This document shows, piece by piece, positions 1-64,000 of a DNA stretch of 64,000 nucleotides. Source of the DNA: Pseudomonas wuhanensis (GTDB lineage: Bacteria > Pseudomonadota > Gammaproteobacteria > Pseudomonadales > Pseudomonadaceae); assembly GCF_030687395.1 (NCBI RefSeq), contig NZ_CP117430.1, positions 3,100,001 to 3,164,000 of the forward strand. Direction: 5' to 3'. The position numbers and the translations under genes are program-made. The number at the start of each line of letters is the position of its first letter. Position 1 is the stretch's first letter. The notes below the pieces were generated by a model, which ran no database searches, was not told the origin of the DNA, and saw nothing but the letters and a program-made list of their open reading frames with translations.

Positions 1-1
1 T

Positions 2-676
2 GGCCAATGGCTGGTGGGTGTGATGGCCGGTCAGAGTAAATCCGACCTTGACCTGAAGGCTGGCACCTCAGGGCGTGTAGCTAGCTACTATCTGGGCACA
101 TACGTCACCTGGCTTGACTCACGGACCGGTTATTATTTCGACGGCGTGTTAAAGGCGAACCGTTTTCGCAATGAAGCGAAAGTCGGTTTGAGCGATGGCG
201 CCCGGGCCAAGGGCGACTATGACAATTCGGGCCTGGGAGGCTCCATCGAGTTTGGACGCCATATCAGCTTCGCCAATGGAAACTTCCTTGAACCCTTCAC
301 TCAATGGTCCGCGGTGGTCATTCAGGGCAAGGACTTTTCCCTGGACAACGATTTGCAAGCTGAAGGGGATCGCACGCGTTCCTTTATCGGTAAGGTGGGG
401 GCTACCGCAGGGCGAAATATCCCGCTCGAACAGGGGCGTGTGATACAGCCATACCTGCGGGCCGCCTGGGCTCACGAGTTCGCGAAGAGCAATGAGGTTC
501 AGGTCAACAACAATGTCTTTAATAATGATCTGTCCGGTTCTCGAGTTGAGTTGGGTACTGGGGTTGCCGTCGCCATGACGAAAAAACTCCATATGCACGC
601 TGACTTCGACTACGGCAGTGGTCGAAATTTTGAACAGCCTTTTGGGTTCAACTTTGGCGTTCGTTACGAGTGGTAA
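2..676 (+). CDS. Autotransporter outer-membrane beta-barrel domain, C-terminal part (5' end outside the window)
   Basis: The frame is already open at the first base, so only the last ~224 residues are visible. They match the translocator beta-barrel of type V autotransporters: an opening WLVGVMAG segment, alternating amphipathic strands with many Gly, Asn and aromatic residues, and an extreme C-terminus ending in -VRYEW, the aromatic-terminated last strand expected for BAM-dependent insertion. Family knowledge: this domain inserts in the outer membrane and carries an N-terminal passenger to the surface. The passenger is upstream of the window, so its function cannot be judged. A strong terminator follows 20 bp after the stop, so the gene ends its transcript here. 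Confidence 0.85.
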   Translation, partial: GQWLVGVMAGQSKSDLDLKAGTSGRVASYYLGTYVTWLDSRTGYYFDGVLKANRFRNEAKVGLSDGARAKGDYDNSGLGGSIEFGRHISFANGNFLEPFTQWSAVVIQGKDFSLDNDLQAEGDRTRSFIGKVGATAGRNIPLEQGRVIQPYLRAAWAHEFAKSNEVQVNNNVFNNDLSGSRVELGTGVAVAMTKKLHMHADFDYGSGRNFEQPFGFNFGVRYEW

Positions 677-696
677 ATACCCCTGCCAAGTCATGT

Positions 697-724
697 AAAA
701 AGGAAGCTAGCGCTTCCTTTTTTT
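697..724 (+). terminator. Rho-independent terminator of the autotransporter gene
   Basis: A seven-base-pair stem (AGGAAGC / GCTTCCT) with a four-base loop is preceded by an A run and followed by a T run. The flanking A and T tracts make it plausible in both directions, so it may also end transcripts of the minus-strand gene starting near 1272. Confidence 0.85.
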
Positions 725-747
725 ACTATCACTGTTTTATCAATCGG

Positions 748-1272
748 TTACGCAGCTACCGCGCGGGCGCGCAAACTGCTGGAGAGTGCGCTATTTTTCC
801 TCACCGAAAATTTCACATCAATCGTTAATGCCTTAGGTTCGTCATCGTCGTGGTTTTCAACAACAGCGCCCTTCAATGTTCCGTAAAAAACCCCGGTGAC
901 GGCATTATATTCCCACACGGCCGTTCCCCCGCTTTGGGTGTAAATAACAGGTTTGGCGGGATTACTATTGTCAGCGTAGGTAAGCCGGACATTATGCGCT
1001 AGCGGCGTCAACTCGTAGGTGCCATTGATTAACCCCTCTTTTGAAAAGGAGAGTGTGATTTCTTTCGTCGTATAATTCGGTTCTCCGGAGCGTTGCCGCG
1101 CAAACATTACGTAAGCGGCGTTATGTTCTGGTGGAAAAGCTTCCTCCTTGAGCTCCACCAGACCTGCGTTAAACTCTTCCGTGGTGTTGATCGTCCCGAT
1201 ACAGGTATTGGCGTTCACTGATTGTCTGAATTTTTGCGTGATCATATTCATCAATAAGGTCTCCATAGTCAT
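748..1272 (-). CDS. Small protein of unknown function (beta-rich)
   Basis: I do not recognise this protein. It is about 174 residues from the ATG at 1272; a second ATG lies two codons later, and a longer TTG start at 1299 has no spaced ribosome site. The N-terminus is Met-rich without a clear signal peptide. The body alternates short hydrophobic and polar stretches, as in a beta-sandwich, with an acidic patch (HDDDEP) before the last strands. Its second half resembles the C-terminal half of the next gene (1568-2428) in strand order and in an xGTLxxxxxE...KxLxxxxxF pattern, so the two may be paralogues. Base composition is AT-richer than the core genes. Confidence 0.6.
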   Translation of the reverse strand: MTMETLLMNMITQKFRQSVNANTCIGTINTTEEFNAGLVELKEEAFPPEHNAAYVMFARQRSGEPNYTTKEITLSFSKEGLINGTYELTPLAHNVRLTYADNSNPAKPVIYTQSGGTAVWEYNAVTGVFYGTLKGAVVENHDDDEPKALTIDVKFSVRKNSALSSSLRARAVAA

Positions 1273-1338
1273 GACAAGATATCCCGCTATTAAAGACAAC
1301 TTCCGGGATGACGTATCAAAGCGCTAATGGGTCTGCCC

Positions 1339-1366
1339 TGTAAACTCACAGACTTGCTAGTTTACA
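1339..1366. promoter_or_regulatory. 8-bp perfect inverted repeat upstream of 748-1272
   Basis: TGTAAACT and AGTTTACA flank a 12-base spacer about 70 bp upstream of the start at 1272. The arms are AT-rich and spaced like a two-turn operator. No regulator gene is adjacent, so a role is only a guess. Confidence 0.3.
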
Positions 1367-1524
1367 AAGCCCGATTAATGTGAATTTTATCTGGGGCTTG
1401 GGTTGACGCTGATCAGGTAGCTGAAATGTGCGCGTAGGGTTTCGATGCCTGGGTCGGCGTCCTGGGGTCAGGTCGATCCGGTTGTGATTGGGCATGGGAA
1501 TCCTGAGTTTATGCGGGGAAGGGC

Positions 1525-1555
1525 AAAACCGTCAGCCTGGGGCTGACGGTTTATT
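1525..1555 (-). terminator. Rho-independent terminator of gene 1568-2428
   Basis: An 11-bp perfect stem (AACCGTCAGCC / GGCTGACGGTT) with a three-base loop lies 13 bp beyond the stop. Read on the minus strand it is followed by TTTTGC. Confidence 0.75.
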
Positions 1556-1567
1556 GAGCGATGGGCA

Positions 1568-2428
1568 TCAAAATTCGTTGTCTTCAATATTGAACTCGCC
1601 GTTTACCAGAATCTTCTTCTCATTCTCGATGAAATTCGCAATCAACGTACCCTCGGCATGACCTGTTCCGGGCAGCGATGTGAACGAGAGCCTACCCTCG
1701 ATCGCATGAAAGATACCACCGTGGTCTGGCCTGAAGTAAGTGACCCAAACGTCTTTGTTGTCCTTTAACTGGTGTTCTTTCCCCTCCACGTTTTCGTTGA
1801 TAAATAGCGCGATATGGGATCGGGTCGGTGGAAGCTCGTTATCCATGCGGCCGACAATCTCCCAATAACCGACCGGATCAACGGGAATTTTTTTACATTC
1901 AATGCTCACATCGTTGGCATTGAAGGAACCCCATTCCTTGCTGGTGGCCTTGAACGTTCCGCTATCGGTGAACGTGCCATTGTGCTTGACGCCGTCGGTG
2001 ATGCCCGTCAAATCGAACTCACCGGCACTGATGTTGATCTCAGTGGAGCCAACCCTGGATTTGAACTGAAAAGTACCTTTCATTTGGGCTGTTTTCCAGT
2101 TGTAACTCATTCTGAGTTGGCCGGACGCTGACCCCCATTGACTTCCGCCAGGCGAAAACTGTTCGTAGTTTGCCCGGGCTTGAGTGTTCGAATCCGGGTT
2201 CATCACTAATGACAAGTCAAACTCCGATCCATCATCGGGAATGCTGGCGGGTAAATACATTGAAATGTAACGCCACTGCCCATTGGGCAAATCCATACGT
2301 GCCTTGACATAAAACCGCTCAGGGGATTTCTGGATGGCGAAGCCACTCGATCCCTTGAAACTTTCGTTGAAGTAGTCAATTTCGGCTGACATTGTGCCAG
2401 TGGTCTGGCGGGGAATTTTTTGGTCCAT
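1568..2428 (-). CDS. Protein of unknown function (two beta-rich halves)
   Basis: I do not recognise the family. I start it at the ATG at 2428 (MDQKIPRQ) because an AGGGAG site lies nine bases upstream; the frame runs further up but has no comparable site. The product is ~286 residues with no signal peptide or membrane segment. It appears to consist of two similar beta-rich halves (roughly residues 20-160 and 170-286), each with regularly spaced strand-like segments. It ends in an acidic tail. The similarity to 748-1272 suggests a duplicated pair. Possible classes are a lipocalin-like protein or a secreted effector, but nothing in the sequence decides this. Confidence 0.65.
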   Translation of the reverse strand: MDQKIPRQTTGTMSAEIDYFNESFKGSSGFAIQKSPERFYVKARMDLPNGQWRYISMYLPASIPDDGSEFDLSLVMNPDSNTQARANYEQFSPGGSQWGSASGQLRMSYNWKTAQMKGTFQFKSRVGSTEINISAGEFDLTGITDGVKHNGTFTDSGTFKATSKEWGSFNANDVSIECKKIPVDPVGYWEIVGRMDNELPPTRSHIALFINENVEGKEHQLKDNKDVWVTYFRPDHGGIFHAIEGRLSFTSLPGTGHAEGTLIANFIENEKKILVNGEFNIEDNEF

Positions 2429-2570
2429 AACTCTGTGCTCCCTGGCCCTCGGGCCGTCTGGTAATCCACTGAAACCAGTGGAAGCCACAGCGTATGAGCA
2501 ATGAGCAACCGGCGTAACTGTCAGAGTTGATAGGGGTAGCCGCCGCTTTGAAGCTTGCGCACAATCAGTT

Positions 2571-3212
2571 TCAGCCAAACAACCCTGCCGCAATATTGAT
2601 CGAAAACCCCAAAATCGCGGTATTAAACACAAACCCGATCAACGACTGCGCCAGCACGATCTTGCGCAAGTCCCGCGTGGCGACGCCTACATCTGCGGTC
2701 TGCACCGCCACGCCGATGGTGAACGAGAAGTACAGAAAGTCCCAGTAGTTGGGGGTTGCCAGCCCCTCGGCAAAACGCAGCGCCGGTTCCTTGCCGTTCC
2801 AGGTGTAATACAGCCGGGCATAGTGCACGCTGAAAATCACCCCGATCAGTAGCCATGAGCCGATCACCGTCAGTGCGGTGAAACCGTAGCGCAGCAGTTT
2901 GCGGGCGGTTTCCAGGTCCCTGCTGCCGGCGAGTTCGAAGGTGATGGTGCCGAGGCTGGCCAGTGCCGCGATGCACACCAGCAGCAACACCAGACCGGCG
3001 TTTTCATCTTCGACTTCGGCAATGCGTTTGACGTCTGGGGCCTTGGCGCGCACGGTGAGCCAGAGCATCAGTACCAGATAGGTCCAGACCCCGGCGTTCC
3101 AGCCGATGAGGATTTTGCTGATGATTGAGTCGGCTGGAGCCAGAATGCCTGCCGCGACGCCGAGCGTGGCAGCGGCGGACAGGCGAGGGTGGGTGCGGGC
3201 GAGTAGGGGCAT
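2571..3212 (-). CDS. DUF1345 family inner-membrane protein
   Basis: About 213 residues from the ATG at 3212. Five to six hydrophobic segments alternate with short charged loops. The conserved DUF1345 signature region around YYTWNG...FAEG...[16 protein letters not shown]...TADVG is intact near residues 130-175. No biochemical role is established for this family. A longer start at 3272 would add a charged, Cys-rich leader unlike the family. The gene is alone between the hypothetical genes and a REP doublet. Confidence 0.8.
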
Positions 3213-3296
3213 GGAGGCTCGATGCGTCTGGGCTTTGCAACACCATAGCCCAGCGTTGTCCGTTGTCACCACAAAGCTGAATCCAATGGGATCGAA

Positions 3297-3386
3297 TGTG
3301 GGAGCGGGCTTGCTCGCGAAGGCGGCGTGTCAGTCAACATCAATGTTGAATGTGACGGCCCTTTCGCGAGCAAGCCCGCTCCCACA
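3297..3386. repeat. REP doublet (REPIN), type 1
   Basis: Two inverted 23-bp REP sequences (TGTGGGAGCGGGCTTGCTCG and its complement) enclose about 44 bp whose core AACATCAATGTT is itself palindromic. It lies just downstream of the RND permease stop. Confidence 0.9.
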
Positions 3387-3402
3387 GTTGATTGATGTTT
3401 GG

Positions 3403-6400
3403 TCAGATGTTTTTATGGTGTTTGCGCACCAGTTTCATCACCACCACAAAGAACACCGGTACAAACACCACTGCCAGGGTCGCGGTGATCATCCCTCCAA
3501 TCACCCCGGTGCCGATGGCTTGCTGGCTCGCCGAACTCGCGCCGGTGGCAATTGCCAGCGGCACCACGCCGAGGATGAACGCCAGCGATGTCATCACGAT
3601 CGGCCGCAACCGCAGGCGCGCGGCCTGCAGAGTGGCGTCGATCAGGTCGTGGCCTTCGTCGTACAGGCTTTTGGCAAACTCGATGATCAGGATCGCGTTT
3701 TTCGCCGACAGGCCGATGATGGTAATCAGCCCGACTTTGAAGAACACGTCATTGGGCATTCCGCGCAGGGTCACGGCCAGAACTGCACCAAGTACCCCCA
3801 GCGGCACCACCAGCAACACCGACGTCGGAATCGACCAACTCTCGTATAGCGCCGCCAGGCACAGGAACACGATCAGCAGCGACAGCCCGAGCAGAATCGG
3901 TGCCTGGCTGCCGGACAGGCGTTCCTGCAATGACAACCCGGTCCATTCCTGACCCAACCCGGCCGGGCCTTGCGCCACCAGCCGTTCGATTTCCGCCATG
4001 GCTTCGCCAGTGCTGTAGCCCGGTGCCGGTTCGCCGGAAATGCTGATGGCAGGGTAGCCGTTGTAACGCGTCAACTGCGCCGGACCCTGGGTCCAGTTGG
4101 CCCGGACGAAGGACGACAACGGCACCATTTTCTCGGCGTTGTTGCGCACGTTAATCTTCAACAGATCGGCGACTTGACTGCGTTGATCACCTTCAGCCTG
4201 GACCACCACCCGTTGCATCCGCCCCTGGTTGGGGAAGTCATTGATGTAGGCCGATCCGACGGCGGTGGACAGCACGTTGCCGATGTCGGTAAAGGAAATG
4301 CCCAAGGCATTGGCTTGCTTTCGGTCGACTTCCAGTTGCACCTGCGGCGCTTCGGCCAGGGCGCTTTCGCGCACGTTCATCAGGACCGGGCTCTTCTCGG
4401 CGGCGGCCAGCAACTGGCTGCGCGCCTGCATCAGCGTGGCATGACCGAGGCCGCCGCGATCCTGAAGGCGGAACTCGAAGCCGCTGGACGTGCCGAGGCC
4501 ATCGACCGGCGGCGGTAACACCGCGAAGGCCATGGCGTCCTTGATCTGACTGAGCGCGATGTTGGCGCGGTCGGCAATCGAACTCGCCGAATCGTCACTC
4601 CCCCGGTCCGACCAATCCTTGAGCGTGGTAAACGCCAGCGCGGCGTTCTGCCCGCTGCCGGAGAAGCTGAAACCGAGAATCACCGTGCTGTCGCCAACGC
4701 CCGGTTCAGTGGCGTTGTGCGCTTCAATCTGCTCGACCACCTGCACCGTGCGATTCTTGCTCGCGCCCGGTGGCAGTTGAATGTCGGTGATGGTGTAACC
4801 CTGGTCTTCCACCGGCAGGAACGAGGAGGGCAGGCGACTGAAACACAGCCCCAGACCGATCAGCAGTACGCCGTAGATCAACAGGTAACGACCGGTGCGT
4901 TTCAGCGCGTAGGCGACCCAGCCCTGATAGCGCTCGGTCAGTTGTTCGAAGCGTCGGTTGAACCAGCCGAAGAAGCCGCCCTTGGCATGATGTTGGCCTT
5001 GGGCAATCGGCTTGAGCAGTGTCGCGCACAGCGCCGGGGTCAAGGTCAGGGCGAGGAATGCCGAGAACAGGATCGACGTGGCCATCGACAGCGAGAACTG
5101 TCGGTAAATCACCCCGACCGAGCCCTGCATGAACGCCATCGGAATGAACACCGCCACCAGCACCAGGGTGATGCCGATGATCGCCCCGGTGATCTGCTTC
5201 ATCGCCTTGCGCGTCGCGTCCTTGGGCGACAGGCCCTCGGTGGCCATGATCCGCTCGACGTTCTCCACCACCACAATCGCGTCGTCCACCAGAATACCGA
5301 TGGCCAGCACCATGCCGAACATGGTCAGCACGTTGATCGAGAAGCCCAGCGCGAGCATGGTCGCAAAAGTCCCCATCAACGCCACCGGCACCACCAGCGT
5401 CGGAATCAGCGTGTAGCGGATGTTCTGCAGGAACAGGAACATCACCGCAAACACCAGCACCATCGCCTCGACGAGGGTGTAGACCACTTTGGTGATCGAG
5501 ACTTTGACGAAGGGCGAGGTGTCGTACGGAATCTTGTATTCGACGCCGGCCGGGAAGTAGCGCGCCAGTTCATCCATCTTCGCCCGCACCAGCGTTGCGG
5601 TGCTCAGGGCATTGGCGCCCGGCGACAGTTGTACGCTGACGGCGGTCGACGGTTTGCCGTTCAGCCGTGTAGAGAACTGATATTCCTGGCTGCCGATCTC
5701 GACCCGCGCCACATCGTGGATGCGTACGGTGGAGCCGTCTGGATTGGCCTTGAGCACGATGTCGGCGAATTCTTCAGGCGTCGACAGCTGCCCTTTGACC
5801 AGAACAGTCGCGGTGATTTCCTGGGTCGTGCGGGTCGGCAAATCGCCGATGCTGCCGGCGGAAACCTGAGCATTCTGCGCGACGATGGCGGCATTGACGT
5901 CGGCCGGGGTCAGGTTGAAACCGATCAGCTTCTGCGGGTCGATCCAGATGCGCATCGCCCGTTCGGCACCGTACAACTGGGCCTTGCCGACGCCGTCCAG
6001 ACGCTTGATCTCGTTCATCACGTTGCGCGCCAGGTAATCGCTGAGCGCTACGTCGTTGAGCTTGCCGTCGGTGGAGGTGAGGGTAATCAGCAACAGGAAA
6101 CCGGCGGAGACCTTCTCCACCTGCAAGCCTTGCTGGGTGACGGCTTGCGGCAAGCGCGACTCGACCGCTTTGAGGCGGTTTTGTACGTCGACCTGGGCCA
6201 TCTCCGGGTTGGTGCCTGGCTGGAACGTCGCGGTGATGGTGGCGCTGCCGAGGCTGCTCTGGGATTCGAAATACAGCAGATGATCAGCGCCGTTGAGTTC
6301 TTCCTCGATCAGGCTGACCACGCTTTGGTCCACGGTTTGCGCCGAAGCGCCGGGGTAGGTGGCGTAGATTTCGACTTTCGGCGGCGCAACGTCCGGGTAC

Positions 6401-6501
6401 TGCGCCACGGGTAACTGCCCAATGGCCAACGCACCGGCCAGCAGGATGAACAAGGCCACCACCCAGGCGAACACCGGGCGGTCGATAAAGAACTGCGGCA
6501 T
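3403..6501 (-). CDS. RND-family multidrug efflux permease (HAE1/AcrB type)
   Basis: The 1032-residue product has the AcrB/MexB layout: a cytoplasmic N-terminus MPQFFIDRPVFAW, one membrane helix, a large periplasmic loop, five helices, then the repeat of this plan. The proton-relay aspartates are present in GILVDDAIVV (near residues 404-408), and the relay lysine in GLSAKNA near residue 935. These proteins export drugs or solvents from the periplasm and inner leaflet by proton antiport. The adaptor gene lies 15 bp upstream in the same operon. No outer-membrane channel gene follows, so the pump probably borrows a TolC/OprM-type channel. It is close to, but not clearly, any of the named Mex pumps, so I give no symbol. 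Confidence 0.93.
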   Translation of the reverse strand: MPQFFIDRPVFAWVVALFILLAGALAIGQLPVAQYPDVAPPKVEIYATYPGASAQTVDQSVVSLIEEELNGADHLLYFESQSSLGSATITATFQPGTNPEMAQVDVQNRLKAVESRLPQAVTQQGLQVEKVSAGFLLLITLTSTDGKLNDVALSDYLARNVMNEIKRLDGVGKAQLYGAERAMRIWIDPQKLIGFNLTPADVNAAIVAQNAQVSAGSIGDLPTRTTQEITATVLVKGQLSTPEEFADIVLKANPDGSTVRIHDVARVEIGSQEYQFSTRLNGKPSTAVSVQLSPGANALSTATLVRAKMDELARYFPAGVEYKIPYDTSPFVKVSITKVVYTLVEAMVLVFAVMFLFLQNIRYTLIPTLVVPVALMGTFATMLALGFSINVLTMFGMVLAIGILVDDAIVVVENVERIMATEGLSPKDATRKAMKQITGAIIGITLVLVAVFIPMAFMQGSVGVIYRQFSLSMATSILFSAFLALTLTPALCATLLKPIAQGQHHAKGGFFGWFNRRFEQLTERYQGWVAYALKRTGRYLLIYGVLLIGLGLCFSRLPSSFLPVEDQGYTITDIQLPPGASKNRTVQVVEQIEAHNATEPGVGDSTVILGFSFSGSGQNAALAFTTLKDWSDRGSDDSASSIADRANIALSQIKDAMAFAVLPPPVDGLGTSSGFEFRLQDRGGLGHATLMQARSQLLAAAEKSPVLMNVRESALAEAPQVQLEVDRKQANALGISFTDIGNVLSTAVGSAYINDFPNQGRMQRVVVQAEGDQRSQVADLLKINVRNNAEKMVPLSSFVRANWTQGPAQLTRYNGYPAISISGEPAPGYSTGEAMAEIERLVAQGPAGLGQEWTGLSLQERLSGSQAPILLGLSLLIVFLCLAALYESWSIPTSVLLVVPLGVLGAVLAVTLRGMPNDVFFKVGLITIIGLSAKNAILIIEFAKSLYDEGHDLIDATLQAARLRLRPIVMTSLAFILGVVPLAIATGASSASQQAIGTGVIGGMITATLAVVFVPVFFVVVMKLVRKHHKNI

Positions 6502-6516
6502 AAAAAAGCGTCCTGC

Positions 6517-7674
6517 TTACTGACCAGAAACCTGGGCAAGTGGAAGAGGGGTGTTATCTATCTGGACTTTTTCACCGGGGCGCGCATGTTGCAGGCCTTC
6601 AGTGACGATGCGGTCGCCGGGCTTGAGACCGTGGGTGACGATCCAGCGATCGTTCTGCACCGGGCCCAGTTCGACCGGTTGCTGGCCGACCCGCTGCTCG
6701 GCGTCGAGCAACAGCACCTGGGCGACGCCGGCGCTGTCACGCTGGATGGCCCGTTGCGGCACGCTGATGCCTTGCTGATTGAACGCTTGCTCCAGACGCA
6801 CGCGCACGAAGCTGCCCGGCAGCAAGTCGAGGTCCGGGTTGGGAAATTCGCTGCGCAGAATGATCTGACCGGTGCCTGGGTCGACGGTGATGTCGGTGAA
6901 CAGCAACTTGCCCGGCAATGGATAGAGGCTGCCGTCGTCCTGAATCAACGTGGCTTTGGCCTGACCTTGGCCCACTTCCTTTAACTGGCCTGAACGGAAC
7001 GCGCGGCGCAGGTCGTTGAGTTCACGGGTCGATTGCGTCAGGTCGGCATGGATCGGGTTCAACTGCTGAATCAATGCCAGCGGTGTAGTTTCGTTCTGCC
7101 CAACCAGCGCGCCTTCAGTCACCAGCGCCCGGCCGATGCGCCCGGAAATCGGCGCGGTGACGGTGGCGTAACCCAGGTTCAGTTTCGCCCGTTCCACGGC
7201 GGCTTTGTTGGCGGCGACATCGGCGGCGGTCTGCCGGACATTGGCGCGGGCGTTGTCGTAATCCTGGCCGCTGATAGCGTTGCCTTCGATCAATTGGGCG
7301 TAACGCTGCTCTTGCAGTCTGGCCTGGAACGCGTTGGCCTCGGCCTTGCGCAATGCGGCTTCGGCGCTGTCCAGGTCGGCCTTGAACGGTGCCTGGTCGA
7401 TACGGAACAGAACGTCGCCTTTTTTCACGTCGCTGCCTTCGTGGAAGGCGCGTTGCAGCACCACGCCGGCAACACGGGCGCGCACTTCGGCAATCCGTGG
7501 CGCGGCAATCCGCCCGCTCAGTTCGCTGCTGATCGACAGGGGCCGGGCTTCGACGGTTTCGATCCGCACGGTGGCCAGTGGCGCCTGTTCTTCGGCGGTC
7601 GAGGACTGGTCACACGCGCTCAGCGTCAACGCCAGTGCGATCAGGCTGAGCGTGGCAAGCAGATTCTTTGACAT
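6517..7674 (-). CDS. RND efflux periplasmic adaptor (membrane fusion lipoprotein)
   Basis: A 385-residue protein with a lipoprotein signal peptide whose lipobox is LTLSAC (Cys at about residue 21). Then come the first half of the lipoyl domain (GRIAAPRIAEVRARV), a coiled-coil hairpin (residues ~95-170, rich in Ala, Glu and Arg), the second lipoyl half (ATVTAPISGRIGRA), a beta-barrel and the membrane-proximal domain. It links the inner-membrane pump 3403-6501 to an outer-membrane channel. It is the first gene of the operon, divergent from the two-component genes starting at 7968, which suggests that system controls it. Confidence 0.93.
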   Translation of the reverse strand: MSKNLLATLSLIALALTLSACDQSSTAEEQAPLATVRIETVEARPLSISSELSGRIAAPRIAEVRARVAGVVLQRAFHEGSDVKKGDVLFRIDQAPFKADLDSAEAALRKAEANAFQARLQEQRYAQLIEGNAISGQDYDNARANVRQTAADVAANKAAVERAKLNLGYATVTAPISGRIGRALVTEGALVGQNETTPLALIQQLNPIHADLTQSTRELNDLRRAFRSGQLKEVGQGQAKATLIQDDGSLYPLPGKLLFTDITVDPGTGQIILRSEFPNPDLDLLPGSFVRVRLEQAFNQQGISVPQRAIQRDSAGVAQVLLLDAEQRVGQQPVELGPVQNDRWIVTHGLKPGDRIVTEGLQHARPGEKVQIDNTPLPLAQVSGQ

Positions 7675-7837
7675 GTAGATACCCCAATAATGACCTCCCG
7701 TATCCTACGGGGGGCCGAGGAGGGTAGCGGTGAAGCTTTGTAGGTGCTGTGTGAAATTGTGTAAGGGTTTTGCTCAGGCGAGCGTGAGGGCGTATATCCT
7801 TGGCGGCTTGAAATTTATTGCGACAGATGTACCGCTA

Positions 7838-7926
7838 TCGCGGGCAAGCCCGCTCCCACAGTGGTCTGTGATGTTCACAAAATCTGTGTCCACATCAAAT
7901 CCCTGTGGGAGCGGGCTTGCCCGCGA
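7838..7926. repeat. REP doublet, type 1
   Basis: Two inverted REP units in the opposite relative orientation to the copy at 3297. It lies between the divergent efflux operon and the response regulator, ending 42 bp before the regulator start. The rest of 7675-7967 shows no feature I can name. Confidence 0.88.
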
Positions 7927-7967
7927 TGACGATCTATTCGGCGCCACTGCACTTTCTGGAAACACCC

Positions 7968-8669
7968 ATGCCCAACATCCTCCTGGTCGAAGACGACTCC
8001 GCGCTCTCCGAACTGATTGCCAGCTACCTGGAACGCAACGGCTATTGCGTCAGCGTGATCAGCCGTGGCGACCATGTGCGCGAACGGGCGCGGGTCAATC
8101 CTCCGGACCTGGTGATTCTCGATCTGATGCTGCCGGGGCTCGACGGTTTGCAGGTCTGCCGCTTGCTGCGAGCTGATTCGGCGACTTTGCCGATCCTGAT
8201 GCTCACCGCCCGCGACGACAGCCACGATCAGGTGCTGGGGCTGGAGATGGGGGCCGACGACTACGTCACCAAACCCTGCGAACCACGGGTGTTGCTGGCC
8301 CGGGTGCGGACCTTGCTGCGCCGTAGCAGCCTCAGCGAACCGCTGACCGCCAACGACCGCATTCTCATGGGCAACCTGTGCATCGACCTGTCCGAGCGCA
8401 CCGTGACCTGGCGCGAGCAACTGGTCGAGCTGTCCAGCGGTGAATACAACCTGCTGGTGGTGCTGGCCCGGCATGCCGGCGAAGTGCTGAGCCGCGACCA
8501 GATTCTGCAACGCTTGCGCGGTATCGAATTCAACGGCACCGACCGTTCGGTGGACGTGGCCATTTCCAAACTGCGGCGCAAATTCGACGACCACGCGGGC
8601 GAGGCGCGCAAGATCAAGACAGTGTGGGGCAAGGGCTACCTGTTCAGCCGCTCCGAGTGGGAATGCTGA
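7968..8669 (+). CDS. OmpR-family response regulator (RstA-like)
   Basis: The 233-residue product has an N-terminal receiver domain starting ILLVEDDSALS. The phospho-acceptor Asp is in LVILDLMLPG near residue 51 and the conserved Lys in YVTKP near residue 101. A C-terminal winged-helix domain follows (LSSGEYNLL, SVDVAISKLRRK). I start it at ATG 7968, directly before MPNILLVEDD, rather than at an upstream start that would run through the REP doublet. The kinase gene begins 4 bp after the stop. The partner kinase resembles E. coli RstB in length and order, so RstA is the nearest named relative. Confidence 0.92.
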   Translation: MPNILLVEDDSALSELIASYLERNGYCVSVISRGDHVRERARVNPPDLVILDLMLPGLDGLQVCRLLRADSATLPILMLTARDDSHDQVLGLEMGADDYVTKPCEPRVLLARVRTLLRRSSLSEPLTANDRILMGNLCIDLSERTVTWREQLVELSSGEYNLLVVLARHAGEVLSRDQILQRLRGIEFNGTDRSVDVAISKLRRKFDDHAGEARKIKTVWGKGYLFSRSEWEC

Positions 8670-8673
8670 GTCG

Positions 8674-9975
8674 ATGTTCAGAATCCTGTTTCGCCTCTAT
8701 CTGGTCACCATCGTCTCGTTCAGCGCGGCGATCTACCTGGTGCCGGACCTGGTGATCCAGGTTTTCCACGAGCGCTTCGTGACCTACAACCTCGATTACT
8801 CCCGAGGCTTGCAAACGCTGATTGCCAAGCAGTTTCGCGCCGTGCCCTCGGAGCAGTGGCCGGCATTGGCGGCCGAGATGGACAAGGAATTCCAGCCGCT
8901 GCACATCGTGCTGACCCGCAATGACGACCCTGAATTTACTCGGGATGAACGTGAACGCTTGCAGCGCGGTGAGAACGTTGTGCGTATCGGTGACTGGGGC
9001 TGGCGCACCTTGGCGGTAGCACCGTTGAACGAGCAGATGGTGGTGAAAATGGTCGTGCCGCCGGACCCGACGGACGTCAGTTGGTTGTACTGGAGCATCA
9101 ACGTACTGATCGGCGCGACCATGCTCGCCTGCCTGTTGCTGTGGTTGCGCCCGCACTGGCGCGACCTGGAGCGCCTCAAAAGCACCGCTGAACGCTTCGG
9201 CAAGGGCCACCTGAGCGAGCGCACGCAGATTTCCCCCAGCTCCAACATCGGCAGCCTGGCCCACGTGTTCGACACCATGGCCGGCGACATCGAAAACCTG
9301 CTCAACCAGCAGCGCGATCTGCTCAACGCCGTATCCCACGAACTGCGCACGCCACTGACAAGGCTGGATTTCGGCCTGGCCCTGGCGCTGTCCGACGACT
9401 TGCCGGCCACCAGCCGCGAACGTCTGCAAGGCTTGGTCGCGCACATTCGCGAACTGGATGAACTGGTGCTGGAACTGCTGTCTTACAGTCGACTGCAAAA
9501 CCCTGCGCGGTTGCCGGAACAGGTCGATGTGTCGTTGGATGAATTCATCGACAGCATTCTGGGCAGTGTCGACGAAGAACTGGAATCCCCGGAAATCGTC
9601 ATCGATGTACTGCTTCATGGCCAGCTCGAACGCTTCTCGCTGGACCCGCGATTGACCGCCCGGGCGATCCAGAACCTGCTGCGTAATGCCATGCGCTATT
9701 GCGAAAAACGGATTCAGATCGGTTTACAGGTATGCCCCAAGGGCTGTGAGATTTGGGTGGATGACGATGGCATCGGCATCCCGGAGGAAGAGCGAGAGCG
9801 GATTTTCGAGCCGTTTTATCGGCTGGATCGTAGCCGGGATCGCGCCACTGGCGGGTTTGGTCTGGGGCTGGCGATCAGTCGCCGGGCGCTGGAAGCCCAG
9901 GGCGGCACACTGACCGCGCAGGTTTCGCCGTTGGGTGGAGCGCGGTTCCGGCTTTGGTTGCCAACCCCCATCTGA
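8674..9975 (+). CDS. Sensor histidine kinase (RstB-like)
   Basis: A 433-residue membrane kinase, the same length as E. coli RstB. An N-terminal helix (residues ~5-25) and a second helix (~145-165) bracket a small periplasmic sensor. Then come a HAMP domain, the dimerisation box AVSHELRTPLTRL with the phospho-His at about residue 222, and an ATPase domain with the N box (NLLRNAMRY), G1 (VDDDGIGIP), F box (FEPFYRLD) and G2 (GFGLGLAI). It forms an operon with the response regulator and faces the efflux genes. The signal is unknown. RstB senses acid and low Mg in enterics, but that cannot be transferred here. Confidence 0.92.
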   Translation: MFRILFRLYLVTIVSFSAAIYLVPDLVIQVFHERFVTYNLDYSRGLQTLIAKQFRAVPSEQWPALAAEMDKEFQPLHIVLTRNDDPEFTRDERERLQRGENVVRIGDWGWRTLAVAPLNEQMVVKMVVPPDPTDVSWLYWSINVLIGATMLACLLLWLRPHWRDLERLKSTAERFGKGHLSERTQISPSSNIGSLAHVFDTMAGDIENLLNQQRDLLNAVSHELRTPLTRLDFGLALALSDDLPATSRERLQGLVAHIRELDELVLELLSYSRLQNPARLPEQVDVSLDEFIDSILGSVDEELESPEIVIDVLLHGQLERFSLDPRLTARAIQNLLRNAMRYCEKRIQIGLQVCPKGCEIWVDDDGIGIPEEERERIFEPFYRLDRSRDRATGGFGLGLAISRRALEAQGGTLTAQVSPLGGARFRLWLPTPI

Positions 9976-10004
9976 ATCCAGTGGCATCCCCTCGCCACAG
10001 GTCA

Positions 10005-10325
10005 TCACCAGCCACAGGTTTTTGATGGAATCAACCCAACCCCCGCCACCTGCATCCGCTCGATCGCCGCCGCCAACGAGCCGTCCAGATCAATCGCGCG
10101 GCAAGCATCCGTCACCACAAACGCATTGAACCCCGCCGCCCGCGCATCCAGCGCAGAAAACATCACGCAGAAATCCAGTGCCAGCCCGACCTCCGGGTTG
10201 CAGCCCTTGCGGATGATCAGTTGAGCGGGGGGCAGGTCCAGTTCCGGGTGGAACTCGGCGCCGGGCGTGGCGCGTACACAATGCTCCGGCCAGAGCGTTT
10301 GCTCGCGAAAAGGCCAGTCCAGACA
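10005..10325 (-). pseudogene. pncA: Decayed nicotinamidase gene (pncA relic)
   Basis: Reading the minus strand from a stop at 10326-10328 gives an uninterrupted frame with no start codon. It begins LDWPFREQTLWPEHCV, continues TPGAEFHPELDLPPAQLIIRKGCNPEV, then jumps straight to GLALDFCVMFSALDARAAGF and ACRAIDLDGSLAAAI. These are nicotinamidase/isochorismatase-family segments, including the Cys of DFCV. The whole N-terminal third with the catalytic Asp is missing, and about 30 residues normally between the NPEV and GLALDF segments are gone without loss of frame. Nicotinamidase converts nicotinamide to nicotinate for NAD salvage; this copy cannot. A working copy may exist elsewhere. Confidence 0.8.
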
Positions 10326-10436
10326 CTAAAGAACCTGAAGCCAGTCCCGCATTTGGCCGAACCGCTGCCTTACTGCGGGCACTGATGCCTTGTTATAGTT
10401 CGGGCCTCATATTCTGCCCGGTAAAGGATCACTGCC

Positions 10437-11249
10437 ATGCCTCAATACACCGCCTTCAGCGTCGAACTGGCCGATAACATCGCCCATGTGCAGATCAATC
10501 GCCCGGAAAAGATCAATTCGATGAACGCCGCGTTCTGGAGCGAGATCATCGAGATTTTCCAGTGGATCGACGATACCGATGAAGTGAGGGTGGTGGTACT
10601 CAGTGGCGCCGGCAAGCATTTTTCTTCAGGCATCGACCTGATGATGATGGCCGGTATGCTCAATGAGTTGGGCAAGGACGTCAGCCGCAATGCACGGCTG
10701 CTACGAAGAACGATTCTCACGCTGCAAGCCTCGTTCAATGCCGTCGACAACTGCCGCAAACCGGTGCTGGCGGCGATTCAGGGTTATTGCCTGGGTGGCG
10801 CCATCGACCTGATTTCGGCCTGCGACATGCGTTACGCCGCCGAGGACGCGCAATTTTCCATCAAGGAAATCGACATCGGCATGGCCGCCGATGTCGGCAC
10901 TTTGCAACGCTTGCCACGGATAATCGGTGACGGCATGCTGCGTGAACTGGCTTACACTGGTCGCACCTTTGATGCTGACGAAGCGCGCAACATCGGCCTG
11001 GTCAATCGCGTCTACAGCGATGCCGCCTGCCTGCTTGAAGGCGTGATGGGCATTGCCCGCGAGATCGCCGGCAAGTCGCCGATTGCTGTCACCGGCACCA
11101 AAGAGATGATCAGCTACATGCGCGACCATCGCATCGACGACGGCCTCGAATACGTCGCCACCTGGAACGCCGCCATGCTGCAATCCACCGATCTGCGCGT
11201 GGCCATGGCCGCCCATATGAGCAAACAGAAACCCGAATTTCTGGATTGA
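10437..11249 (+). CDS. Crotonase-family protein, delta(3,5)-delta(2,4)-dienoyl-CoA isomerase-like
   Basis: A 270-residue crotonase fold. The active-site block GGAIDLISACDMRY followed by IKEIDIGMAADVGTLQRLP matches mammalian ECH1, where an Asp, a Glu and a second Asp do the chemistry; all three are present at the matching places (GAID, IKE, AADVG). That points to isomerisation of 3,5-dienoyl-CoA in beta-oxidation of odd-position unsaturated fatty acids rather than hydration. A preceding oxyanion segment (SSGIDLMMM) fits. The gene sits 7 bp before nudC and is probably co-transcribed, although the two have no obvious shared pathway. Confidence 0.85.
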   Translation: MPQYTAFSVELADNIAHVQINRPEKINSMNAAFWSEIIEIFQWIDDTDEVRVVVLSGAGKHFSSGIDLMMMAGMLNELGKDVSRNARLLRRTILTLQASFNAVDNCRKPVLAAIQGYCLGGAIDLISACDMRYAAEDAQFSIKEIDIGMAADVGTLQRLPRIIGDGMLRELAYTGRTFDADEARNIGLVNRVYSDAACLLEGVMGIAREIAGKSPIAVTGTKEMISYMRDHRIDDGLEYVATWNAAMLQSTDLRVAMAAHMSKQKPEFLD

Positions 11250-11255
11250 TTAACC

Positions 11256-12086
11256 ATGATTTCACGCTGGACCACCGCAGTACTGGACACCGATCAACCC
11301 GGCGGCTGGGCCGTGGCGCGCAGCCCCGAAGGTTTTTTGTTCGATGACAATGGCGCGCTGTTTCCACGGGAATGGCTCAAGCGTCAGGACTTGTCGATTC
11401 TTGCCGAGCACGGCATCGGTCACCTGGATGGCGAACCGGTCTACCTGCTGGAGTTGCGCAGTCACAGCGAAGTACCGGGCTGCAACTGGAAAGGCCTGCG
11501 GGCGTTCATGCTCGAGGGCGATCACACCGTCTACAAGGTTCTGGGCTATGCGGCGCAAATCGGGACCTGGGCCCGTGAACACCGTTTTTGCGGCAATTGC
11601 GGGCAGGTGATGAGCCAGGTGCCGCGTGAGCGGGCGATGTACTGTGAACCGTGTGATATACGCCACTATCCGCGCATTTCACCGAGCATGATCGTGCTGG
11701 TGACCCGTGGCGACGAGGTTCTGCTGGCCCGTTCGCCGCGTTTTGTCACCGGGGTCTACAGCACCTTGGCAGGGTTTGCCGAGCCGGGTGAGTCAGCCGA
11801 AGACTGCCTGATTCGCGAGGTCCGCGAAGAGGTGCAGATCGAGGTCAAGAACATCCAGTACATGGGCAGTCAATGCTGGCCATTCCCGCATTCGATGATG
11901 CTCGGTTTCCACGCCGAGTACGCCGGCGGCGAGATTGTCTGTCAGGAAGACGAGATCGAAGACGCCCAGTGGTTCAACGTGCACAAGCTGCCGCCGTTGC
12001 CGGCGTCACGCTCGATTGCCCGTTACCTGATCGACGTCTACGTGGCGCGGCGTTTAGGCCACGCTGAACCAGTGCTGCCAGGCTAG
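11256..12086 (+). CDS. nudC: NADH pyrophosphatase / NAD-cap hydrolase NudC
   Basis: A 276-residue Nudix hydrolase. Two Cys pairs (CGNCG near residue 112 and CEPC near residue 130) form the zinc ribbon that follows a family-specific N-terminal domain. The Nudix box GX5EX7REVXEE begins near residue 172 ([20 protein letters not shown]). The diagnostic NudC motif downstream, usually SQPWPFP, reads SQCWPFPHS here. The enzyme cleaves NADH to NMNH and AMP and can remove NAD caps from RNA. The last 33 bp overlap the convergent TSUP gene. Confidence 0.93.
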
Positions 12087-12833
12087 GCGCACGGTCAGGC
12101 CGAGCACCACGGTGATGAACACCGGGCGAATGAATTTCGCACCGCCGCTGATGGCGGTGCGCGCGCCGAAGAAGGCGCCGACCATCACCGACAGGCCCAT
12201 GCTCAGGCCGATGATCCAGTCCACTTGCCCGGAAAAGATGAACACCGACAGCGCCGCAATGTTGCTGACGAAGTTCATGCTGCGCGCCACGCCGCTGGCC
12301 TTGACCAGGTCGATGGGGTAGAGCAGCAGGCTGCTGACGGTCCAGAACGCTCCTGTGCCCGGACCGGCCACGCCGTCATAGAAACCGAGGCTGAAGCCTT
12401 GGGTCGATTGCCACTTTTTCTTGATCGGTGCGTCGCTGTCCAGCGGCGCCTTCGGTGTGCCGCCGAACAACAGGTACAGGCCGCAGGCGAAAACGATCAC
12501 CGGCAGCATCTTGTTCAGCCATTCCGCCGGCAAGTAATGAGCGACCACGGCGCCGGTGAGTGCGCCCACCAGCGTGCCGACGATGGCATGCGTCCATTGC
12601 CGAGGATGGAACAGCTTGCGCCGGTAGAAAGTGAAACTGGCAGTGGCCGAGCCGAAGGTCGAACTGAGCTTGTTGGTGCCCAGCACCAGGTGCGGCGGCA
12701 GGCCGGCAGTCAGCAGCGCCGGAGTGGTCAACAGACCACCACCGCCGGCGATGGCGTCGATGAAACCGGCAATGAAAGCGACGAGGGCCAGAACGGCCAG
12801 GGTAGTGAGGTCAACGCTGAGTTCGAAAGGCAT
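12054..12833 (-). CDS. TSUP (TauE/SafE) family membrane exporter
   Basis: About 259 residues with seven to eight hydrophobic helices. The TauE/SafE hallmark near the N-terminus ([19 protein letters not shown]) is followed by the paired [14 protein letters not shown] segment near residue 50. Family members carry sulfite, sulfoacetate or related organosulfur anions out of the cell. The neighbouring sfnB and sfnG genes, for sulfone-sulfur use, make sulfite export plausible, but the substrate is inference. It converges on nudC with a 33 bp tail overlap. Confidence 0.88.
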
Positions 12834-12917
12834 GGAATGGGCTTATTCGGCAGGGCGCAGAAGAGGGGCTGCGGGGGAAGGCCGGTATCTTACCCATAAA
12901 GTTATCCTGTTACAGCC

Positions 12918-13027
12918 GATCGTTCCCACGCTTTGCGTGGGAATGCCGCCATGGACGCTCCGCGTCCGCTTGGGATGTGACGCGGAGCGTCACGGGATGC
13001 ATTCCCACGCGGAACGTGGGAACGATC
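12918..13027. repeat. Long double-hairpin repeat, copy A
   Basis: A 110-bp element. Its ends are inverted copies beginning GATCGTTCCCACGC, and each end is itself a hairpin (CCCACGC/GCGTGGG). A third palindrome (GACGCTCCGCGTCC-like) sits near the centre. It ends 2 bp from the stop codon of sfnB. Confidence 0.85.
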
Positions 13028-13028
13028 A

Positions 13029-14267
13029 TTACCGTGTGGATGGCCCATTACCGATCTGCCACACAAACGGCGGTTCGGTCCCGTTAATCGCCCAGTCCCC
13101 AACAATCCGCGCCTTGTAGATCACCGGATTGTGCGATGACACGGTCCGGGCATTGCGCCAATGCCGATCCAGCGATTTGCCTTCGCGCACATCCGAAGCG
13201 CCCAGGGCATTGAACAGCGCCGTGGTCGCCCGCTGGGTCAATTCCGAAACCACCACCTGAGCCTTGGCCGACTCAATCTCCGCCGCCACATTCACCGCGC
13301 GCTCCAGCGCTTCATCTCCCGAGAACCGCGCCAGATAAGCCCGTTGCGCCGGTTTCGCCGCTTTCAAGGCACTGGCTTCGGCGGCATACACCCACGCCGC
13401 CACTTCACCGACAACCTGCTGCACTTGCGAATCCTCGCTGACCCGCTGCGCATTGCCATGGCTATAGATGCGTTTACGCTCGCGTACCTGATGCGCCACA
13501 TCACGCAACGCGGCGCGGCCAATCCCGGCCAGGGTTGCCAACAGCACCAATTGATAGAACGCCGTCTGGTATTTGAAGCGGGTGGCGAAGTCGATGATGT
13601 TCTCGGCGTCCACTTCAGCCTCGTTAAACCGCGAAGTGCCGCTGCCCGTGGTGCGCTGGCCGAAACCGTCCCAGTCATCGCTCTGCACAATTCCCGGTTG
13701 GCGTGTGCGGACGGCAGCGATCACATCGCCGCCGGTATCGCTGCGCTGGGCATAGACGTCGATCCAGTCCGAGAAAATGCTGCCGGTGCTGTAGAACTTC
13801 TCACCGTTGAGCCGCCACCGATCGCCGTCGGGCGAGACCTTGGTGATCACATCACCGATCGCCACGCTGCCGATCTCGGTCCAGGCGCAACCGACGATAT
13901 CGCCCTCCACGAAGCGCTTGAACCAGACATCCCGAGCCGGCCCCGGTGCCGCGTTCAAACGATCCTCGGCAAAGGCGAAATGCCCGCGCAAGGCCTGGGG
14001 CACGTTGGAATCGGCTTCGGCCAGTTCGATCAGCAATTCGAGCAGCTGTGGCAGAGACGCGCCGCCACCGCCGTATTCAACCGGCACCCGCACCGCGCCG
14101 AAGCCAGCGTCCTTGAGCCATTGAATCGGTTCGTACGGCAGACTGCGGCTTTGTTCGCGCTCAACGGCACCGGCGGCGATGCGCTGGAAGATCGGCCGAA
14201 AACGTGCGGCCAACGCTTCATAGTCAGTACCGGTGGACAGCGGGTTGATTACTTGATGTTCGGTCAT
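13029..14267 (-). CDS. sfnB: SfnB-type acyl-CoA dehydrogenase-like monooxygenase (sulfur acquisition)
   Basis: A 412-residue flavin protein of the acyl-CoA dehydrogenase fold, of the DszC/SfnB branch. Features include AWTEIGS in the flavin-binding middle domain, GEKFYSTGS, and a helical C-terminal domain ending WQIGNGP. The start at 14267 is set by AAGGAG seven bases upstream; the frame continues to 14312 without a better site. It is divergent from sfnG. In other pseudomonads sfn genes are induced by sulfur limitation to release sulfite from dimethyl sulfone and related compounds. A candidate sigma-54 promoter lies upstream at 14308-14323. Confidence 0.88.
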   Translation of the reverse strand: MTEHQVINPLSTGTDYEALAARFRPIFQRIAAGAVEREQSRSLPYEPIQWLKDAGFGAVRVPVEYGGGGASLPQLLELLIELAEADSNVPQALRGHFAFAEDRLNAAPGPARDVWFKRFVEGDIVGCAWTEIGSVAIGDVITKVSPDGDRWRLNGEKFYSTGSIFSDWIDVYAQRSDTGGDVIAAVRTRQPGIVQSDDWDGFGQRTTGSGTSRFNEAEVDAENIIDFATRFKYQTAFYQLVLLATLAGIGRAALRDVAHQVRERKRIYSHGNAQRVSEDSQVQQVVGEVAAWVYAAEASALKAAKPAQRAYLARFSGDEALERAVNVAAEIESAKAQVVVSELTQRATTALFNALGASDVREGKSLDRHWRNARTVSSHNPVIYKARIVGDWAINGTEPPFVWQIGNGPSTR

Positions 14268-14307
14268 GGGACAGCTCCTTGGAACGGCAGTGAGTGCCAT
14301 AGGGGAT

Positions 14308-14323
14308 TGCACGGTCCATGCCG
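14308..14323 (-). promoter_or_regulatory. Candidate sigma-54 promoter for sfnB
   Basis: On the minus strand the bases read CGGCATGGACCGTGCA. The essential GG and GC are 12 bp apart as in TGGCACGN4TTGCW, with three mismatches elsewhere. The predicted start near 14296 would give a leader of about 30 bases carrying the AAGGAG site. It is weaker than the site facing sfnG. Confidence 0.45.
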
Positions 14324-14426
14324 AAGCTCGCCGACCATGGTTTATTGGATGTTGTGGATTTGGGCGTGCCTGAATTGTTGCTGTGCCAACAGTGCATCAG
14401 CAAATTGCTTGAGCACATCGCATACC

Positions 14427-14521
14427 TGTGGCGAGGGAGCTTGCTCCCGCAGGGCTGCGCAGCGGCCCCAAAATATTTGTGAGCGCTGCGCACTCAAGCG
14501 GGAGCAAGCTCCCTCGCCACA
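14427..14521. repeat. REP doublet, type 2 (GTGGCGAGGG)
   Basis: Inverted units TGTGGCGAGGGAGCTTGCTC and its complement enclose about 47 bp. This repeat has a different head from the type 1 REPs. It lies between the two candidate sigma-54 promoters of sfnB and sfnG. Confidence 0.85.
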
Positions 14522-14547
14522 GTTCTCTCTCGTCTCAAGAAATCAGC

Positions 14548-14563
14548 TGGCACGTTTGCTGCT
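14548..14563 (+). promoter_or_regulatory. Sigma-54 promoter of sfnG
   Basis: TGGCACGTTTGCTGCT matches the sigma-54 consensus TGGCACGN4TTGCW at every defined position but one, with correct GG-GC spacing. It lies 40 bp before the sfnG start. In Pseudomonas putida the sfnG operon is driven by sigma-54 with the enhancer-binding protein SfnR; no sfnR is in this window. Confidence 0.75.
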
Positions 14564-14602
14564 CTGACCTCAGGACTTCCCTGAAAACCCGAGGACATGC
14601 CA

Positions 14603-15697
14603 ATGAGTCAGCAAGCCGTCAAATTTGCCTACTGGGTACCGAACGTCAGCGGTGGGCTGGTGGTCAGCAAGATCGAGCAACGCACCCACTGGGGCATCGA
14701 TTACAACCGCACACTGGCGCAACTGGCCGAAGAGGCGGGGTTTGAATATGCCCTGACCCAGATTCGCTTCACCGCCGGTTATGGCGCCGAGTTCCAGCAT
14801 GAATCCGTTGCCTTCAGCCATGCGCTGTTGGCCGCTACCAGTAAATTGAAAGTCATCGCCGCGATTCTGCCGGGGCCATGGCAGCCGGCGCTGGCGGCCA
14901 AACAACTGGCAACCATCGATCAACTCACCAACGGCCGGGTGGCGGTGAACATTGTCAGTGGTTGGTTCAAGGGCGAGTTTCAGGCCATCGGTGAACACTG
15001 GCTGGAGCACGATGAGCGTTATCGCCGCTCCGAAGAATTCATTCGCGCATTGAAGGGCATCTGGACCCAGGACACCTTCACCTTTCGCGGCGACTTCTAC
15101 CGCTTCGACAATTACAGCCTCAAACCCAAGCCGCTGGGCCAGCCAGAAGTCTTCCAGGGCGGGAGTTCCCGGGCAGCGCGGGACATGGCGGCGCGGGTCT
15201 CGGACTGGTACTTCACCAACGGCAACACCCCCGAAGGCATCAAGGCCCAGGTCGACGACATCCGCACGAAAGCGGCCGCGAATAATCATTCGGTGAAAAT
15301 CGGGGTGAATGCGTTTGTCATCGCGCGTGACACCGAAGAAGAGGCGCGGGCGGTGTTGGCGCAGATCATCGATCAGGCCGACCCGGACGCTGTGAACGCT
15401 TTTGGCGATGCAGCGAAGCAAGCGGGCAGGGCGTCACCCGAGGGCGAGGGCAACTGGGCCAAATCGACCTTTGAAGATCTGGTGCAGTACAACGACGGCT
15501 TCAAGACCAATTTGATCGGCACACCGCAGCAGATCGCCGAGCGGATCGTCGCGTTGAAAGCGGTGGGCGTGGATTTGGTGCTGGCGGGTTTTCTGCACTT
15601 TCAGGAAGAGGTGGAGTATTTCGGCAAGCGGGTGTTGCCGTTGGTGCGGGAGCTGGAGGCCAAAGCGCCTGCAACGCCGCAAGCCGCGGTCGCCTGA
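14603..15697 (+). CDS. sfnG: FMNH2-dependent dimethyl sulfone monooxygenase SfnG
   Basis: A 364-residue luciferase-fold (TIM barrel) monooxygenase. The start MKFAYWVPN-like segment (KFAYWVPNVSGG), the RFTAGYG strand, NIVSGWFKGEFQA and the GGSSRAARDMAA segment are typical of SfnG and related alkanesulfonate monooxygenases. SfnG oxidises dimethyl sulfone to methanesulfinate using reduced flavin. I start it at ATG 14603, because GAGG lies eight bases upstream; an ATG two codons earlier is too close to it. The flavin reductase gene often linked to it (sfnF) is not in this window. Confidence 0.93.
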   Translation: MSQQAVKFAYWVPNVSGGLVVSKIEQRTHWGIDYNRTLAQLAEEAGFEYALTQIRFTAGYGAEFQHESVAFSHALLAATSKLKVIAAILPGPWQPALAAKQLATIDQLTNGRVAVNIVSGWFKGEFQAIGEHWLEHDERYRRSEEFIRALKGIWTQDTFTFRGDFYRFDNYSLKPKPLGQPEVFQGGSSRAARDMAARVSDWYFTNGNTPEGIKAQVDDIRTKAAANNHSVKIGVNAFVIARDTEEEARAVLAQIIDQADPDAVNAFGDAAKQAGRASPEGEGNWAKSTFEDLVQYNDGFKTNLIGTPQQIAERIVALKAVGVDLVLAGFLHFQEEVEYFGKRVLPLVRELEAKAPATPQAAVA

Positions 15698-15711
15698 ACA
15701 CCAAAAAAACC

Positions 15712-15802
15712 TGCGGGAGCCGGGCTTGCCCGCGATAACGGTTTCACATTCAACAAATAAGTTGTCTGTGACATCGCCATCGCGGGCAAGCCCGCTCCCA
15801 CA
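15712..15802. repeat. REP doublet, type 1
   Basis: Inverted REP units between the converging sfnG and DUF1348 genes. The left unit is slightly degraded (CTGCGGGAGCC...). It could act as a bidirectional transcript end. Confidence 0.85.
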
Positions 15803-15817
15803 TGGATCTTGGTGAAG

Positions 15818-16294
15818 TTACAGGCCCAGATCAGACAAGCCCGGGTGATCATCCGGCCGGCGGCCCAACGGCCAGTGGAACTTGCGGTCGCTTTCCTTGA
15901 TCGGCATGTCGTTGATGCAGGCGTAACGATTGAACATCAGGCCGTTCTCGTCAAACTCCCAGTTCTCGTTACCGTAGGAACGGAACCAGTTACCCGAGTC
16001 GTCATGCCATTCGTAGGCGTAACGCACGGCGATGCGGTTATCGCCATGGGCCCAGAGTTCCTTGATCAGCCGGTAGTCCAGTTCCTTGGCCCATTTGCGG
16101 GTCAGAAAGCTTTTGGCTTCTTCGCGGTTATGGGCGAACTCGGCACGGTTACGCCACTGGGTGTCCAGGGTGTAGGCCAAGGACACCCGTTCCGGGTCGC
16201 GTGAGTTCCAGCCGTCTTCGGCCAGGCGAACTTTTTCGATGGCCGATTCACGGGTAAACGGCGGCAATGGCGGACGAACTTCGGCAGTAGACAT
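15818..16294 (-). CDS. DUF1348 / NTF2-like protein
   Basis: A 158-residue protein of the SnoaL/NTF2-like superfamily, DUF1348 branch. Conserved segments are [55 protein letters not shown] and a C-terminal DRKFHWPLG. The cone-shaped fold binds small ligands or catalyses simple isomerisations, but no reaction is assigned to DUF1348. The start at 16294 has GGGAG eight bases upstream; the longer frame does not. A TetR regulator gene lies upstream on the same strand, 56 bp away. Confidence 0.85.
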
Positions 16295-16350
16295 ATTAAG
16301 TCTCCCTATCAAATTAACGTTCAAGCAAGTTGTCGGGCTTGTTAAAAGTG

Positions 16351-16914
16351 TTACAGGTCCAATAACTTTCGCGCCATGCATTGCGCATTATCGGCGGCAC
16401 TGTGATCACCCATCACAAGCGCTACGGTAATGGCACCGTCGATCAGGATCAGCAGCTGTTTGGCCAGCGTCTCCGGGTCTTGTGCGCCATGTTCGGTACA
16501 GAGCTCGCGCACGTAGTCGAGCAGCTGCTGTTTGTGGTCTTTGGCCACCAGGCGAACCGGGTCTTGTGCATCGCCGGTTTCGCCGCTGGTGTTGATGAAT
16601 GCGCAGCCGCGGAAGCCTTCGGAGGCGAACCAGGTCTTGAGCACGGTAAACAGGTTGAGCAGCCGGTCGGCCGGGGTTTGCGCTTTGCCGACTTCGCTTC
16701 GATACCAGTTCATCCAGCGCACATCGCGGCGTTGCAGGGCCGCGACGACAAGCTCCTCCTTGTTGGCGAAGTAGCGGTAAATACTTTTTCTGGAAACACC
16801 GGCGGTTTTCACCAGAAGATCCATGCCAGTGGCAGCGATGCCACTTTTGTAGATCAACTTTTCGGTGACATCCAGAATGATGTTGCGTGTGTCGTTGCTA
16901 GTGATTTCGTTCAT
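16351..16914 (-). CDS. TetR/AcrR-family transcriptional repressor
   Basis: A 187-residue protein. The N-terminal helix-turn-helix (residues ~10-55: [20 protein letters not shown], then [17 protein letters not shown]) is typical, and the C-terminal ligand domain contains [10 protein letters not shown] and a helical tail. It starts at ATG 16914; a palindromic operator candidate lies 13 bp upstream. It probably represses itself and the DUF1348 gene downstream; the inducer is unknown. Confidence 0.88.
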
Positions 16915-16926
16915 GCGGCTAACAGT

Positions 16927-16940
16927 AGAATGATCGTTCT
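16927..16940. promoter_or_regulatory. Candidate TetR operator
   Basis: AGAATGATCGTTCT is a 14-bp near-palindrome (one mismatched pair) centred 20 bp upstream of the TetR-type gene, a common place for an autoregulatory site. Confidence 0.45.
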
Positions 16941-16980
16941 CCTTGGTCAAGCAGATATTTTCTTGTCTATGAAATTGCCA

Positions 16981-17042
16981 TCGCGGGCAAGCCCGCTCCC
17001 ACAGGTACAGCGCTGTTCTTGTGGGAGCGGGCTTGCCCGCGA
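16981..17042. repeat. Short-spaced REP doublet, type 1
   Basis: Two inverted 23-bp REP units separated by only 16 bp, in the region between the divergent TetR gene and pssA. Confidence 0.88.
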
Positions 17043-17129
17043 TGGGGCCAGAACGGACAGCCACAAGACCCAAACCCATCCATGGTGTAAGCTCTCGGGT
17101 TCTTCGGATTCGACCCTTTTGCGAGCCCT

Positions 17130-18473
17130 ATGCCGTCGCTTTTCAAACGCTCTCTGCTGCCTAAACTGCGCAGTTTTCCGCTGACCGCCGATGCCGTCAC
17201 CATCCTCTCTGGCGCTGCCGAGTTCCGTCGCTGCCTGCTGGAGCAAATCGCTCAGGCCACCCGGCGCATCTACATTGTCGCGCTGTACCTGCAACAGGAT
17301 GAGGCCGGGCAGGAAATCCTCGATGCCCTGCACGCCGCCAAACTGGCGCGTCCGGAACTGGATGTTGTGGTGGTCGTGGACTGGCTGCGTGCCCAGCGCG
17401 GTTTGATCGGCGCCGGCAAGCAGCCGGGCAACTCGGCCTGGTATCAGGAAACGACCCGCACCCATGAAAGCGTTGTGCCAGTGTACGGCGTGCCGGTGCA
17501 GACCCGCGAGCTGTTCGGCGTGCTGCATTTGAAGGGCTTCGTGATCGACGACTGCGTGCTCTACAGCGGCGCGAGCCTGAATAACGTTTACCTGCACAAA
17601 TTCGATAAATACCGCTTCGACCGTTATCACCTGCTGCAGAACCAGGCGCTGGCCGATTCGATGCATCACTTGGTTCAGCACGGCCTGATCACTTCCAAAG
17701 CAGTGCATCGCCTCGACCTGCCGAACCTGCCGACCACCCGCAGCCTGCGCCACGACATCGGCGACTTGCGCAGCCGCCTCAAGCACGCGGCATATGACAC
17801 CACGGCTGGCAGCACGGCGAAGGACGGTTTATCGGTTTGTCCTTTGCTCGGTGTGGGCAAGAACAACCCGTTGAGTCGGGTGATCTGCGAGCTGATCGCC
17901 AGCGCGCGGCATCAACTGACTATCTGCACGCCGTACTTCAACCTGCCGCTGGCGGTGACCCGGGAAATCAATCGGGCACTGGCCCGTGGCGTGAAGATCG
18001 ACATCATCGTCGGCGACAAGACTGCCAACGACTTCTACATTCCGCCCAGCGAGCCGTTCAAGGTAATCGCGGCGTTGCCATACCTTTACGAGATCAGCCT
18101 GCGGCGCTTCGCCAAGCGGCATCAGCGCAACATCGACAGTGGCAAGTTGAACCTGCATTTGTGGAAGGATGGCGACAACACCTATCACCTCAAGGGCATG
18201 TGGATCGATCAGCGCTACACCTTGCTGACCGGCAACAACCTCAATCCACGGGCGTTTCGTCTTGATCTGGAGAACGCGTTGCTGATCGATGATCCGAAAG
18301 GTGAATTGCTGGAGCCCCGTGGCAATGAGCTGGTGGAAATTTTCCAGCACACCAGCCGCATCGAGCGGTATCAGGATCTGGAAACGCTGCCGGATTACCC
18401 GGCGGGAGTGGCCAAGTTTCTCAAGCGTGTGAGTCGGGTACGGATCGAGCGGTTGTTGTATCGGATATTGTAG
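17130..18473 (+). CDS. pssA: CDP-diacylglycerol--serine O-phosphatidyltransferase (PLD type)
   Basis: A 447-residue phospholipase D-superfamily protein, close in length to E. coli PssA (451). Two HKD motifs are present, HLKGFVID near residue 132 followed by SGASLNN, and HLKGMWID near residue 352 followed by TGNNLNPRA. The enzyme makes phosphatidylserine from CDP-diacylglycerol and serine, the committed step to phosphatidylethanolamine, and is peripherally bound to membrane and ribosomes. It stands alone, flanked by REP elements on both sides. Confidence 0.93.
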   Translation: MPSLFKRSLLPKLRSFPLTADAVTILSGAAEFRRCLLEQIAQATRRIYIVALYLQQDEAGQEILDALHAAKLARPELDVVVVVDWLRAQRGLIGAGKQPGNSAWYQETTRTHESVVPVYGVPVQTRELFGVLHLKGFVIDDCVLYSGASLNNVYLHKFDKYRFDRYHLLQNQALADSMHHLVQHGLITSKAVHRLDLPNLPTTRSLRHDIGDLRSRLKHAAYDTTAGSTAKDGLSVCPLLGVGKNNPLSRVICELIASARHQLTICTPYFNLPLAVTREINRALARGVKIDIIVGDKTANDFYIPPSEPFKVIAALPYLYEISLRRFAKRHQRNIDSGKLNLHLWKDGDNTYHLKGMWIDQRYTLLTGNNLNPRAFRLDLENALLIDDPKGELLEPRGNELVEIFQHTSRIERYQDLETLPDYPAGVAKFLKRVSRVRIERLLYRIL

Positions 18474-18516
18474 GGATTAGTACGGCGGGGTAGGTGCGTT
18501 GCCGGTGAGATTGTCA

Positions 18517-18672
18517 TCGCGGGCAAGCCCGCTCCCACTGGGATTTGATGCGGACACAGATTTTGTGAACATCACCAACCACTGTGGGAGCGGGCTTGTC
18601 CGCGATGACGGCATCACATTCGATACATCAGTCAGCTGACCCACCGCTTTCGCAGACAAGTCCGCTCCCACA
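18517..18672. repeat. Cluster of three type 1 REP units
   Basis: Units at 18517-18539, 18583-18605 and 18650-18672 alternate in orientation, so the middle one can pair with either neighbour. The second and third carry GTCCGC variants of the stem. It fills most of the gap between pssA and the AraC gene. Confidence 0.88.
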
Positions 18673-18743
18673 GGATCTGCGCCGGGCTGATCGCTGCGCT
18701 AATATGCTCACGACTCAAACAAGAACAAGGCTCGCCACGGTCA

Positions 18744-19760
18744 ATGTCGGAAAAAGACACCATCTCCATTCAACTGGTGCGTGAAGCGCTGTTGCAAAGT
18801 TGCGCCCCGGGCGCTGCCACCGAAGAGGTGTTGGACAAGGTCGGCATCGATCCGGCGTTGCTGGAAACCACCGACGCCCGAGTTCCGGCTACCGCGTATG
18901 CGCGGTTGTGGCGCTTGCTGGCCCGGCGCGGCGACGATGAGTTTTTTGGCATGGACCCGCGCAAGCTCAAGTCCGGCAGTCTCGAGTTTCTCTGTCGTTG
19001 CTCGATGGTTCAGCCGAGTCTGGCCGCCGGGCTGACTTCGGGCCTGAGTTTTTTGTCGTTGATGCTTGAGCGCATGCCCGCGCAACTGGTTCGTCAGCAA
19101 AGCCTGGCGGAAATCGTCCTGCTCGAAGACGACGAAGACCCGCGCCGCGCCTTTACCTACTTCACTTACTGGATGATCGTGCACGGCGTGGCCTGTTGGC
19201 TGGCGGGGCGGCGAATTCCGATCCTGGCCATCGAGCTGCGCTGCCCGGCGCCGGATTTTTGTGATGACTACCGGGTGATGTTCTCCGAGAACCTGCGGTT
19301 CGACCGGCCACGCACGCGGATGATTTTCTCGGCCGATTGCCTGGATTTGCCGATCAAGCGCAGCCCTGAAGAGCTCAAACGATTCCTGGCTCATGCGCCG
19401 GCGAACATTCTGGTCAAGTATCGCGATCCTGAAAGCCTGGCCAGTCGGATCAAACACGATCTGCGGCAACTGCCCGCCGAGCACTGGCCAGAAACCGAGG
19501 CGCTGGCGCAGCGACTGTGCATGTCGGCCTCGACCCTGCGTCGACGCCTGGCCGAAGAAGGCCAGACGTATCAGGGGCTCAAGGACAGCGTGCGCAAGGA
19601 ACTGGCCATCGTCTGGCTGGCTGAGCCGGCCATCAGCTTCGCCGAAATCGCCGCCCGGTTGGGGTTTGCCGATGCGAGTTCGTTCTACAAGGCGTTTCGC
19701 AAGTGGTCGGGGTCAAATCCGGGGCATTATCGGAGTTTGATTCTTAACGAGGCCGACTGA
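18744..19760 (+). CDS. AraC-family transcriptional regulator (arabinose-binding-like N-terminal domain)
   Basis: A 338-residue protein. An N-terminal domain of the Arabinose_bd type (residues ~20-210, with SGSLEFLCRCSMVQPSL and an RRAF.YFTYW segment) is followed by a two-helix-turn-helix AraC domain at the C-terminus (SASTLRRRLAEEGQTYQGLK, then FAEIAARLGFADASSFYKAFRKW). The layout matches OruR- and ArgR-like activators. It is upstream of, and in the same direction as, the acyl-CoA catabolic operon 20034-25779, so it is the likely activator of that operon. Confidence 0.9.
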   Translation: MSEKDTISIQLVREALLQSCAPGAATEEVLDKVGIDPALLETTDARVPATAYARLWRLLARRGDDEFFGMDPRKLKSGSLEFLCRCSMVQPSLAAGLTSGLSFLSLMLERMPAQLVRQQSLAEIVLLEDDEDPRRAFTYFTYWMIVHGVACWLAGRRIPILAIELRCPAPDFCDDYRVMFSENLRFDRPRTRMIFSADCLDLPIKRSPEELKRFLAHAPANILVKYRDPESLASRIKHDLRQLPAEHWPETEALAQRLCMSASTLRRRLAEEGQTYQGLKDSVRKELAIVWLAEPAISFAEIAARLGFADASSFYKAFRKWSGSNPGHYRSLILNEAD

Positions 19761-19791
19761 TCTGGATTGTGTGGTGCCTGATCTGGCGCCA

Positions 19792-19879
19792 TCGCGGGCA
19801 AGCCCGCTCCCACAGTGATATGCGGTGACCATAAATGTCGTACACACCGCAAAACCTGTGGGAGCGGGCTTGCCCGCGA
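19792..19879. repeat. REP doublet, type 1
   Basis: Inverted REP pair between the AraC gene and the operon it probably controls. The remaining 150 bp before 20034 presumably hold the operon promoter, but I see no confident box. Confidence 0.88.
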
Positions 19880-20033
19880 TGGCGTCCGCCCAGGCGACGC
19901 ATCCCTTGAACCTTGGCCAAACCAGTCACACAACTTGATAGCTTTGACCATTGTCCCGCTTCCCGCGCAGAGCGAGTATTTCCCTGTTATTTACGGTTCC
20001 CCAACCTAATAAAAATACACAGGGATTCTGGCA

Positions 20034-21698
20034 ATGCGCGATTACTTGTCTGCCACGTCACAGTTCAATTATCAGCACACCGTCGATGCCGCGCTCACAG
20101 GGTCGTTGAGCGCCCTCAACGCCTGTGTCGAGTGTTGCGACCGGCATGCCTTGCCGGGGCGCATCGCGCTGTTCTGGGAAGGCCGCGACGGCGCCAGCGC
20201 GACCTACACCTTCAGCGACTTGCAGGACAAAGCCGCGCGATTTGCCAATTTTCTGCTGGCCCAGGGCGTGAAGAAGGGCGATAAAGTCGCCGGCCTCTTG
20301 CCACGCAACATCGAATTACTGATCACCGTGTTTGCCACCTGGCGCATCGGCGCGGTCTATCAGCCGCTGTTTACCGCCTTCGGCCCGAAAGCCATCGAAC
20401 ATCGCCTCAACAGCTCCGGCGCCAAAGTGGTGGTCACCGACGCGGTCAATCGCCCGAAACTCGCTGAAGTGGCCGACTGCCCGACCATCGTCACCGTCGG
20501 CGGCCCGAAAGGCCAAGGCATTGTTCGGGGTGATTTCAGTTTCTGGGCCGAACTGGCCAACTACTCCAGCGTCTGCGAACCGGTATTGCTGAGCGGCGAA
20601 GACCCGTTCCTGCTGATGTTCACCTCGGGCACCACCGGCCCGTCGAAAGCGCTGTCGGTGCCGCTCAAGGCGATCGTTGCATTCCAGAGTTACACCCGTG
20701 ACGCGGTGGATTTACGCCCTGAAGACGCGTTCTGGAACGTCGCCGATCCGGGCTGGGCCTACGGCATCTATTTCGGTGTCACCGGGCCGATGGCGATGGG
20801 GCATCCGATCACCTTTTACGATGGTCCGTTCACCCTCGAAAGCACCTGCCGGGTGATCAACAAATACGGGATTACCAACCTCACCGGCTCACCGACCGCC
20901 TACCGTTTGCTGATTGCCGGTGGCGATGAATTCGCCCGTTCGATCAAGGGCAAGCTGCGCATTGTCAGCAGCGCCGGCGAGCCGCTGAACCCGGAAGTGA
21001 TCCGCTGGTTCGCCGATAACCTTGGCGTGGTGATCCACGACCACTACGGCCAGACCGAACTGGGCATGGTTTTGTGCAATCACCACGGCCTCGATCATCC
21101 GGTGCACGTCGGCGCTGCCGGTTTTGCCTCGCCGGGCCACCGCATCGTGGTGCTCGACGACGAATACAAAGAACTGGGCGTCGGCCAGCCAGGCATTCTG
21201 GCTATCGACCGTACCCAGTCGCCGATGTGCTGGTTCGGCGGCTACGAAGGTGCACCGACCAAGGCCTTCGTTGGCAACTATTACCTGAGCGGCGACACCG
21301 TCGAGTGGAACCCGGACGGCAGCATCAGCTTCGTCGGCCGTAGCGACGACGTGATCACCACCTCTGGCTACCGCGTCGGCCCGTTCGACGTGGAAAGCGC
21401 GCTGATCGAACACCCGGCAGTGGTCGAAGCCGCCGTCATCGGCAAACCCGATCCGGAGCGCACCGAACTGGTGAAAGCCTTCGTTGTGCTCAGCCCGCAA
21501 TACCGCGCCGAACCTGCACTCGCCGAAGAACTGCGCCAACACGTGCGCAAGCGTCTGGCGGCGCATTCGTACCCCCGTGAAATCGAATTTGTCAGCGAGT
21601 TGCCGAAAACCCCAAGCGGCAAATTGCAGCGCTTTATCTTGCGCAACCAGGAAATCGCCAAGGCTCAAGAGGCCGCCGCGAAGAACGTTTCAGCTTGA
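20034..21698 (+). CDS. AMP-forming short/medium-chain acyl-CoA synthetase
   Basis: A 554-residue ANL-superfamily ligase. The ATP-binding P-loop is [12 protein letters not shown] near residue 200. Others are YGQTELGMV (A5), SGDTVEW (A7), [16 protein letters not shown] (A8 hinge) and the catalytic Lys in [10 protein letters not shown] near the C-terminus. It activates a carboxylic acid to its acyl-CoA. It is the first gene of a run with SDR, thiolase, acyl-CoA dehydrogenase and hydratase genes, all needed to degrade a short, possibly 2-methyl-branched, acid. The cluster resembles the fadBx/fadAx region of P. putida (PP_2213-PP_2217), as I recall it. Confidence 0.9.
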
Positions 21699-21714
21699 AT
21701 CCAAGGAAACAATG

Positions 21715-22476
21715 ATGCAGATCGAAAACAAGGTTTTTCTCGTCACCGGCGGTGCATCCGGCCTCGGTGCCGCCACCGCTGAAATGCTGGTGGCTGCCGG
21801 CGCCAAGGTGATGCTGGTGGACATGAACGCCGAAGCCGTCGCGGCCCAGGCTGCACGTCTCGGCGCGCAAAGCGTGGTAGCGGATATCAGTAATGAAACA
21901 GCTGCGGAAGCGGCGGTGCAGGCGACGGTCAAAGCGTTTGGCGGCCTCAATGGTCTGGTCAATTGCGCCGGCATCGTCCGTGGCGAAAAGATCCTCGGCA
22001 AGAACGGCCCTCATGCACTGGACAGTTTCAGCCAGGTGATCAACGTCAACCTGATCGGCAGCTTCAACATGTTGCGCCTGGCGGCGGCGGCGATTGCCGA
22101 AACCGAAGCCAACGAAGATGGCGAGCGTGGCGTGATCATCAACACCGCCTCGGTCGCGGCCTTCGACGGCCAGATCGGCCAGGCCGCATATTCGGCGTCG
22201 AAAGGCGCGATCGCCAGCCTGACCTTGCCCGCCGCCCGTGAACTGGCGCGCTTCGGCATCCGCGTGATGACCATCGCACCGGGCATATTCGAAACACCGA
22301 TGATGGCCGGCATGACCCCGGAAGTGCGCGAGTCCTTGGCCGCTGGCGTGCCGTTTCCGCCGCGCCTGGGCAAGCCGAGCGAGTACGCCGCGCTGGTCAG
22401 GCATATCATGGAAAACAGCATGCTCAACGGCGAGGTGATCCGTCTCGACGGTGCCCTGCGCATGGCCGCGAAATAA
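21715..22476 (+). CDS. SDR 3-hydroxyacyl-CoA dehydrogenase (HSD17B10-like)
   Basis: A 253-residue short-chain dehydrogenase. It shows [11 protein letters not shown] near residue 10, NCAGI, and the catalytic YSASK. The [21 protein letters not shown] stretch and [12 protein letters not shown] are typical of type II 3-hydroxyacyl-CoA dehydrogenases, whose best-known substrate is 2-methyl-3-hydroxybutyryl-CoA of isoleucine breakdown. Two adjacent ATGs occur at 21712 and 21715; AAGGA is better spaced for the second. The thiolase gene starts 12 bp after the stop. Confidence 0.9.
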
Positions 22477-22488
22477 GGAGGATTAGAC

Positions 22489-23682
22489 ATGACACTTTCC
22501 AACGATCCGATTGTTATTGTCAGCGCTGTCCGCACCCCGATGGGCGGTTTCCAGGGCGAATTGAAAAGCCTGACCGCGCCGCAGCTGGGCGCCGCGGCGA
22601 TTCGGGCTGCCGTCGAACGCGCCGGCATTGCTCCTGAATCCGTAGAAGAAGTGCTGTTCGGCTGCGTACTCCCCGCCGGCCTCGGCCAGGCCCCGGCGCG
22701 GCAAGCGGCACTGGGCGCCGGGCTGGATAAATCGACCCGTTGCACAACGCTGAACAAGATGTGCGGCTCGGGCATGGAGGCCACGATCCTGGCCCACGAC
22801 ATGCTGATCGCCGGCAGTGCCGAGGTGGTGGTCGCCGGCGGCATGGAAAGCATGTCCAACGCGCCGTACCTGCTGGACCGCGCCCGCAGCGGTTACCGCA
22901 TGGGTCATGGCCGGGTGCTCGATCACATGTTCCTCGATGGCCTGGAAGACGCCTACGACAAGGGCCGCCTGATGGGCACCTTTGCCGAGGATTGCGCCGA
23001 AACCAACGGCTTCACCCGCGAAGCTCAGGACGCCTTTGCCATTGCTTCGACCACCCGCGCTCAACAGGCGATCAAGGACGGCAGCTTCAACGCCGAGATC
23101 GTGCCCGTGCAGGTGATGGTCGGCAAAGAGCAGGTGCTGATCAGCCACGACGAACAGCCGCCGAAAGCCAAACTGGACAAGATCGCCTCGCTGAAACCGG
23201 CGTTCCGCGAGGGCGGCACCGTGACGGCGGCCAACTCCAGTTCGATCTCCGACGGCGCGGCGGCACTGGTGTTGATGCGCCGTTCCGAAGCCGAGAAACA
23301 AGGCCTGAAACCGCTGGCAGTGATTCATGGTCACGCTGCATTTGCCGACACGCCGGGGCTGTTCCCGGTGGCACCGGTGGGCGCGATCAAGAAGCTGATG
23401 AAGAAAACCGGCTGGTCCCTGGACGAAGTCGAGTTGTTCGAAGTCAACGAAGCCTTCGCGGTGGTGAGTCTGGTGACCATGACCAAACTGGAAATCCCCC
23501 ACGAGAAGATCAACGTCCACGGCGGTGCCTGCGCCCTGGGCCACCCGATTGGTGCGTCTGGCGCGCGGATCCTCGTGACCCTGCTCTCGGCCCTGCGCCA
23601 GAAAGGCCTGAAACGCGGCGTTGCGGCGATCTGCATCGGTGGCGGCGAAGCCACGGCCATGGCTGTGGAATGCCTGTATTAA
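22489..23682 (+). CDS. Acetyl-CoA C-acyltransferase (thiolase)
   Basis: A 397-residue thiolase. The nucleophilic Cys is in [10 protein letters not shown] near residue 89, [12 protein letters not shown] follows, and the C-terminus has [16 protein letters not shown] and CIGGGEATA. It cleaves a 3-ketoacyl-CoA with CoA; with the upstream SDR, 2-methylacetoacetyl-CoA is the likely substrate, giving acetyl-CoA and propionyl-CoA. A REP doublet separates it from the next gene of the operon. Confidence 0.93.
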
Positions 23683-23699
23683 GGGCTGACGCCAATCCC

Positions 23700-23789
23700 T
23701 GTGGGAGCGGGCTTGCCCGCGATAGCGATCTGTCAGACGACATCGTTGGTGTCTGGAAAACCGCCATCGCGGGCAAGCCCGCTCCCACA
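23700..23789. repeat. REP doublet, type 1, inside an operon
   Basis: Inverted REP pair 17 bp after the thiolase stop and 58 bp before the acyl-CoA dehydrogenase start. In an mRNA this would be a large hairpin between two genes of one pathway. Confidence 0.9.
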
Positions 23790-23847
23790 GGTCCAGTGTT
23801 TCAACTGACAGGCATTTTGTACGAAGGCAAAATTTTAAGGACTTGGC

Positions 23848-24975
23848 ATGATTCCCAATGACGAACAACTTCAGATCAGCGACGCGGCCCGGCAGTTTGC
23901 CCAGGAACGGCTGAAACCGTTCGCCGCCGAATGGGACCGTGAACATCGCTTCCCCAAGGAAGCCATCGGCGAAATGGCCGATCTGGGCTTCTTTGGCATG
24001 CTGGTGCCGGAGCAGTGGGGCGGTTGCGACACCGGTTACCTGGCCTACGCCATGGCGCTGGAAGAAATCGCTGCCGGCGATGGCGCCTGCTCGACCATCA
24101 TGAGCGTGCACAACTCGGTGGGTTGCGTGCCAATCCTCAAGTTCGGCAACGACGATCAGAAAGAACGCTTCCTCAAGCCACTCGCCAGTGGCGCGATGCT
24201 CGGTGCGTTTGCCCTGACCGAACCGCAAGCCGGCTCCGACGCCAGCAGCCTGAAAACCCGTGCCCGGCTGGAAGGCGATCACTACGTGCTCAACGGCTGC
24301 AAGCAGTTCATCACTTCCGGGCAAAATGCCGGGGTGGTGATTGTGTTTGCGGTGACTGACCCGAGTGCCGGCAAACGCGGGATCACCGCGCTGATCGTGC
24401 CCACCGATTCGCCGGGCTATAAAGTCGCGCGAGTCGAAGACAAACTCGGTCAGCACGCCTCCGACACCTGCCAGATCCTCTTCGAGGATGTGAAAGTCCC
24501 GGTGGCCAATCGACTGGGCGAGGAGGGCGAAGGCTACAAGATCGCCCTGGCCAACCTCGAAGGCGGCCGTGTCGGCATCGCCTCGCAATCGGTGGGCATG
24601 GCCCGCGCCGCGTTCGAAGCGGCCCGTGACTACGCCCGTGAACGCGAGAGCTTCGGCAAGCCGATCATCGAACACCAGGCGGTAGCTTTCCGGCTGGCGG
24701 ACATGGCAACCCAGATCGCCGTCGCCCGGCAGATGGTGCATTACGCGGCGGCGTTGCGCGACAGCGGCAAACCGGCGCTGGTGGAAGCGTCCATGGCCAA
24801 GTTGTTTGCTTCGGAAATGGCCGAGAAGGTCTGTTCCTCGGCGTTGCAAACCCTGGGCGGTTACGGTTACCTGAACGACTTCCCGCTGGAGCGGATCTAC
24901 CGCGACGTGCGGGTGTGTCAGATCTATGAAGGCACCAGCGATATTCAGCGCATGGTCATTTCGCGCAATCTTTGA
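23848..24975 (+). CDS. Acyl-CoA dehydrogenase (short/branched chain)
   Basis: A 375-residue FAD enzyme with the three-domain acyl-CoA dehydrogenase plan. It contains [14 protein letters not shown], the [11 protein letters not shown] strand, [18 protein letters not shown] and the C-terminal base Glu in [13 protein letters not shown]. The size and the Glu position on the last loop fit the short-chain and 2-methylbutyryl-CoA dehydrogenase branch. The product would be a 2-enoyl-CoA such as tiglyl-CoA for the hydratase encoded 15 bp downstream. Confidence 0.92.
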
Positions 24976-24990
24976 GAAGGAGTCCCGTCT

Positions 24991-25779
24991 GTGAGCAATA
25001 AAGAGCTGAACTACGAAACGATTTTGCTGGAAACCCACGGCCGCGTCGGCCTGATTACCCTGAACCGCCCGCAAGCGCTGAACGCGTTGAATGCACAGAT
25101 TGTCAGCGAACTGAACCACGCCCTCGATGGCCTGGAAGCCGATTCGAACATCGGTTGCATCGTGCTGACCGGCTCGAAAAAAGCCTTCGCCGCCGGTGCC
25201 GACATCAAGGAAATGGCCGAGCTGACGTATCCGCAGATCTACCTCGATGACCTGTTCAGCGACAGCGATCGCGTGGCCAACCGCCGCAAGCCGATCATTG
25301 CCGCAGTCAACGGTTTCGCCTTGGGCGGTGGCTGTGAGCTGGCGCTGATGTGCGACTTCATTCTGGCCGGCGACAACGCAAAATTTGGTCAGCCGGAAAT
25401 CAACCTCGGTGTGCTGCCAGGCATGGGCGGCACCCAGCGCCTGACCCGCGCCGTAGGCAAGGCCAAGGCCATGGAAATGTGCCTGAGCGGGCGTTTAATC
25501 GATGCGGTGGAAGCCGAGCGTTGCGGGATTGTCGCGCGGATCGTGCCGGCGGATGAGCTACTGGAGGAAGCGCTGAACGTCGCGGCGCTGATTGCCAAGA
25601 AATCGCTGCCGATTGCGATGATGGTCAAGGAAAGCGTCAATCGCGCCTTTGAAGTCAGCCTGTCGGAAGGCGTGCGCTTTGAGCGCCGGGTGTTCCATGC
25701 GGCGTTTGCCACGCAGGATCAGAAGGAAGGGATGGCGGCGTTTATTGCCAAGCGTGAGGCCGAGTTCCAGGATAAGTAA
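24991..25779 (+). CDS. Enoyl-CoA hydratase
   Basis: A 262-residue crotonase. Both catalytic glutamates of true hydratases are present: [11 protein letters not shown] and GQPEINLG. The oxyanion loop is [10 protein letters not shown]. The start is GTG, supported by GAAGGAG eight bases upstream. It hydrates the product of the dehydrogenase and closes the operon; its stop is 7 bp before a long double-hairpin repeat that separates it from the converging valine-like genes. Confidence 0.93.
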
Positions 25780-25786
25780 CTGCACC

Positions 25787-25897
25787 GATCGTTCCCACGC
25801 TCTGCGTGGGAATGCCGCCCGGGACGCTCCGCGTCCCTTCGCAAACGTGACGCAGAGCGTCACAGGATGCATTCCCACGCAGAGCGTGGGAACGATC
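25787..25897. repeat. Long double-hairpin repeat, copy B
   Basis: A 111-bp element of the same design as 12918-13027. It lies between two converging genes, 7 bp from one stop and 2 bp from the other, filling the whole gap. A bidirectional transcript end is likely. Confidence 0.87.
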
Positions 25898-25899
25898 AT

Positions 25900-27051
25900 T
25901 TAGACCAGGTAGTGCTTAAGTTCCCTGGCAATCACCATCCGCTGTATCTCGCTCGACCCTTCATAAATCTGCGTGATCCGCGCATCCCGGTAGTAACGCT
26001 CCACCGGGTAGTCCTCCAGATACCCATACCCGCCATGAACCTGTATCGCCGACGAGCAGACCTTCTCGGCCATTTCCGAGGCAAACAGCTTGGCCTGTGA
26101 GGCCTCGGACAGACACGGTTTGCCAGCACTGCGCAAGCGCGCGGCATGCAGGATCAGCAAGCGCGCGGCGTTCAAGCGGGTGTGCATGTCGGCCAGCATA
26201 TTGGCGATGCTTTGGTGTTCGATAATCGGCTTGTCGAACTGCACCCGATCCCGCGCGTAAGCCAGCGCTGCTTCGAACGCCGCACGGGCGATGCCCAGGG
26301 CTTGCGCGGCGATGCCGATACGGCCGCCTTCGAGGTTGGAGAGGGCGATGGCCAGGCCTTTGCCGCGTTCGCCCAGCAGATTGGCCTCGGGAACGGTGCA
26401 ATTGTTCAGGGTGACGGCGCAGGTATCGGAAGCGCGAATACCCATCTTGTGTTCGCTGCGGTCGACGATGAAACCCGCTGTTTCGGTTGGCACCAGGAAC
26501 GCTGAGATGCCGCGTTTACCCAGCTCCGGATCGGTCACGGCGAAGACAATGGCCAGTTTCGCCCTTTTGCCGTTGCTGACGAATTGCTTGGCGCCGTTGA
26601 TCACCCACTGGCCGTCACGCAGTTCGGCGCGGGTGCGCAAGTTGTGGGCTTCGGAACCGGCTTGCGGTTCAGTGAGGCAGAAGCAGCCGATGGCCTGGCC
26701 GCTGGCGAGGTCCGGCAACCATTCCTGCTTTTGTTCTTCGGTGCCGTAGTTGAGCACCGGCCCGCAGCCCACGGAATTGTGGATGCTCATCAGCGCACCG
26801 GTGGCGCCATCACCGGCAGAAATCTCTTCCACCGCCAAGGCGTAGGCAACGTAGTCGACATAAGTGCCGCCCCATTCCTCGGGCACCACCATGCCCAGCA
26901 GGCCCAGCTCGCCCATCTTCGCCACCAGACCGTCATCGATCCAGCCGGCCTTTTCCCAGGCCTGTGCATGGGGCGCGATTTCGCCGCGGGCAAAATCCCG
27001 GGCCATGTCGCGGATCATCACTTGTTCTTCGCTCAATTCGATATCGTGCAT
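25900..27051 (-). CDS. Acyl-CoA dehydrogenase (isobutyryl-CoA dehydrogenase-like)
   Basis: A 383-residue acyl-CoA dehydrogenase, paralogous to 23848-24975. Motifs are [46 protein letters not shown] and the catalytic Glu in [13 protein letters not shown]. It lies 3 bp downstream of a 3-hydroxyisobutyryl-CoA hydrolase gene. That pairing is specific to valine breakdown, so isobutyryl-CoA is the most likely substrate. Confidence 0.9.
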
Positions 27052-27054
27052 GGC

Positions 27055-28161
27055 TCAGCTCCCGCTCTGGTCAAACCCGGTGAAAAAACTCGCCACGTGC
27101 TCGGCGTCCAGCGCCTGCAGAGTTGGCGGATTCCAGCGCGGGTTCTTGTCTTTGTCGATCAGCAAGGCGCGCACGCCTTCGATCAGGTCGCCGCGTTCGA
27201 ACCACTGGCGATCCAGGTGCAGTTCGAGGGCGAAGCACTGTTCCAGGCTCAGGTGTCGACCGCGCCGCAGCATTTCCAGGGTCACGCCCATGGCCAGGGG
27301 TGAACGGCTTTCCAGCAAGTCGGCGGTGGCCATGGCCCACTCATGGCTGTCGGCGACGGTCACTTCACGCAGTTGTTCCACCATACTCGGCACATCGGGC
27401 AGGGCGAAGAAGTGATCGATGACCGGCCGCAATGCCGCTAATGGCGCAGCCGGCAGTTGTTGCACGGCGAGTTTCGCCAGCAGACCTTGAAGGTCCTTCA
27501 ACGGCGTTTCGTGCCATTGGAGCTGATCGAGTTGCTCGTCCAGAGTACCCAGCTTGTTGCTTTCCAGGTACCAGTCGGCCAGGCCGCAATAGAGCGCGTC
27601 GGCGGCACGAATCTGCACGCCAGTGACGCCGAGATAAATGCCCAGCTCACCGGGAATACGCGGCAGGAAGTGGCTGCCACCAACGTCCGGGAAATAACCG
27701 ATGGCCACTTCCGGCATCGCCAGACGACTGCGCTCGGTGACCACCCGCAAATCGGCGCCTTGCACCAGCCCCATGCCGCCGCCCAGCACAAAGCCGTCCA
27801 TCAAGGCCAGGACCGGTTTGCGATAGTGATGGAGGGTGAGGTCGAGGGCGTACTCCTCGACGAAGAAGTCTTCGTGCAGGGTGTCGCCGCTTTTGAAACT
27901 GTCGTACAGCGAGCGGATATCGCCGCCGGCACAGAAAGCTTTCTCGCCAGCACCGCGCAACACCACCGCATGCACCTGCGGATCCTGTGCCCAGGCATCG
28001 AGCTGCTGTTGCAGACTGCGGACCATGTCCAGGGTAATGGCGTTGAGGCCGGCGGGGCGGTTGAGGGTCAGGTGACCGATGTGATTGCGAACCTCGGCCA
28101 ACACTTCGTTTTGCGTGGCGTCCATGGGCTGTGTTGTCGGGGATGAAACCTGAGCAGTCAT
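27055..28161 (-). CDS. 3-hydroxyisobutyryl-CoA hydrolase (HIBCH type)
   Basis: A 368-residue ECH_2-branch crotonase, about 100 residues longer than ordinary hydratases because of a helical C-terminal extension. Diagnostic segments are GGDIRSLYD, GGGMGLVQGADLRV, then MPEVAIGYFPDVGGSHFLPR with the Glu and Asp expected for the hydrolase. It releases free 3-hydroxyisobutyrate from its CoA ester in valine catabolism. The start is ATG 28161 with GGGAG just upstream. It is first in the two-gene minus-strand operon. A perfect 14-bp palindrome lies 36 bp upstream. Confidence 0.92.
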   Translation of the reverse strand: MTAQVSSPTTQPMDATQNEVLAEVRNHIGHLTLNRPAGLNAITLDMVRSLQQQLDAWAQDPQVHAVVLRGAGEKAFCAGGDIRSLYDSFKSGDTLHEDFFVEEYALDLTLHHYRKPVLALMDGFVLGGGMGLVQGADLRVVTERSRLAMPEVAIGYFPDVGGSHFLPRIPGELGIYLGVTGVQIRAADALYCGLADWYLESNKLGTLDEQLDQLQWHETPLKDLQGLLAKLAVQQLPAAPLAALRPVIDHFFALPDVPSMVEQLREVTVADSHEWAMATADLLESRSPLAMGVTLEMLRRGRHLSLEQCFALELHLDRQWFERGDLIEGVRALLIDKDKNPRWNPPTLQALDAEHVASFFTGFDQSGS

Positions 28162-28633
28162 CACTAACTCCCTGCTTTTATTGTTCTTTATAGAGAAGCT
28201 CGCGCGCGAGCGATGCTGGATCGTATCAGTGCAAATTTGTGATGTACAACCGGGATACGTGCAGGTGCTGTTTGCATATTTGCCTTAAGGGAAGGCTGCG
28301 ATCTTTAGCTCTTTCCTTTGATCTTTAACCCCATCCGGCAATCAACGACAGAATCGGCTGTGAAAGCTCTTCGTTCAGCGCAGTTGAGCTGTCTGGACAG
28401 GGGCTTACGACACCCGTGGCCCCCAGGCAATTGGCATTCTGGCGGTCCATTTCAAGCACTTGCGATCAAGCGCCTGGAATGGACTGCACCCCAACGACTG
28501 ATTAGACCCAGTCGAAAACAACAACAAATACGGCTGCGGTGAATGCCGCATCGACTCTCTGCCCCTGTCAAAAAGTGTGGTGCGGCGCAGGCGCCAAGCC
28601 GCGATAAATCCAAATAATCCGGGACTCTAGAAG
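28162..28633. other. 472-bp divergent intergenic region
   Basis: It holds promoters for the valine-like operon (minus) and the amino acid transporter operon (plus), none of which I can pin to a box. Two sequence features are visible. A perfect palindrome GCTCGCGCGCGAGC lies at 28198-28211. A fragment of a common Pseudomonas repeat (GAAGGCTGCGATCTTT...TTGATCTTT) lies at 28291-28326. No convincing gene was found. Confidence 0.6.
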
Positions 28634-29413
28634 ATGAATATCAAATGGCTGACCTTACCGGCATTGGCTCTGCTGTGCTGCTCCACCGGCGCCAGCGCCA
28701 AAGAGTGGAAAGAGCTGCGCTTTGGTGTGAACCCCAGTTACCCACCTTTTGAATCCACCACCGCCGATGGCGGCGTGCAAGGGTTCGGCGTGGACCTGGG
28801 CAACGCAATCTGCGCCGAGCTGAAAGTGAAGTGCGTATGGGTCAGCAATGACTTCGACGGGCTGATCCCGGCCCTCAAGGCGGGCAAGTTCGACGCCATC
28901 GAGTCGTCGATGACCGTCACCGACGCACGTAAAAAACAGATCGACTTTACCGATCGTCTGTACGCCGGACCGACCGCTATCGTCACCCGCAAGGATTCCG
29001 GGTTGTTGCCCACCGCCGAATCGCTGCGGGGCAAGACCATCGGTTACATGCAGGGCACGATTCAGGAAACCTACGCCAAGGCCAAACTGGCACCGGGCGG
29101 GGTGAAATTGCGCGCTTATCAGAATCAGGATCAGGTCTACGCCGACCTGGTTTACGGACGTCTCGATGCATCGATCCAGGACAAGCTGCAAGCGCAGATG
29201 AGCTTCCTGCCGTCGCCGCAAGGAGCGGACTTCCAGAACAGCGAAGGCATCAGCGACCCGCTGGTGCCGTCGGAAATCGCCATTGGCGTGCGCAAGGACA
29301 ACGAAGAACTCAAAGGCATGCTCAACGCCGCCATCAAGGCCCTGCATGAAAAGGGCATCTACGCACAGATCCAGCAGAAGCATTTCGGCGATCTGGACCT
29401 CTACAACAACTGA
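28634..29413 (+). CDS. Basic amino acid ABC transporter, periplasmic binding protein
   Basis: A 259-residue protein. A signal peptide (hydrophobic MNIKWLTLPALALLCC core, cleavage after GASA) precedes a family-3 solute-binding fold: LRFGVNPSYPPFEST, GFGVDLGNAIC, FDGLIPALKAGKFDAIESSMTVT and the ATVTR-like ligand strand AIVTRKDSG. It resembles the HisJ/ArgT/ArtJ group that binds arginine, ornithine, lysine or histidine. It is the first gene of a six- to seven-gene set ending with arginine-family catabolic enzymes, which supports arginine, citrulline or ornithine as ligand. Confidence 0.92.
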   Translation: MNIKWLTLPALALLCCSTGASAKEWKELRFGVNPSYPPFESTTADGGVQGFGVDLGNAICAELKVKCVWVSNDFDGLIPALKAGKFDAIESSMTVTDARKKQIDFTDRLYAGPTAIVTRKDSGLLPTAESLRGKTIGYMQGTIQETYAKAKLAPGGVKLRAYQNQDQVYADLVYGRLDASIQDKLQAQMSFLPSPQGADFQNSEGISDPLVPSEIAIGVRKDNEELKGMLNAAIKALHEKGIYAQIQQKHFGDLDLYNN

Positions 29414-29488
29414 TCCTCGCGCCCGAACGCTGCGTCCTGGTAACAGGCGCAGCGCTTGCAAACGGGCGCCTCAAGACAGGTGACTGGC

Positions 29489-30214
29489 GTGAATTCCTTC
29501 CTGAATCTGATCGGGGTCGATCTTTCGGCCCTGCAAGGCTATGGCCCCTTGTTGCTGCATGGCACCTGGGTCACCCTCAAATTGTCGGCGCTGTCACTGC
29601 TGGTGAGCATGGCGCTGGGGCTGCTCGGCGCGGCGGCCAAACTGTCGCCGTTGAAGCTGTTGAACTTGCCTGCCACTTTCTACACGACGCTGATTCGCGG
29701 CGTGCCGGACCTGGTGCTGATGCTGCTGATTTTCTACAGCCTGCAAGGCTGGCTGAGCAGCCTGACCGAGGCCATGGGTTGGCCTTACATGGAAATCGAT
29801 CCGTTTGTAGCCGGTATTGTCACCCTCGGCTTTATCTACGGCGCGTATTTCACCGAGACCTTTCGCGGGGCGATCCTCAGCGTGCCAAGCGGCCAGCAGG
29901 AAGCCGCCGCGTGCTTTGGTTTGAGCCGCTGGCAGCGTTTTCGCTTCGTGGTGTTCCCGCAGATGATGCGGTTCGCCTTGCCGAGCCTGGGCAACAACTG
30001 GCTGGTGCTGCTCAAGGCCACGGCGCTGGTGTCGATCATCGGGTTGTCAGATTTGGTCAAAGTCGCTCAGGAAGCCGGAAAAAGCACTTTCAACATGCTT
30101 GATTTCCTGCTGCTGGCAGGGGCGCTGTATCTGTTGATCACCAGCGCGTCGACCTACGTATTGCGTGTGCTTGAACGACGTTATAACCAGGGCGTGCGGG
30201 GGATGGCGCGATGA
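29489..30214 (+). CDS. Basic amino acid ABC transporter permease (HisQ-like)
   Basis: About 241 residues, five membrane helices, with the permease EAA loop (GQQEAAACFGLSRWQRFRFVVFPQMMR) that contacts the ATPase. The start is probably GTG 29489, preceded by AGGTGA; a TTG further up (29456) is also possible. The stop overlaps the ATG of the partner permease by four bases. Confidence 0.9.
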   Translation: MNSFLNLIGVDLSALQGYGPLLLHGTWVTLKLSALSLLVSMALGLLGAAAKLSPLKLLNLPATFYTTLIRGVPDLVLMLLIFYSLQGWLSSLTEAMGWPYMEIDPFVAGIVTLGFIYGAYFTETFRGAILSVPSGQQEAAACFGLSRWQRFRFVVFPQMMRFALPSLGNNWLVLLKATALVSIIGLSDLVKVAQEAGKSTFNMLDFLLLAGALYLLITSASTYVLRVLERRYNQGVRGMAR

Positions 30215-30921
30215 TCGAGTTGATTGCCGAATACTGGCAACCCTTTCTGTTCAGCGACGGCTATAGCCTCACTGGATTGGCGATGACCTTGTGGCTGTTG
30301 GTGGCAAGCATCGTGATGGGTTTCTTCCTCTCGCTGCCGCTGGCAATCCTTCGAACCTCACGCTGGGGCCTGCTGCGCTGGCCGGTTCAGCTGTTTACTT
30401 ATGTGTTTCGTGGCACGCCGCTGTATATCCAGTTGCTGATTTGCTACAGCGGAATCTACGGCATCGCCGTGGTCCGCTCGCAACCACTGCTTGAAGCGTT
30501 CTTTCGCGATGCGATGAATTGCACCTTGCTCGCCTTCACGCTCAACACCTGCGCCTACACCGTGGAAATCTTCGCCGGGGCGATTCGCAGCATTCCTTAC
30601 GGTGAAATCGAGGCGGCCCATGCTTACGGCTTGAGCGGCTGGCGCCTGTACCTGCGGCTGATCCTGCCTTCGGCGTTGCGCCGGGCGCTGCCGTATTACA
30701 GCAACGAAGTGATCCTGATGTTGCATGCCACGTCGGTGGCGTTCACCGCGACCATCCCCGACATTCTCAAAGTCGCCCGGGACGCCAATGCCGCGACCTT
30801 CATGACCTTTCAGGCCTTCGGCATTGCCGGCCTGCTGTACCTCGCACTGTCGTTCGGGCTGGTCGGCGCGTTCCGCCTGGCAGAAAAGCGTTGGTTGAGC
30901 TTCCTCGGGCCGGCGCACTAA
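30211..30921 (+). CDS. Basic amino acid ABC transporter permease (HisM-like)
   Basis: A 236-residue second permease with five hydrophobic helices and an EAA loop (YGEIEAAHAYGLSGWRLYLRLILPSAL). Start and upstream stop overlap (ATGA), so the two permeases are translationally coupled, as expected for a heterodimeric membrane pore. Confidence 0.92.
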   Translation: MIELIAEYWQPFLFSDGYSLTGLAMTLWLLVASIVMGFFLSLPLAILRTSRWGLLRWPVQLFTYVFRGTPLYIQLLICYSGIYGIAVVRSQPLLEAFFRDAMNCTLLAFTLNTCAYTVEIFAGAIRSIPYGEIEAAHAYGLSGWRLYLRLILPSALRRALPYYSNEVILMLHATSVAFTATIPDILKVARDANAATFMTFQAFGIAGLLYLALSFGLVGAFRLAEKRWLSFLGPAH

Positions 30922-30977
30922 TTCCTCTTTTCATCCAGAGCAGCGTCGCAGCAGGCGCTGTTGCAGGAGACTTATGC

Positions 30978-31739
30978 ATGTACAAACTCACGGTTGAAAA
31001 TCTGTACAAACGTTTTGGTGACAATGAAGTGCTCAAAGGGGTCTCGTTGAACGCACGGGCCGGCGATGTAGTGAGCATGATCGGTGCCAGCGGTTCGGGT
31101 AAAAGCACCATGCTGCGCTGCATCAATTTTCTGGAGCGGGCGGACGAGGGCGCCATCGAACTGGACGGTGAGCGCGTCATCACTCGCCCGGGCGCTGGCG
31201 GCATGCGAGTCGCCAACCCGGCGCAGTTGCAGCGTTTGCGCACACGCCTGGCGATGGTGTTCCAGCATTTCAATCTGTGGAGCCATCTGACCGTACTGGA
31301 AAACATCATACTGGCACCGTGTCGGGTACTGGGTGTCAGCCGCAAGGCCGCTGAAGACAGCGCGCGGGCGTATCTGGACAAGGTCGGTTTGCCGCAACGG
31401 GTGGCCGATCAATACCCGGCGTTTCTGTCCGGCGGGCAACAACAGCGCGTGGCGATTGCCCGGGCGTTGGCCGTGGAACCGGAGATTCTGTTGTTCGACG
31501 AGCCGACCTCGGCGCTCGACCCGGAACTGGTGGGCGAGGTGCTGAAGGTGATTCAGGCGCTGGCCGAAGAAGGCCGGACCATGTTGATGGTGACCCACGA
31601 AATGGGCTTTGCCCGGCAGGTGTCCAGCCAGGTGTTGTTCTTGCATCAGGGGCGGGTCGAGGAGCAAGGTGACGCAACCATCCTCGACCAGCCAAAGAGT
31701 GAACGTTTACAGCAATTCCTATCGGGTCGTTTGAAGTGA
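30978..31739 (+). CDS. Basic amino acid ABC transporter ATPase (HisP-like)
   Basis: A 253-residue ABC ATPase with Walker A GASGSGKST, Q-loop VFQHFNLW, signature LSGGQQQR, Walker [14 protein letters not shown] and the switch His in VTHEMGFA. The start ATG 30978 has CAGGAGA eight bases upstream. It energises import through the two permeases upstream. Confidence 0.94.
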   Translation: MYKLTVENLYKRFGDNEVLKGVSLNARAGDVVSMIGASGSGKSTMLRCINFLERADEGAIELDGERVITRPGAGGMRVANPAQLQRLRTRLAMVFQHFNLWSHLTVLENIILAPCRVLGVSRKAAEDSARAYLDKVGLPQRVADQYPAFLSGGQQQRVAIARALAVEPEILLFDEPTSALDPELVGEVLKVIQALAEEGRTMLMVTHEMGFARQVSSQVLFLHQGRVEEQGDATILDQPKSERLQQFLSGRLK

Positions 31740-31751
31740 GGCAAGACGTAC

Positions 31752-32231
31752 ATGGCGGATATCCGCGATATGTCGATTGTGCTTGATCGTATCGATCAGG
31801 CCATCATCGAAGTGCTGCGCCACGAAGGGCGCATCACTTATCAAAAGCTGTCCGAGCGCGTGCACCTGACGCCCAGGCCGTGCCTGGAACGGGTGCGCAA
31901 ACTCGAACAGCTCGGGGTTATCCGTGGCTACGGCGCGATTCTCGATGAAAAAAAACTGACACCGGGGCTGTCGCTGCTGGTGTTGGTGGCGTTGTCGAAC
32001 CAGAGTGGGCGGTCGGCGCAAAAGGCTTTTGAGGCCAAGGTCCGTGGTTGTCCGCAGGTGCTGGAATGTCGCTTGATCAGCGGCGCGTTCGACTACAGCC
32101 TGCGCATGCGTTGCCGGGACATGGAGCATTACCGGGTGCTGACCGAAGTCTGGTTTGATGACCCGGAATTGCACATTGATAAGCTGGTCAGCCATCCGGA
32201 ACTGGCGATGGTCAAGACCACGATGGAGTAA
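31752..32231 (+). CDS. Lrp/AsnC-family transcriptional regulator
   Basis: A 159-residue protein. The N-terminal helix-turn-helix (LDRIDQAIIEVLRHEGRITYQKLSERVHLTPRPCLERV split over residues ~11-50) is followed by the beta-alpha RAM ligand domain. It is 12 bp after the ATPase gene in the same direction. Relatives sense amino acids, so it probably controls this transporter and catabolic operon in response to arginine, citrulline or ornithine. Confidence 0.9.
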   Translation: MADIRDMSIVLDRIDQAIIEVLRHEGRITYQKLSERVHLTPRPCLERVRKLEQLGVIRGYGAILDEKKLTPGLSLLVLVALSNQSGRSAQKAFEAKVRGCPQVLECRLISGAFDYSLRMRCRDMEHYRVLTEVWFDDPELHIDKLVSHPELAMVKTTME

Positions 32232-32248
32232 TGAGCACCGCAATCCCC

Positions 32249-32276
32249 TGTGGGAGCGAGCAAGCCCGCTCCCACA
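32249..32276. repeat. Minimal REP hairpin
   Basis: Two REP heads (TGTGGGAGCG and CGCTCCCACA) are fused around only a few bases, giving a 28-bp hairpin 18 bp after the Lrp-type gene. It may be a collapsed doublet. It could attenuate transcription into the next two genes. Confidence 0.75.
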
Positions 32277-32451
32277 GTGGTTTTGTAGTGTGTTCAGATG
32301 CCGGGATTGACGATTCCCGAGCCTCGCCGAATCGGCTGAATGGAACAAAATCTTCAGCCATTTCCATCATCCCCAAAGCCCTTAACAACCGGGTTTTTCC
32401 ATCGCCGAAACAGACAATGAGTGCCTCTCAACCCTCATTGAATCTGTGCCC

Positions 32452-33402
32452 ATGCAAACCACCAATACCGTTTTGATGATTCGCCCGACACGTTTCTCGT
32501 TCAATCAGGACACGGCGGCGAACAACCGTTTCCAGCGCCCGGCCAGTGTGTCCGAGGACGTGCAGCTCAAGGCCCTGCAAGAGTTCGACGGCTACGTCGC
32601 CGCGCTGCGCAGCCACGGTGTCGAAGTGCTGGTGCATAACGACCTCGAAGCCCCGCACACCCCCGATTCGATCTTTCCCAACAACTGGTGGAGCAGCCAC
32701 CCCGACGGCACGTTGGTGCTGTACCCGATGCAGGGCCACAACCGGCGTCTGGAGCGCGATAAGGGTGTGCTCGACTGGCTGCGGGACGAATACCGGGTCG
32801 AGCAGTTGCTGGATCTTTCCAGCCTGGAACAGCAGGAAGTGTTCCTCGAAGGCACTGGCAGCATGGTGCTGGATCGACAGCAGCGGATTTGTTACGCCGG
32901 CTATTCCACGCGTACCCACGTTCGGGCGCTGGATCAACTGGTCGACCATTTGGGTTACGAGCTGTGCGCCTTCAATGCGGTGGACCGCCAAGGCGTGGCG
33001 ATTTATCACACCAACGTGATGATGAGTGTCGGCACGCGGCTGGCCATTGCCTGCCTGGCGTCTGTCGCTCACCCAGCTGAACGCCAAGCCCTGCGTTCAC
33101 GGCTGGAAGACAGCGGTAAAAAGGTCATTGCCCTGGACTGGGCACAACTGGAGTCGTTCGCCGGCAACATGCTGGAAGTCCACACCACAGCGGGGGAACC
33201 CTTGCTGGTGATGTCTCGCACGGCCTGGCAATCGCTGGATGCCGATCAGCGTCGTTTGATCGAAACCCACACTACGCCGCTGCCGGTGAACATCGACACC
33301 ATCGAACGCATCGGTGGCGGCAGCGCTCGCTGCATGTTGGCCGAAGTCTATTTATCTAAACGGCTGCCTGAACATCAGTCTGCCCAGGAGCAAGTGCGAT
33401 GA
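32452..33402 (+). CDS. ctlX: CtlX-like amidinohydrolase (arginine deiminase-related)
   Basis: A 316-residue guanidino-group-modifying-fold protein. It has MIRPTRFSFN at the N-terminus, SIFPNNWWSSHPDGTLVLYPM near residue 75, an IYHTNVMM segment with the catalytic His, and the nucleophilic Cys in GGGSARCMLAEVYL near the C-terminus. CtlX-type proteins are linked to citrulline use; they differ from true arginine deiminase in length. The start is ATG 32452 (a GTG two codons upstream also fits). Its stop overlaps the AstA-like gene by four bases, so the pair acts together. Confidence 0.82.
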   Translation: MQTTNTVLMIRPTRFSFNQDTAANNRFQRPASVSEDVQLKALQEFDGYVAALRSHGVEVLVHNDLEAPHTPDSIFPNNWWSSHPDGTLVLYPMQGHNRRLERDKGVLDWLRDEYRVEQLLDLSSLEQQEVFLEGTGSMVLDRQQRICYAGYSTRTHVRALDQLVDHLGYELCAFNAVDRQGVAIYHTNVMMSVGTRLAIACLASVAHPAERQALRSRLEDSGKKVIALDWAQLESFAGNMLEVHTTAGEPLLVMSRTAWQSLDADQRRLIETHTTPLPVNIDTIERIGGGSARCMLAEVYLSKRLPEHQSAQEQVR

Positions 33403-34433
33403 TCGTCCGTCCTGCAACACCGGCAGATTTGCCGGCACTGTTGGCCCTGGCCCATAGCGCCGGGACCGGTTTGACCACCTTGCCGGCCGATGCGGCGCGT
33501 TTGAGCCAGCGTCTGGAATGGGCGGCGAAAACCTTTGCAGGCGAGGCCGAGCGCGGCGATGCCGACTACCTGTTTGTGCTGGAGAACGACCATCAAGAAG
33601 CGGTCGGCATCTGTGCCTTGGCGGGCGCTGTCGGTTTGCGCGAGCCCTGGTACAACTATCGACTGGGCCTATTTGTTGCCGCGTCGAAAAACCTTGGGAT
33701 CAATCAGCAACTGCCGACGTTGTTCCTCGGCAATGACATGACCGGCCACTCGGAACTGTGTTCGCTGTTTTTGCATGCCGATCACCGCAGCGGTCTGAAT
33801 GGCCGCTTGTTGTCGAAGGCGCGGTTCCTGTTTCTGGCGGAATTTCGTCAGCACTTCGGTGACAAGGTGATTGCAGAGATGCGCGGCTATTCGGACGAAG
33901 AGGGTGTTTCACCGTTCTGGGAAGGTCTGGGGCGGCACTTTTTCAAGATGAATTTCGCCGACGCCGACTACCTGACGGGCCTTGGCAACAAAACCTTTAT
34001 CGCCGAACTGATGCCCAAGTTTCCGTTGCCGACCTGCCTGTTGCCTGAGGCAGCGCGAGCGGTTATCGGTCGCGTGCACCCCAACACCGAACCGGCACTG
34101 GGCATGCTCAAGGCGGAAGGCTTCGAGCATCGGGACTACATCGATATCTTTGATGGCGGGCCGCTGATCGAATGCGCCACCGGCGACATTCGTGCGGTGC
34201 GCGACAGTCAGGTGCTGCAACTGAGCATTGGTACGCCAGGAGAGCAGGCGGCGACGTACCTGATTCACAACCGCCAGTTTGCCGAGTGCCGGATTACGGC
34301 GGCACCGGCGCGAGTCGCCGCCGGTACTTTGATCGTCGATGCGCAAACGGCGAAAACATTGGGGTTGAGTGCCGGGGCGTCGGTGCGCGCGGTGAGCCTG
34401 GCGGTGCCGGTGCAGCAGCAATCTGCTGCCTAG
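33399..34433 (+). CDS. Arginine/ornithine N-succinyltransferase-like protein (AstA family)
   Basis: A 344-residue AstA-family acyltransferase with MIVRPATPADLPALLALA, YRLGLFVAASKNLGI, ELCSLFLHADHRSGLNGRLLSKARFLFLAEF, EMRGYSDEEGVSPFWEG and the RVHPNTEPAL segment. AstA/AruF enzymes succinylate arginine (and ornithine) at the alpha-amino group in the AST pathway. The rest of that pathway is not here, so this is a stand-alone paralogue. Coupled to the CtlX-like gene, it may succinylate ornithine made from citrulline or arginine. Confidence 0.85.
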   Translation: MIVRPATPADLPALLALAHSAGTGLTTLPADAARLSQRLEWAAKTFAGEAERGDADYLFVLENDHQEAVGICALAGAVGLREPWYNYRLGLFVAASKNLGINQQLPTLFLGNDMTGHSELCSLFLHADHRSGLNGRLLSKARFLFLAEFRQHFGDKVIAEMRGYSDEEGVSPFWEGLGRHFFKMNFADADYLTGLGNKTFIAELMPKFPLPTCLLPEAARAVIGRVHPNTEPALGMLKAEGFEHRDYIDIFDGGPLIECATGDIRAVRDSQVLQLSIGTPGEQAATYLIHNRQFAECRITAAPARVAAGTLIVDAQTAKTLGLSAGASVRAVSLAVPVQQQSAA

Positions 34434-34440
34434 TGAATCC

Positions 34441-34572
34441 TGTGGCGAGGGGGCTTGCCCCCGTTCGACTGCGCAGCAGTCGCAGATAAGGTCATGAGGT
34501 ATGCCTGGAAAAACTCGATAGCAGGTTCTGGGGCCGCTTCGCGACCCAACGGGGGCAAGCCCCCTCGCCACA
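34441..34572. repeat. REP doublet, type 2 (GTGGCGAGGG)
   Basis: Inverted units TGTGGCGAGGGGGCTTGCCC and its complement, 132 bp end to end with a longer inner stretch than the copy at 14427. It separates the converging AstA-like and HPP genes. Confidence 0.85.
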
Positions 34573-34589
34573 AAAGCCTGCCGCTTCCA

Positions 34590-35288
34590 TTAGGCTCTAC
34601 TGCTCAGCACTTCACCAATGCTACGGCGCTTGGCATGCAACTCACTGGCATGGATCAGTTGTTCGAGGTCTTCGGGGGTGACGTCGTAGAAGGCCTCCAT
34701 GTCGGCGAGGGCCAGTTTCAGATCCGCGGCGGTGATTGCCTGGCTGTCGGTGGCGTGCATCATTAGCGGCGCCGGTTCGCTGGCGCGTTTGGGGTAACGG
34801 ATGCGCGTCAGATTGTTGTATGCCAGTGCGCTGAGCAGCATCGTCGAGGCGCTGAGCATCACCGGGCCGAGGGCTTTCCACCCCATGGCGATGGTCGCCG
34901 GGTCTGCCACCACCATAAGCAACGCCAAGGCACCGGCCGGTGGGTGCAGGCAACGCAACCAGCACATCAGAATCAGTGCCATGCCCGCCGCGAGGCACGC
35001 GCTGCCGAGGGTGCGTCCGAGCACGTGAGCGACCAGCAGCGAGACCACCCCCGCGCAGAGGTAACCGCCAAGAATCGACCACGGCTGGGCAAGCGCACCC
35101 GAGGACACGGCGAACAACAGCACCGCCGAGGCCCCCAACGGACCGATCAGATGCAGCGCCACGTCGATGCCGAACACCTTGCCGCAGAGCCAGACGCTGA
35201 ACATCGTCCCCAAGGCCATGCCGATAGCGGCGCGGCTCCATTCTGAAGGACGGGTATTAATGGCGGCAGGTAACCAGCGAGCAAACAT
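34590..35288 (-). CDS. HPP-family inner-membrane protein
   Basis: About 232 residues. Four to five hydrophobic helices include the family name-giving HPP motif in CWLRCLHPPAGALALLMVV and the LIGPLGASAVLLF segment; a soluble helical C-terminal tail follows. Members of this family have been linked to nitrite transport in plastids and cyanobacteria, but most bacterial ones are uncharacterised. I start it at ATG 35288 (MFARWLPAAI), because a transcription terminator lies inside the longer frame that begins at 35426. Confidence 0.82.
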   Translation of the reverse strand: MFARWLPAAINTRPSEWSRAAIGMALGTMFSVWLCGKVFGIDVALHLIGPLGASAVLLFAVSSGALAQPWSILGGYLCAGVVSLLVAHVLGRTLGSACLAAGMALILMCWLRCLHPPAGALALLMVVADPATIAMGWKALGPVMLSASTMLLSALAYNNLTRIRYPKRASEPAPLMMHATDSQAITAADLKLALADMEAFYDVTPEDLEQLIHASELHAKRRSIGEVLSSRA

Positions 35289-35318
35289 GAGGCAAACGGT
35301 CCGTATAAAAATCGAGAC

Positions 35319-35353
35319 AAAAAAAAGGCTTAGCTGGGATACCCAGAAAGCCC
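35319..35353 (-). terminator. Rho-independent terminator after the MFS gene
   Basis: On the minus strand GGGCTTTCTGGG and CCCAGCTAAGCC pair across a short loop and are followed by eight T. It ends the MFS transcript about 95 bp after its stop and immediately upstream of the HPP start. Confidence 0.8.
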
Positions 35354-35446
35354 TTGAAAGAGTTCCAACTATTGGGGGAGGAACGCCGCACAGTGTGCCG
35401 ATCAATCCTGATGCTGACAAATTCATATTAATGCAGCTTCAGTGCA

Positions 35447-36625
35447 TTATTTTTGCGGTATCGCCACCCGCCGACCGCTCATGAAACAGAGAAAACCGCC
35501 CATTGCCGTCAACGCACTCAGGGCATAGAACATGGTGGGCGCGGGCGTGTGCAACAGCAGATAGCCACAGATCACCGGGCTCAGCGCACCGCCGAGGGCC
35601 GCGAGGTTTTGCGCGCCGTAGTAGCTCCCGCGCAGTTCTTCCGGGGCCAGGGTGTCGACGAACAGGAATTCGGCCGGGTAAATGATCATTTCGCCGAGAG
35701 TGAAAATGAACATCGCTACGCACCAGCTCACCAGGCTATCGGCCAGACTGAAACCGATCAACCCGAGGATGAACAGGCTGGTGCCACCGGCAATCCAGTA
35801 GCGCAGGTGTTCGCGCTGGAGAAACCGGCCGATCTGGTATTGCAGCAGGATCACGCTGATGGCGTTGCAGGCGAGCAGGGCGGCCATGGTTTCCAGGGCA
35901 CGTTTGGTGTCTTGGGTGACCAGCAGGTATTGCGACAGGTACAGGGTGAAACGACCGTGCACCACGGCGCTGAGCAGGCAGCCGCAGGTGAACATGATCA
36001 GCGTGCGGTCGTTCTTCAGGGTGATCAGGGTTCTGAGGAAACTCTGGGGCTGGCCGATGGCGGGTGTCTGGACCGGGTCTTTGGGAATCCCGCTCATCAG
36101 GAAAATACTGAAGAATGCGATGCCGCCGGCGATCAGGAACGGCGCAATCGGATACACGCCGGCGATCACCACGCCGAGCATGGGGCCGGTGGCGTAGCCG
36201 ATATTGGTCAGCGTGTAGCGCAGCGAAAAAGCCTTGGCGCGTTGGCCCACAGGCAGGTTTTCGCTGAGGATCGCCTTGGACCCGATCAGGAACAGCGCCG
36301 AGGCGGTTTCGGTGATCACCAGGGTGGCGGTGGTCAGGTAGAGGTTTTCGGCGAAGGTCAGCAGCAAGAAACCGATGGCACTGGAGAGCATGGCGAGAAT
36401 CAGCAGCCGACGCTTTTCGAGGCGGTCGATGATGTAACCGCCGTAAAGGGCGAGCAGGGTGGCGATGAACACCGCGATGCCCAGCAACAGGCCGACGTCC
36501 TGTTGGTTGAGGCCGAGTTTGTTGCTCAGAAACAGGGTGAGCAATGGGCTGGTAATGGCGCGGCTGACGACGATGGTCAGCGAAACGATCATCAAGCGGC
36601 GAATAACGAGGGAGTAAGTAGCCAC
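35447..36625 (-). CDS. Major facilitator superfamily transporter
   Basis: A 392-residue protein with about 12 hydrophobic helices. The loop 2-3 MFS signature is recognisable (GGYIIDRLEKRRLLI), and there is an RAKAFSLRYTLTNIGYATGP segment as in MdtH-like drug/proton antiporters. The start is a GTG at 36625 (reading MATYSLVIRR); the frame extends further into a repeat and should not be used. The substrate is unknown; multidrug export is the default guess. Confidence 0.85.
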   Translation of the reverse strand: MATYSLVIRRLMIVSLTIVVSRAITSPLLTLFLSNKLGLNQQDVGLLLGIAVFIATLLALYGGYIIDRLEKRRLLILAMLSSAIGFLLLTFAENLYLTTATLVITETASALFLIGSKAILSENLPVGQRAKAFSLRYTLTNIGYATGPMLGVVIAGVYPIAPFLIAGGIAFFSIFLMSGIPKDPVQTPAIGQPQSFLRTLITLKNDRTLIMFTCGCLLSAVVHGRFTLYLSQYLLVTQDTKRALETMAALLACNAISVILLQYQIGRFLQREHLRYWIAGGTSLFILGLIGFSLADSLVSWCVAMFIFTLGEMIIYPAEFLFVDTLAPEELRGSYYGAQNLAALGGALSPVICGYLLLHTPAPTMFYALSALTAMGGFLCFMSGRRVAIPQK

Positions 36626-36655
36626 GGTGGGGCAAATGTCCTTATTCAGTTTGTT

Positions 36656-36763
36656 GATCGTTCCCCACGCTCTGCGTGGGAATGCAGCCAGGGACGCTCC
36701 GCGTCCCAAGAGCGGACGCAGAGCGTCCGGTGAGACATTCCCACGCAGAGCGTGGGAACGATC
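36656..36763. repeat. Long double-hairpin repeat, copy C
   Basis: A 108-bp element. Its right-hand GATC supplies two bases of the TGA stop codon of the MmgE/PrpD gene (stop at 36762-36764), so the repeat and the coding region overlap by 2 bp. Confidence 0.87.
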
Positions 36764-38159
36764 ACGGTGTGTTCAGCCATTGCTCCAGTGATTCGACAGA
36801 ACTCAAACTTTCCAGACGCCACAACTGTTCCAGCAATTGACTGGCCTGCTGTCGTGGCATCACCCGCCCAGCCAGGCTGAAAAACTTCTCCTCCAGCGCT
36901 TCATCACTCAGCGGATTCCCCGGCGCACCCAACGGCACCTCAACACACAAACTCGCGTGCCGACCGTCCACGGTCTGCAGGCTGACCACAGGCTCGCCAT
37001 CCTCCGACAGTAGCGGGTCGACTTCAAGGCGAATGCGCGACATCCAGTGAGCGATCCGCGGATGGTGGCGCTGTTCATCGTCGTAGGCTACCAACCGGCA
37101 ATGCCCATGGACCAGCCGGGCCGCGAGGGCATAGCGCAGGCTCATTTGTGCCGCTGGCAGGCTATTGATGTCCTGACCGCCACACATGTCCTGAAGGAAT
37201 CCGCACAGCGAAACCTGAACGCTTTCGACCTGATCCACGCTGACCTGCAATTGATCGAGCAACAGACCCAATGCATCGATCGCCGAATGCGTCCCCCGGC
37301 ATGCCGCGTAGGGCTTGATCGAGCAGCGGGCGAGCTTCCACACATGGCCCAGTTCGGCATCCAGCGCCTCGGGCACGGCGGTATCCGCCGCGAGGGTCTT
37401 GAGAAAACCGCCCCAGACATCATCGAACAGCTTTGTCGGCCCGGTGATGCCTTGTTGAGCAAACCGCGCCGCCAGCAGTCCACCTTCGGCGGCCCGGCCG
37501 CTATGGAGTTTTTTGCTTTGCGAGCCGTCATGGATGAAGGCCCAAAGACCACCGCTGAAGCTGCCGGCGATGCCCAGCGCCGCCAGGGTTTGCTGCGCAT
37601 CCAGCCCCAGAATCCGCGCACTGGCCGCTGCTGCGCCAAACACCCCGCACGTCGCGGTGGAGTGCCAACCGGCGCCGTTGTGGGCCGAGTAACTGCCGCA
37701 GGCTTCGAGTACCCGACGGCCGATTTCGTAGCCGATCACTACAGCGGTGATCAACTCGCGGCCATTTATCGGTCTTTCAGACATCGACACAGCGGCCATC
37801 ACCGCCGGCAGCACCACCGCGCCGGAGTGGTCGCAGCCGCCGGTGTCGTCCAGCTCCAGGGCATGCGCGGCGATGCCGTTGAGCATGGCGGCCTGCGCTG
37901 CGCCGACTCGCTGATCGGTGCCCCAGACCAACGTGCTGCCGGCTTCACCCTCGAAAACCTGACGCGCCTGCTTCGCCACATCGCTGCCAGCCCCGGCCAG
38001 GGTTACGCCGAAAGTGTCGAGGATGTGTCGCCTGGCTTGCGCTACCAATGCGGGTGGTAAATCTTCGAAGCGAGTCTCCACACAAAACTGCGCCAACCGC
38101 TCCATCCGCATGACCCCATCGTAGGCGCTACCGAAGGCTGCGATCTCTTGATCTTTCAT
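36762..38159 (-). CDS. MmgE/PrpD-family protein (possible epimerase or dehydratase)
   Basis: About 465 residues. The family is clear from GVTLAGAGSD, NGIAAHALELDDT, SGAVVLPAVMA, HSTATCGVFGAAAA, HSGRAAEGGLLAA, KPYAACRGTHSAIDA and the C-terminal ligand part. Family members include 2-methylcitrate dehydratase and iminodisuccinate epimerase. The ATG at 38159 overlaps the upstream stop (ATGA). The first ~15 codons, however, look like a dispersed genomic repeat rather than family sequence, and the original start may be 38111 or 38105 (MRMERLAQ or MERLAQ). It is the last gene of the lyase-transporter-hydrolase cluster that begins at 44288. Substrate unknown. Confidence 0.85.
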   Translation of the reverse strand: MKDQEIAAFGSAYDGVMRMERLAQFCVETRFEDLPPALVAQARRHILDTFGVTLAGAGSDVAKQARQVFEGEAGSTLVWGTDQRVGAAQAAMLNGIAAHALELDDTGGCDHSGAVVLPAVMAAVSMSERPINGRELITAVVIGYEIGRRVLEACGSYSAHNGAGWHSTATCGVFGAAAASARILGLDAQQTLAALGIAGSFSGGLWAFIHDGSQSKKLHSGRAAEGGLLAARFAQQGITGPTKLFDDVWGGFLKTLAADTAVPEALDAELGHVWKLARCSIKPYAACRGTHSAIDALGLLLDQLQVSVDQVESVQVSLCGFLQDMCGGQDINSLPAAQMSLRYALAARLVHGHCRLVAYDDEQRHHPRIAHWMSRIRLEVDPLLSEDGEPVVSLQTVDGRHASLCVEVPLGAPGNPLSDEALEEKFFSLAGRVMPRQQASQLLEQLWRLESLSSVESLEQWLNTP

Positions 38160-39043
38160 ACCCCGTAATCCCGATAATGACGTTCGTACACCGCCGCCGG
38201 GTGATCCTCGGTCACGGGCGCTGCCGACTCGGCCCACCATTGAGCGACTTCGGCACCAGTTGCGATCCATACATCGTCGTGCTGTTGAATGCTTTGCAGC
38301 AATTCGCGCAACACACCGATCCGCCCGGGCGTGGCGATGATCTCCGGGTGCAGCCGCAGCACGTAACACAGCCCGAATCGATGAAACCCGGCGAAGTCCA
38401 TTTGCAGGTTGCCTAAGGTATGGCTGTAGGAGGCGATGCGCGATTGCGCCGGTGGCACCGCCGGGCTGAGGTTGAAGGCGAAGTAGGGTTCGTCTTCCAG
38501 TTCGTAGTGCAACGGCAGCTCGATCACGTCTGGCGCCGTCGGGTGAGCAAAGGGCAAATCATCGCCGCGCCATGACGAGTCCCAGCGGATGCCATGCTCC
38601 CTTAACGCCTCGATGAAGCCCGGCGCACCGTTGCCGGCGGGGATGCGAAAGCCTGTCGGACGCTGACCGGTCAGCGCGCTCAAGGCCGCGCAACCTTTTG
38701 CGACCTCGGCACTTTGCTCGGCCAGCGTCAGGTTGTCGTAGTTTTGATGGCGATACCCGGCGCAGGCGATTTCATGCCCGCCGGCCTGGATCGCCCGGAC
38801 GTGCTGCGGGTTTTCCTCGGCGACGATGCCGGGGATGCACCAACTGCTGGAAACCCCCAGTTCTTCGAACAAACCGAGCAAACGCTCGACACCGCGTTGG
38901 GTACCGTAGCGCCACACCGATAAGGTCTTGTCGCGTCCGGCGACTTCCGGCGCCTGGGTGAGGATGCCGTGAATGTCGTTGTAATCGACGGTCAGCACCA
39001 CGGCACAGCGGTAGCCGTTGGGCCAGACAGTGGAATCAGCCAT
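38156..39043 (-). CDS. Polysaccharide-deacetylase-fold hydrolase (PuuE-like), second of a pair
   Basis: A 295-residue CE4/NodB-fold protein. It has CAVVLTVDYND with the metal-binding Asp, a GGHEIACAGYRHQNYDNL segment with the metal His residues, and FRIPAGNGAP and LRLHPEIIATPGR near the end. The order and length match the allantoinase-like PuuE branch, which hydrolyses C-N bonds in small cyclic ureides and amides rather than polysaccharides. It overlaps its neighbour by 8 bp and the MmgE/PrpD gene by 4 bp, so all three are translated together. Confidence 0.85.
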   Translation of the reverse strand: MADSTVWPNGYRCAVVLTVDYNDIHGILTQAPEVAGRDKTLSVWRYGTQRGVERLLGLFEELGVSSSWCIPGIVAEENPQHVRAIQAGGHEIACAGYRHQNYDNLTLAEQSAEVAKGCAALSALTGQRPTGFRIPAGNGAPGFIEALREHGIRWDSSWRGDDLPFAHPTAPDVIELPLHYELEDEPYFAFNLSPAVPPAQSRIASYSHTLGNLQMDFAGFHRFGLCYVLRLHPEIIATPGRIGVLRELLQSIQQHDDVWIATGAEVAQWWAESAAPVTEDHPAAVYERHYRDYGV

Positions 39044-39884
39044 GGTGATGCTCCTTCAGCCACCAGTGGGCGACGTCGCGGCAGGTGGCGAACCAGACGT
39101 CATCGCGCTGGCGCATGTGTTCGAAGAGTTTTTCCAGGAGCAGGATGCGCCCCGGTTTGCCGGTGATTTTGGGGTGGAACAGGGTGGTCAGGCACAACCC
39201 TTCATCCATGGCGCCGTCGAACTCGCGGCACCAGTTGTCGAGGGTCAGCGCGTAGCTGGCGGTGCGGTCGAGTCCCGAGGGAAAGTCTGGCGCGCGGGTG
39301 TAGGCGAGGGAGGCGTAGTCGTCCATTTCCCAACGACCGGGGATTTCCACCAGCGGCGTATCGAAGCCCGGCACGCTGACCAGATACGGCCGATCATCGC
39401 CGCGCATGCTGCTGGAATAGGTCACGCCTGCTTCCACCAGCATGGCCGGCGTTTCGGCCCGCCAGTCACCGGACGGGGTGCGAAAACCTTCGGCGCGGAT
39501 GTGCAGGTGTTTCCAGAACACCTCGCGGGATTTGTGCATCACGTCCTTCTGCTGATCCAGCGTCAGGGCGTAAAAGGATTCGTGTTTGTAGCCGTGGTAC
39601 GCCACTTCATGTCCGCGCTCGACAATCGCCTGGCACTGTTTCGGCCAGTTTTCCACGACCCAGGCCGGGACGAAAAATGTCGTCGGGATCCGGAACTCAT
39701 CCAGCACATCGAGAATCCGCGGCAGCGCCCGATAGGGGCCGTAACCACCGAAACCAAAGTACTCGGGCTTGCGCCAGATCGAGCCGTTGAGCATGGCATC
39801 GCCGGTGGGACCATCGAGGTCGAAGGCCAGGGCGAGGCAGGCTGCGTGCTGATTGGGCCAGGTGGGTTGTAGCGAGGAGGACAT
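39036..39884 (-). CDS. Polysaccharide-deacetylase-fold hydrolase, first of a pair
   Basis: A 282-residue paralogue of the next gene. It has LALAFDLDGPTGD (metal Asp), the GHEVAYHGYKHESFYAL segment with paired His, FRTPSGDWRAETPAM, and TLFHPKITGKPGRI. The start is ATG 39884 with GGAG seven bases upstream; a TTG four codons earlier is less likely. Two tandem diverged copies suggest either a heteromer or two steps on related substrates. Upstream, two REP doublets separate it from the binding-protein gene of the same cluster. Confidence 0.85.
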   Translation of the reverse strand: MSSSLQPTWPNQHAACLALAFDLDGPTGDAMLNGSIWRKPEYFGFGGYGPYRALPRILDVLDEFRIPTTFFVPAWVVENWPKQCQAIVERGHEVAYHGYKHESFYALTLDQQKDVMHKSREVFWKHLHIRAEGFRTPSGDWRAETPAMLVEAGVTYSSSMRGDDRPYLVSVPGFDTPLVEIPGRWEMDDYASLAYTRAPDFPSGLDRTASYALTLDNWCREFDGAMDEGLCLTTLFHPKITGKPGRILLLEKLFEHMRQRDDVWFATCRDVAHWWLKEHHHG

Positions 39885-39921
39885 GTGGTGCTCCAACTAT
39901 TTATAAGTAAACGCCAGACCC

Positions 39922-40145
39922 TGTGGGAGCGGGCTTGCCCGCGAAGGGGCCGGCACATTCAACAGTTATGTCGCCTGACAGACCGCCATCGCGGGCAAGC
40001 CCGCTCCCACAGGTTTTTCGGTGGGCCACAAAATTGTGATCGACCCAGAGTTAGTGTGGGAGCGGGCTTGCTCGCGAGGAGGCCGGCACATTCAACATCT
40101 ATGTCGCCTGTCAAATCGCTTTCGCGGGCAAGCCTCGCTCCTACG
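39922..40145. repeat. Two tandem REP doublets, type 1
   Basis: Doublets at 39922-40011 and 40055-40145 share nearly the same inner sequence (GGCCGGCACATTCAAC... then ATGTCGCCTG), so one arose by duplication of the other. The last unit is mutated (GCCTCGCTCCTACG). It fills the gap between two genes of the cluster. Confidence 0.88.
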
Positions 40146-40154
40146 GGGCTAGCA

Positions 40155-40979
40155 TTATTTCCCGGCGTTAATGGTCACCGTCTTGATCGCGCCCAGTTCC
40201 AGGTCCCACTTCTTCAAGATCGCCTGGTAGCTGCCGTCATCGACCATGCTCTGCATCGCCACTTTCACCGCTTCGCTCAGCTCAGGCTTTTTCTTGCTCA
40301 CGCCCAACCCGGTGAACTGCTTGGAAATCGGCAGGCCCACGGTTTTGTACATGTCCTTTTCCTGGGTCTTGAGGTACGGCAGGGTTTCGCTGCCTTGCAT
40401 GGCCGCGTCGATACGGCTTTGACGCAGTTGCGCGCGGGCGTCGGCCGAGCCTTCGGTGCCGATCACGTTGATCGCAGGCTTGCCGGCGGCTTCGCAGTTG
40501 GCCTTGCTCCACTCGGCGATTTCCGCCGGAAAGGTCGTACGTCGGCTGGTACCGACTTTCTTGCCACACAGGTCGATGATCTCGTTGGTGTCCTTGTTTT
40601 TCTGCAAGGTGTAGAACTGCGGACCGCTGGTGAAGTAGTCGACGAAGGTCACACTGGCCTGGCGCTCGGCGGTGTCGGTCATGCCCGACATCACCATGTC
40701 CACGCGGTCGGTGGTCAGCGCATTGATCATTTGCTCGAAGCCGGTTTCCTGCCATTTGATCTTCACGCCCAGCCGCTCGGCCAGGGCGTTGCCCAGGTCA
40801 ACGTCGAGCCCGGTGAGGGTGTTGGTGGCCGGGTCCTTGAAATCCATCGGCGGGTAGTTCGGCATGATCGCTACCACGACCTCGCCCTTGTCCTTGATGC
40901 TGGCCGGTAGCTCGGCGGCCCAGGTGAAACTGGAAGCCATAACACCTGCGATTACTGCTGGAATAACGAAGTTCTTCAT
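40155..40979 (-). CDS. Polar amino acid ABC transporter, periplasmic binding protein
   Basis: A 274-residue family-3 binding protein with a signal peptide (KNFVIPAVIAGVMASSFTW, cleavage near WA/AE). The fold segments are VVVAIMPNYPPMDFKDP, GLDVDLGNALAERLG, TDRVDMVMSGMTDT and KVGTSRRTT. It belongs to the polar amino acid group, but the ligand pocket cannot be read by eye. It is encoded between the ATPase and the hydrolase genes, so its ligand is probably the substrate of that catabolic cluster. Confidence 0.9.
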   Translation of the reverse strand: MKNFVIPAVIAGVMASSFTWAAELPASIKDKGEVVVAIMPNYPPMDFKDPATNTLTGLDVDLGNALAERLGVKIKWQETGFEQMINALTTDRVDMVMSGMTDTAERQASVTFVDYFTSGPQFYTLQKNKDTNEIIDLCGKKVGTSRRTTFPAEIAEWSKANCEAAGKPAINVIGTEGSADARAQLRQSRIDAAMQGSETLPYLKTQEKDMYKTVGLPISKQFTGLGVSKKKPELSEAVKVAMQSMVDDGSYQAILKKWDLELGAIKTVTINAGK

Positions 40980-41032
40980 GGTCGTTCTCTTATGAGTGTT
41001 GTTACGCAGCTCTTGATTTCTGAGACTGGCGC

Positions 41033-41797
41033 TTAGGTTCGAACGGCAGAAATGAAGCTTTGGGTGCGTGGGTTTTGCGGACTTATTAGTATTTCTTCGG
41101 GGCTTCCAGCCTCCACGATCTGTCCTTCGTCCATGAACACCATGCGGTTGGAAACCTCGCGAGCGAAGCCCAGTTCATGAGTGACGACGATCATGGTCAT
41201 GCCGGTTTGCGCCAGATCGCGCATCACCGACAGCACCTCACCGACCAGTTCCGGGTCGAGTGCCGAAGTGGGTTCATCGAACAGCATCAGCTTGGGTCGC
41301 ATGGCCAACGCGCGGGCAATCGCCACCCGTTGTTGCTGACCGCCCGACAGTTCGATCGGGTAGCTGTTGCGCTTGTCGGCCAGGCCGACGCGAGCGAGCA
41401 ATTCCAAGGCTTCTTCGTGCGCTTCTTTGGGCGAACGCTTGAGCACCTGGCACGGCCCTTCGATGATGTTTTGCAGCACAGTCATGTGCGGGAACAGGTT
41501 GAAGCGCTGGAACACCATGCCGGTGGCCAGGCGCTGACGGGCGATCTGCGACTCGTTGAGTTCGTGCAGTTTGTTGCCGGCGATGCGGTAACCCACCAGT
41601 TCGCCGTCGACCCACAGGCCGCCCTTGTCGATTTTTTCCAGCTGATTGACGCAGCGCAGCAGGGTGCTTTTGCCGGAGCCGGACGGGCCGATGATGCACA
41701 ACACCTCGCCTTGCTCGACCTCGATATTGATGTCCTTGAGCGCGTGGAAATGGTCGTAGTACTTGTTCAGGCTCACGGCCTTGACGATGCTTCTCAT
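41033..41797 (-). CDS. Polar amino acid ABC transporter ATPase
   Basis: About 254 residues. Walker [11 protein letters not shown]-loop VFQRFNLF, signature LSGGQQQR, Walker [14 protein letters not shown], switch His in VTHELGFA. The start at 41797 has GAGGAG upstream; the open frame extends further but without support. It sits between permease and binding-protein genes of the same transporter. Confidence 0.94.
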
Positions 41798-41807
41798 GTG
41801 GGGCTCC

Positions 41808-42686
41808 TCAAGAACGCTTGCCGGCGCCGCGAGCGAAACGACGCTCCAGACGGCTTTGACCAAAGGACAGAACAGTGACGGTGGCCAGGTACCAGATACC
41901 GGCGACGATCAGCAGCTCCATCACGCGGGCGTTGGCGTAGTAAATGTTCTGGGCGTTGTAGAGCAGTTCCGAGTACTGGATGACGCTCGCCAGGGAGGTC
42001 ATTTTCACCATGCCGATGAACTCGTTACCCACCGGTGGAATGATGATCCGCATGGCCTGGGGCAGGATGATCCGGCGCAGGGCTTGCAGGCGCGGCATGC
42101 CGATCGACTTGGCGGCTTCGTACTGTCCGGTGTCGACCGAGAGCAGGCCGGCACGCACCACTTCGGCGGTGTAGGCGCCCTGGTTGATGCTCAAGCCGAG
42201 GAGGGCGGCCACGAAGGGCGTCATCAGGCTCACGGTGTCCATTTCGAACACACCGGGGATGCCGATGGTGGGGAAAATCAGCGCCAGGTTGAACCACAGC
42301 AGCAGCTGCAGAATCAGCGGCGTGCCGCGAAACAGCCAGGTGTAGGTCAGCGCCACATAGCGCAGGATCGGGTTGGCCGACATGCGCATGATCGCGGTGA
42401 TCACCCCGAACACGATGCCCAGCGCCATCGCCAGCACCGCCATGACGATGGTGTTGAGCAGGCCCCACATGATTGCCTGAGAAGTGAGGAACTGGCCGAT
42501 GTACGACCATTCGATCTTGCCTTCGGCGAAGGCCCGCACCAGGCCGACAATCGCAATCACGATTACCGTGGCGAAGAAAATCCGCCCGTAATAGCGCCGT
42601 GGCACATGCTGGTACTGGGTGATATCGAACTGGTTTTCCGCCAGTTTGCGCTCCGCCTGGAGTCGTTCTGCCTGAGTCTGGCTCAT
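41808..42686 (-). CDS. Polar amino acid ABC transporter permease
   Basis: A 292-residue permease, longer than usual because of a ~60-residue charged cytoplasmic N-terminus ([15 protein letters not shown]) before the first helix. The EAA loop is [26 protein letters not shown]. The start at 42686 has GGAG upstream. There is only one permease gene in this transporter, so it probably works as a homodimer. Confidence 0.91.
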
Positions 42687-42753
42687 GTTGTTTCTCCGTA
42701 CGCCGCGCTCAATCAAGACGGCGCGTGTTGTCTTTCATTTCCAACACAATCCC

Positions 42754-42843
42754 TGTGGGAGCGGGCTTGCCCGCGATGGCGGCATTACATTCAACATCAA
42801 TGTTGGCTGACACTCCGCTATCGCGGGCAAGCCCGCTCCCACA
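42754..42843. repeat. REP doublet, type 1
   Basis: Inverted REP pair between the lyase and permease genes. Its inner sequence (ACATTCAACATCAATGTTG) is shared with the copy at 3297. Confidence 0.9.
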
Positions 42844-42860
42844 GGTTTGGTGGCGTTGAT

Positions 42861-44288
42861 TCAGAGACGGAAACCCTGATAGTTCTCGGTCCATTGTTGC
42901 TGGGCGGCGAGGGCGGTTTTCAGTCGACCGATCTGCTCGCGCACTTGTTGCGGCGCGGTACCGCCCCAGCCACTGCGGGCGGCGATGGCGGCTTCGAGGG
43001 TCAGGCTGTCGCGCACTTCAGGCTTGAGACGTGGATCGATCTCAGCCAGCAGCGCCGGGGACGCTTCCCACAACTCGATGTCATGTTTCTCGCAGGCCTG
43101 GACCAATGCGCCGGTGATTTCATGAGCTTCCTTGAACGGCACACCGCGCACCGCCAGCCAGTCGGCCACTTCGGTGGCGAGGGTGAAGCCCAGCGGTGCC
43201 TGACGACGCAATTCTTCAACGTTGACCTTCATGGTCGCGACCATCCCGGCCATGGCCGGCAACACCAGCAGCAGGGTGTCGACACTGTCGAGCACGCCAT
43301 TTTTGTCTTCGCTGAGGTCGCGGTTGTACGACAGCGGCAGGGATTTGAGCGTCGACAACAAACCAGTCAGGTTACCGATCAAGCGGCCAGCCTTGCCCCG
43401 GGCCAGTTCGGCGATGTCCGGGTTTTTCTTCTGCGGCATGATCGAACTGCCGGTGGCATAGGCATCGTCCAGTGCGACCCAGCGAAATTGCCGCGACGAC
43501 CACAGACAGAATTCTTCGGCAAGGCGGGAAATGTTGATCCCGAGCATGCTGGCGATAAACAGGAACTCGGCGACGTGATCGCGGCTGGCCACGGCGTCGA
43601 TGGAGTTTTCGCAAACACCGCTGTAGCCCATTTCCTTGGCCGACTGCTGCGGCAAGCGAGCAATCGCAGAACCAGCCATGGCTGCGGCACCGAGTGGCGA
43701 CAGCGAAGTGCGCACGTCCCAGTCCACCAAGCGTTGCACGTCACGCAGCATCGATTGGGCGTGGGCCAACAAGTGGTGCGCGAAAACGATCGGCTGCGCC
43801 TGTTGCAAGTGAGTGAAGCCCGGGCAGATGCTCTCGATGTGTTGCTCGGCTTGATCCACCAGCGCTTGTTGCAAGGCCAGCACTTCGACGGCCAGGGTGC
43901 GCACGTGATCACGCAGGAACAGCCGCAGGTCATTGGCGGTCTGGTCGTTGCGCGAACGGCCGGCGCGCAGCTTGCCGCCCAGTGCGCCGAGGCGTTCGGT
44001 CAGCAGGCGCTCGATGAAGGTGTGGACGTCTTCGTCGTCCAGCGTCGGCGCGATGCTGCCGGCACGGAAGTCATCACCGATACGCTCCAGGGCGTCGAGC
44101 ATGGTCTGGGTTTCCTGCTCGCTCAACAGCCCTGCGCGCTGCAATTCCCGGGCATGCGCCTTCGAGCCGGCGAGGTCGTACGGGGTGAGGCGAAAGTAAC
44201 GCTCGGGGCAACGGGACAAGGCCGCCAGGGCTTCGGACGGGCCGCTCTTGAAGCGGGCACCCCAGAGACGGTCGGTGGTTTGAGACAT
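42861..44288 (-). CDS. Argininosuccinate-lyase-superfamily C-N lyase
   Basis: A 475-residue aspartase/fumarase-superfamily lyase. It has the argininosuccinate lyase blocks LWGARF, DEDVHTFIERLL, GKLRAGRSRNDQTA, GFTHLQQAQP with the catalytic His, and the flexible signature loop GSSIMPQKKNPDIAELARGK with the catalytic Ser. Known members cleave argininosuccinate to arginine and fumarate; relatives cleave ethylenediamine-disuccinate and iminodisuccinate. The biosynthetic argH normally lies elsewhere in pseudomonads, and this one is tied to a transporter, hydrolases and a LysR regulator, so a catabolic role is more likely. The start at 44288 is just after the AT-rich divergent promoter region. Confidence 0.85.
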   Translation of the reverse strand: MSQTTDRLWGARFKSGPSEALAALSRCPERYFRLTPYDLAGSKAHARELQRAGLLSEQETQTMLDALERIGDDFRAGSIAPTLDDEDVHTFIERLLTERLGALGGKLRAGRSRNDQTANDLRLFLRDHVRTLAVEVLALQQALVDQAEQHIESICPGFTHLQQAQPIVFAHHLLAHAQSMLRDVQRLVDWDVRTSLSPLGAAAMAGSAIARLPQQSAKEMGYSGVCENSIDAVASRDHVAEFLFIASMLGINISRLAEEFCLWSSRQFRWVALDDAYATGSSIMPQKKNPDIAELARGKAGRLIGNLTGLLSTLKSLPLSYNRDLSEDKNGVLDSVDTLLLVLPAMAGMVATMKVNVEELRRQAPLGFTLATEVADWLAVRGVPFKEAHEITGALVQACEKHDIELWEASPALLAEIDPRLKPEVRDSLTLEAAIAARSGWGGTAPQQVREQIGRLKTALAAQQQWTENYQGFRL

Positions 44289-44594
44289 TGTTGTTTTCCT
44301 CGTCGTAAAGCGAATTGAAATCGGTATGCCGAGCCCGGAACACCCGCCGAAAATCATTCGGGCGTGGTTCGGCTCAATCAATATTCAAGGGCAGGGGAAA
44401 AGCGCAGTTGCTAAATGGCGAGAACTGATCGAAGTGTCAGTTTTTAATGGTTCGAAATCAGTGTGTTGGCACTGATCTGCGGGATTTATTAACGGTTGCC
44501 AAGCCTTGTTTTCTGTGTTCATTATTATTAGCCAGCACTGTTTTTGTTGTTGGACACAGATTGTTGAATAGGGCGCCAGAGGTAAATAAGCATT
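44289..44594. promoter_or_regulatory. Divergent promoter region with two LysR-type dyads
   Basis: The 306-bp gap between the lyase and its LysR regulator is AT-richer than its surroundings. Two perfect inverted repeats lie near its centre: AACTGA-N8-TCAGTT at 44423-44442 and ATCAGTG-N6-CACTGAT at 44457-44476. They share the CTGA/TCAG core and are 34 bp apart centre to centre, as a LysR tetramer would need. No promoter hexamers can be assigned with confidence. Confidence 0.5.
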
Positions 44595-45560
44595 ATGGAA
44601 ACCCCACTTTCCAATTCCGGAAACCCGCCGCCAAAAACGGTACATCGGGCACCGCTGGCCCTCAGCGGTCTGGACTTCAAACTGCTCAAAGTATTCAAGG
44701 CTGTGGTCGAGGCTGGCGGCTTCAGTGCAGCGCAGAATGAGCTGAATGTGGGCCTGGCGGCCATCAGCAAACAGATCTCCGACCTCGAGATTCGCATCGG
44801 CATGCGCCTGTGTACCCGAGGGCGGGAAGGTTTTCACCTGACCGAAGAAGGCCGTCTGGTGTACCAGGCGTCAATCGATTTGTTTGCCTCCGTCGATAAC
44901 TTTCGTGACCGGCTTAGTTCAGCTCAGAACGAACTTATTGGCGACCTTGGAGTGGGTGTTATTGATAATACGATCACGGACGCTAATTCGCCGTTAGTTG
45001 CGGCGCTGAGAAAAATAAACGAAGAGTCACCAAAAGTAAGGTTTCAACTTCAGGCGTCTCAGTTAGATGAGGTAGAAAGAGGCGTAGTCGAAGGGCGGTT
45101 AGTGGCCGGGATCGTGCCGGTTTATCAGAAAAGAGAAGAGTTCGATTACTTCCCGCTTTATGAAGAACGCTCGTACGTGTATTGCGCCGTTGGCCATCCA
45201 CTGTTCGCGATGCCGGAGGCGGACATGGGCAGCAACGTGCTGCTGGATTTCGAGTGCATCAACCACCGTTACGCGATCCATCGGGACAAACTGAATTTTG
45301 CCCGCTACGACAGCTTTTCCGCGTCGGCGACTCAAGTGGAAGCCGTGGCGCTGCTGGTCAAGACCGGCCGTTTTGTGGGTTTTCTACCCGAGCATTACGC
45401 GGCAACCCTGGTGGCTCAGGGGCAGTTTCGAGCGGTGCGTCCGGACCTGATCAACATCGTCACGCCGTTCAATCTGATCCTGCGCCACAACACCGTGCGC
45501 AGTCCGCTGGTGAAGGCATTTGCCCAGGCGCTGGGTGTGGATCTGAAGGCGTCGGTTTGA
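44595..45560 (+). CDS. LysR-family transcriptional regulator
   Basis: A 321-residue protein with a ~25-residue extension before the LysR helix-turn-helix (LKVFKAVVEAGGFSAAQNELN, then LAAISKQISDLE). A two-lobed co-inducer domain follows from about residue 115 (DLGVGVIDNT, VEGRLVAGIVPV). Genes of this type are usually divergent from the operon they activate; here that is the lyase, transporter and hydrolase cluster. The co-inducer would be the substrate of that cluster. Confidence 0.9.
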   Translation: METPLSNSGNPPPKTVHRAPLALSGLDFKLLKVFKAVVEAGGFSAAQNELNVGLAAISKQISDLEIRIGMRLCTRGREGFHLTEEGRLVYQASIDLFASVDNFRDRLSSAQNELIGDLGVGVIDNTITDANSPLVAALRKINEESPKVRFQLQASQLDEVERGVVEGRLVAGIVPVYQKREEFDYFPLYEERSYVYCAVGHPLFAMPEADMGSNVLLDFECINHRYAIHRDKLNFARYDSFSASATQVEAVALLVKTGRFVGFLPEHYAATLVAQGQFRAVRPDLINIVTPFNLILRHNTVRSPLVKAFAQALGVDLKASV

Positions 45561-45562
45561 GG

Positions 45563-46081
45563 CTAACGCAGCTTCAAGCGCATCGCGCACCGTCGTTCCC
45601 CAGGCAGACCGTGGTTGATTTCGTTGTTCAACACCGTCCTTAAACGCGAGCCTATTTCGGCCGGGCTCAATGTTTCAAAGTCGAGTTTGCGATAAAACGG
45701 TTCATTCCAGGGCAAGTCGCGGAACGTGGTCAAAGTCAGACCGTCGAGTTTCCGTTTGCGTGCGTGTTCGAGTGCCGTTAACAGCAACTTACGGCCAGCG
45801 CCCTGGCCCTGAAACTGTTGGCTGACGGACAGTTCCTCAATATGCAGTTCCCTGTCGACTTCAACGGCCCTGAGAAACCCCATAAGTTCACCGTCGGCCG
45901 ATTGCGCCACCCAAACCTGCTCGTTCTCAATTGCCATTTGATGGTGTTCGGCATCGGCTACCGCAGCGTCGGCGAGCCAGGCCAATGAAGGGTCGCAGCG
46001 AAACAGCGCAGCCGCCGAACGCTCGATGGCGGGGAGGGCGGTGGCGTCGGCAGATTGGGCACGGCGTACAGTGAAATTCAT
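45563..46081 (-). CDS. GNAT-family N-acetyltransferase
   Basis: A 172-residue GNAT protein. It begins FTVRRAQSADATALPAIERSA, and motif A, which binds acetyl-CoA pyrophosphate, is QFQGQGAGRKLL near residue 95. The segment GLTLTTFRDLPWNEPFYRKLDF near the C-terminus is common in a GNAT branch acting on small amines or amino acids. The substrate is unknown. It converges on the LysR gene with a 2-bp gap. Confidence 0.87.
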   Translation of the reverse strand: MNFTVRRAQSADATALPAIERSAAALFRCDPSLAWLADAAVADAEHHQMAIENEQVWVAQSADGELMGFLRAVEVDRELHIEELSVSQQFQGQGAGRKLLLTALEHARKRKLDGLTLTTFRDLPWNEPFYRKLDFETLSPAEIGSRLRTVLNNEINHGLPGERRCAMRLKLR

Positions 46082-46103
46082 ACGGGCACTGTAGCTGCTG
46101 CTA

Positions 46104-47699
46104 CTAGGGATTGACGTGCAGGAGAACGTAATCGTTTTTATCGAAACGCCCGCTCAATATCGGCGCCTGGGCTCCCAGCGCAGTGCCTTGCAGGGCGTGG
46201 TAGTCGTTCCGATCCATCATCAACCAGGCCGGCCCCTGCAGCGCTTCCAGTTCCTGAATCGATTCGGTGAACACCGGTTGCAGGTCCTGCTCGATATTGA
46301 CCATGAACTTGATCGCCTTGGCATCCTTGCCCATGCCGTGCAGCACCAGCGGCGCCGGATCTTTCTGAACCTGTGCGAATGCCGCCCGGCTGAAGGTTTG
46401 CGTGTCGTAAAGCTGACGTTCGACCGGCTCGAACACCAGGATGTAAACCGACCACAGCGCCAGGACTGCGCAACCGGCCAGCATTTCGGCCCGCCAACGA
46501 GATCGGAACCACACCACTAGCGCGATGATTTGCAACGCGACAAGCACGATCAGGACCGGCACAAGGGCAGCCGGTTGCGTTGGCAGACGCCGCTGCGCGA
46601 TCAGCAATCCGATGATCAACAGCCCCGGAATCAGCAACCACAGCCCTTGCATCAAGGTCCGCAACCAACCGAACACCCGACCCTGCGCCACTTGAAACGG
46701 ATAGGCTGCGATGATCGCCGCCATGGGCAACATCGGCAGCAGGTAACGGGCCTTTTTCGCCTGGGGAATCGACAAGCCAATCATCACGATCAACCCGGCT
46801 GCCGTGCAGTACTGCAACAGACGCAATGCCGGACCGGCCTGCCGTGGATTCGTCAGCCAGACCGCCGCCAACACCAGCAACGCTAGCGGATAGGCGAGCG
46901 CATAGTTACCCAGCGAACGGGTGAAGTAATACAGCGAACCGCTGGCTCCCTCGCTGCCATCCATGCGCCCCAAGAACTGCATGTGCACCACGTCCTGCAT
47001 GAAGGCCGGCCCGCCGCTGGTTTCGGCCAGCCACAGCAGCATGCCGACACACATCGCCAGCAACACGGTCGCCAGCAAACCGAAACCGAACAACCGTGAC
47101 CATTGGCGATTGAGCAGGTAATAGCTGCACAGCATGCCGGTGGGGATTACCAGCCCGATCGGCCCGCGAATGCCGAAGCCCAGCAGCAACAAGGCAAGAA
47201 GTAACGGCAACCGACGGGGCATCGCGAAATGATCGGTGGCATAGCCCAGGTAGAACACCGAAAACGCGACGGCCGCCAGCATCAAGTCCTGGGACACGGC
47301 ACGGGTTTCAGTGACAAACGTGCTGGTCAGCAACATCAAGGCGATGCTCAGCAGCGCCCAGCGTTTGGAGTACGGCGCGAGCAACCGGTACATCAATGTG
47401 ACGATCACGGCGGCGGCGATGGCGCTCGGTAACCAGGCGCTGAGGCTGTTGACCTGCCCGAACGGCAGGGACAACAACCAGATGAACAGCGTCGAAAGCG
47501 CTGAGTAATCGGCATAGGGCTGGCCATAAGTGGTCGGGAAAAACGACGGCCCGTGGCGCAGCATCTCTTGGGCGAACAGCACAAACCGCGAGTCGAAACC
47601 GATCGCCGCTTGCTGATAAACCCCGGCGATGAACAGCATCAGCGCCAGCAGCCCAATCCCCAGGGACTGCCGACGAATGCCGGGCGATACCGTGTTCAC
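46104..47699 (-). CDS. GT39-like membrane glycosyltransferase at the end of the arn operon
   Basis: About 531 residues with 10-12 hydrophobic helices in the N-terminal two thirds and a soluble C-terminal domain, the plan of ArnT/PMT glycosyltransferases. The acidic residue of the first periplasmic loop is present (GFDSRFVLFAQEML). The start is ambiguous: GTG 47699 overlaps the ugd stop as GTGA; ATG 47723 is eight codons earlier. It is distinct from arnT at 49823 but is in the same operon, so it may add another sugar or act as a second lipid A or polymer transferase. Confidence 0.83.
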   Translation of the reverse strand: MNTVSPGIRRQSLGIGLLALMLFIAGVYQQAAIGFDSRFVLFAQEMLRHGPSFFPTTYGQPYADYSALSTLFIWLLSLPFGQVNSLSAWLPSAIAAAVIVTLMYRLLAPYSKRWALLSIALMLLTSTFVTETRAVSQDLMLAAVAFSVFYLGYATDHFAMPRRLPLLLALLLLGFGIRGPIGLVIPTGMLCSYYLLNRQWSRLFGFGLLATVLLAMCVGMLLWLAETSGGPAFMQDVVHMQFLGRMDGSEGASGSLYYFTRSLGNYALAYPLALLVLAAVWLTNPRQAGPALRLLQYCTAAGLIVMIGLSIPQAKKARYLLPMLPMAAIIAAYPFQVAQGRVFGWLRTLMQGLWLLIPGLLIIGLLIAQRRLPTQPAALVPVLIVLVALQIIALVVWFRSRWRAEMLAGCAVLALWSVYILVFEPVERQLYDTQTFSRAAFAQVQKDPAPLVLHGMGKDAKAIKFMVNIEQDLQPVFTESIQELEALQGPAWLMMDRNDYHALQGTALGAQAPILSGRFDKNDYVLLHVNP

Positions 47700-49075
47700 G
47701 CGACGACCGAGGCCGCTGGCCATTGCTGATGGGGAATCGGCAGGTTGCGCGATTCACCGCGGCCCATCGGGAAGTACAGGAAACCGCTGCGGGCCAGGCG
47801 CTCGGCGTCGTACAGGTTGCGCCCGTCGAAGATCACCGGCGCGTGAAGCCGTTGCTGGATCAGGTTGAAGTCCGGCGCCTTGAATTGCTGCCATTCGGTG
47901 CAGATGATCAACGCGTCGGCCCCGGTAAGAACCGATTCTGGTGTGCCCATGAGCATCAGTTTAGATTCGTCCGGGTAAAGGTGTTGGGTTTCCTGCATGG
48001 CTTCCGGGTCGAATGCCCGCACATGGGCGCCAGCGGCCCACAGCGATTCCAGCAGCACCCGGCTCGGCGCATCGCGCATGTCGTCGGTGTTGGGCTTGAA
48101 CGCCAGGCCCCACACGGCGAAAGTCCTGCCGCGCAAATCGCCCTTGTAGAAGGCGTTGATACGCTCGAACAGTTTGTGTTTCTGTCGCTGGTTGATGGCT
48201 TCCACCGCTTGCAGCAGGTCGCTGGAGCAGTGAGCCTCTTCGGCACTGTGAATCAGCGCGCGCATGTCCTTGGGGAAACACGAGCCCCCGTAACCGCAGC
48301 CGGGATAGATGAAGTGATAACCGATGCGCGAATCGGCACCGATGCCCAGCCGCACCGATTCGATGTCGGCGCCCAGGTGTTCAGCCAGCTCGGCGATCTG
48401 GTTGATGAAACTGATCTTGGTCGCCAGCATGCAATTAGCGGCGTATTTGGTCAGCTCGGCGCTGCGCAGGTCCATGAACATGATGCGATCATGGTTGCGG
48501 TTGAACGGGGCGTAGAGGTCGCGCATCACGTCGCGCACGTCATCGCGTTCACAGCCGATGACAATGCGGTCCGGGCGCCGGCAATCGGCCACGGCCGAAC
48601 CTTCCTTGAGAAACTCCGGATTGGAGACGATATCGAACTGCAGCAGCCGACCGACCTTGAGCAGGCACTTTTCGATATGCGCGCGCAGGGTATCGCCCGT
48701 GCCCACCGGCACCGTGGATTTCTCCACCAGAATCACCGGCTGTTCACGGTGACGCGCCACCGCTTCGCCCACCGACAACACGTAGCGCAGGTCCGCCGAA
48801 CCATCGTCCCGGGACGGCGTGCCGACGGCAATGAACAGCACCTGGCCGTGCTGCACCGCGAATTTTTCGTCGGTGGTGAACTGCAGCCGTTTGGCTTCCA
48901 GGCTTTCACGCACCAGGCTGGCCAGCCCCGGTTCGAAGATGCTGACGTGGCCTTGTTGCAGCAACTCGACTTTCTTCTCGTCAATGTCCATGCACACCAC
49001 GTCGTGGCCGACTTCAGCCAGGACGGCGGCTTGCACCAGGCCAACATAACCGCTACCAAATACACTGATTTTCAT
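47696..49075 (-). CDS. ugd: UDP-glucose 6-dehydrogenase
   Basis: A 459-residue dehydrogenase. It has a Rossmann N-terminus [47 protein letters not shown] and the catalytic Cys in [13 protein letters not shown] near residue 265. It oxidises UDP-glucose to UDP-glucuronate, the substrate of ArnA's C-terminal domain. Its start overlaps the arnF stop by four bases, so the operon supplies its own precursor. Confidence 0.94.
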
Positions 49076-49485
49076 GGAGCTCTCCTGATAGTGGGCGCGT
49101 GAGCAGGTCGAGAGTTGATGGTGATGACACCGAGGATGACCAGCGCCACCCCCAGGGTTTTCGAGAGGCTGAAGGTTTCGTTGAACAGCGGCAGGCTGGC
49201 GGCCAGCACGTACACCAGCGCGTAGCTGATGCTCAGCAGCGAATAGGCCCGAGCGAGGGGCAAATCCCGCAGGGCGGCGAGCCAGGTGAGCATCGATACG
49301 GCATAGGCGAGGATGGCGGCCAGCACGACAGCCACGGCGAACCTATCGATGCTGCCGCTGCTCAAGGCGGGTAACCATTGTTCGGGATGGGGCAAGCGGG
49401 TCATGCTCCAACGCATGCCCAACTGCGCGGCGCTGCCCAGCAGCACGCTGCCCAGGGCGAAGGCGACTCCGCGACGCAGGCTCAT
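49072..49485 (-). CDS. arnF: ArnF, subunit of the undecaprenyl-phosphate-L-Ara4N flippase
   Basis: A 137-residue small multidrug-resistance/EamA-like protein with four hydrophobic helices and an [19 protein letters not shown] segment. With ArnE it moves L-Ara4N-phosphoundecaprenol to the periplasmic face. Overlaps arnE and ugd by four bases each. Confidence 0.88.
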
Positions 49486-49826
49486 GCGTGTTGCCCCAGC
49501 AACGCCACGCCAGCGATCACCAGCGCCACGCCCAGCCAGTGACGGCGGTCGATGGTTTCGTGAAAGACGAAGCGGGCGACCAGTGTGATCAACACGAAAT
49601 TCAGGCTGAGCATGGGATAGGCGACGCCGACTTCAAGGCGCTGCAACACCAGCAGCCAGACCAGCAAGCCCAATCCCAGAGAGGCGAACGCCAGCCACAG
49701 CCACGGCGAGCGCAGTTTTTCGCCCCAGTTCGACGTTTTGCCGCGCCAACTTTCCACGGCGTACTTCTGGGCGATCTGGCCCAGGCAGGTCAGCAGGCAG
49801 GCAGCCAATACGAGCAGCAGGCTCAT
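49482..49826 (-). CDS. arnE: ArnE, subunit of the undecaprenyl-phosphate-L-Ara4N flippase
   Basis: A 114-residue protein with four helices and the paired [16 protein letters not shown] segment typical of ArnE. Length agrees with the E. coli protein (111). Overlaps arnT and arnF by four bases. Confidence 0.9.
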
Positions 49827-51472
49827 GACGCCCCCTGAGGAAAGATCAGCATCACCAGGTTGCCTTGTTCATAACGTTTGCCATCCTTGGGCAGTCGTTC
49901 GATTTCTTGCAGCTCGCCATCGCCCTTGACCCGCATCACCACGCCGACCGAACCACTCTGGCGGGCTTCGCGCATCCACTGTTGCACCGTGTCCGGGTCG
50001 ACTCGCTGCTTCATTGAGTCAGGATAGGCGAGGCCATATTTCAATTCGCCTATCGTGTTGTACAACGCCACGTCGGGGCGTTTCAGGCGCCAGGCCAAGG
50101 CTGACGCGGCGCCCAGGTCGTTGCTCAATAGCGTGCCGGTTTGCGCGAGTTCCTCGGCGTGTTCGAGGATGAACTGGTCGGGCATCTTGTTCGCCACCAC
50201 CGAGTCGGGCAGCCCGGCGGGCAACACGCCGATCAGCAGCAAACTGCCGAAGGCCGGTGCCGCCCAGCATTGCAACGGACGGAACGCTTGCAGCAGGTTG
50301 GCCATGATCCAGCCGATCAACCCGATGAACACCAGCACCAGGTTGTGCAGTTCATGGGCATACAGCGGATTTTTCAGTTGCAGCCAGACCAGCGCAATCA
50401 GGGTGACCAGGCCCAGCATCAGGTTCAGCAGGCCATTGAGCCCCAGTGCCCGGCCCTGTTGCAGCTTCAGACGGTCCGCCAGGGCATGGCCCAGCAACAA
50501 CGCCAGGGGCAGCAGGCAGGGCAAGATGTAGGTCGGCAATTTGCCGTTGCTCAGGCTGAAAAATGCCAACGGCATCAGCAGCCACAGCAACAGGAATGCG
50601 ATGCCTGCCTGATGCCGGGCCTGCCACGCCTGTTTCAGCGCCGACGGCAGCAGCGCCGCCCACGGCAGACTGAACCCCACCAGCAGCGGCAGATAGAACC
50701 ACCAAGGTGCGTCATGCTGGGCGTCATCCCCGGCGAAGCGGCGAATGTGTTCGTGCCAGAAGAAGAACCGCCAGTAATCGGGTTCCTGCGCGTGCACCGC
50801 CAAAGCCCACGGCAGGCTGACGGCGATGGCCACGACAATCGCCACCGGGCCGTATGTCAGCAGCTCCCGCCAGCGCTTTTTCCAGAGCATCCAGGGCAGG
50901 GCGATCAGCACCGGTAGCAGCCAGGCGAGGAAACCCTTGGTCATGAAGCCCATGCCGCAGGCCAGCCCCAGCACCGTCCAGCCGAGCAGACGCTGGCCAC
51001 GGCTGATGCTGTCCAGCGCAAACCACAAAGCTACCAGGCTCAGGTTGACCCAGAAGGTGAATTGCGGATCGAGATTGGCATAGCCGGCTTGCCCGGCAAC
51101 GATGGTAAAACTCATATACAGCAGCGCGCAGGCAAAGCTCTTGCGCGGTTCGTTCCACAGCCGTCGGGCGATCAGGTAACACAACAACACGCTCAGCCCG
51201 GTGCTCAGCGCCGAGACGAAACGCACGCCAAACAGGTTGTCGCCAAACAGCGCCTGGCCAATGGCGATCATCCAGTAGCCGGCCACTGGCTTTTCGAAGT
51301 AACGCAGGCTCATGAAGTGCGGCGACACCCAGTTACCGCTCAGGAGCATGTCCTGGCTGATCTGGGCGTAACGGGTTTCATCGGGAATCCATAAACCGTG
51401 GGTGCCCAGCGGCAACAAGTACGCCAGCGCCATAACGACCAGCAAAAACGGCAGTGCCCAGCGCTTGCTCAT
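49823..51472 (-). CDS. arnT: ArnT, L-Ara4N lipid A transferase
   Basis: A 549-residue GT39 membrane glycosyltransferase. The N-terminal signature [24 protein letters not shown] contains the Asp-Glu pair needed for catalysis; [15 protein letters not shown] follows. It transfers L-Ara4N from undecaprenyl phosphate to lipid A in the periplasm, lowering surface negative charge and binding of polymyxins. Length equals that of E. coli ArnT (550). Confidence 0.94.
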
Positions 51473-52353
51473 GCGCCTTGTACCCCCAGCCAGCCTTCAC
51501 GGCCCTCGAGGGTGCCGCGCAAGACCCGGCCTGCCGGCAAGGTGGCGGCTGCTTCGGGCAGCAGATTGCCCAGGGGTTGGAAATGAATGTCCTGCCGGCG
51601 CGCATCGGCCAGCAGTTGACGGAAATCATTGGCCATCAGAATCCCTTCTACTTCGGCGTGGATCGTGTAGACGTTGAGTGCTTGCGGGGTGAACCGCTCA
51701 AGAATGAACGCGTTGAAGTCCTTGGCCGCGACGGTCGGGCCGACCACCTCATCGAAGGTCGGCAGGTCCACCGGAATCTGCGGTGTCCCCGAACTGCCAT
51801 CAGTCAACGTCGGCCGGAACAGATGCTGGCCCCGACAATCGCTGTTGTAGCGAAAGCCAAATCCCTGTTTGGCCTCGATCACACGCTCGTCCGCCCGCCA
51901 ACCGGCAGACGCCGAGCACTCGACTCTTCGCCCGAGGATGTCACTGAGGCTGTCAACGCCACGGCGAATCTGCTCGATCAACTGCGTCTCGCTCCAGCGC
52001 CCGGCATTGGCCTGCCAGCCATGGTGATCCCAGGCGTGCAGGCCGACTTCATGCCCCCCCGCCTGGGTCTGACGCATCAGGTGCCCGAGCTCGCGGCCGA
52101 TCGGTTTGCCCGGCCACGCGGTGCCGGCCAGCAAAATGTCCCAGCCATACAGGCCGGCGGCGTTGGAACGCAGCATCTTCCAGAGGAACTGCGGGCGGAT
52201 CAGGCGCCACAGATGGCGGCCCATGTTGTCCGGCCCGACACTGAAGAAAAACGTCGCCTTGACCTGAGCCTCATCGAGCATGTCCAGCAACCGCGGCACC
52301 CCTTCACGGGTGCCTCGGTAAGTGTCGACATCGATTCGTAGGCCTGCCTGCAT
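51469..52353 (-). CDS. arnD: ArnD, undecaprenyl-phosphate-Ara4FN deformylase
   Basis: About 294 residues, NodB-fold deformylase: [15 protein letters not shown] with the metal Asp, [39 protein letters not shown]. It removes the formyl group to leave L-Ara4N on the lipid carrier. ATGs at 52359 and 52353 are both in frame; the second fits E. coli ArnD better and touches the arnA stop (TGATG). Confidence 0.93.
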
Positions 52354-54362
52354 CAGCATGATTCTTCTATAAATTCTCGCTGCGCGACTTCGAGCATGGC
52401 CTCGCGCAAGAAGAAGTCCAGCGTGTTGCCGATGGTCTCGCTCATCTGCACTGTTGGTATCCAGTCAAGCAGACGTTTGGCATTGGCGATGCTTGGTTTG
52501 CGGTGAGACACGTCCTGATAGCCGGTGCCGTAGAAGGCCTTGCTTTCGACATCGCGGAAACCGGCGAACGGCGGGAAGTTGGCGCGCAGCGGGTGAGCCT
52601 CGAACTGGCGCAGCAGTTCTTCGCCCAACTGACGAATGCTGGCTTCGTTGTCGGGGTTGCCGATGTTGATGATCTGGCCGTTGCAGGCGTCGTTCTCGTT
52701 ATCGATGATCCGCGCCAGGGCTTCGACGCCATCGGCGATGTCGGTGAAGCAGCGTTTTTGCTCGCCGCCGTCGAACAGACGAATCGGCGTGCCTTCCACC
52801 AGGTTGAGGATCAGTTGGGTGATGGCCCGGGAACTGCCGATGCGCGCGGAATCCAGTCGGTCCAGGCGTGGGCCCATCCAGTTGAAAGGGCGGAACAGGG
52901 TGAAGTTCAAGCCTTTCTGGCCGTAGGCCCAGATCACCCGGTCGAGCAACTGCTTGGAAGTCGAGTAGATCCAGCGTTGCTTGTTGATCGGTCCGACCAC
53001 AAGGTTGGAGCTGTCTTCGTCGAAGTTGCCGTCCTGGCACATGCCATAGACTTCGGAGGTCGACGGGAAGATCACGCGCTTGTTGTACTTGACGCAATAG
53101 CGAACCAGTTTCAGGTTCTCTTCGAAGTCCAGTTCGAACACGCGCAGCGGATTGCGCGTGTATTCGATCGGCGTGGCAATCGCCACCAGCGGCAGGATCA
53201 CGTCGCACTTCTTGATGTGGTACTCGATCCATTCCGAGTGGATGCTGATGTCGCCTTCGACGAAGTGGAAGTTCGGATGGCTGCGCAGCCGCTCGATGGC
53301 GTCCGAGCCGATGTCCAGGCCGTACACTTCATATTGGTCGTTACGTAGGAGGCGTTCGGACAGGTGATTGCCAATGAAGCCGTTGACGCCAAGGATCAGC
53401 ACCCGGGTGCGACGCGGCCCACAGCCCGATTCGGCACCACGCAAAACCGAACCATCGACCAGCCCCAGTTCGCTGGCCAGTTGCGGGCCGCTAAGGTACA
53501 GACCGTTGTCGTTACGCTGGCCGGCGTTGATCAGCAGCGAGCCTTCGCCGCAGGCGATTCGCAGTGGATCAACGCTGATGACCCGGCCGGGAGCCTGGCC
53601 TTCGTTGCCCTTGACAACGTCCGCGTCCCAGACAATCAACTTGTGCTCGCCAACCGCGCAGAAAGCGCCGGGGTAAGGCTGGGTCACGGCACGCACCAGA
53701 TTGAACAGCTCTTCAGCCGGTTTGTTCCAGAGCAGTTTGCCGTCCGCCGGGGTGCGACGGCCAAACACCGTGGTTTGGGATTCATCCTGTGGGGTTTCGC
53801 TGAATGTGCCCTGAAGCAGCGCAGGCAAGGTGTCGCGCAACAGATCGATGGCGGCCAGGCGCAATTTGCCGTGCAGGGTCAGCGCGGTGTCGATGCGCTC
53901 AATCGCCACTCTTTGCTGGGCGATGATCGTACCGGCGTCGGCACGCTTGACCATGCGGTGCAGGGTCACGCCGGTTTCCGTTTCACCGTTCACCAGCACC
54001 CAGTTGGCCGGTGCCCGGCCACGGTAGCGAGGCAGTAATGAGCCGTGCAGGTTGAACGCACCTTTACTGGCCGTGGCCAGCAGTGGCTCGCTCAACAGAT
54101 TGCGGTAGTAAAACGAGAACAGGTAATCCGCCTTGAGCTGGCTGATGCGCTCGATCCACAGTGGATGGTTGACGTCTTCCGGAGCGTGCACCGGGATGCC
54201 TTTGCGCGCGCACAGTTGCGCAACCGAGCCATAGAACGCGTTTTCCTTCGGGTCATCGGGATGGGTGAACACGGCGGCAATCTCGTAACCCGAGTTGAGC
54301 AGGGTTTCGATGCCGGCACAGCCAATATCGTGATAGGCGAAGACAACAGCTTTTGCGCTCAT
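52353..54362 (-). CDS. arnA: ArnA, bifunctional UDP-L-Ara4N formyltransferase / UDP-glucuronate decarboxylase
   Basis: A 669-residue two-domain enzyme. Residues ~1-300 are a formyltransferase ([15 protein letters not shown] with catalytic His, [12 protein letters not shown] with the Asp). Residues ~318-660 are an NAD-dependent decarboxylase ([15 protein letters not shown], and the [11 protein letters not shown]yr-Lys pair). The two activities make UDP-4-ketopentose from UDP-glucuronate and later formylate UDP-L-Ara4N. Full length and unbroken. Confidence 0.95.
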
Positions 54363-55378
54363 GAGAGAACCTGATCTGAAGAAGTGGAAGTGAGGCCGTC
54401 GACGGTGACAACGGGAGCCGGGGTAGAGGGGTGGCTACGCAGAACCTTCTCGATAAAGAACCGTGGACGCGCCCGGACGTCGCTGTACATGCGCCCCAGG
54501 TACTCGCCCAACAGGCCCATGCCGATGAATTGCCCACCGGTAAAAATGAACAGCACCGCAAACAGCACAAACAAACCGTCGCCGGCCCATTCGGCGCCGA
54601 AGACCAAACGCAGGACGATCAGCATGACGGCGAACAGCAAGCCGAGGCCGGCCATGCCGAAGCCAACGATGCTCAGCAATCGCAGCGGTGTGGTGGTCAT
54701 GCAGGTGATCAGGTCGAACATCAGGCTGATCAGGCGCATCGGGCTGTATTTGGATTCGCCGTGTTCGCGCTCGGCGTGGGTCACCAGGATTTCCGTGGTG
54801 TGCCGGGCGAAGCTGTTGGCCAGGATCGGGATGAAGGTGCTGCGTTCGCGGCAGGCGAGCATGGCGTCGACGATGGTCCGGCGATAGGCGCGCAGCATGC
54901 AGCCGTAGTCGGTCATGGAAACGCCGGTGGAACGCTGCACGGCGAGGTTGATCAGCTTCGACGGCCAGCGGCGCAAGGCCGAGTCCTGACGGTTGTTGCG
55001 CACCGTGGCAACCACGTCGTAGCCCAGTTCGGCCTGAGCCACCAGCCGGGGGATTTCTTCCGGCGGGTTTTGCAGGTCGGCGTCAAGGGTGATAACCACA
55101 TCGCCCTTGCACTGTTGGAAACCGGCCATGATCGCCGCGTGCTGGCCGTAGTTACGGTTGAGAATGACCGCCACCACCGGGCTGCACTCGCGACCGGCAG
55201 CGTCCTCGAGAATGTGCGCCGAGTTGTCGCGACTGCCGTCATCGACCAACACGATTTCGTAATCCTGGTGCAGTTGCTGGCACGCCGCTTCGGTACGCCG
55301 GAGCAACTCGGGCAGGCTGTCTTGCTCGTTGTAGACCGGAATGACGATCGACACGCAACGGATCGGATAAGGTTTCAC
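54359..55378 (-). CDS. arnC: ArnC, undecaprenyl-phosphate Ara4FN transferase
   Basis: A 339-residue family-2 glycosyltransferase ([39 protein letters not shown]) with two C-terminal membrane helices (residues ~240-300). It moves 4-formamido-L-arabinose from UDP to undecaprenyl phosphate at the inner membrane. Overlaps arnB and arnA by four bases each. Confidence 0.94.
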
Positions 55379-56523
55379 AGGCTTTTGTCCACTATGTTTT
55401 CAATGGCGTCGACGACACGACCGACGTCATCGGTGGTCATGTCGGGGAACAACGGAATCGAACACAGCCGCGCCGAATTCCATTCGGTGTGGGGCAGGTA
55501 GATGTTGGGGAAGCGGCGGCGGTACCAGGTGTGCAGGTGGGTGGCGATGAAGTGAATGCCGGTGCCGATGTTCTGTTCCTGCAAAGCCTTCATGAACGCC
55601 TCGCGGTCCAGCCCGCAGTGCCGGGCGTCGATGCGCAGAATGAACAGGTGCCAGGCGTGCCGCTGCGCATACGCCGGAATGGCCAGCGGTTGCACCGGTA
55701 AGCCTTCCAGGCGCTGCAGATAGGTCTGGGCCAACTCCGTGCGTTTGGCGTTGATCGCGTCCAGACGCTCCAGTTGCACCAGGGCGATGGCCGCGTTGAT
55801 GTCGGCCAGGTTGTACTTGAAGCCAGGCTCCATCACCTGGGCCTGGGGTTTACGACCATGGCTCAGGCGGTCGTAGGCATCCACGCCAAGGCCATGAAAC
55901 TTGAGCATGCGCACTCGAGTGGCCAGGGCTTCATCGTCGCTGACGAACATCGCGCCTTCGGCGCAGGTCATGTTCTTGATTGCGTGGAACGAGAAGATCG
56001 CCGTGCCTTGGGCGCCGACGTGCCGACCTTTGTAGAACGTGCCCGCCGCATGCGCTGCGTCTTCGATGACGGCGATGCCGTGTTTGTCAGCCAACGCGTA
56101 GAGCGGATCGAGGTCGAACGCGGCACCGGCGTAATGCACCGGAATGATTGCCCTGGTGCGCGGCGTGATTGCCGCTTCGATGCTCGCCAGGTCACTCATC
56201 AACGTGTCGCGATCAACGTCGACGAAAACCGGCGTCGCGCCGAGCAGGCAGATCATGTTAGCGGTCGACACCCAAGTCTGGGACGGTGTGATGACTTCGT
56301 CGCCGGGACCAATTCCCAATGCCAGTAATGTGATGTGCATGCCGCCGGTGGCTGAGGACAATGCGACGGCATGGCGACAGCCGACATAGTTGGAAAAGTG
56401 CTCTTCCAGTTGCTGGTTTTTTGGCCCGGTAGTGATCCAGCCGGAGCGCAGTACTTGTTCTACCGCGGCTATTTCTTCATCGCCGATACTGGGGCGGGAG
56501 AAGGGGAGAAACGCCTGATTCAT
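55375..56523 (-). CDS. arnB: ArnB, UDP-4-amino-4-deoxy-L-arabinose aminotransferase
   Basis: A 382-residue PLP enzyme of the DegT/DnrJ/EryC1 family with the PLP Lys in [16 protein letters not shown] near residue 188, and [11 protein letters not shown]. It makes UDP-L-Ara4N from the ketopentose and glutamate. It is the first gene of the arn operon; GGAG lies eight bases before the ATG. Confidence 0.95.
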
Positions 56524-56876
56524 AGTAATCTCCGGGCGAACGAAGCCCTTCAGCGAAATCGCCGAAAGAAGCGTGTTTTCAAAGACTTAGCCGATAAGCC
56601 AAGAAGCCATCAATTGACTTTCCCGGCCATGACCGGCAGCGTGACGGCCCAGCGGGCTCGTCGAATGAAGGGAAGGTTATGCCCGTTTTTGTCAAAGGAA
56701 CATGAAAAACCGGTAGGCGAATCGTTTATCTGAAGCTCATACAGCCACTGTTCAGACTTCTGCCGTTTATCCCGTTTTTTAGCGTAAAAGCCCGACAGAA
56801 GTGCCTCGCTTTATATTAAGTACATTTCATCGTTTAGTTGTTTTGTTGAACTTTATTCATTTTCAAGGCCGTTTCA
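56524..56876. promoter_or_regulatory. Promoter region between arnB and the integrase gene
   Basis: 353 bp, turning markedly AT-rich towards the integrase. It must hold the arn promoter (minus) and the integrase promoter (plus). A short dyad CTTA-N5-TAAG lies at 56586-56598. I see no sequence that matches the PhoP or PmrA box well, so regulation by those systems is neither shown nor excluded. Confidence 0.5.
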
Positions 56877-57815
56877 TTGATTGACTTACCTGCTACTGAA
56901 TCCATCGTTTCAAAAGCCAACCCATTGACCCTGTACCTGACGCGTCTGGCGCCGTCCAGCCAGTTGACCATGCGTTATGTATTGCAGGACGCCGCCGACC
57001 GTCTGGACTTCGAAGACGTGAACATCGAAGAGATTCCCTGGCATCAACTGCAGCCCGAGGATGTCGTCGCACTGGTGGCGACCTTGAGCGAAGACGGCTA
57101 CGCACCCAATACCTCGTCGCTCTACGTCAATGCGGTGCGCGGGGTGATGAACGAAGCGTGGCGCATGAGCCTGATCAGTCAGGAACACCTGCTGAAAATG
57201 CGCTCGGTCAAAGGCGTTGCCGGCACGCGACTGTCCCAGGGGCGCAACCTCAAGCGCACCTTGATTCGCGACTTGATGGAGGTGTGCGCCGCCGATCCAC
57301 GGCCACAAGGGCTACGGGACGCGGCCATCATCGGGATTCTGTACGGTTCGGGGATGCGCAAATCGGAATCGGTGAATCTGGATCTGGACCAGGTGGATTT
57401 CACCGAGCGCAGCCTGTGCGTCACCGCCAAGGGCAACAAACAGCTGATCAAATACGCACCCGCCTGGGCCTTCGCCAAACTGGATGCGTGGCTGGAATTG
57501 CGGCGTTCGCAGTTAAAAGAGGGCGAAACGGACGACCCGTTCCTGTTCAACCGCATCCGCCGTGGCAGCCACATTACCCGCGAGCGCATCACCAAGCATG
57601 CGATCTACTACATTGTCCGGCAACGCGGCGCACAGGTCGGGGTGAAAATCATGCCGCATGATTTCCGGCGGTCGTTCATTACCCGAGTGATTGAAGAGCA
57701 CGACCTGTCGATTGCGCAGAAACTGGCCCATCACAGCAACATCCAGACCACCGCCAATTACGATGTGCGCGACGACAACGAACGCCGTCGGGCGGTTGAT
57801 CGCTTCGATGTGTGA
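56877..57815 (+). CDS. Solitary tyrosine recombinase / site-specific integrase
   Basis: A 312-residue tyrosine recombinase. An N-terminal SAM-like core-binding domain is followed by the catalytic domain with the Arg of GSGMRKSE (~160), the Lys of TAKGNKQ (~185), HDFRRSF (~261-264), the His of AHHSN (~284) and the nucleophile Tyr in TTANYDVR (~294). All are intact. The only supported start is TTG 56877 with AAGG eight bases upstream. No phage, plasmid or cargo genes are nearby, so it is not a visible part of a mobile element; its role, Xer-like or otherwise, is unknown. Confidence 0.88.
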   Translation: MIDLPATESIVSKANPLTLYLTRLAPSSQLTMRYVLQDAADRLDFEDVNIEEIPWHQLQPEDVVALVATLSEDGYAPNTSSLYVNAVRGVMNEAWRMSLISQEHLLKMRSVKGVAGTRLSQGRNLKRTLIRDLMEVCAADPRPQGLRDAAIIGILYGSGMRKSESVNLDLDQVDFTERSLCVTAKGNKQLIKYAPAWAFAKLDAWLELRRSQLKEGETDDPFLFNRIRRGSHITRERITKHAIYYIVRQRGAQVGVKIMPHDFRRSFITRVIEEHDLSIAQKLAHHSNIQTTANYDVRDDNERRRAVDRFDV

Positions 57816-57822
57816 ACCACTA

Positions 57823-58374
57823 TCAGGACGCTGAAGGACACCCTTTTTGGGAGCCGATCGCCTGACTGATAGCAGCAGCTAACCGTTTCACATTGTTTTG
57901 ATGGGCCACCACCAAGTCATCGATGCTCGCACCGGAAGGGGTCTGCAACGTGCTGCGACAGGTGATCAGTGCGGTATCGCCGGCACCGAAGCTGCGCAGG
58001 CGCCATTTGACGTCAATCAACGCGTATTGCCCGGGAATCGAATCGAAGCGTTGCACATCCAGGCGCAACGACACTCTGCGTTGCGGGTTACTGTTGACCA
58101 GTTGATCGACCAGGGCACTGCGCAATTCATCCACCAGGCTCGCCGCCCACCATTCGGTTTCGAGGATCGCCACACCGCTGTTGCCTTGGCGGATGACAAT
58201 CTGCGGCCGGTCGACCTGGGGCGGCACCGTGATGCTTTCGATCTGGATCTCCGCGCTGCTGTTTGCACCGCTCAGTTGGGCCGGGGTCAGGGTGTGGAAC
58301 TGAATCGGGTCGCTGCGGCAAGCGCTGAGCAGTAACAGTGCAGTGACCAGAGAGATCTTCAGTGGAATAGCCAT
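57823..58374 (-). CDS. pqiC: PqiC, outer-membrane lipoprotein of the PqiABC system
   Basis: A 183-residue lipoprotein. The signal peptide ends in lipobox LLSAC at about residue 19. The ABC-transport auxiliary domain (DUF330) is seen in ITVPPQVDRPQIVIRQGN and EWWAASLVDELRSALVDQL. In E. coli PqiC anchors PqiB needles to the outer membrane for lipid transport across the periplasm. It is the last gene of the pqi operon, 17 bp after pqiB. Confidence 0.87.
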   Translation of the reverse strand: MAIPLKISLVTALLLLSACRSDPIQFHTLTPAQLSGANSSAEIQIESITVPPQVDRPQIVIRQGNSGVAILETEWWAASLVDELRSALVDQLVNSNPQRRVSLRLDVQRFDSIPGQYALIDVKWRLRSFGAGDTALITCRSTLQTPSGASIDDLVVAHQNNVKRLAAAISQAIGSQKGCPSAS

Positions 58375-58391
58375 GGGGGTTGCTCCTGTGG

Positions 58392-60047
58392 TCAGTTGCG
58401 CGGGGGCGCCTTCATATCCATCGGTGCGGCATTGTCGGGACGGCCGCGAATCAGTGATTCCGGATGCCGGCCCAGGTAGTCCGAGAGCTCACGCAATGAG
58501 CGAGACATGCGCCCGAGTTCGTCCAGGGTCTGAGTCAACTGTTCTCGTTGCGGCGAATCCTCGGCCAGGGTCGAACTGGCCGATTGCAAGGTCTTGCTGA
58601 CGTCCGCCAGGGTGGTCTGCACGCCGGGCAAGGTCCTGGCATTGAACTGCACGAGCCCTTTGCGCAGTTCGACGAGGTTGCTGTCGAGATTGCCGGCGAT
58701 GCGTTCGATTGGCAGTTGGTTGATCTTGTTGACCATGCTCTCCAGTTTCTCCTGCAACTGTTCGAGGCTGCCAGGAATGGTGGGAATGACGACAGGCCGG
58801 GCGGCTGGATCGAACACGACTTTCTCCGCGTTGGGGTAGAAGTCGAGCGCGATGTAAAGCTGACCGGTCAACAGATTGCCGCTACGGGCCTGAGCGCGCA
58901 GGCCGTTGTCGATGAAACTGCCCATCAACTTGATACTGGCGGCTTCATCATTGGGATCATGATTCAAGGCCTTAAGCATCTTGGCATGGGCCTGGCCGAG
59001 TCGTTGTGGGTAGATCACAATGCCGACATTGACTGGAAAGCTGCGTTTTTTCGCGTCGAAATCGAGATTGACCGAGACGACCTTGCCAAATTCGATGCCG
59101 AGGAATTCCACCGGCGCGTCGATCTTCAGCCCGCGCAAGGCCTGATCGAAGCGCAAACTCAGGTACTGGCCCTTGCCATAAGGAGGCGCGAGGGCGGTAT
59201 GCTGGTCTTCGAACAGGTCGAAGGCTTTATTCTCGCTGGCCGGCTGATCATTGGGGCTGTATTCCGGCGCGCGAAACGCGATGCCTCCCACCAATAGGGA
59301 CGAGAGGGATTCAGTCTTCACTGCAAACCCATTGGCACCCACGCTCACATCGATGCCGCTGGCGTTCCAGAACCGGGTGTTTTCAGTGACGTAGGCGTCA
59401 TTGGGCGAATGCACGAAAATTTCGATGTTCACCCCTTTGCCGTCGGCATCCAGCGCATACGCCACTACTTGCCCGACCGGGATCTTGCGGTAGTAGACGG
59501 AGGAGCCGATATCCAGCGAGCCGAGGTCTTGAGTGTGCAGCATGAAGCGTTTGCCCGGTTCGCCATAGGTAATGGGCGGCGGGTTTTCCAGACCGATGAA
59601 GTGTTTGGAGCGGATACTGGCCTGGCCGATGTCGGCGCCAATGTAGTCGCCCGACAGCAGGGTATCGATGCCCGAGACACCGCCGGCACCAATACGCGGG
59701 CGCACGACCCAGAATTGCGAGTCTTCGCGGGTGAAGCTTTCAGCCTGTTTTTCGAGTTTGATCGTGGCGTTAACGCTTTTTTGATCGTCGCTCAGCTCTA
59801 CTTCCGATACATGGCCGATGACTACGTTGCGATACTTGACCTCGGTTTTGTTGGCCGTAAGGCCGCTACCGGTCTTGAACGTGACGGTGATGGTGGGGCC
59901 TTCCTGCATCACGTTGTGTATCACCAGGGAAATCCCCACCAGTACCGCAACGATCGGCACGATCCACACCAGCGAAACGCTGAAGCGACGGGTCTTGATA
60001 TTGGCCTGGCCGGGGGCTTGCGGCCCATCAGTGGCTTGCGACTTCAT
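58392..60047 (-). CDS. pqiB: PqiB, MCE-domain periplasmic protein
   Basis: A 551-residue protein. One N-terminal membrane helix (RRFSVSLVWIVPIVAVLVG) precedes three MCE domains (starting near residues 45, 160 and 285; e.g. GSGLTANKTEVKYRNVVIGHV, IDAPVEFLGIEFGKV). A long alpha-helical coiled-coil tail (residues ~430-540, FNARTLPGVQTTL) forms the needle shaft. E. coli PqiB has 546 residues and the same plan. It bridges inner and outer membranes for lipid trafficking. Confidence 0.93.
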   Translation of the reverse strand: MKSQATDGPQAPGQANIKTRRFSVSLVWIVPIVAVLVGISLVIHNVMQEGPTITVTFKTGSGLTANKTEVKYRNVVIGHVSEVELSDDQKSVNATIKLEKQAESFTREDSQFWVVRPRIGAGGVSGIDTLLSGDYIGADIGQASIRSKHFIGLENPPPITYGEPGKRFMLHTQDLGSLDIGSSVYYRKIPVGQVVAYALDADGKGVNIEIFVHSPNDAYVTENTRFWNASGIDVSVGANGFAVKTESLSSLLVGGIAFRAPEYSPNDQPASENKAFDLFEDQHTALAPPYGKGQYLSLRFDQALRGLKIDAPVEFLGIEFGKVVSVNLDFDAKKRSFPVNVGIVIYPQRLGQAHAKMLKALNHDPNDEAASIKLMGSFIDNGLRAQARSGNLLTGQLYIALDFYPNAEKVVFDPAARPVVIPTIPGSLEQLQEKLESMVNKINQLPIERIAGNLDSNLVELRKGLVQFNARTLPGVQTTLADVSKTLQSASSTLAEDSPQREQLTQTLDELGRMSRSLRELSDYLGRHPESLIRGRPDNAAPMDMKAPPRN

Positions 60048-60694
60048 CTAAGACCTCCTAGTTGTGGTTTTTCCCGCGCCTTATCCCGCTCTTTATCCCA
60101 AATAAGCCGCGGGTCGAAGCTCATAGCCGATAGCATGGTGAACACCACCACCAGACCAAAAAACAGAATGCCCGGGCGCGGTTCGATATCGCCCAGGGCC
60201 TGGAATTTCACCAGCGCTGCCACCAGCGCGACAACAATCACGTCGAGCATTGACCAGTAGCCGATCAGCTCGACGAAACGGTAAAGCTTCGAACGTTCCT
60301 TGCGCGCCCAAAGGCTGCCGCGTTGCACCGTGATCAGCAGCAGGGAGAGCGCAACGAACTTGATGCCCGGCACTGCAATGCTAGCGATGAAAATGATCAG
60401 GGCAATATCCCACGCACCATGTGCCCAGAACTCCAGCACACCGCTCATGATGGTGCTGTCGGAGCCGCTGCCGAACAGACTGGTGTTCATGACCGGAAGC
60501 AGATTGGCCGGGATATAAAACACCAGTGAGGTCAGGAGGTAGGCCCATGTGCGAGCCAATGAATTGGCTTTACGGGCATGCAGTGGCGCGCCACAGCGTT
60601 GGCATTCGTGAGGGTTGTCGGTTATGTCGCAGGCCAGGCCGCAGCTGTGGCACAGGCACAGGTTGAGTTCGCTGGCGAGCGGTGGCCTGTTCAT
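60044..60694 (-). CDS. pqiA: PqiA-like membrane protein, second half
   Basis: A 216-residue protein. A zinc-ribbon-like start with paired Cys (LCHSCGL, CQRCGAPL) precedes four membrane helices (LVFYIPANLLPVM, DIALIIFIASIAVPGIKF, LIGYWSMLDVIVVALVAAL). It corresponds to the C-terminal half of E. coli PqiA (417 residues). Its start overlaps the stop of the first-half gene (ATGA), so the two halves are made together. Confidence 0.9.
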   Translation of the reverse strand: MNRPPLASELNLCLCHSCGLACDITDNPHECQRCGAPLHARKANSLARTWAYLLTSLVFYIPANLLPVMNTSLFGSGSDSTIMSGVLEFWAHGAWDIALIIFIASIAVPGIKFVALSLLLITVQRGSLWARKERSKLYRFVELIGYWSMLDVIVVALVAALVKFQALGDIEPRPGILFFGLVVVFTMLSAMSFDPRLIWDKERDKAREKPQLGGLR

Positions 60695-61287
60695 AGGATG
60701 TCCCACAAATCACGGACATCGCGCCCGGCGATGCGAATCAACAGCAGGCTGAGAACGGCCAGGGCAAACAGGCCGATGCCGGGTATGACATCCAGCAACC
60801 CTGCGAGTTTGAACACCGCGACCATTGCGCCCAACAGACAGACCTCAAGCATGCTCCACGGCCTGAGGGTTTCCAGCCAGCGCATGCACACTTTGAAACC
60901 GGGCGAGCGCCGATGTACGAGGGCGAAGCTCAGGACCCAGATCAGCAACACCAGTTGAAAAAACGGCGCGATGATGATGGATATCGCCGCCACCAGTGCA
61001 ATAAAGGTGATCGGCCCCTGGCTCAACGCCAATACCGAATCCCACAGCGTCGCACTGTTTTTCAGGCCTTTCAGGCTGATGCTCATGACCGGATAGAAAT
61101 TGGCGAAAATCCACAGCACGGTCGCCGTGAAGGCCAAGGCCAGGCGCTGCTCCACCGACAGACCGTTATAACGCTGGAGCACGCCGCCGCAGCAGGTGCA
61201 CAGGGCTTTTTGATGTTTGGCGAGCGTGACTTTTTCATACACGCAGTCGCAGTGCTCGCAAATGATCAGTTGGTCAGTCGTAGCCAT
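60691..61287 (-). CDS. pqiA: PqiA-like membrane protein, first half
   Basis: A 198-residue protein with ICEHCDCVYEK and LCTCCGGVL Cys pairs followed by four helices (LWIFANFYPVMSISLKG, ITFIALVAAISIIIAPFF, WSMLEVCLLGAMVAVFK). It matches the N-terminal half of E. coli PqiA. Both halves keep their own Cys clusters, so this is a stable split and not a frameshift. The start at 61287 is the conserved one; the frame extends 15 codons further without support. Confidence 0.9.
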   Translation of the reverse strand: MATTDQLIICEHCDCVYEKVTLAKHQKALCTCCGGVLQRYNGLSVEQRLALAFTATVLWIFANFYPVMSISLKGLKNSATLWDSVLALSQGPITFIALVAAISIIIAPFFQLVLLIWVLSFALVHRRSPGFKVCMRWLETLRPWSMLEVCLLGAMVAVFKLAGLLDVIPGIGLFALAVLSLLLIRIAGRDVRDLWDIL

Positions 61288-61426
61288 AGGCCGCACTCGC
61301 CAGGAGGCAGGAAAGTCAGAGCACTCCCTCAATATAGAAGTGACTTGCGATTGAGCAAATTAAAAGACAGATCAAGGGGAGGTAATGATCAGATGGGTAT
61401 CAGTGGCGAGGTGATTGTCCCGAACT

Positions 61427-63960
<2,534 letters not shown>

Positions 63961-63969
63961 TCAGGGGGG

Positions 63970-64000
63970 TTAGACGCTGAGCAGCAGGAACTCCCGCTCC
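63970..64000 (-). CDS. 3' end of a minus-strand gene cut by the window edge
   Basis: The visible codons on the minus strand read ERE-FLLLSV-stop (TAA at 63970-63972). That is too little to identify the product. The adjacent polyamine genes make a polyamine-related gene possible. Confidence 0.4.
   Translation of the reverse strand, partial: EREFLLLSV

Follow-up and report, generated by a model that had tools for sequence, protein, structure and literature searches.

A conserved and uncharacterised bacterial gene cluster centred on an apparently repurposed argininosuccinate lyase and an amino-acid importer

The window analysed here, a stretch of 64,000 nucleotides from Pseudomonas wuhanensis (contig NZ_CP117430.1, positions 3,100,001 to 3,164,000), contains a block of eight genes, seven on the minus strand and a divergent LysR gene on the plus strand. 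All coordinates and gene families given for this block in the original prediction are borne out in the sequence, and two further genes lie beyond its limits, encoding an MFS protein at one end and a GNAT at the other (Table 1). The NodB2 and NodB1 genes overlap by 8 bp and the NodB1 and MmgE genes overlap via ATGA; the MmgE/PrpD gene was taken to start at the ATG that gives the tabulated limits, a longer open reading frame to 38369 being judged over-extended. The lyase and LysR genes are separated by 306 bp, the LysR-proximal part of which is conserved (alignment of 20 sequences chosen from 88), and no sigma-54 (NtrC-type) site above chance was found at the lyase promoter in the window, which counts against the reading preferred below.

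Table 1 Genes and other features of the cluster, with positions in the window
Feature	Coordinates	Strand	Basis and remarks
MFS transporter (YdeE-like)	35447..36709	-	Pfam MFS_1; best NCBIfam match YdeE, 219 bits, below the cut-off of 582
MmgE/PrpD-family protein	36762..38159	-	Pfam PF03972/PF19305; proposed epimerase/isomerase, accessory
NodB1, NodB-fold, degenerate metal/catalytic site	38156..39043	-	Pfam PF01522; proposed pseudoenzyme subunit
NodB2, NodB-fold amidohydrolase/deacetylase, intact D,D,H,H,H site	39036..39884	-	Pfam PF01522
REP-type inverted repeats between the NodB2 and binding-protein genes	39885..40154		Sequence and fold; repeated GGGAGCGGGCTTGC motif
Periplasmic amino-acid-type solute-binding protein (SBP)	40155..40979	-	Pfam PF00497
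ABC transporter ATPase, polar amino acid type	41033..41797	-	Family search
ABC transporter permease, polar amino acid type	41808..42686	-	Family search
Apparently ArgH-derived lyase, altered amine half-site; core enzyme	42861..44288	-	TIGR00838, 528 bits; own clade
Divergent LysR regulator	44595..45560	+	Pfam HTH_1/LysR_substrate
GNAT N-acetyltransferase adjoining LysR, possible associate	45563..46081	-	Pfam PF00583

The order LysR, lyase, permease, ATPase, binding protein, NodB2 and NodB1 is kept in all 20 same-genus loci and is seen again in Erwinia and Burkholderia; gene order had been named beforehand as a point on which the prediction could fall, and it held. Among 80 named genome loci, a set that has 11 contigs in common with the first, 67 carry the complete cluster, and the 13 incomplete loci comprise 7 at contig ends, 1 in which LysR fell below the identity filter, 2 with fragmented genes and 3 with apparent internal deletions. 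Conservation of order and completeness to this extent rules out a chance grouping of genes. Pseudomonas fluorescens FW300-N2E3 (locus L121) carries the cluster in full. The MFS gene adjoins the cluster in 17 of the 20 same-genus loci. A strict class-wide alignment search (E 1e-40, at most six candidates scored per genome) recovered 1 of 369 genomes, the window’s own, and NodB2 searches in three families returned 1 of 151 (its sole hit being the centre genome), 0 of 149 and 0 of 150, the two zeros showing nothing alone. The cluster is conserved among bacteria yet uncharacterised; in the open-access literature we found no paper on an argininosuccinate lyase and a polysaccharide deacetylase with MmgE or ABC-transporter catabolism.

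Presence of the genes is nested. Across 144 related genomes, the lyase occurs in 30, NodB1 in 22 and MmgE in 15; MmgE is intact in 15 of the 22 NodB1-bearing relatives, truncated in one (G087) and absent from six. Five genomes of the window’s genus have a cluster of LysR, lyase, importer and MFS genes without NodB or MmgE, and genome-wide searches of these five gave no match to NodB1 (E 1e-20) or to MmgE (E 1e-90). On the basis of this nesting and of the five reduced clusters, we conclude that the lyase and importer form the core and that NodB and MmgE are accessory extensions that broaden the cluster. Ring opening by the hydrolases had been proposed to come first; as an obligatory step this fails, because the five reduced clusters have no NodB. 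The MFS gene is retained in these five loci and is followed by a conserved open reading frame that was not found in the other loci compared; considered as a substitute for NodB, it was taken as a neighbour, with no family match for the copies tested. Three further genomes of the genus have the lyase but neither the importer nor NodB nor MmgE, an observation that counts against the pathway proposed below.

The window lyase carries the GSSIMPQKKN signature of argininosuccinate lyase (ArgH) and exceeds the cut-off of the NCBIfam equivalog TIGR00838 (528 versus 279.5 bits). The cluster lyases form one separate clade with support of 100/100 (24 of 24 rows), or 100/98 (10 of 10 rows) in a second tree that also included 6iem and 2e9f. 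The solved ArgH closest to the window lyase, 6iem (52% identical), branches beside this clade, subject to a long-branch warning; ArgH was represented by sequences from Pseudomonadota and two solved chains, and the clade might not survive broader sampling. Another ArgH-like gene in the window genome (G000:C1:263511-264893), 43% identical to the cluster lyase, falls in with other ArgHs in the phylogeny and was for this reason taken as the biosynthetic enzyme. Contrary to the case in which the prediction was to be dropped, the cluster lyase is not the sole argH of its genome and groups apart from the biosynthetic one.

All 54 aligned rows agree at S112, R113, N114, T159, H160, S282, K287, N289 and K329, and all of these residues except K329 presumably serve the fumarate side or catalysis in ArgH. 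We take S27, D31, Y321, Q326 and K329 to line the arginine side of the ArgH active site. Here Q326 is S or A in 24 of 24 cluster lyases versus Q in 26 of 26 ArgH sequences, D31 is Y or F in 24 of 24 versus D in 26 of 26, and S27 is C or A in 14 of 24; Y321 and K329 are retained. S27 itself is retained in the other 10 of 24, which counts against an amine other than arginine. The ArgH 6iem retains S27, D31 and Q326; it has both H108R and T109A, which were consequently dropped as cluster-specific changes. The cluster lyase thus shares with ArgH its family, signature, fumarate half-site and catalytic His and Ser, and differs in its own clade, in the replaced residues and in its setting beside an importer and LysR, mostly with NodB and MmgE too. 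Judged from these residues, it appears to be a repurposed ArgH in which the fumarate half-site was retained and arginine-side residues were replaced; the tree and residue changes rule out a plain ArgH isozyme. Kinship with the EDDS-lyase branch, which had also been proposed, did not survive: 6g3d, labelled argininosuccinate lyase in the PDB and presumably active on EDDS, is likewise an ArgH-related lyase on N-succinyl amines, but the window lyase lies on a different branch (206 bits to the EDDS lyase versus 498 to an ArgH), and membership of the EDDS/IDS lyases was rejected. What stands of the proposal, on gene order, tree and residues, is an importer with a fumarate-type lyase other than plain ArgH in a conserved cluster.

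Among alphaproteobacteria, Ensifer, Ochrobactrum, Rhizobium and genome G549 have the importer–NodB2–NodB1–MmgE set with another lyase, which has a separate origin inside ArgH (clade support 100/100). This clade joins loci L004 and L182 at 97/93, or at 95/95 in the second tree, and its members carry Y321F, D328S and S27C in 4 of 4 cases. Paracoccus has importer, NodB2, NodB1, MmgE and LysR genes, with no lyase found within the 21-kb stretch, which also counts against the proposed pathway; its cluster neighbours are arginase and ornithine cyclodeaminase. An astA/DDAH/AsnC/SBP block lies near the cluster in 17–19 of 82 non-repeated loci. Given these nearby arginine genes, the amine could be arginine-like after all, and the cluster might scavenge argininosuccinate, its anhydride or an N-acylated derivative, with the lyase yielding arginine and fumarate and NodB and MmgE handling cyclised or masked forms. 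Descent of both lyase types from ArgH and the NCBIfam rating of the window protein fit this reading; however, the residues that we assign to the arginine side are gone from the cluster clade (Q326, D31 and often S27), and the binding protein matches Gln/Arg types weakly (the nearest solved proteins, at best 105 bits), and we consider it doubtful.

In the available text of PMC2912261, argH2 and the ABC genes SMb21094-21097 are down in a Sinorhizobium meliloti tolC mutant alongside nitrogen-assimilation genes, a decrease that the authors ascribe to lower NtrC. We infer that these genes are our locus L152, because a single lyase place was found on pSymB. The observation favours the reading preferred below.

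The NodB proteins were predicted to be paired hydrolases. Both have the NodB fold, but they are not equivalent: NodB2 retains D22, D24, H97, H101 and H237 (the metal triad and catalytic Asp and His) in 16 of 16 paired loci, whereas NodB1 lacks at least one metal or catalytic residue in all 16 pairs, the D24 equivalent being N and the first motif-2 His being A in the window. NodB1 is, on these replacements, probably a pseudoenzyme partner of NodB2. The NodB1 model (pLDDT 77.8) has 3RXZ, 3S6O, 1Z7A and PuuE (3CL6) as nearest folds, and the best sequence matches of both proteins are 3RXZ, PuuE and HpPgdA; the cluster differs from the PuuE allantoinase, HpPgdA and 3RXZ in having adjacent intact and degenerate paralogues. 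These matches, together with the small substrate argued for HpPgdA by its authors (available text of PMC3084791), would suit a cyclic ureide or imide pathway in which NodB2 opens the ring as a PuuE-like amidohydrolase and the resulting ureido or imino acid becomes the substrate of the lyase. Such a pathway seems very improbable to us, as NodB2 has a full metal site whereas PuuE is described as non-metal-dependent (available text of PMC10967932), and as five genomes have the cluster without NodB.

For MmgE, the proposed link to iminodisuccinate (IDS) epimerase holds in that this enzyme is the best solved relative of the window protein (134 bits; next, 125) and falls short in the RGHP stretch of IDS epimerase and bsIRG1, which gives way to a shorter CDHS in 19 of 19 sequences, all with the subfamily motif ELDD[STA]GGCDHSGAVV; the alignment puts the Arg in an insertion. 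With this stretch replaced and the Arg lost, the cluster protein is predicted to be an enzyme related to, yet distinct from, IDS epimerase. By analogy, the closest published logic is that of IDS epimerase with its lyase and of the S-(2-succino)cysteine pathway. Agrobacterium tumefaciens BY6 combines an MmgE/PrpD-type IDS epimerase with a stereoselective C–N lyase, the same MmgE/PrpD-plus-lyase logic; as far as the available text of PMC7347537 describes that system, the cluster differs in having CDHS for RGHP, a core that can be without MmgE, an extra NodB pair, an importer and LysR.

GNAT, lyase, deacetylase, amino-acid ABC and MmgE/PrpD genes occur together in Chelatococcus, Burkholderia pyrrocinia and the window; elsewhere GNAT, NodB and MmgE are inconstant. 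We take YxeQ to be an MmgE/PrpD protein and YxeL to be a GNAT. The scm/yxe locus, for which breakdown of S-(2-succino)cysteine with 2SL is described, likewise has an amino-acid ABC importer, a fumarate-releasing lyase, an acetyltransferase, a deacetylase and YxeQ (available text of PMC9706529); compared by gene kinds, the cluster differs in its NodB fold for YxeP, its ArgH-derived lyase and its inconstant GNAT. According to that paper, 2SL runs readily in the direction of synthesis. A thiol version of the pathway would acetylate S-(2-succino)cysteine-like adducts, cleave them with the lyase and then deacetylate, with the GNAT as YxeL, NodB as YxeP and MmgE as YxeQ, and the division of labour is the same, including a GNAT beside LysR in several lineages. 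However, 2SL is placed just as lyase class I (cd01334) in the available text of PMC9706529, and five clusters are without any NodB. Nor is the GNAT a constant member: the window type occurs in 31 of 108 loci (28 of 97 after removal of repeated contigs), its presence beside LysR is variable in Pseudomonas, and the other GNATs that adjoin LysR in B. pyrrocinia, Sinorhizobium, Chelatococcus and Erwinia are mostly non-orthologous between lineages. We judge the thiol version to be improbable.

Our preferred reading, to which we give a probability of roughly one half, is that the cluster serves to break down an adduct between fumarate and some amine that is not plain arginine, and it is probably a LysR-controlled, nitrogen-scavenging operon. 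The ABC importer would take up an amino-acid-like fumarate adduct, that is, an N-(2-succinyl) amine, from which the ArgH-derived lyase would eliminate fumarate to leave the amine, and the YdeE-like MFS protein may export a toxic or surplus product. In most lineages, a heteromeric amidohydrolase of active NodB2 and pseudoenzyme NodB1 would strip an acyl group or open a lactam or imide, making masked forms usable, and the MmgE/PrpD protein, as an epimerase or isomerase, could make further stereo- or regio-isomers usable. Gene order, the lyase tree, the kept fumarate half-site with residues lost opposite it, the degenerate NodB1 and the nested presence are observations; which way the reaction runs, what kind of substrate it takes and what NodB, MmgE and MFS do are inferred. 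More tentatively, bacteria may on at least two occasions have turned ArgH into a lyase dedicated to some natural N-succinyl amine, and have joined to it a new MmgE/PrpD epimerase and a new heteromeric NodB enzyme whose pseudoenzyme subunit is conserved. This would be a nitrogen counterpart of succinated-cysteine salvage, and its substrate would be a metabolite of soil or plants for which no degradation is yet known.

Public records of Burkholderia, Chelatococcus and Sinorhizobium annotate the cluster lyase as ‘argininosuccinate lyase’ (argH, argH2); the evidence points to something other than argininosuccinate lyase, and to a misnamed argH2 class. If the proposal is true, soil and plant-associated bacteria would have a catabolic route that is both new and testable; the cluster would also be a natural example of an enzyme that was twice repurposed to serve a single gene set, and its NodB proteins would make a clean model of an enzyme–pseudoenzyme pair.

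The original prediction had placed eight genes at 36762..45560 in one catabolic cluster, and all eight were found, with the family assignments it had made. The hydrolase and MmgE/PrpD genes look translationally coupled, because the MmgE/PrpD start overlaps the stop of NodB1 (the degenerate NodB-fold gene) as ATGA and because NodB1 overlaps its intact-site paralogue NodB2 by 8 bp. REP-like repeats occupy two operon gaps, between NodB2 and the solute-binding protein (SBP) gene and between the lyase and permease genes.

Coordinates of the features discussed, by sequence.
Feature	Sequence	Coordinates	Relation
MFS gene, YdeE-like	Window	35447-36709	Cluster member
MmgE/PrpD gene start	Window	38159	Cluster member
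GNAT gene	Window	45563-46081	Adjoins LysR
SBP, AsnC regulator, DDAH-family hydrolase, arginine N-succinyltransferase (AstA)	Window	28634-34433	Convergent to cluster
REP-type elements with GGGAGCGGGCTTGC or near variants	Window	3299, 3369, 32259, 40057, 49663; gap 42687-42860	Some within operon gaps
Second family-3-type SBP	L195	10516-11373	Beside cluster
Second family-3-type SBP	L155	16152-17108	Beside cluster
Second family-3-type SBP (Pfam check)	L055	11971-12792	Beside cluster
Asp/Glu racemase-family gene	L153 (Chelatococcus)	5654-6319	Near GNAT and single NodB

The order LysR, lyase, permease, ATPase, SBP, NodB2, NodB1 is kept in all 20 same-genus loci (20 kb each); MFS is present in 17 of these and MmgE, truncated in L039, in 14. 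Genome contigs were also scanned with NodB1, and the best 80 of 154 relatives were kept (79 Pseudomonas and 1 Erwinia; 11 contigs are common to both sets). Among these best 80 of 154, the cluster is complete in 67 and interrupted by contig ends in 7, LysR falls under the filter in L147, genes are fragmented in L118 and L144, and MmgE occurs in 61 loci, once as a fragment. Three Pseudomonas strains (L124, L138 and L148) have lost the lyase and importer, apparently through internal deletions, and carry a LysR remnant joined to a NodB remnant. Plasmid records from Caballeronia, Paraburkholderia, Burkholderia pyrrocinia (2) and Burkholderia stagnalis hold the gene set, the Paraburkholderia version with a different gene order and two importer sets. 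An importer–NodB2–NodB1–MmgE–lyase set is found in Ensifer, Ochrobactrum, Rhizobium and genome G549, and single-NodB versions in Chelatococcus, Sinorhizobium meliloti, Sinorhizobium medicae and Microvirga; LysR adjoins the lyase in annotated records. The cluster is rare in broad samples: among the matches listed by score for 249 phylum-sample genomes, the window-type lyase is in at least 2, one being the window's own; identity drops to 46% at the next match.

Presence of the lyase, NodB1 and MmgE was compared across one set of 144 related genomes and proved to be nested. The lyase (E 1e-180 or better) is in 30, all of the window's genus; NodB1 at ≥61% identity is in 22, every one among those 30 (any match at E 1e-20, 61 genomes); and MmgE (E 1e-90 or better) is in 15, every one among the 22. 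Five of the eight fetched lyase genomes without NodB1 have LysR, lyase, permease, ATPase, SBP and MFS, with NodB and MmgE absent from the cluster; the other three (L199, L203 and L204) keep the lyase but lack the importer, NodB and MmgE. The nesting and the five NodB- and MmgE-free clusters therefore identify the lyase–importer module as the core. The lyase gene of L203 and L204 has a neighbour of the 3-hydroxyisobutyrate dehydrogenase type, and genes of that family also flank the complete cluster of L056 and L147.

Both NodB proteins best match 3RXZ, PuuE and HpPgdA proteins. All five metal and catalytic residues (motif roles as given in PMC10967932) are kept by NodB2 in 16 of 16 pairs, and at least one is missing from every NodB1, which ones differing by lineage. 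Replacements are N and A in the window and N, S and C in Burkholderia; five alphaproteobacterial NodB1 proteins lack the base, four of them also the motif-5 His. The full set of five residues is present in three of the four single-NodB loci; in the remaining one, L194, the C-terminal frame is altered. NodB1 is predicted to fold as a NodB barrel (pLDDT 77.8; top match 3RXZ, TM 0.80). From these residues we read NodB1 as a putative conserved, non-catalytic partner; metal-free activity, by analogy with PuuE, is a possible alternative.

In working logic the cluster resembles the iminodisuccinate (IDS) epimerase/lyase system and the scm/yxe-2SL pathway (PMC9706529); when membership of the IDS system was tested, the cluster fell outside it. 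IDS epimerase is the best solved match of the window MmgE/PrpD protein, but the cluster protein has CDHS at the position of RGHP. The motifs ELDD[STA]GGCDHSGAVV, GWHST and K[KR]xHxGR are common to 19 of 19 cluster MmgE sequences from alpha-, beta- and gammaproteobacteria. A paper on bsIRG1 (PMC7347537) reports that this protein shares conserved active-site residues with IDS epimerase. A role as an epimerase would fit the dispensability of MmgE.

According to PMC2912261, argH2 (SMb21094) and SMb21095-21097 were down 10- to 21-fold by microarray in a S. meliloti 1021 tolC mutant (argH2 4.5-fold by RT-PCR). Nitrogen-assimilation genes fell with them, a drop that the authors attribute to lower NtrC. 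We equate this region with our locus L152 on the strength of its gene order and because pSymB gave a single lyase place.

The window genome encodes seven Lyase_1 proteins, including one other ArgH-like protein, L004 (43% to the window lyase). In a 54-row tree, 24 cluster lyases form one side of a 100/100 branch, and four alphaproteobacterial lyases form a separate clade within ArgH (100/100), joining L004 and L182 at 97/93. As the ArgH rows were from Pseudomonadota only, two ArgHs of known structure, 6iem and 2e9f, were included as well; the cluster clade is still separate (100/98), with 6iem (which we take to be the M. tuberculosis enzyme; 52% identical) joining next to it, a placement for which the programme warns of false joining by long branches. 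On this phylogeny, the same gene set thus took in two lyases that belong to separate regions of the ArgH tree. Both types keep the fumarate and catalytic residues. In ArgH structures, S27, Y321, Q326 and K329 make contact with the arginine moiety. Cluster lyases have lost Q326 and D31 in 24 of 24 sequences and S27 in 14; the second type has lost Y321, D328 and S27 in 4 of 4. We hence infer that the amine is probably other than arginine. It may be arginine-like, given that arginine genes adjoin the Paracoccus cluster and that an astA/DDAH/AsnC/arginine-type-SBP block lies near 17-19 of 82 non-repeated loci, the window included. The second SBP beside the cluster in several lineages hints at more than one ligand.
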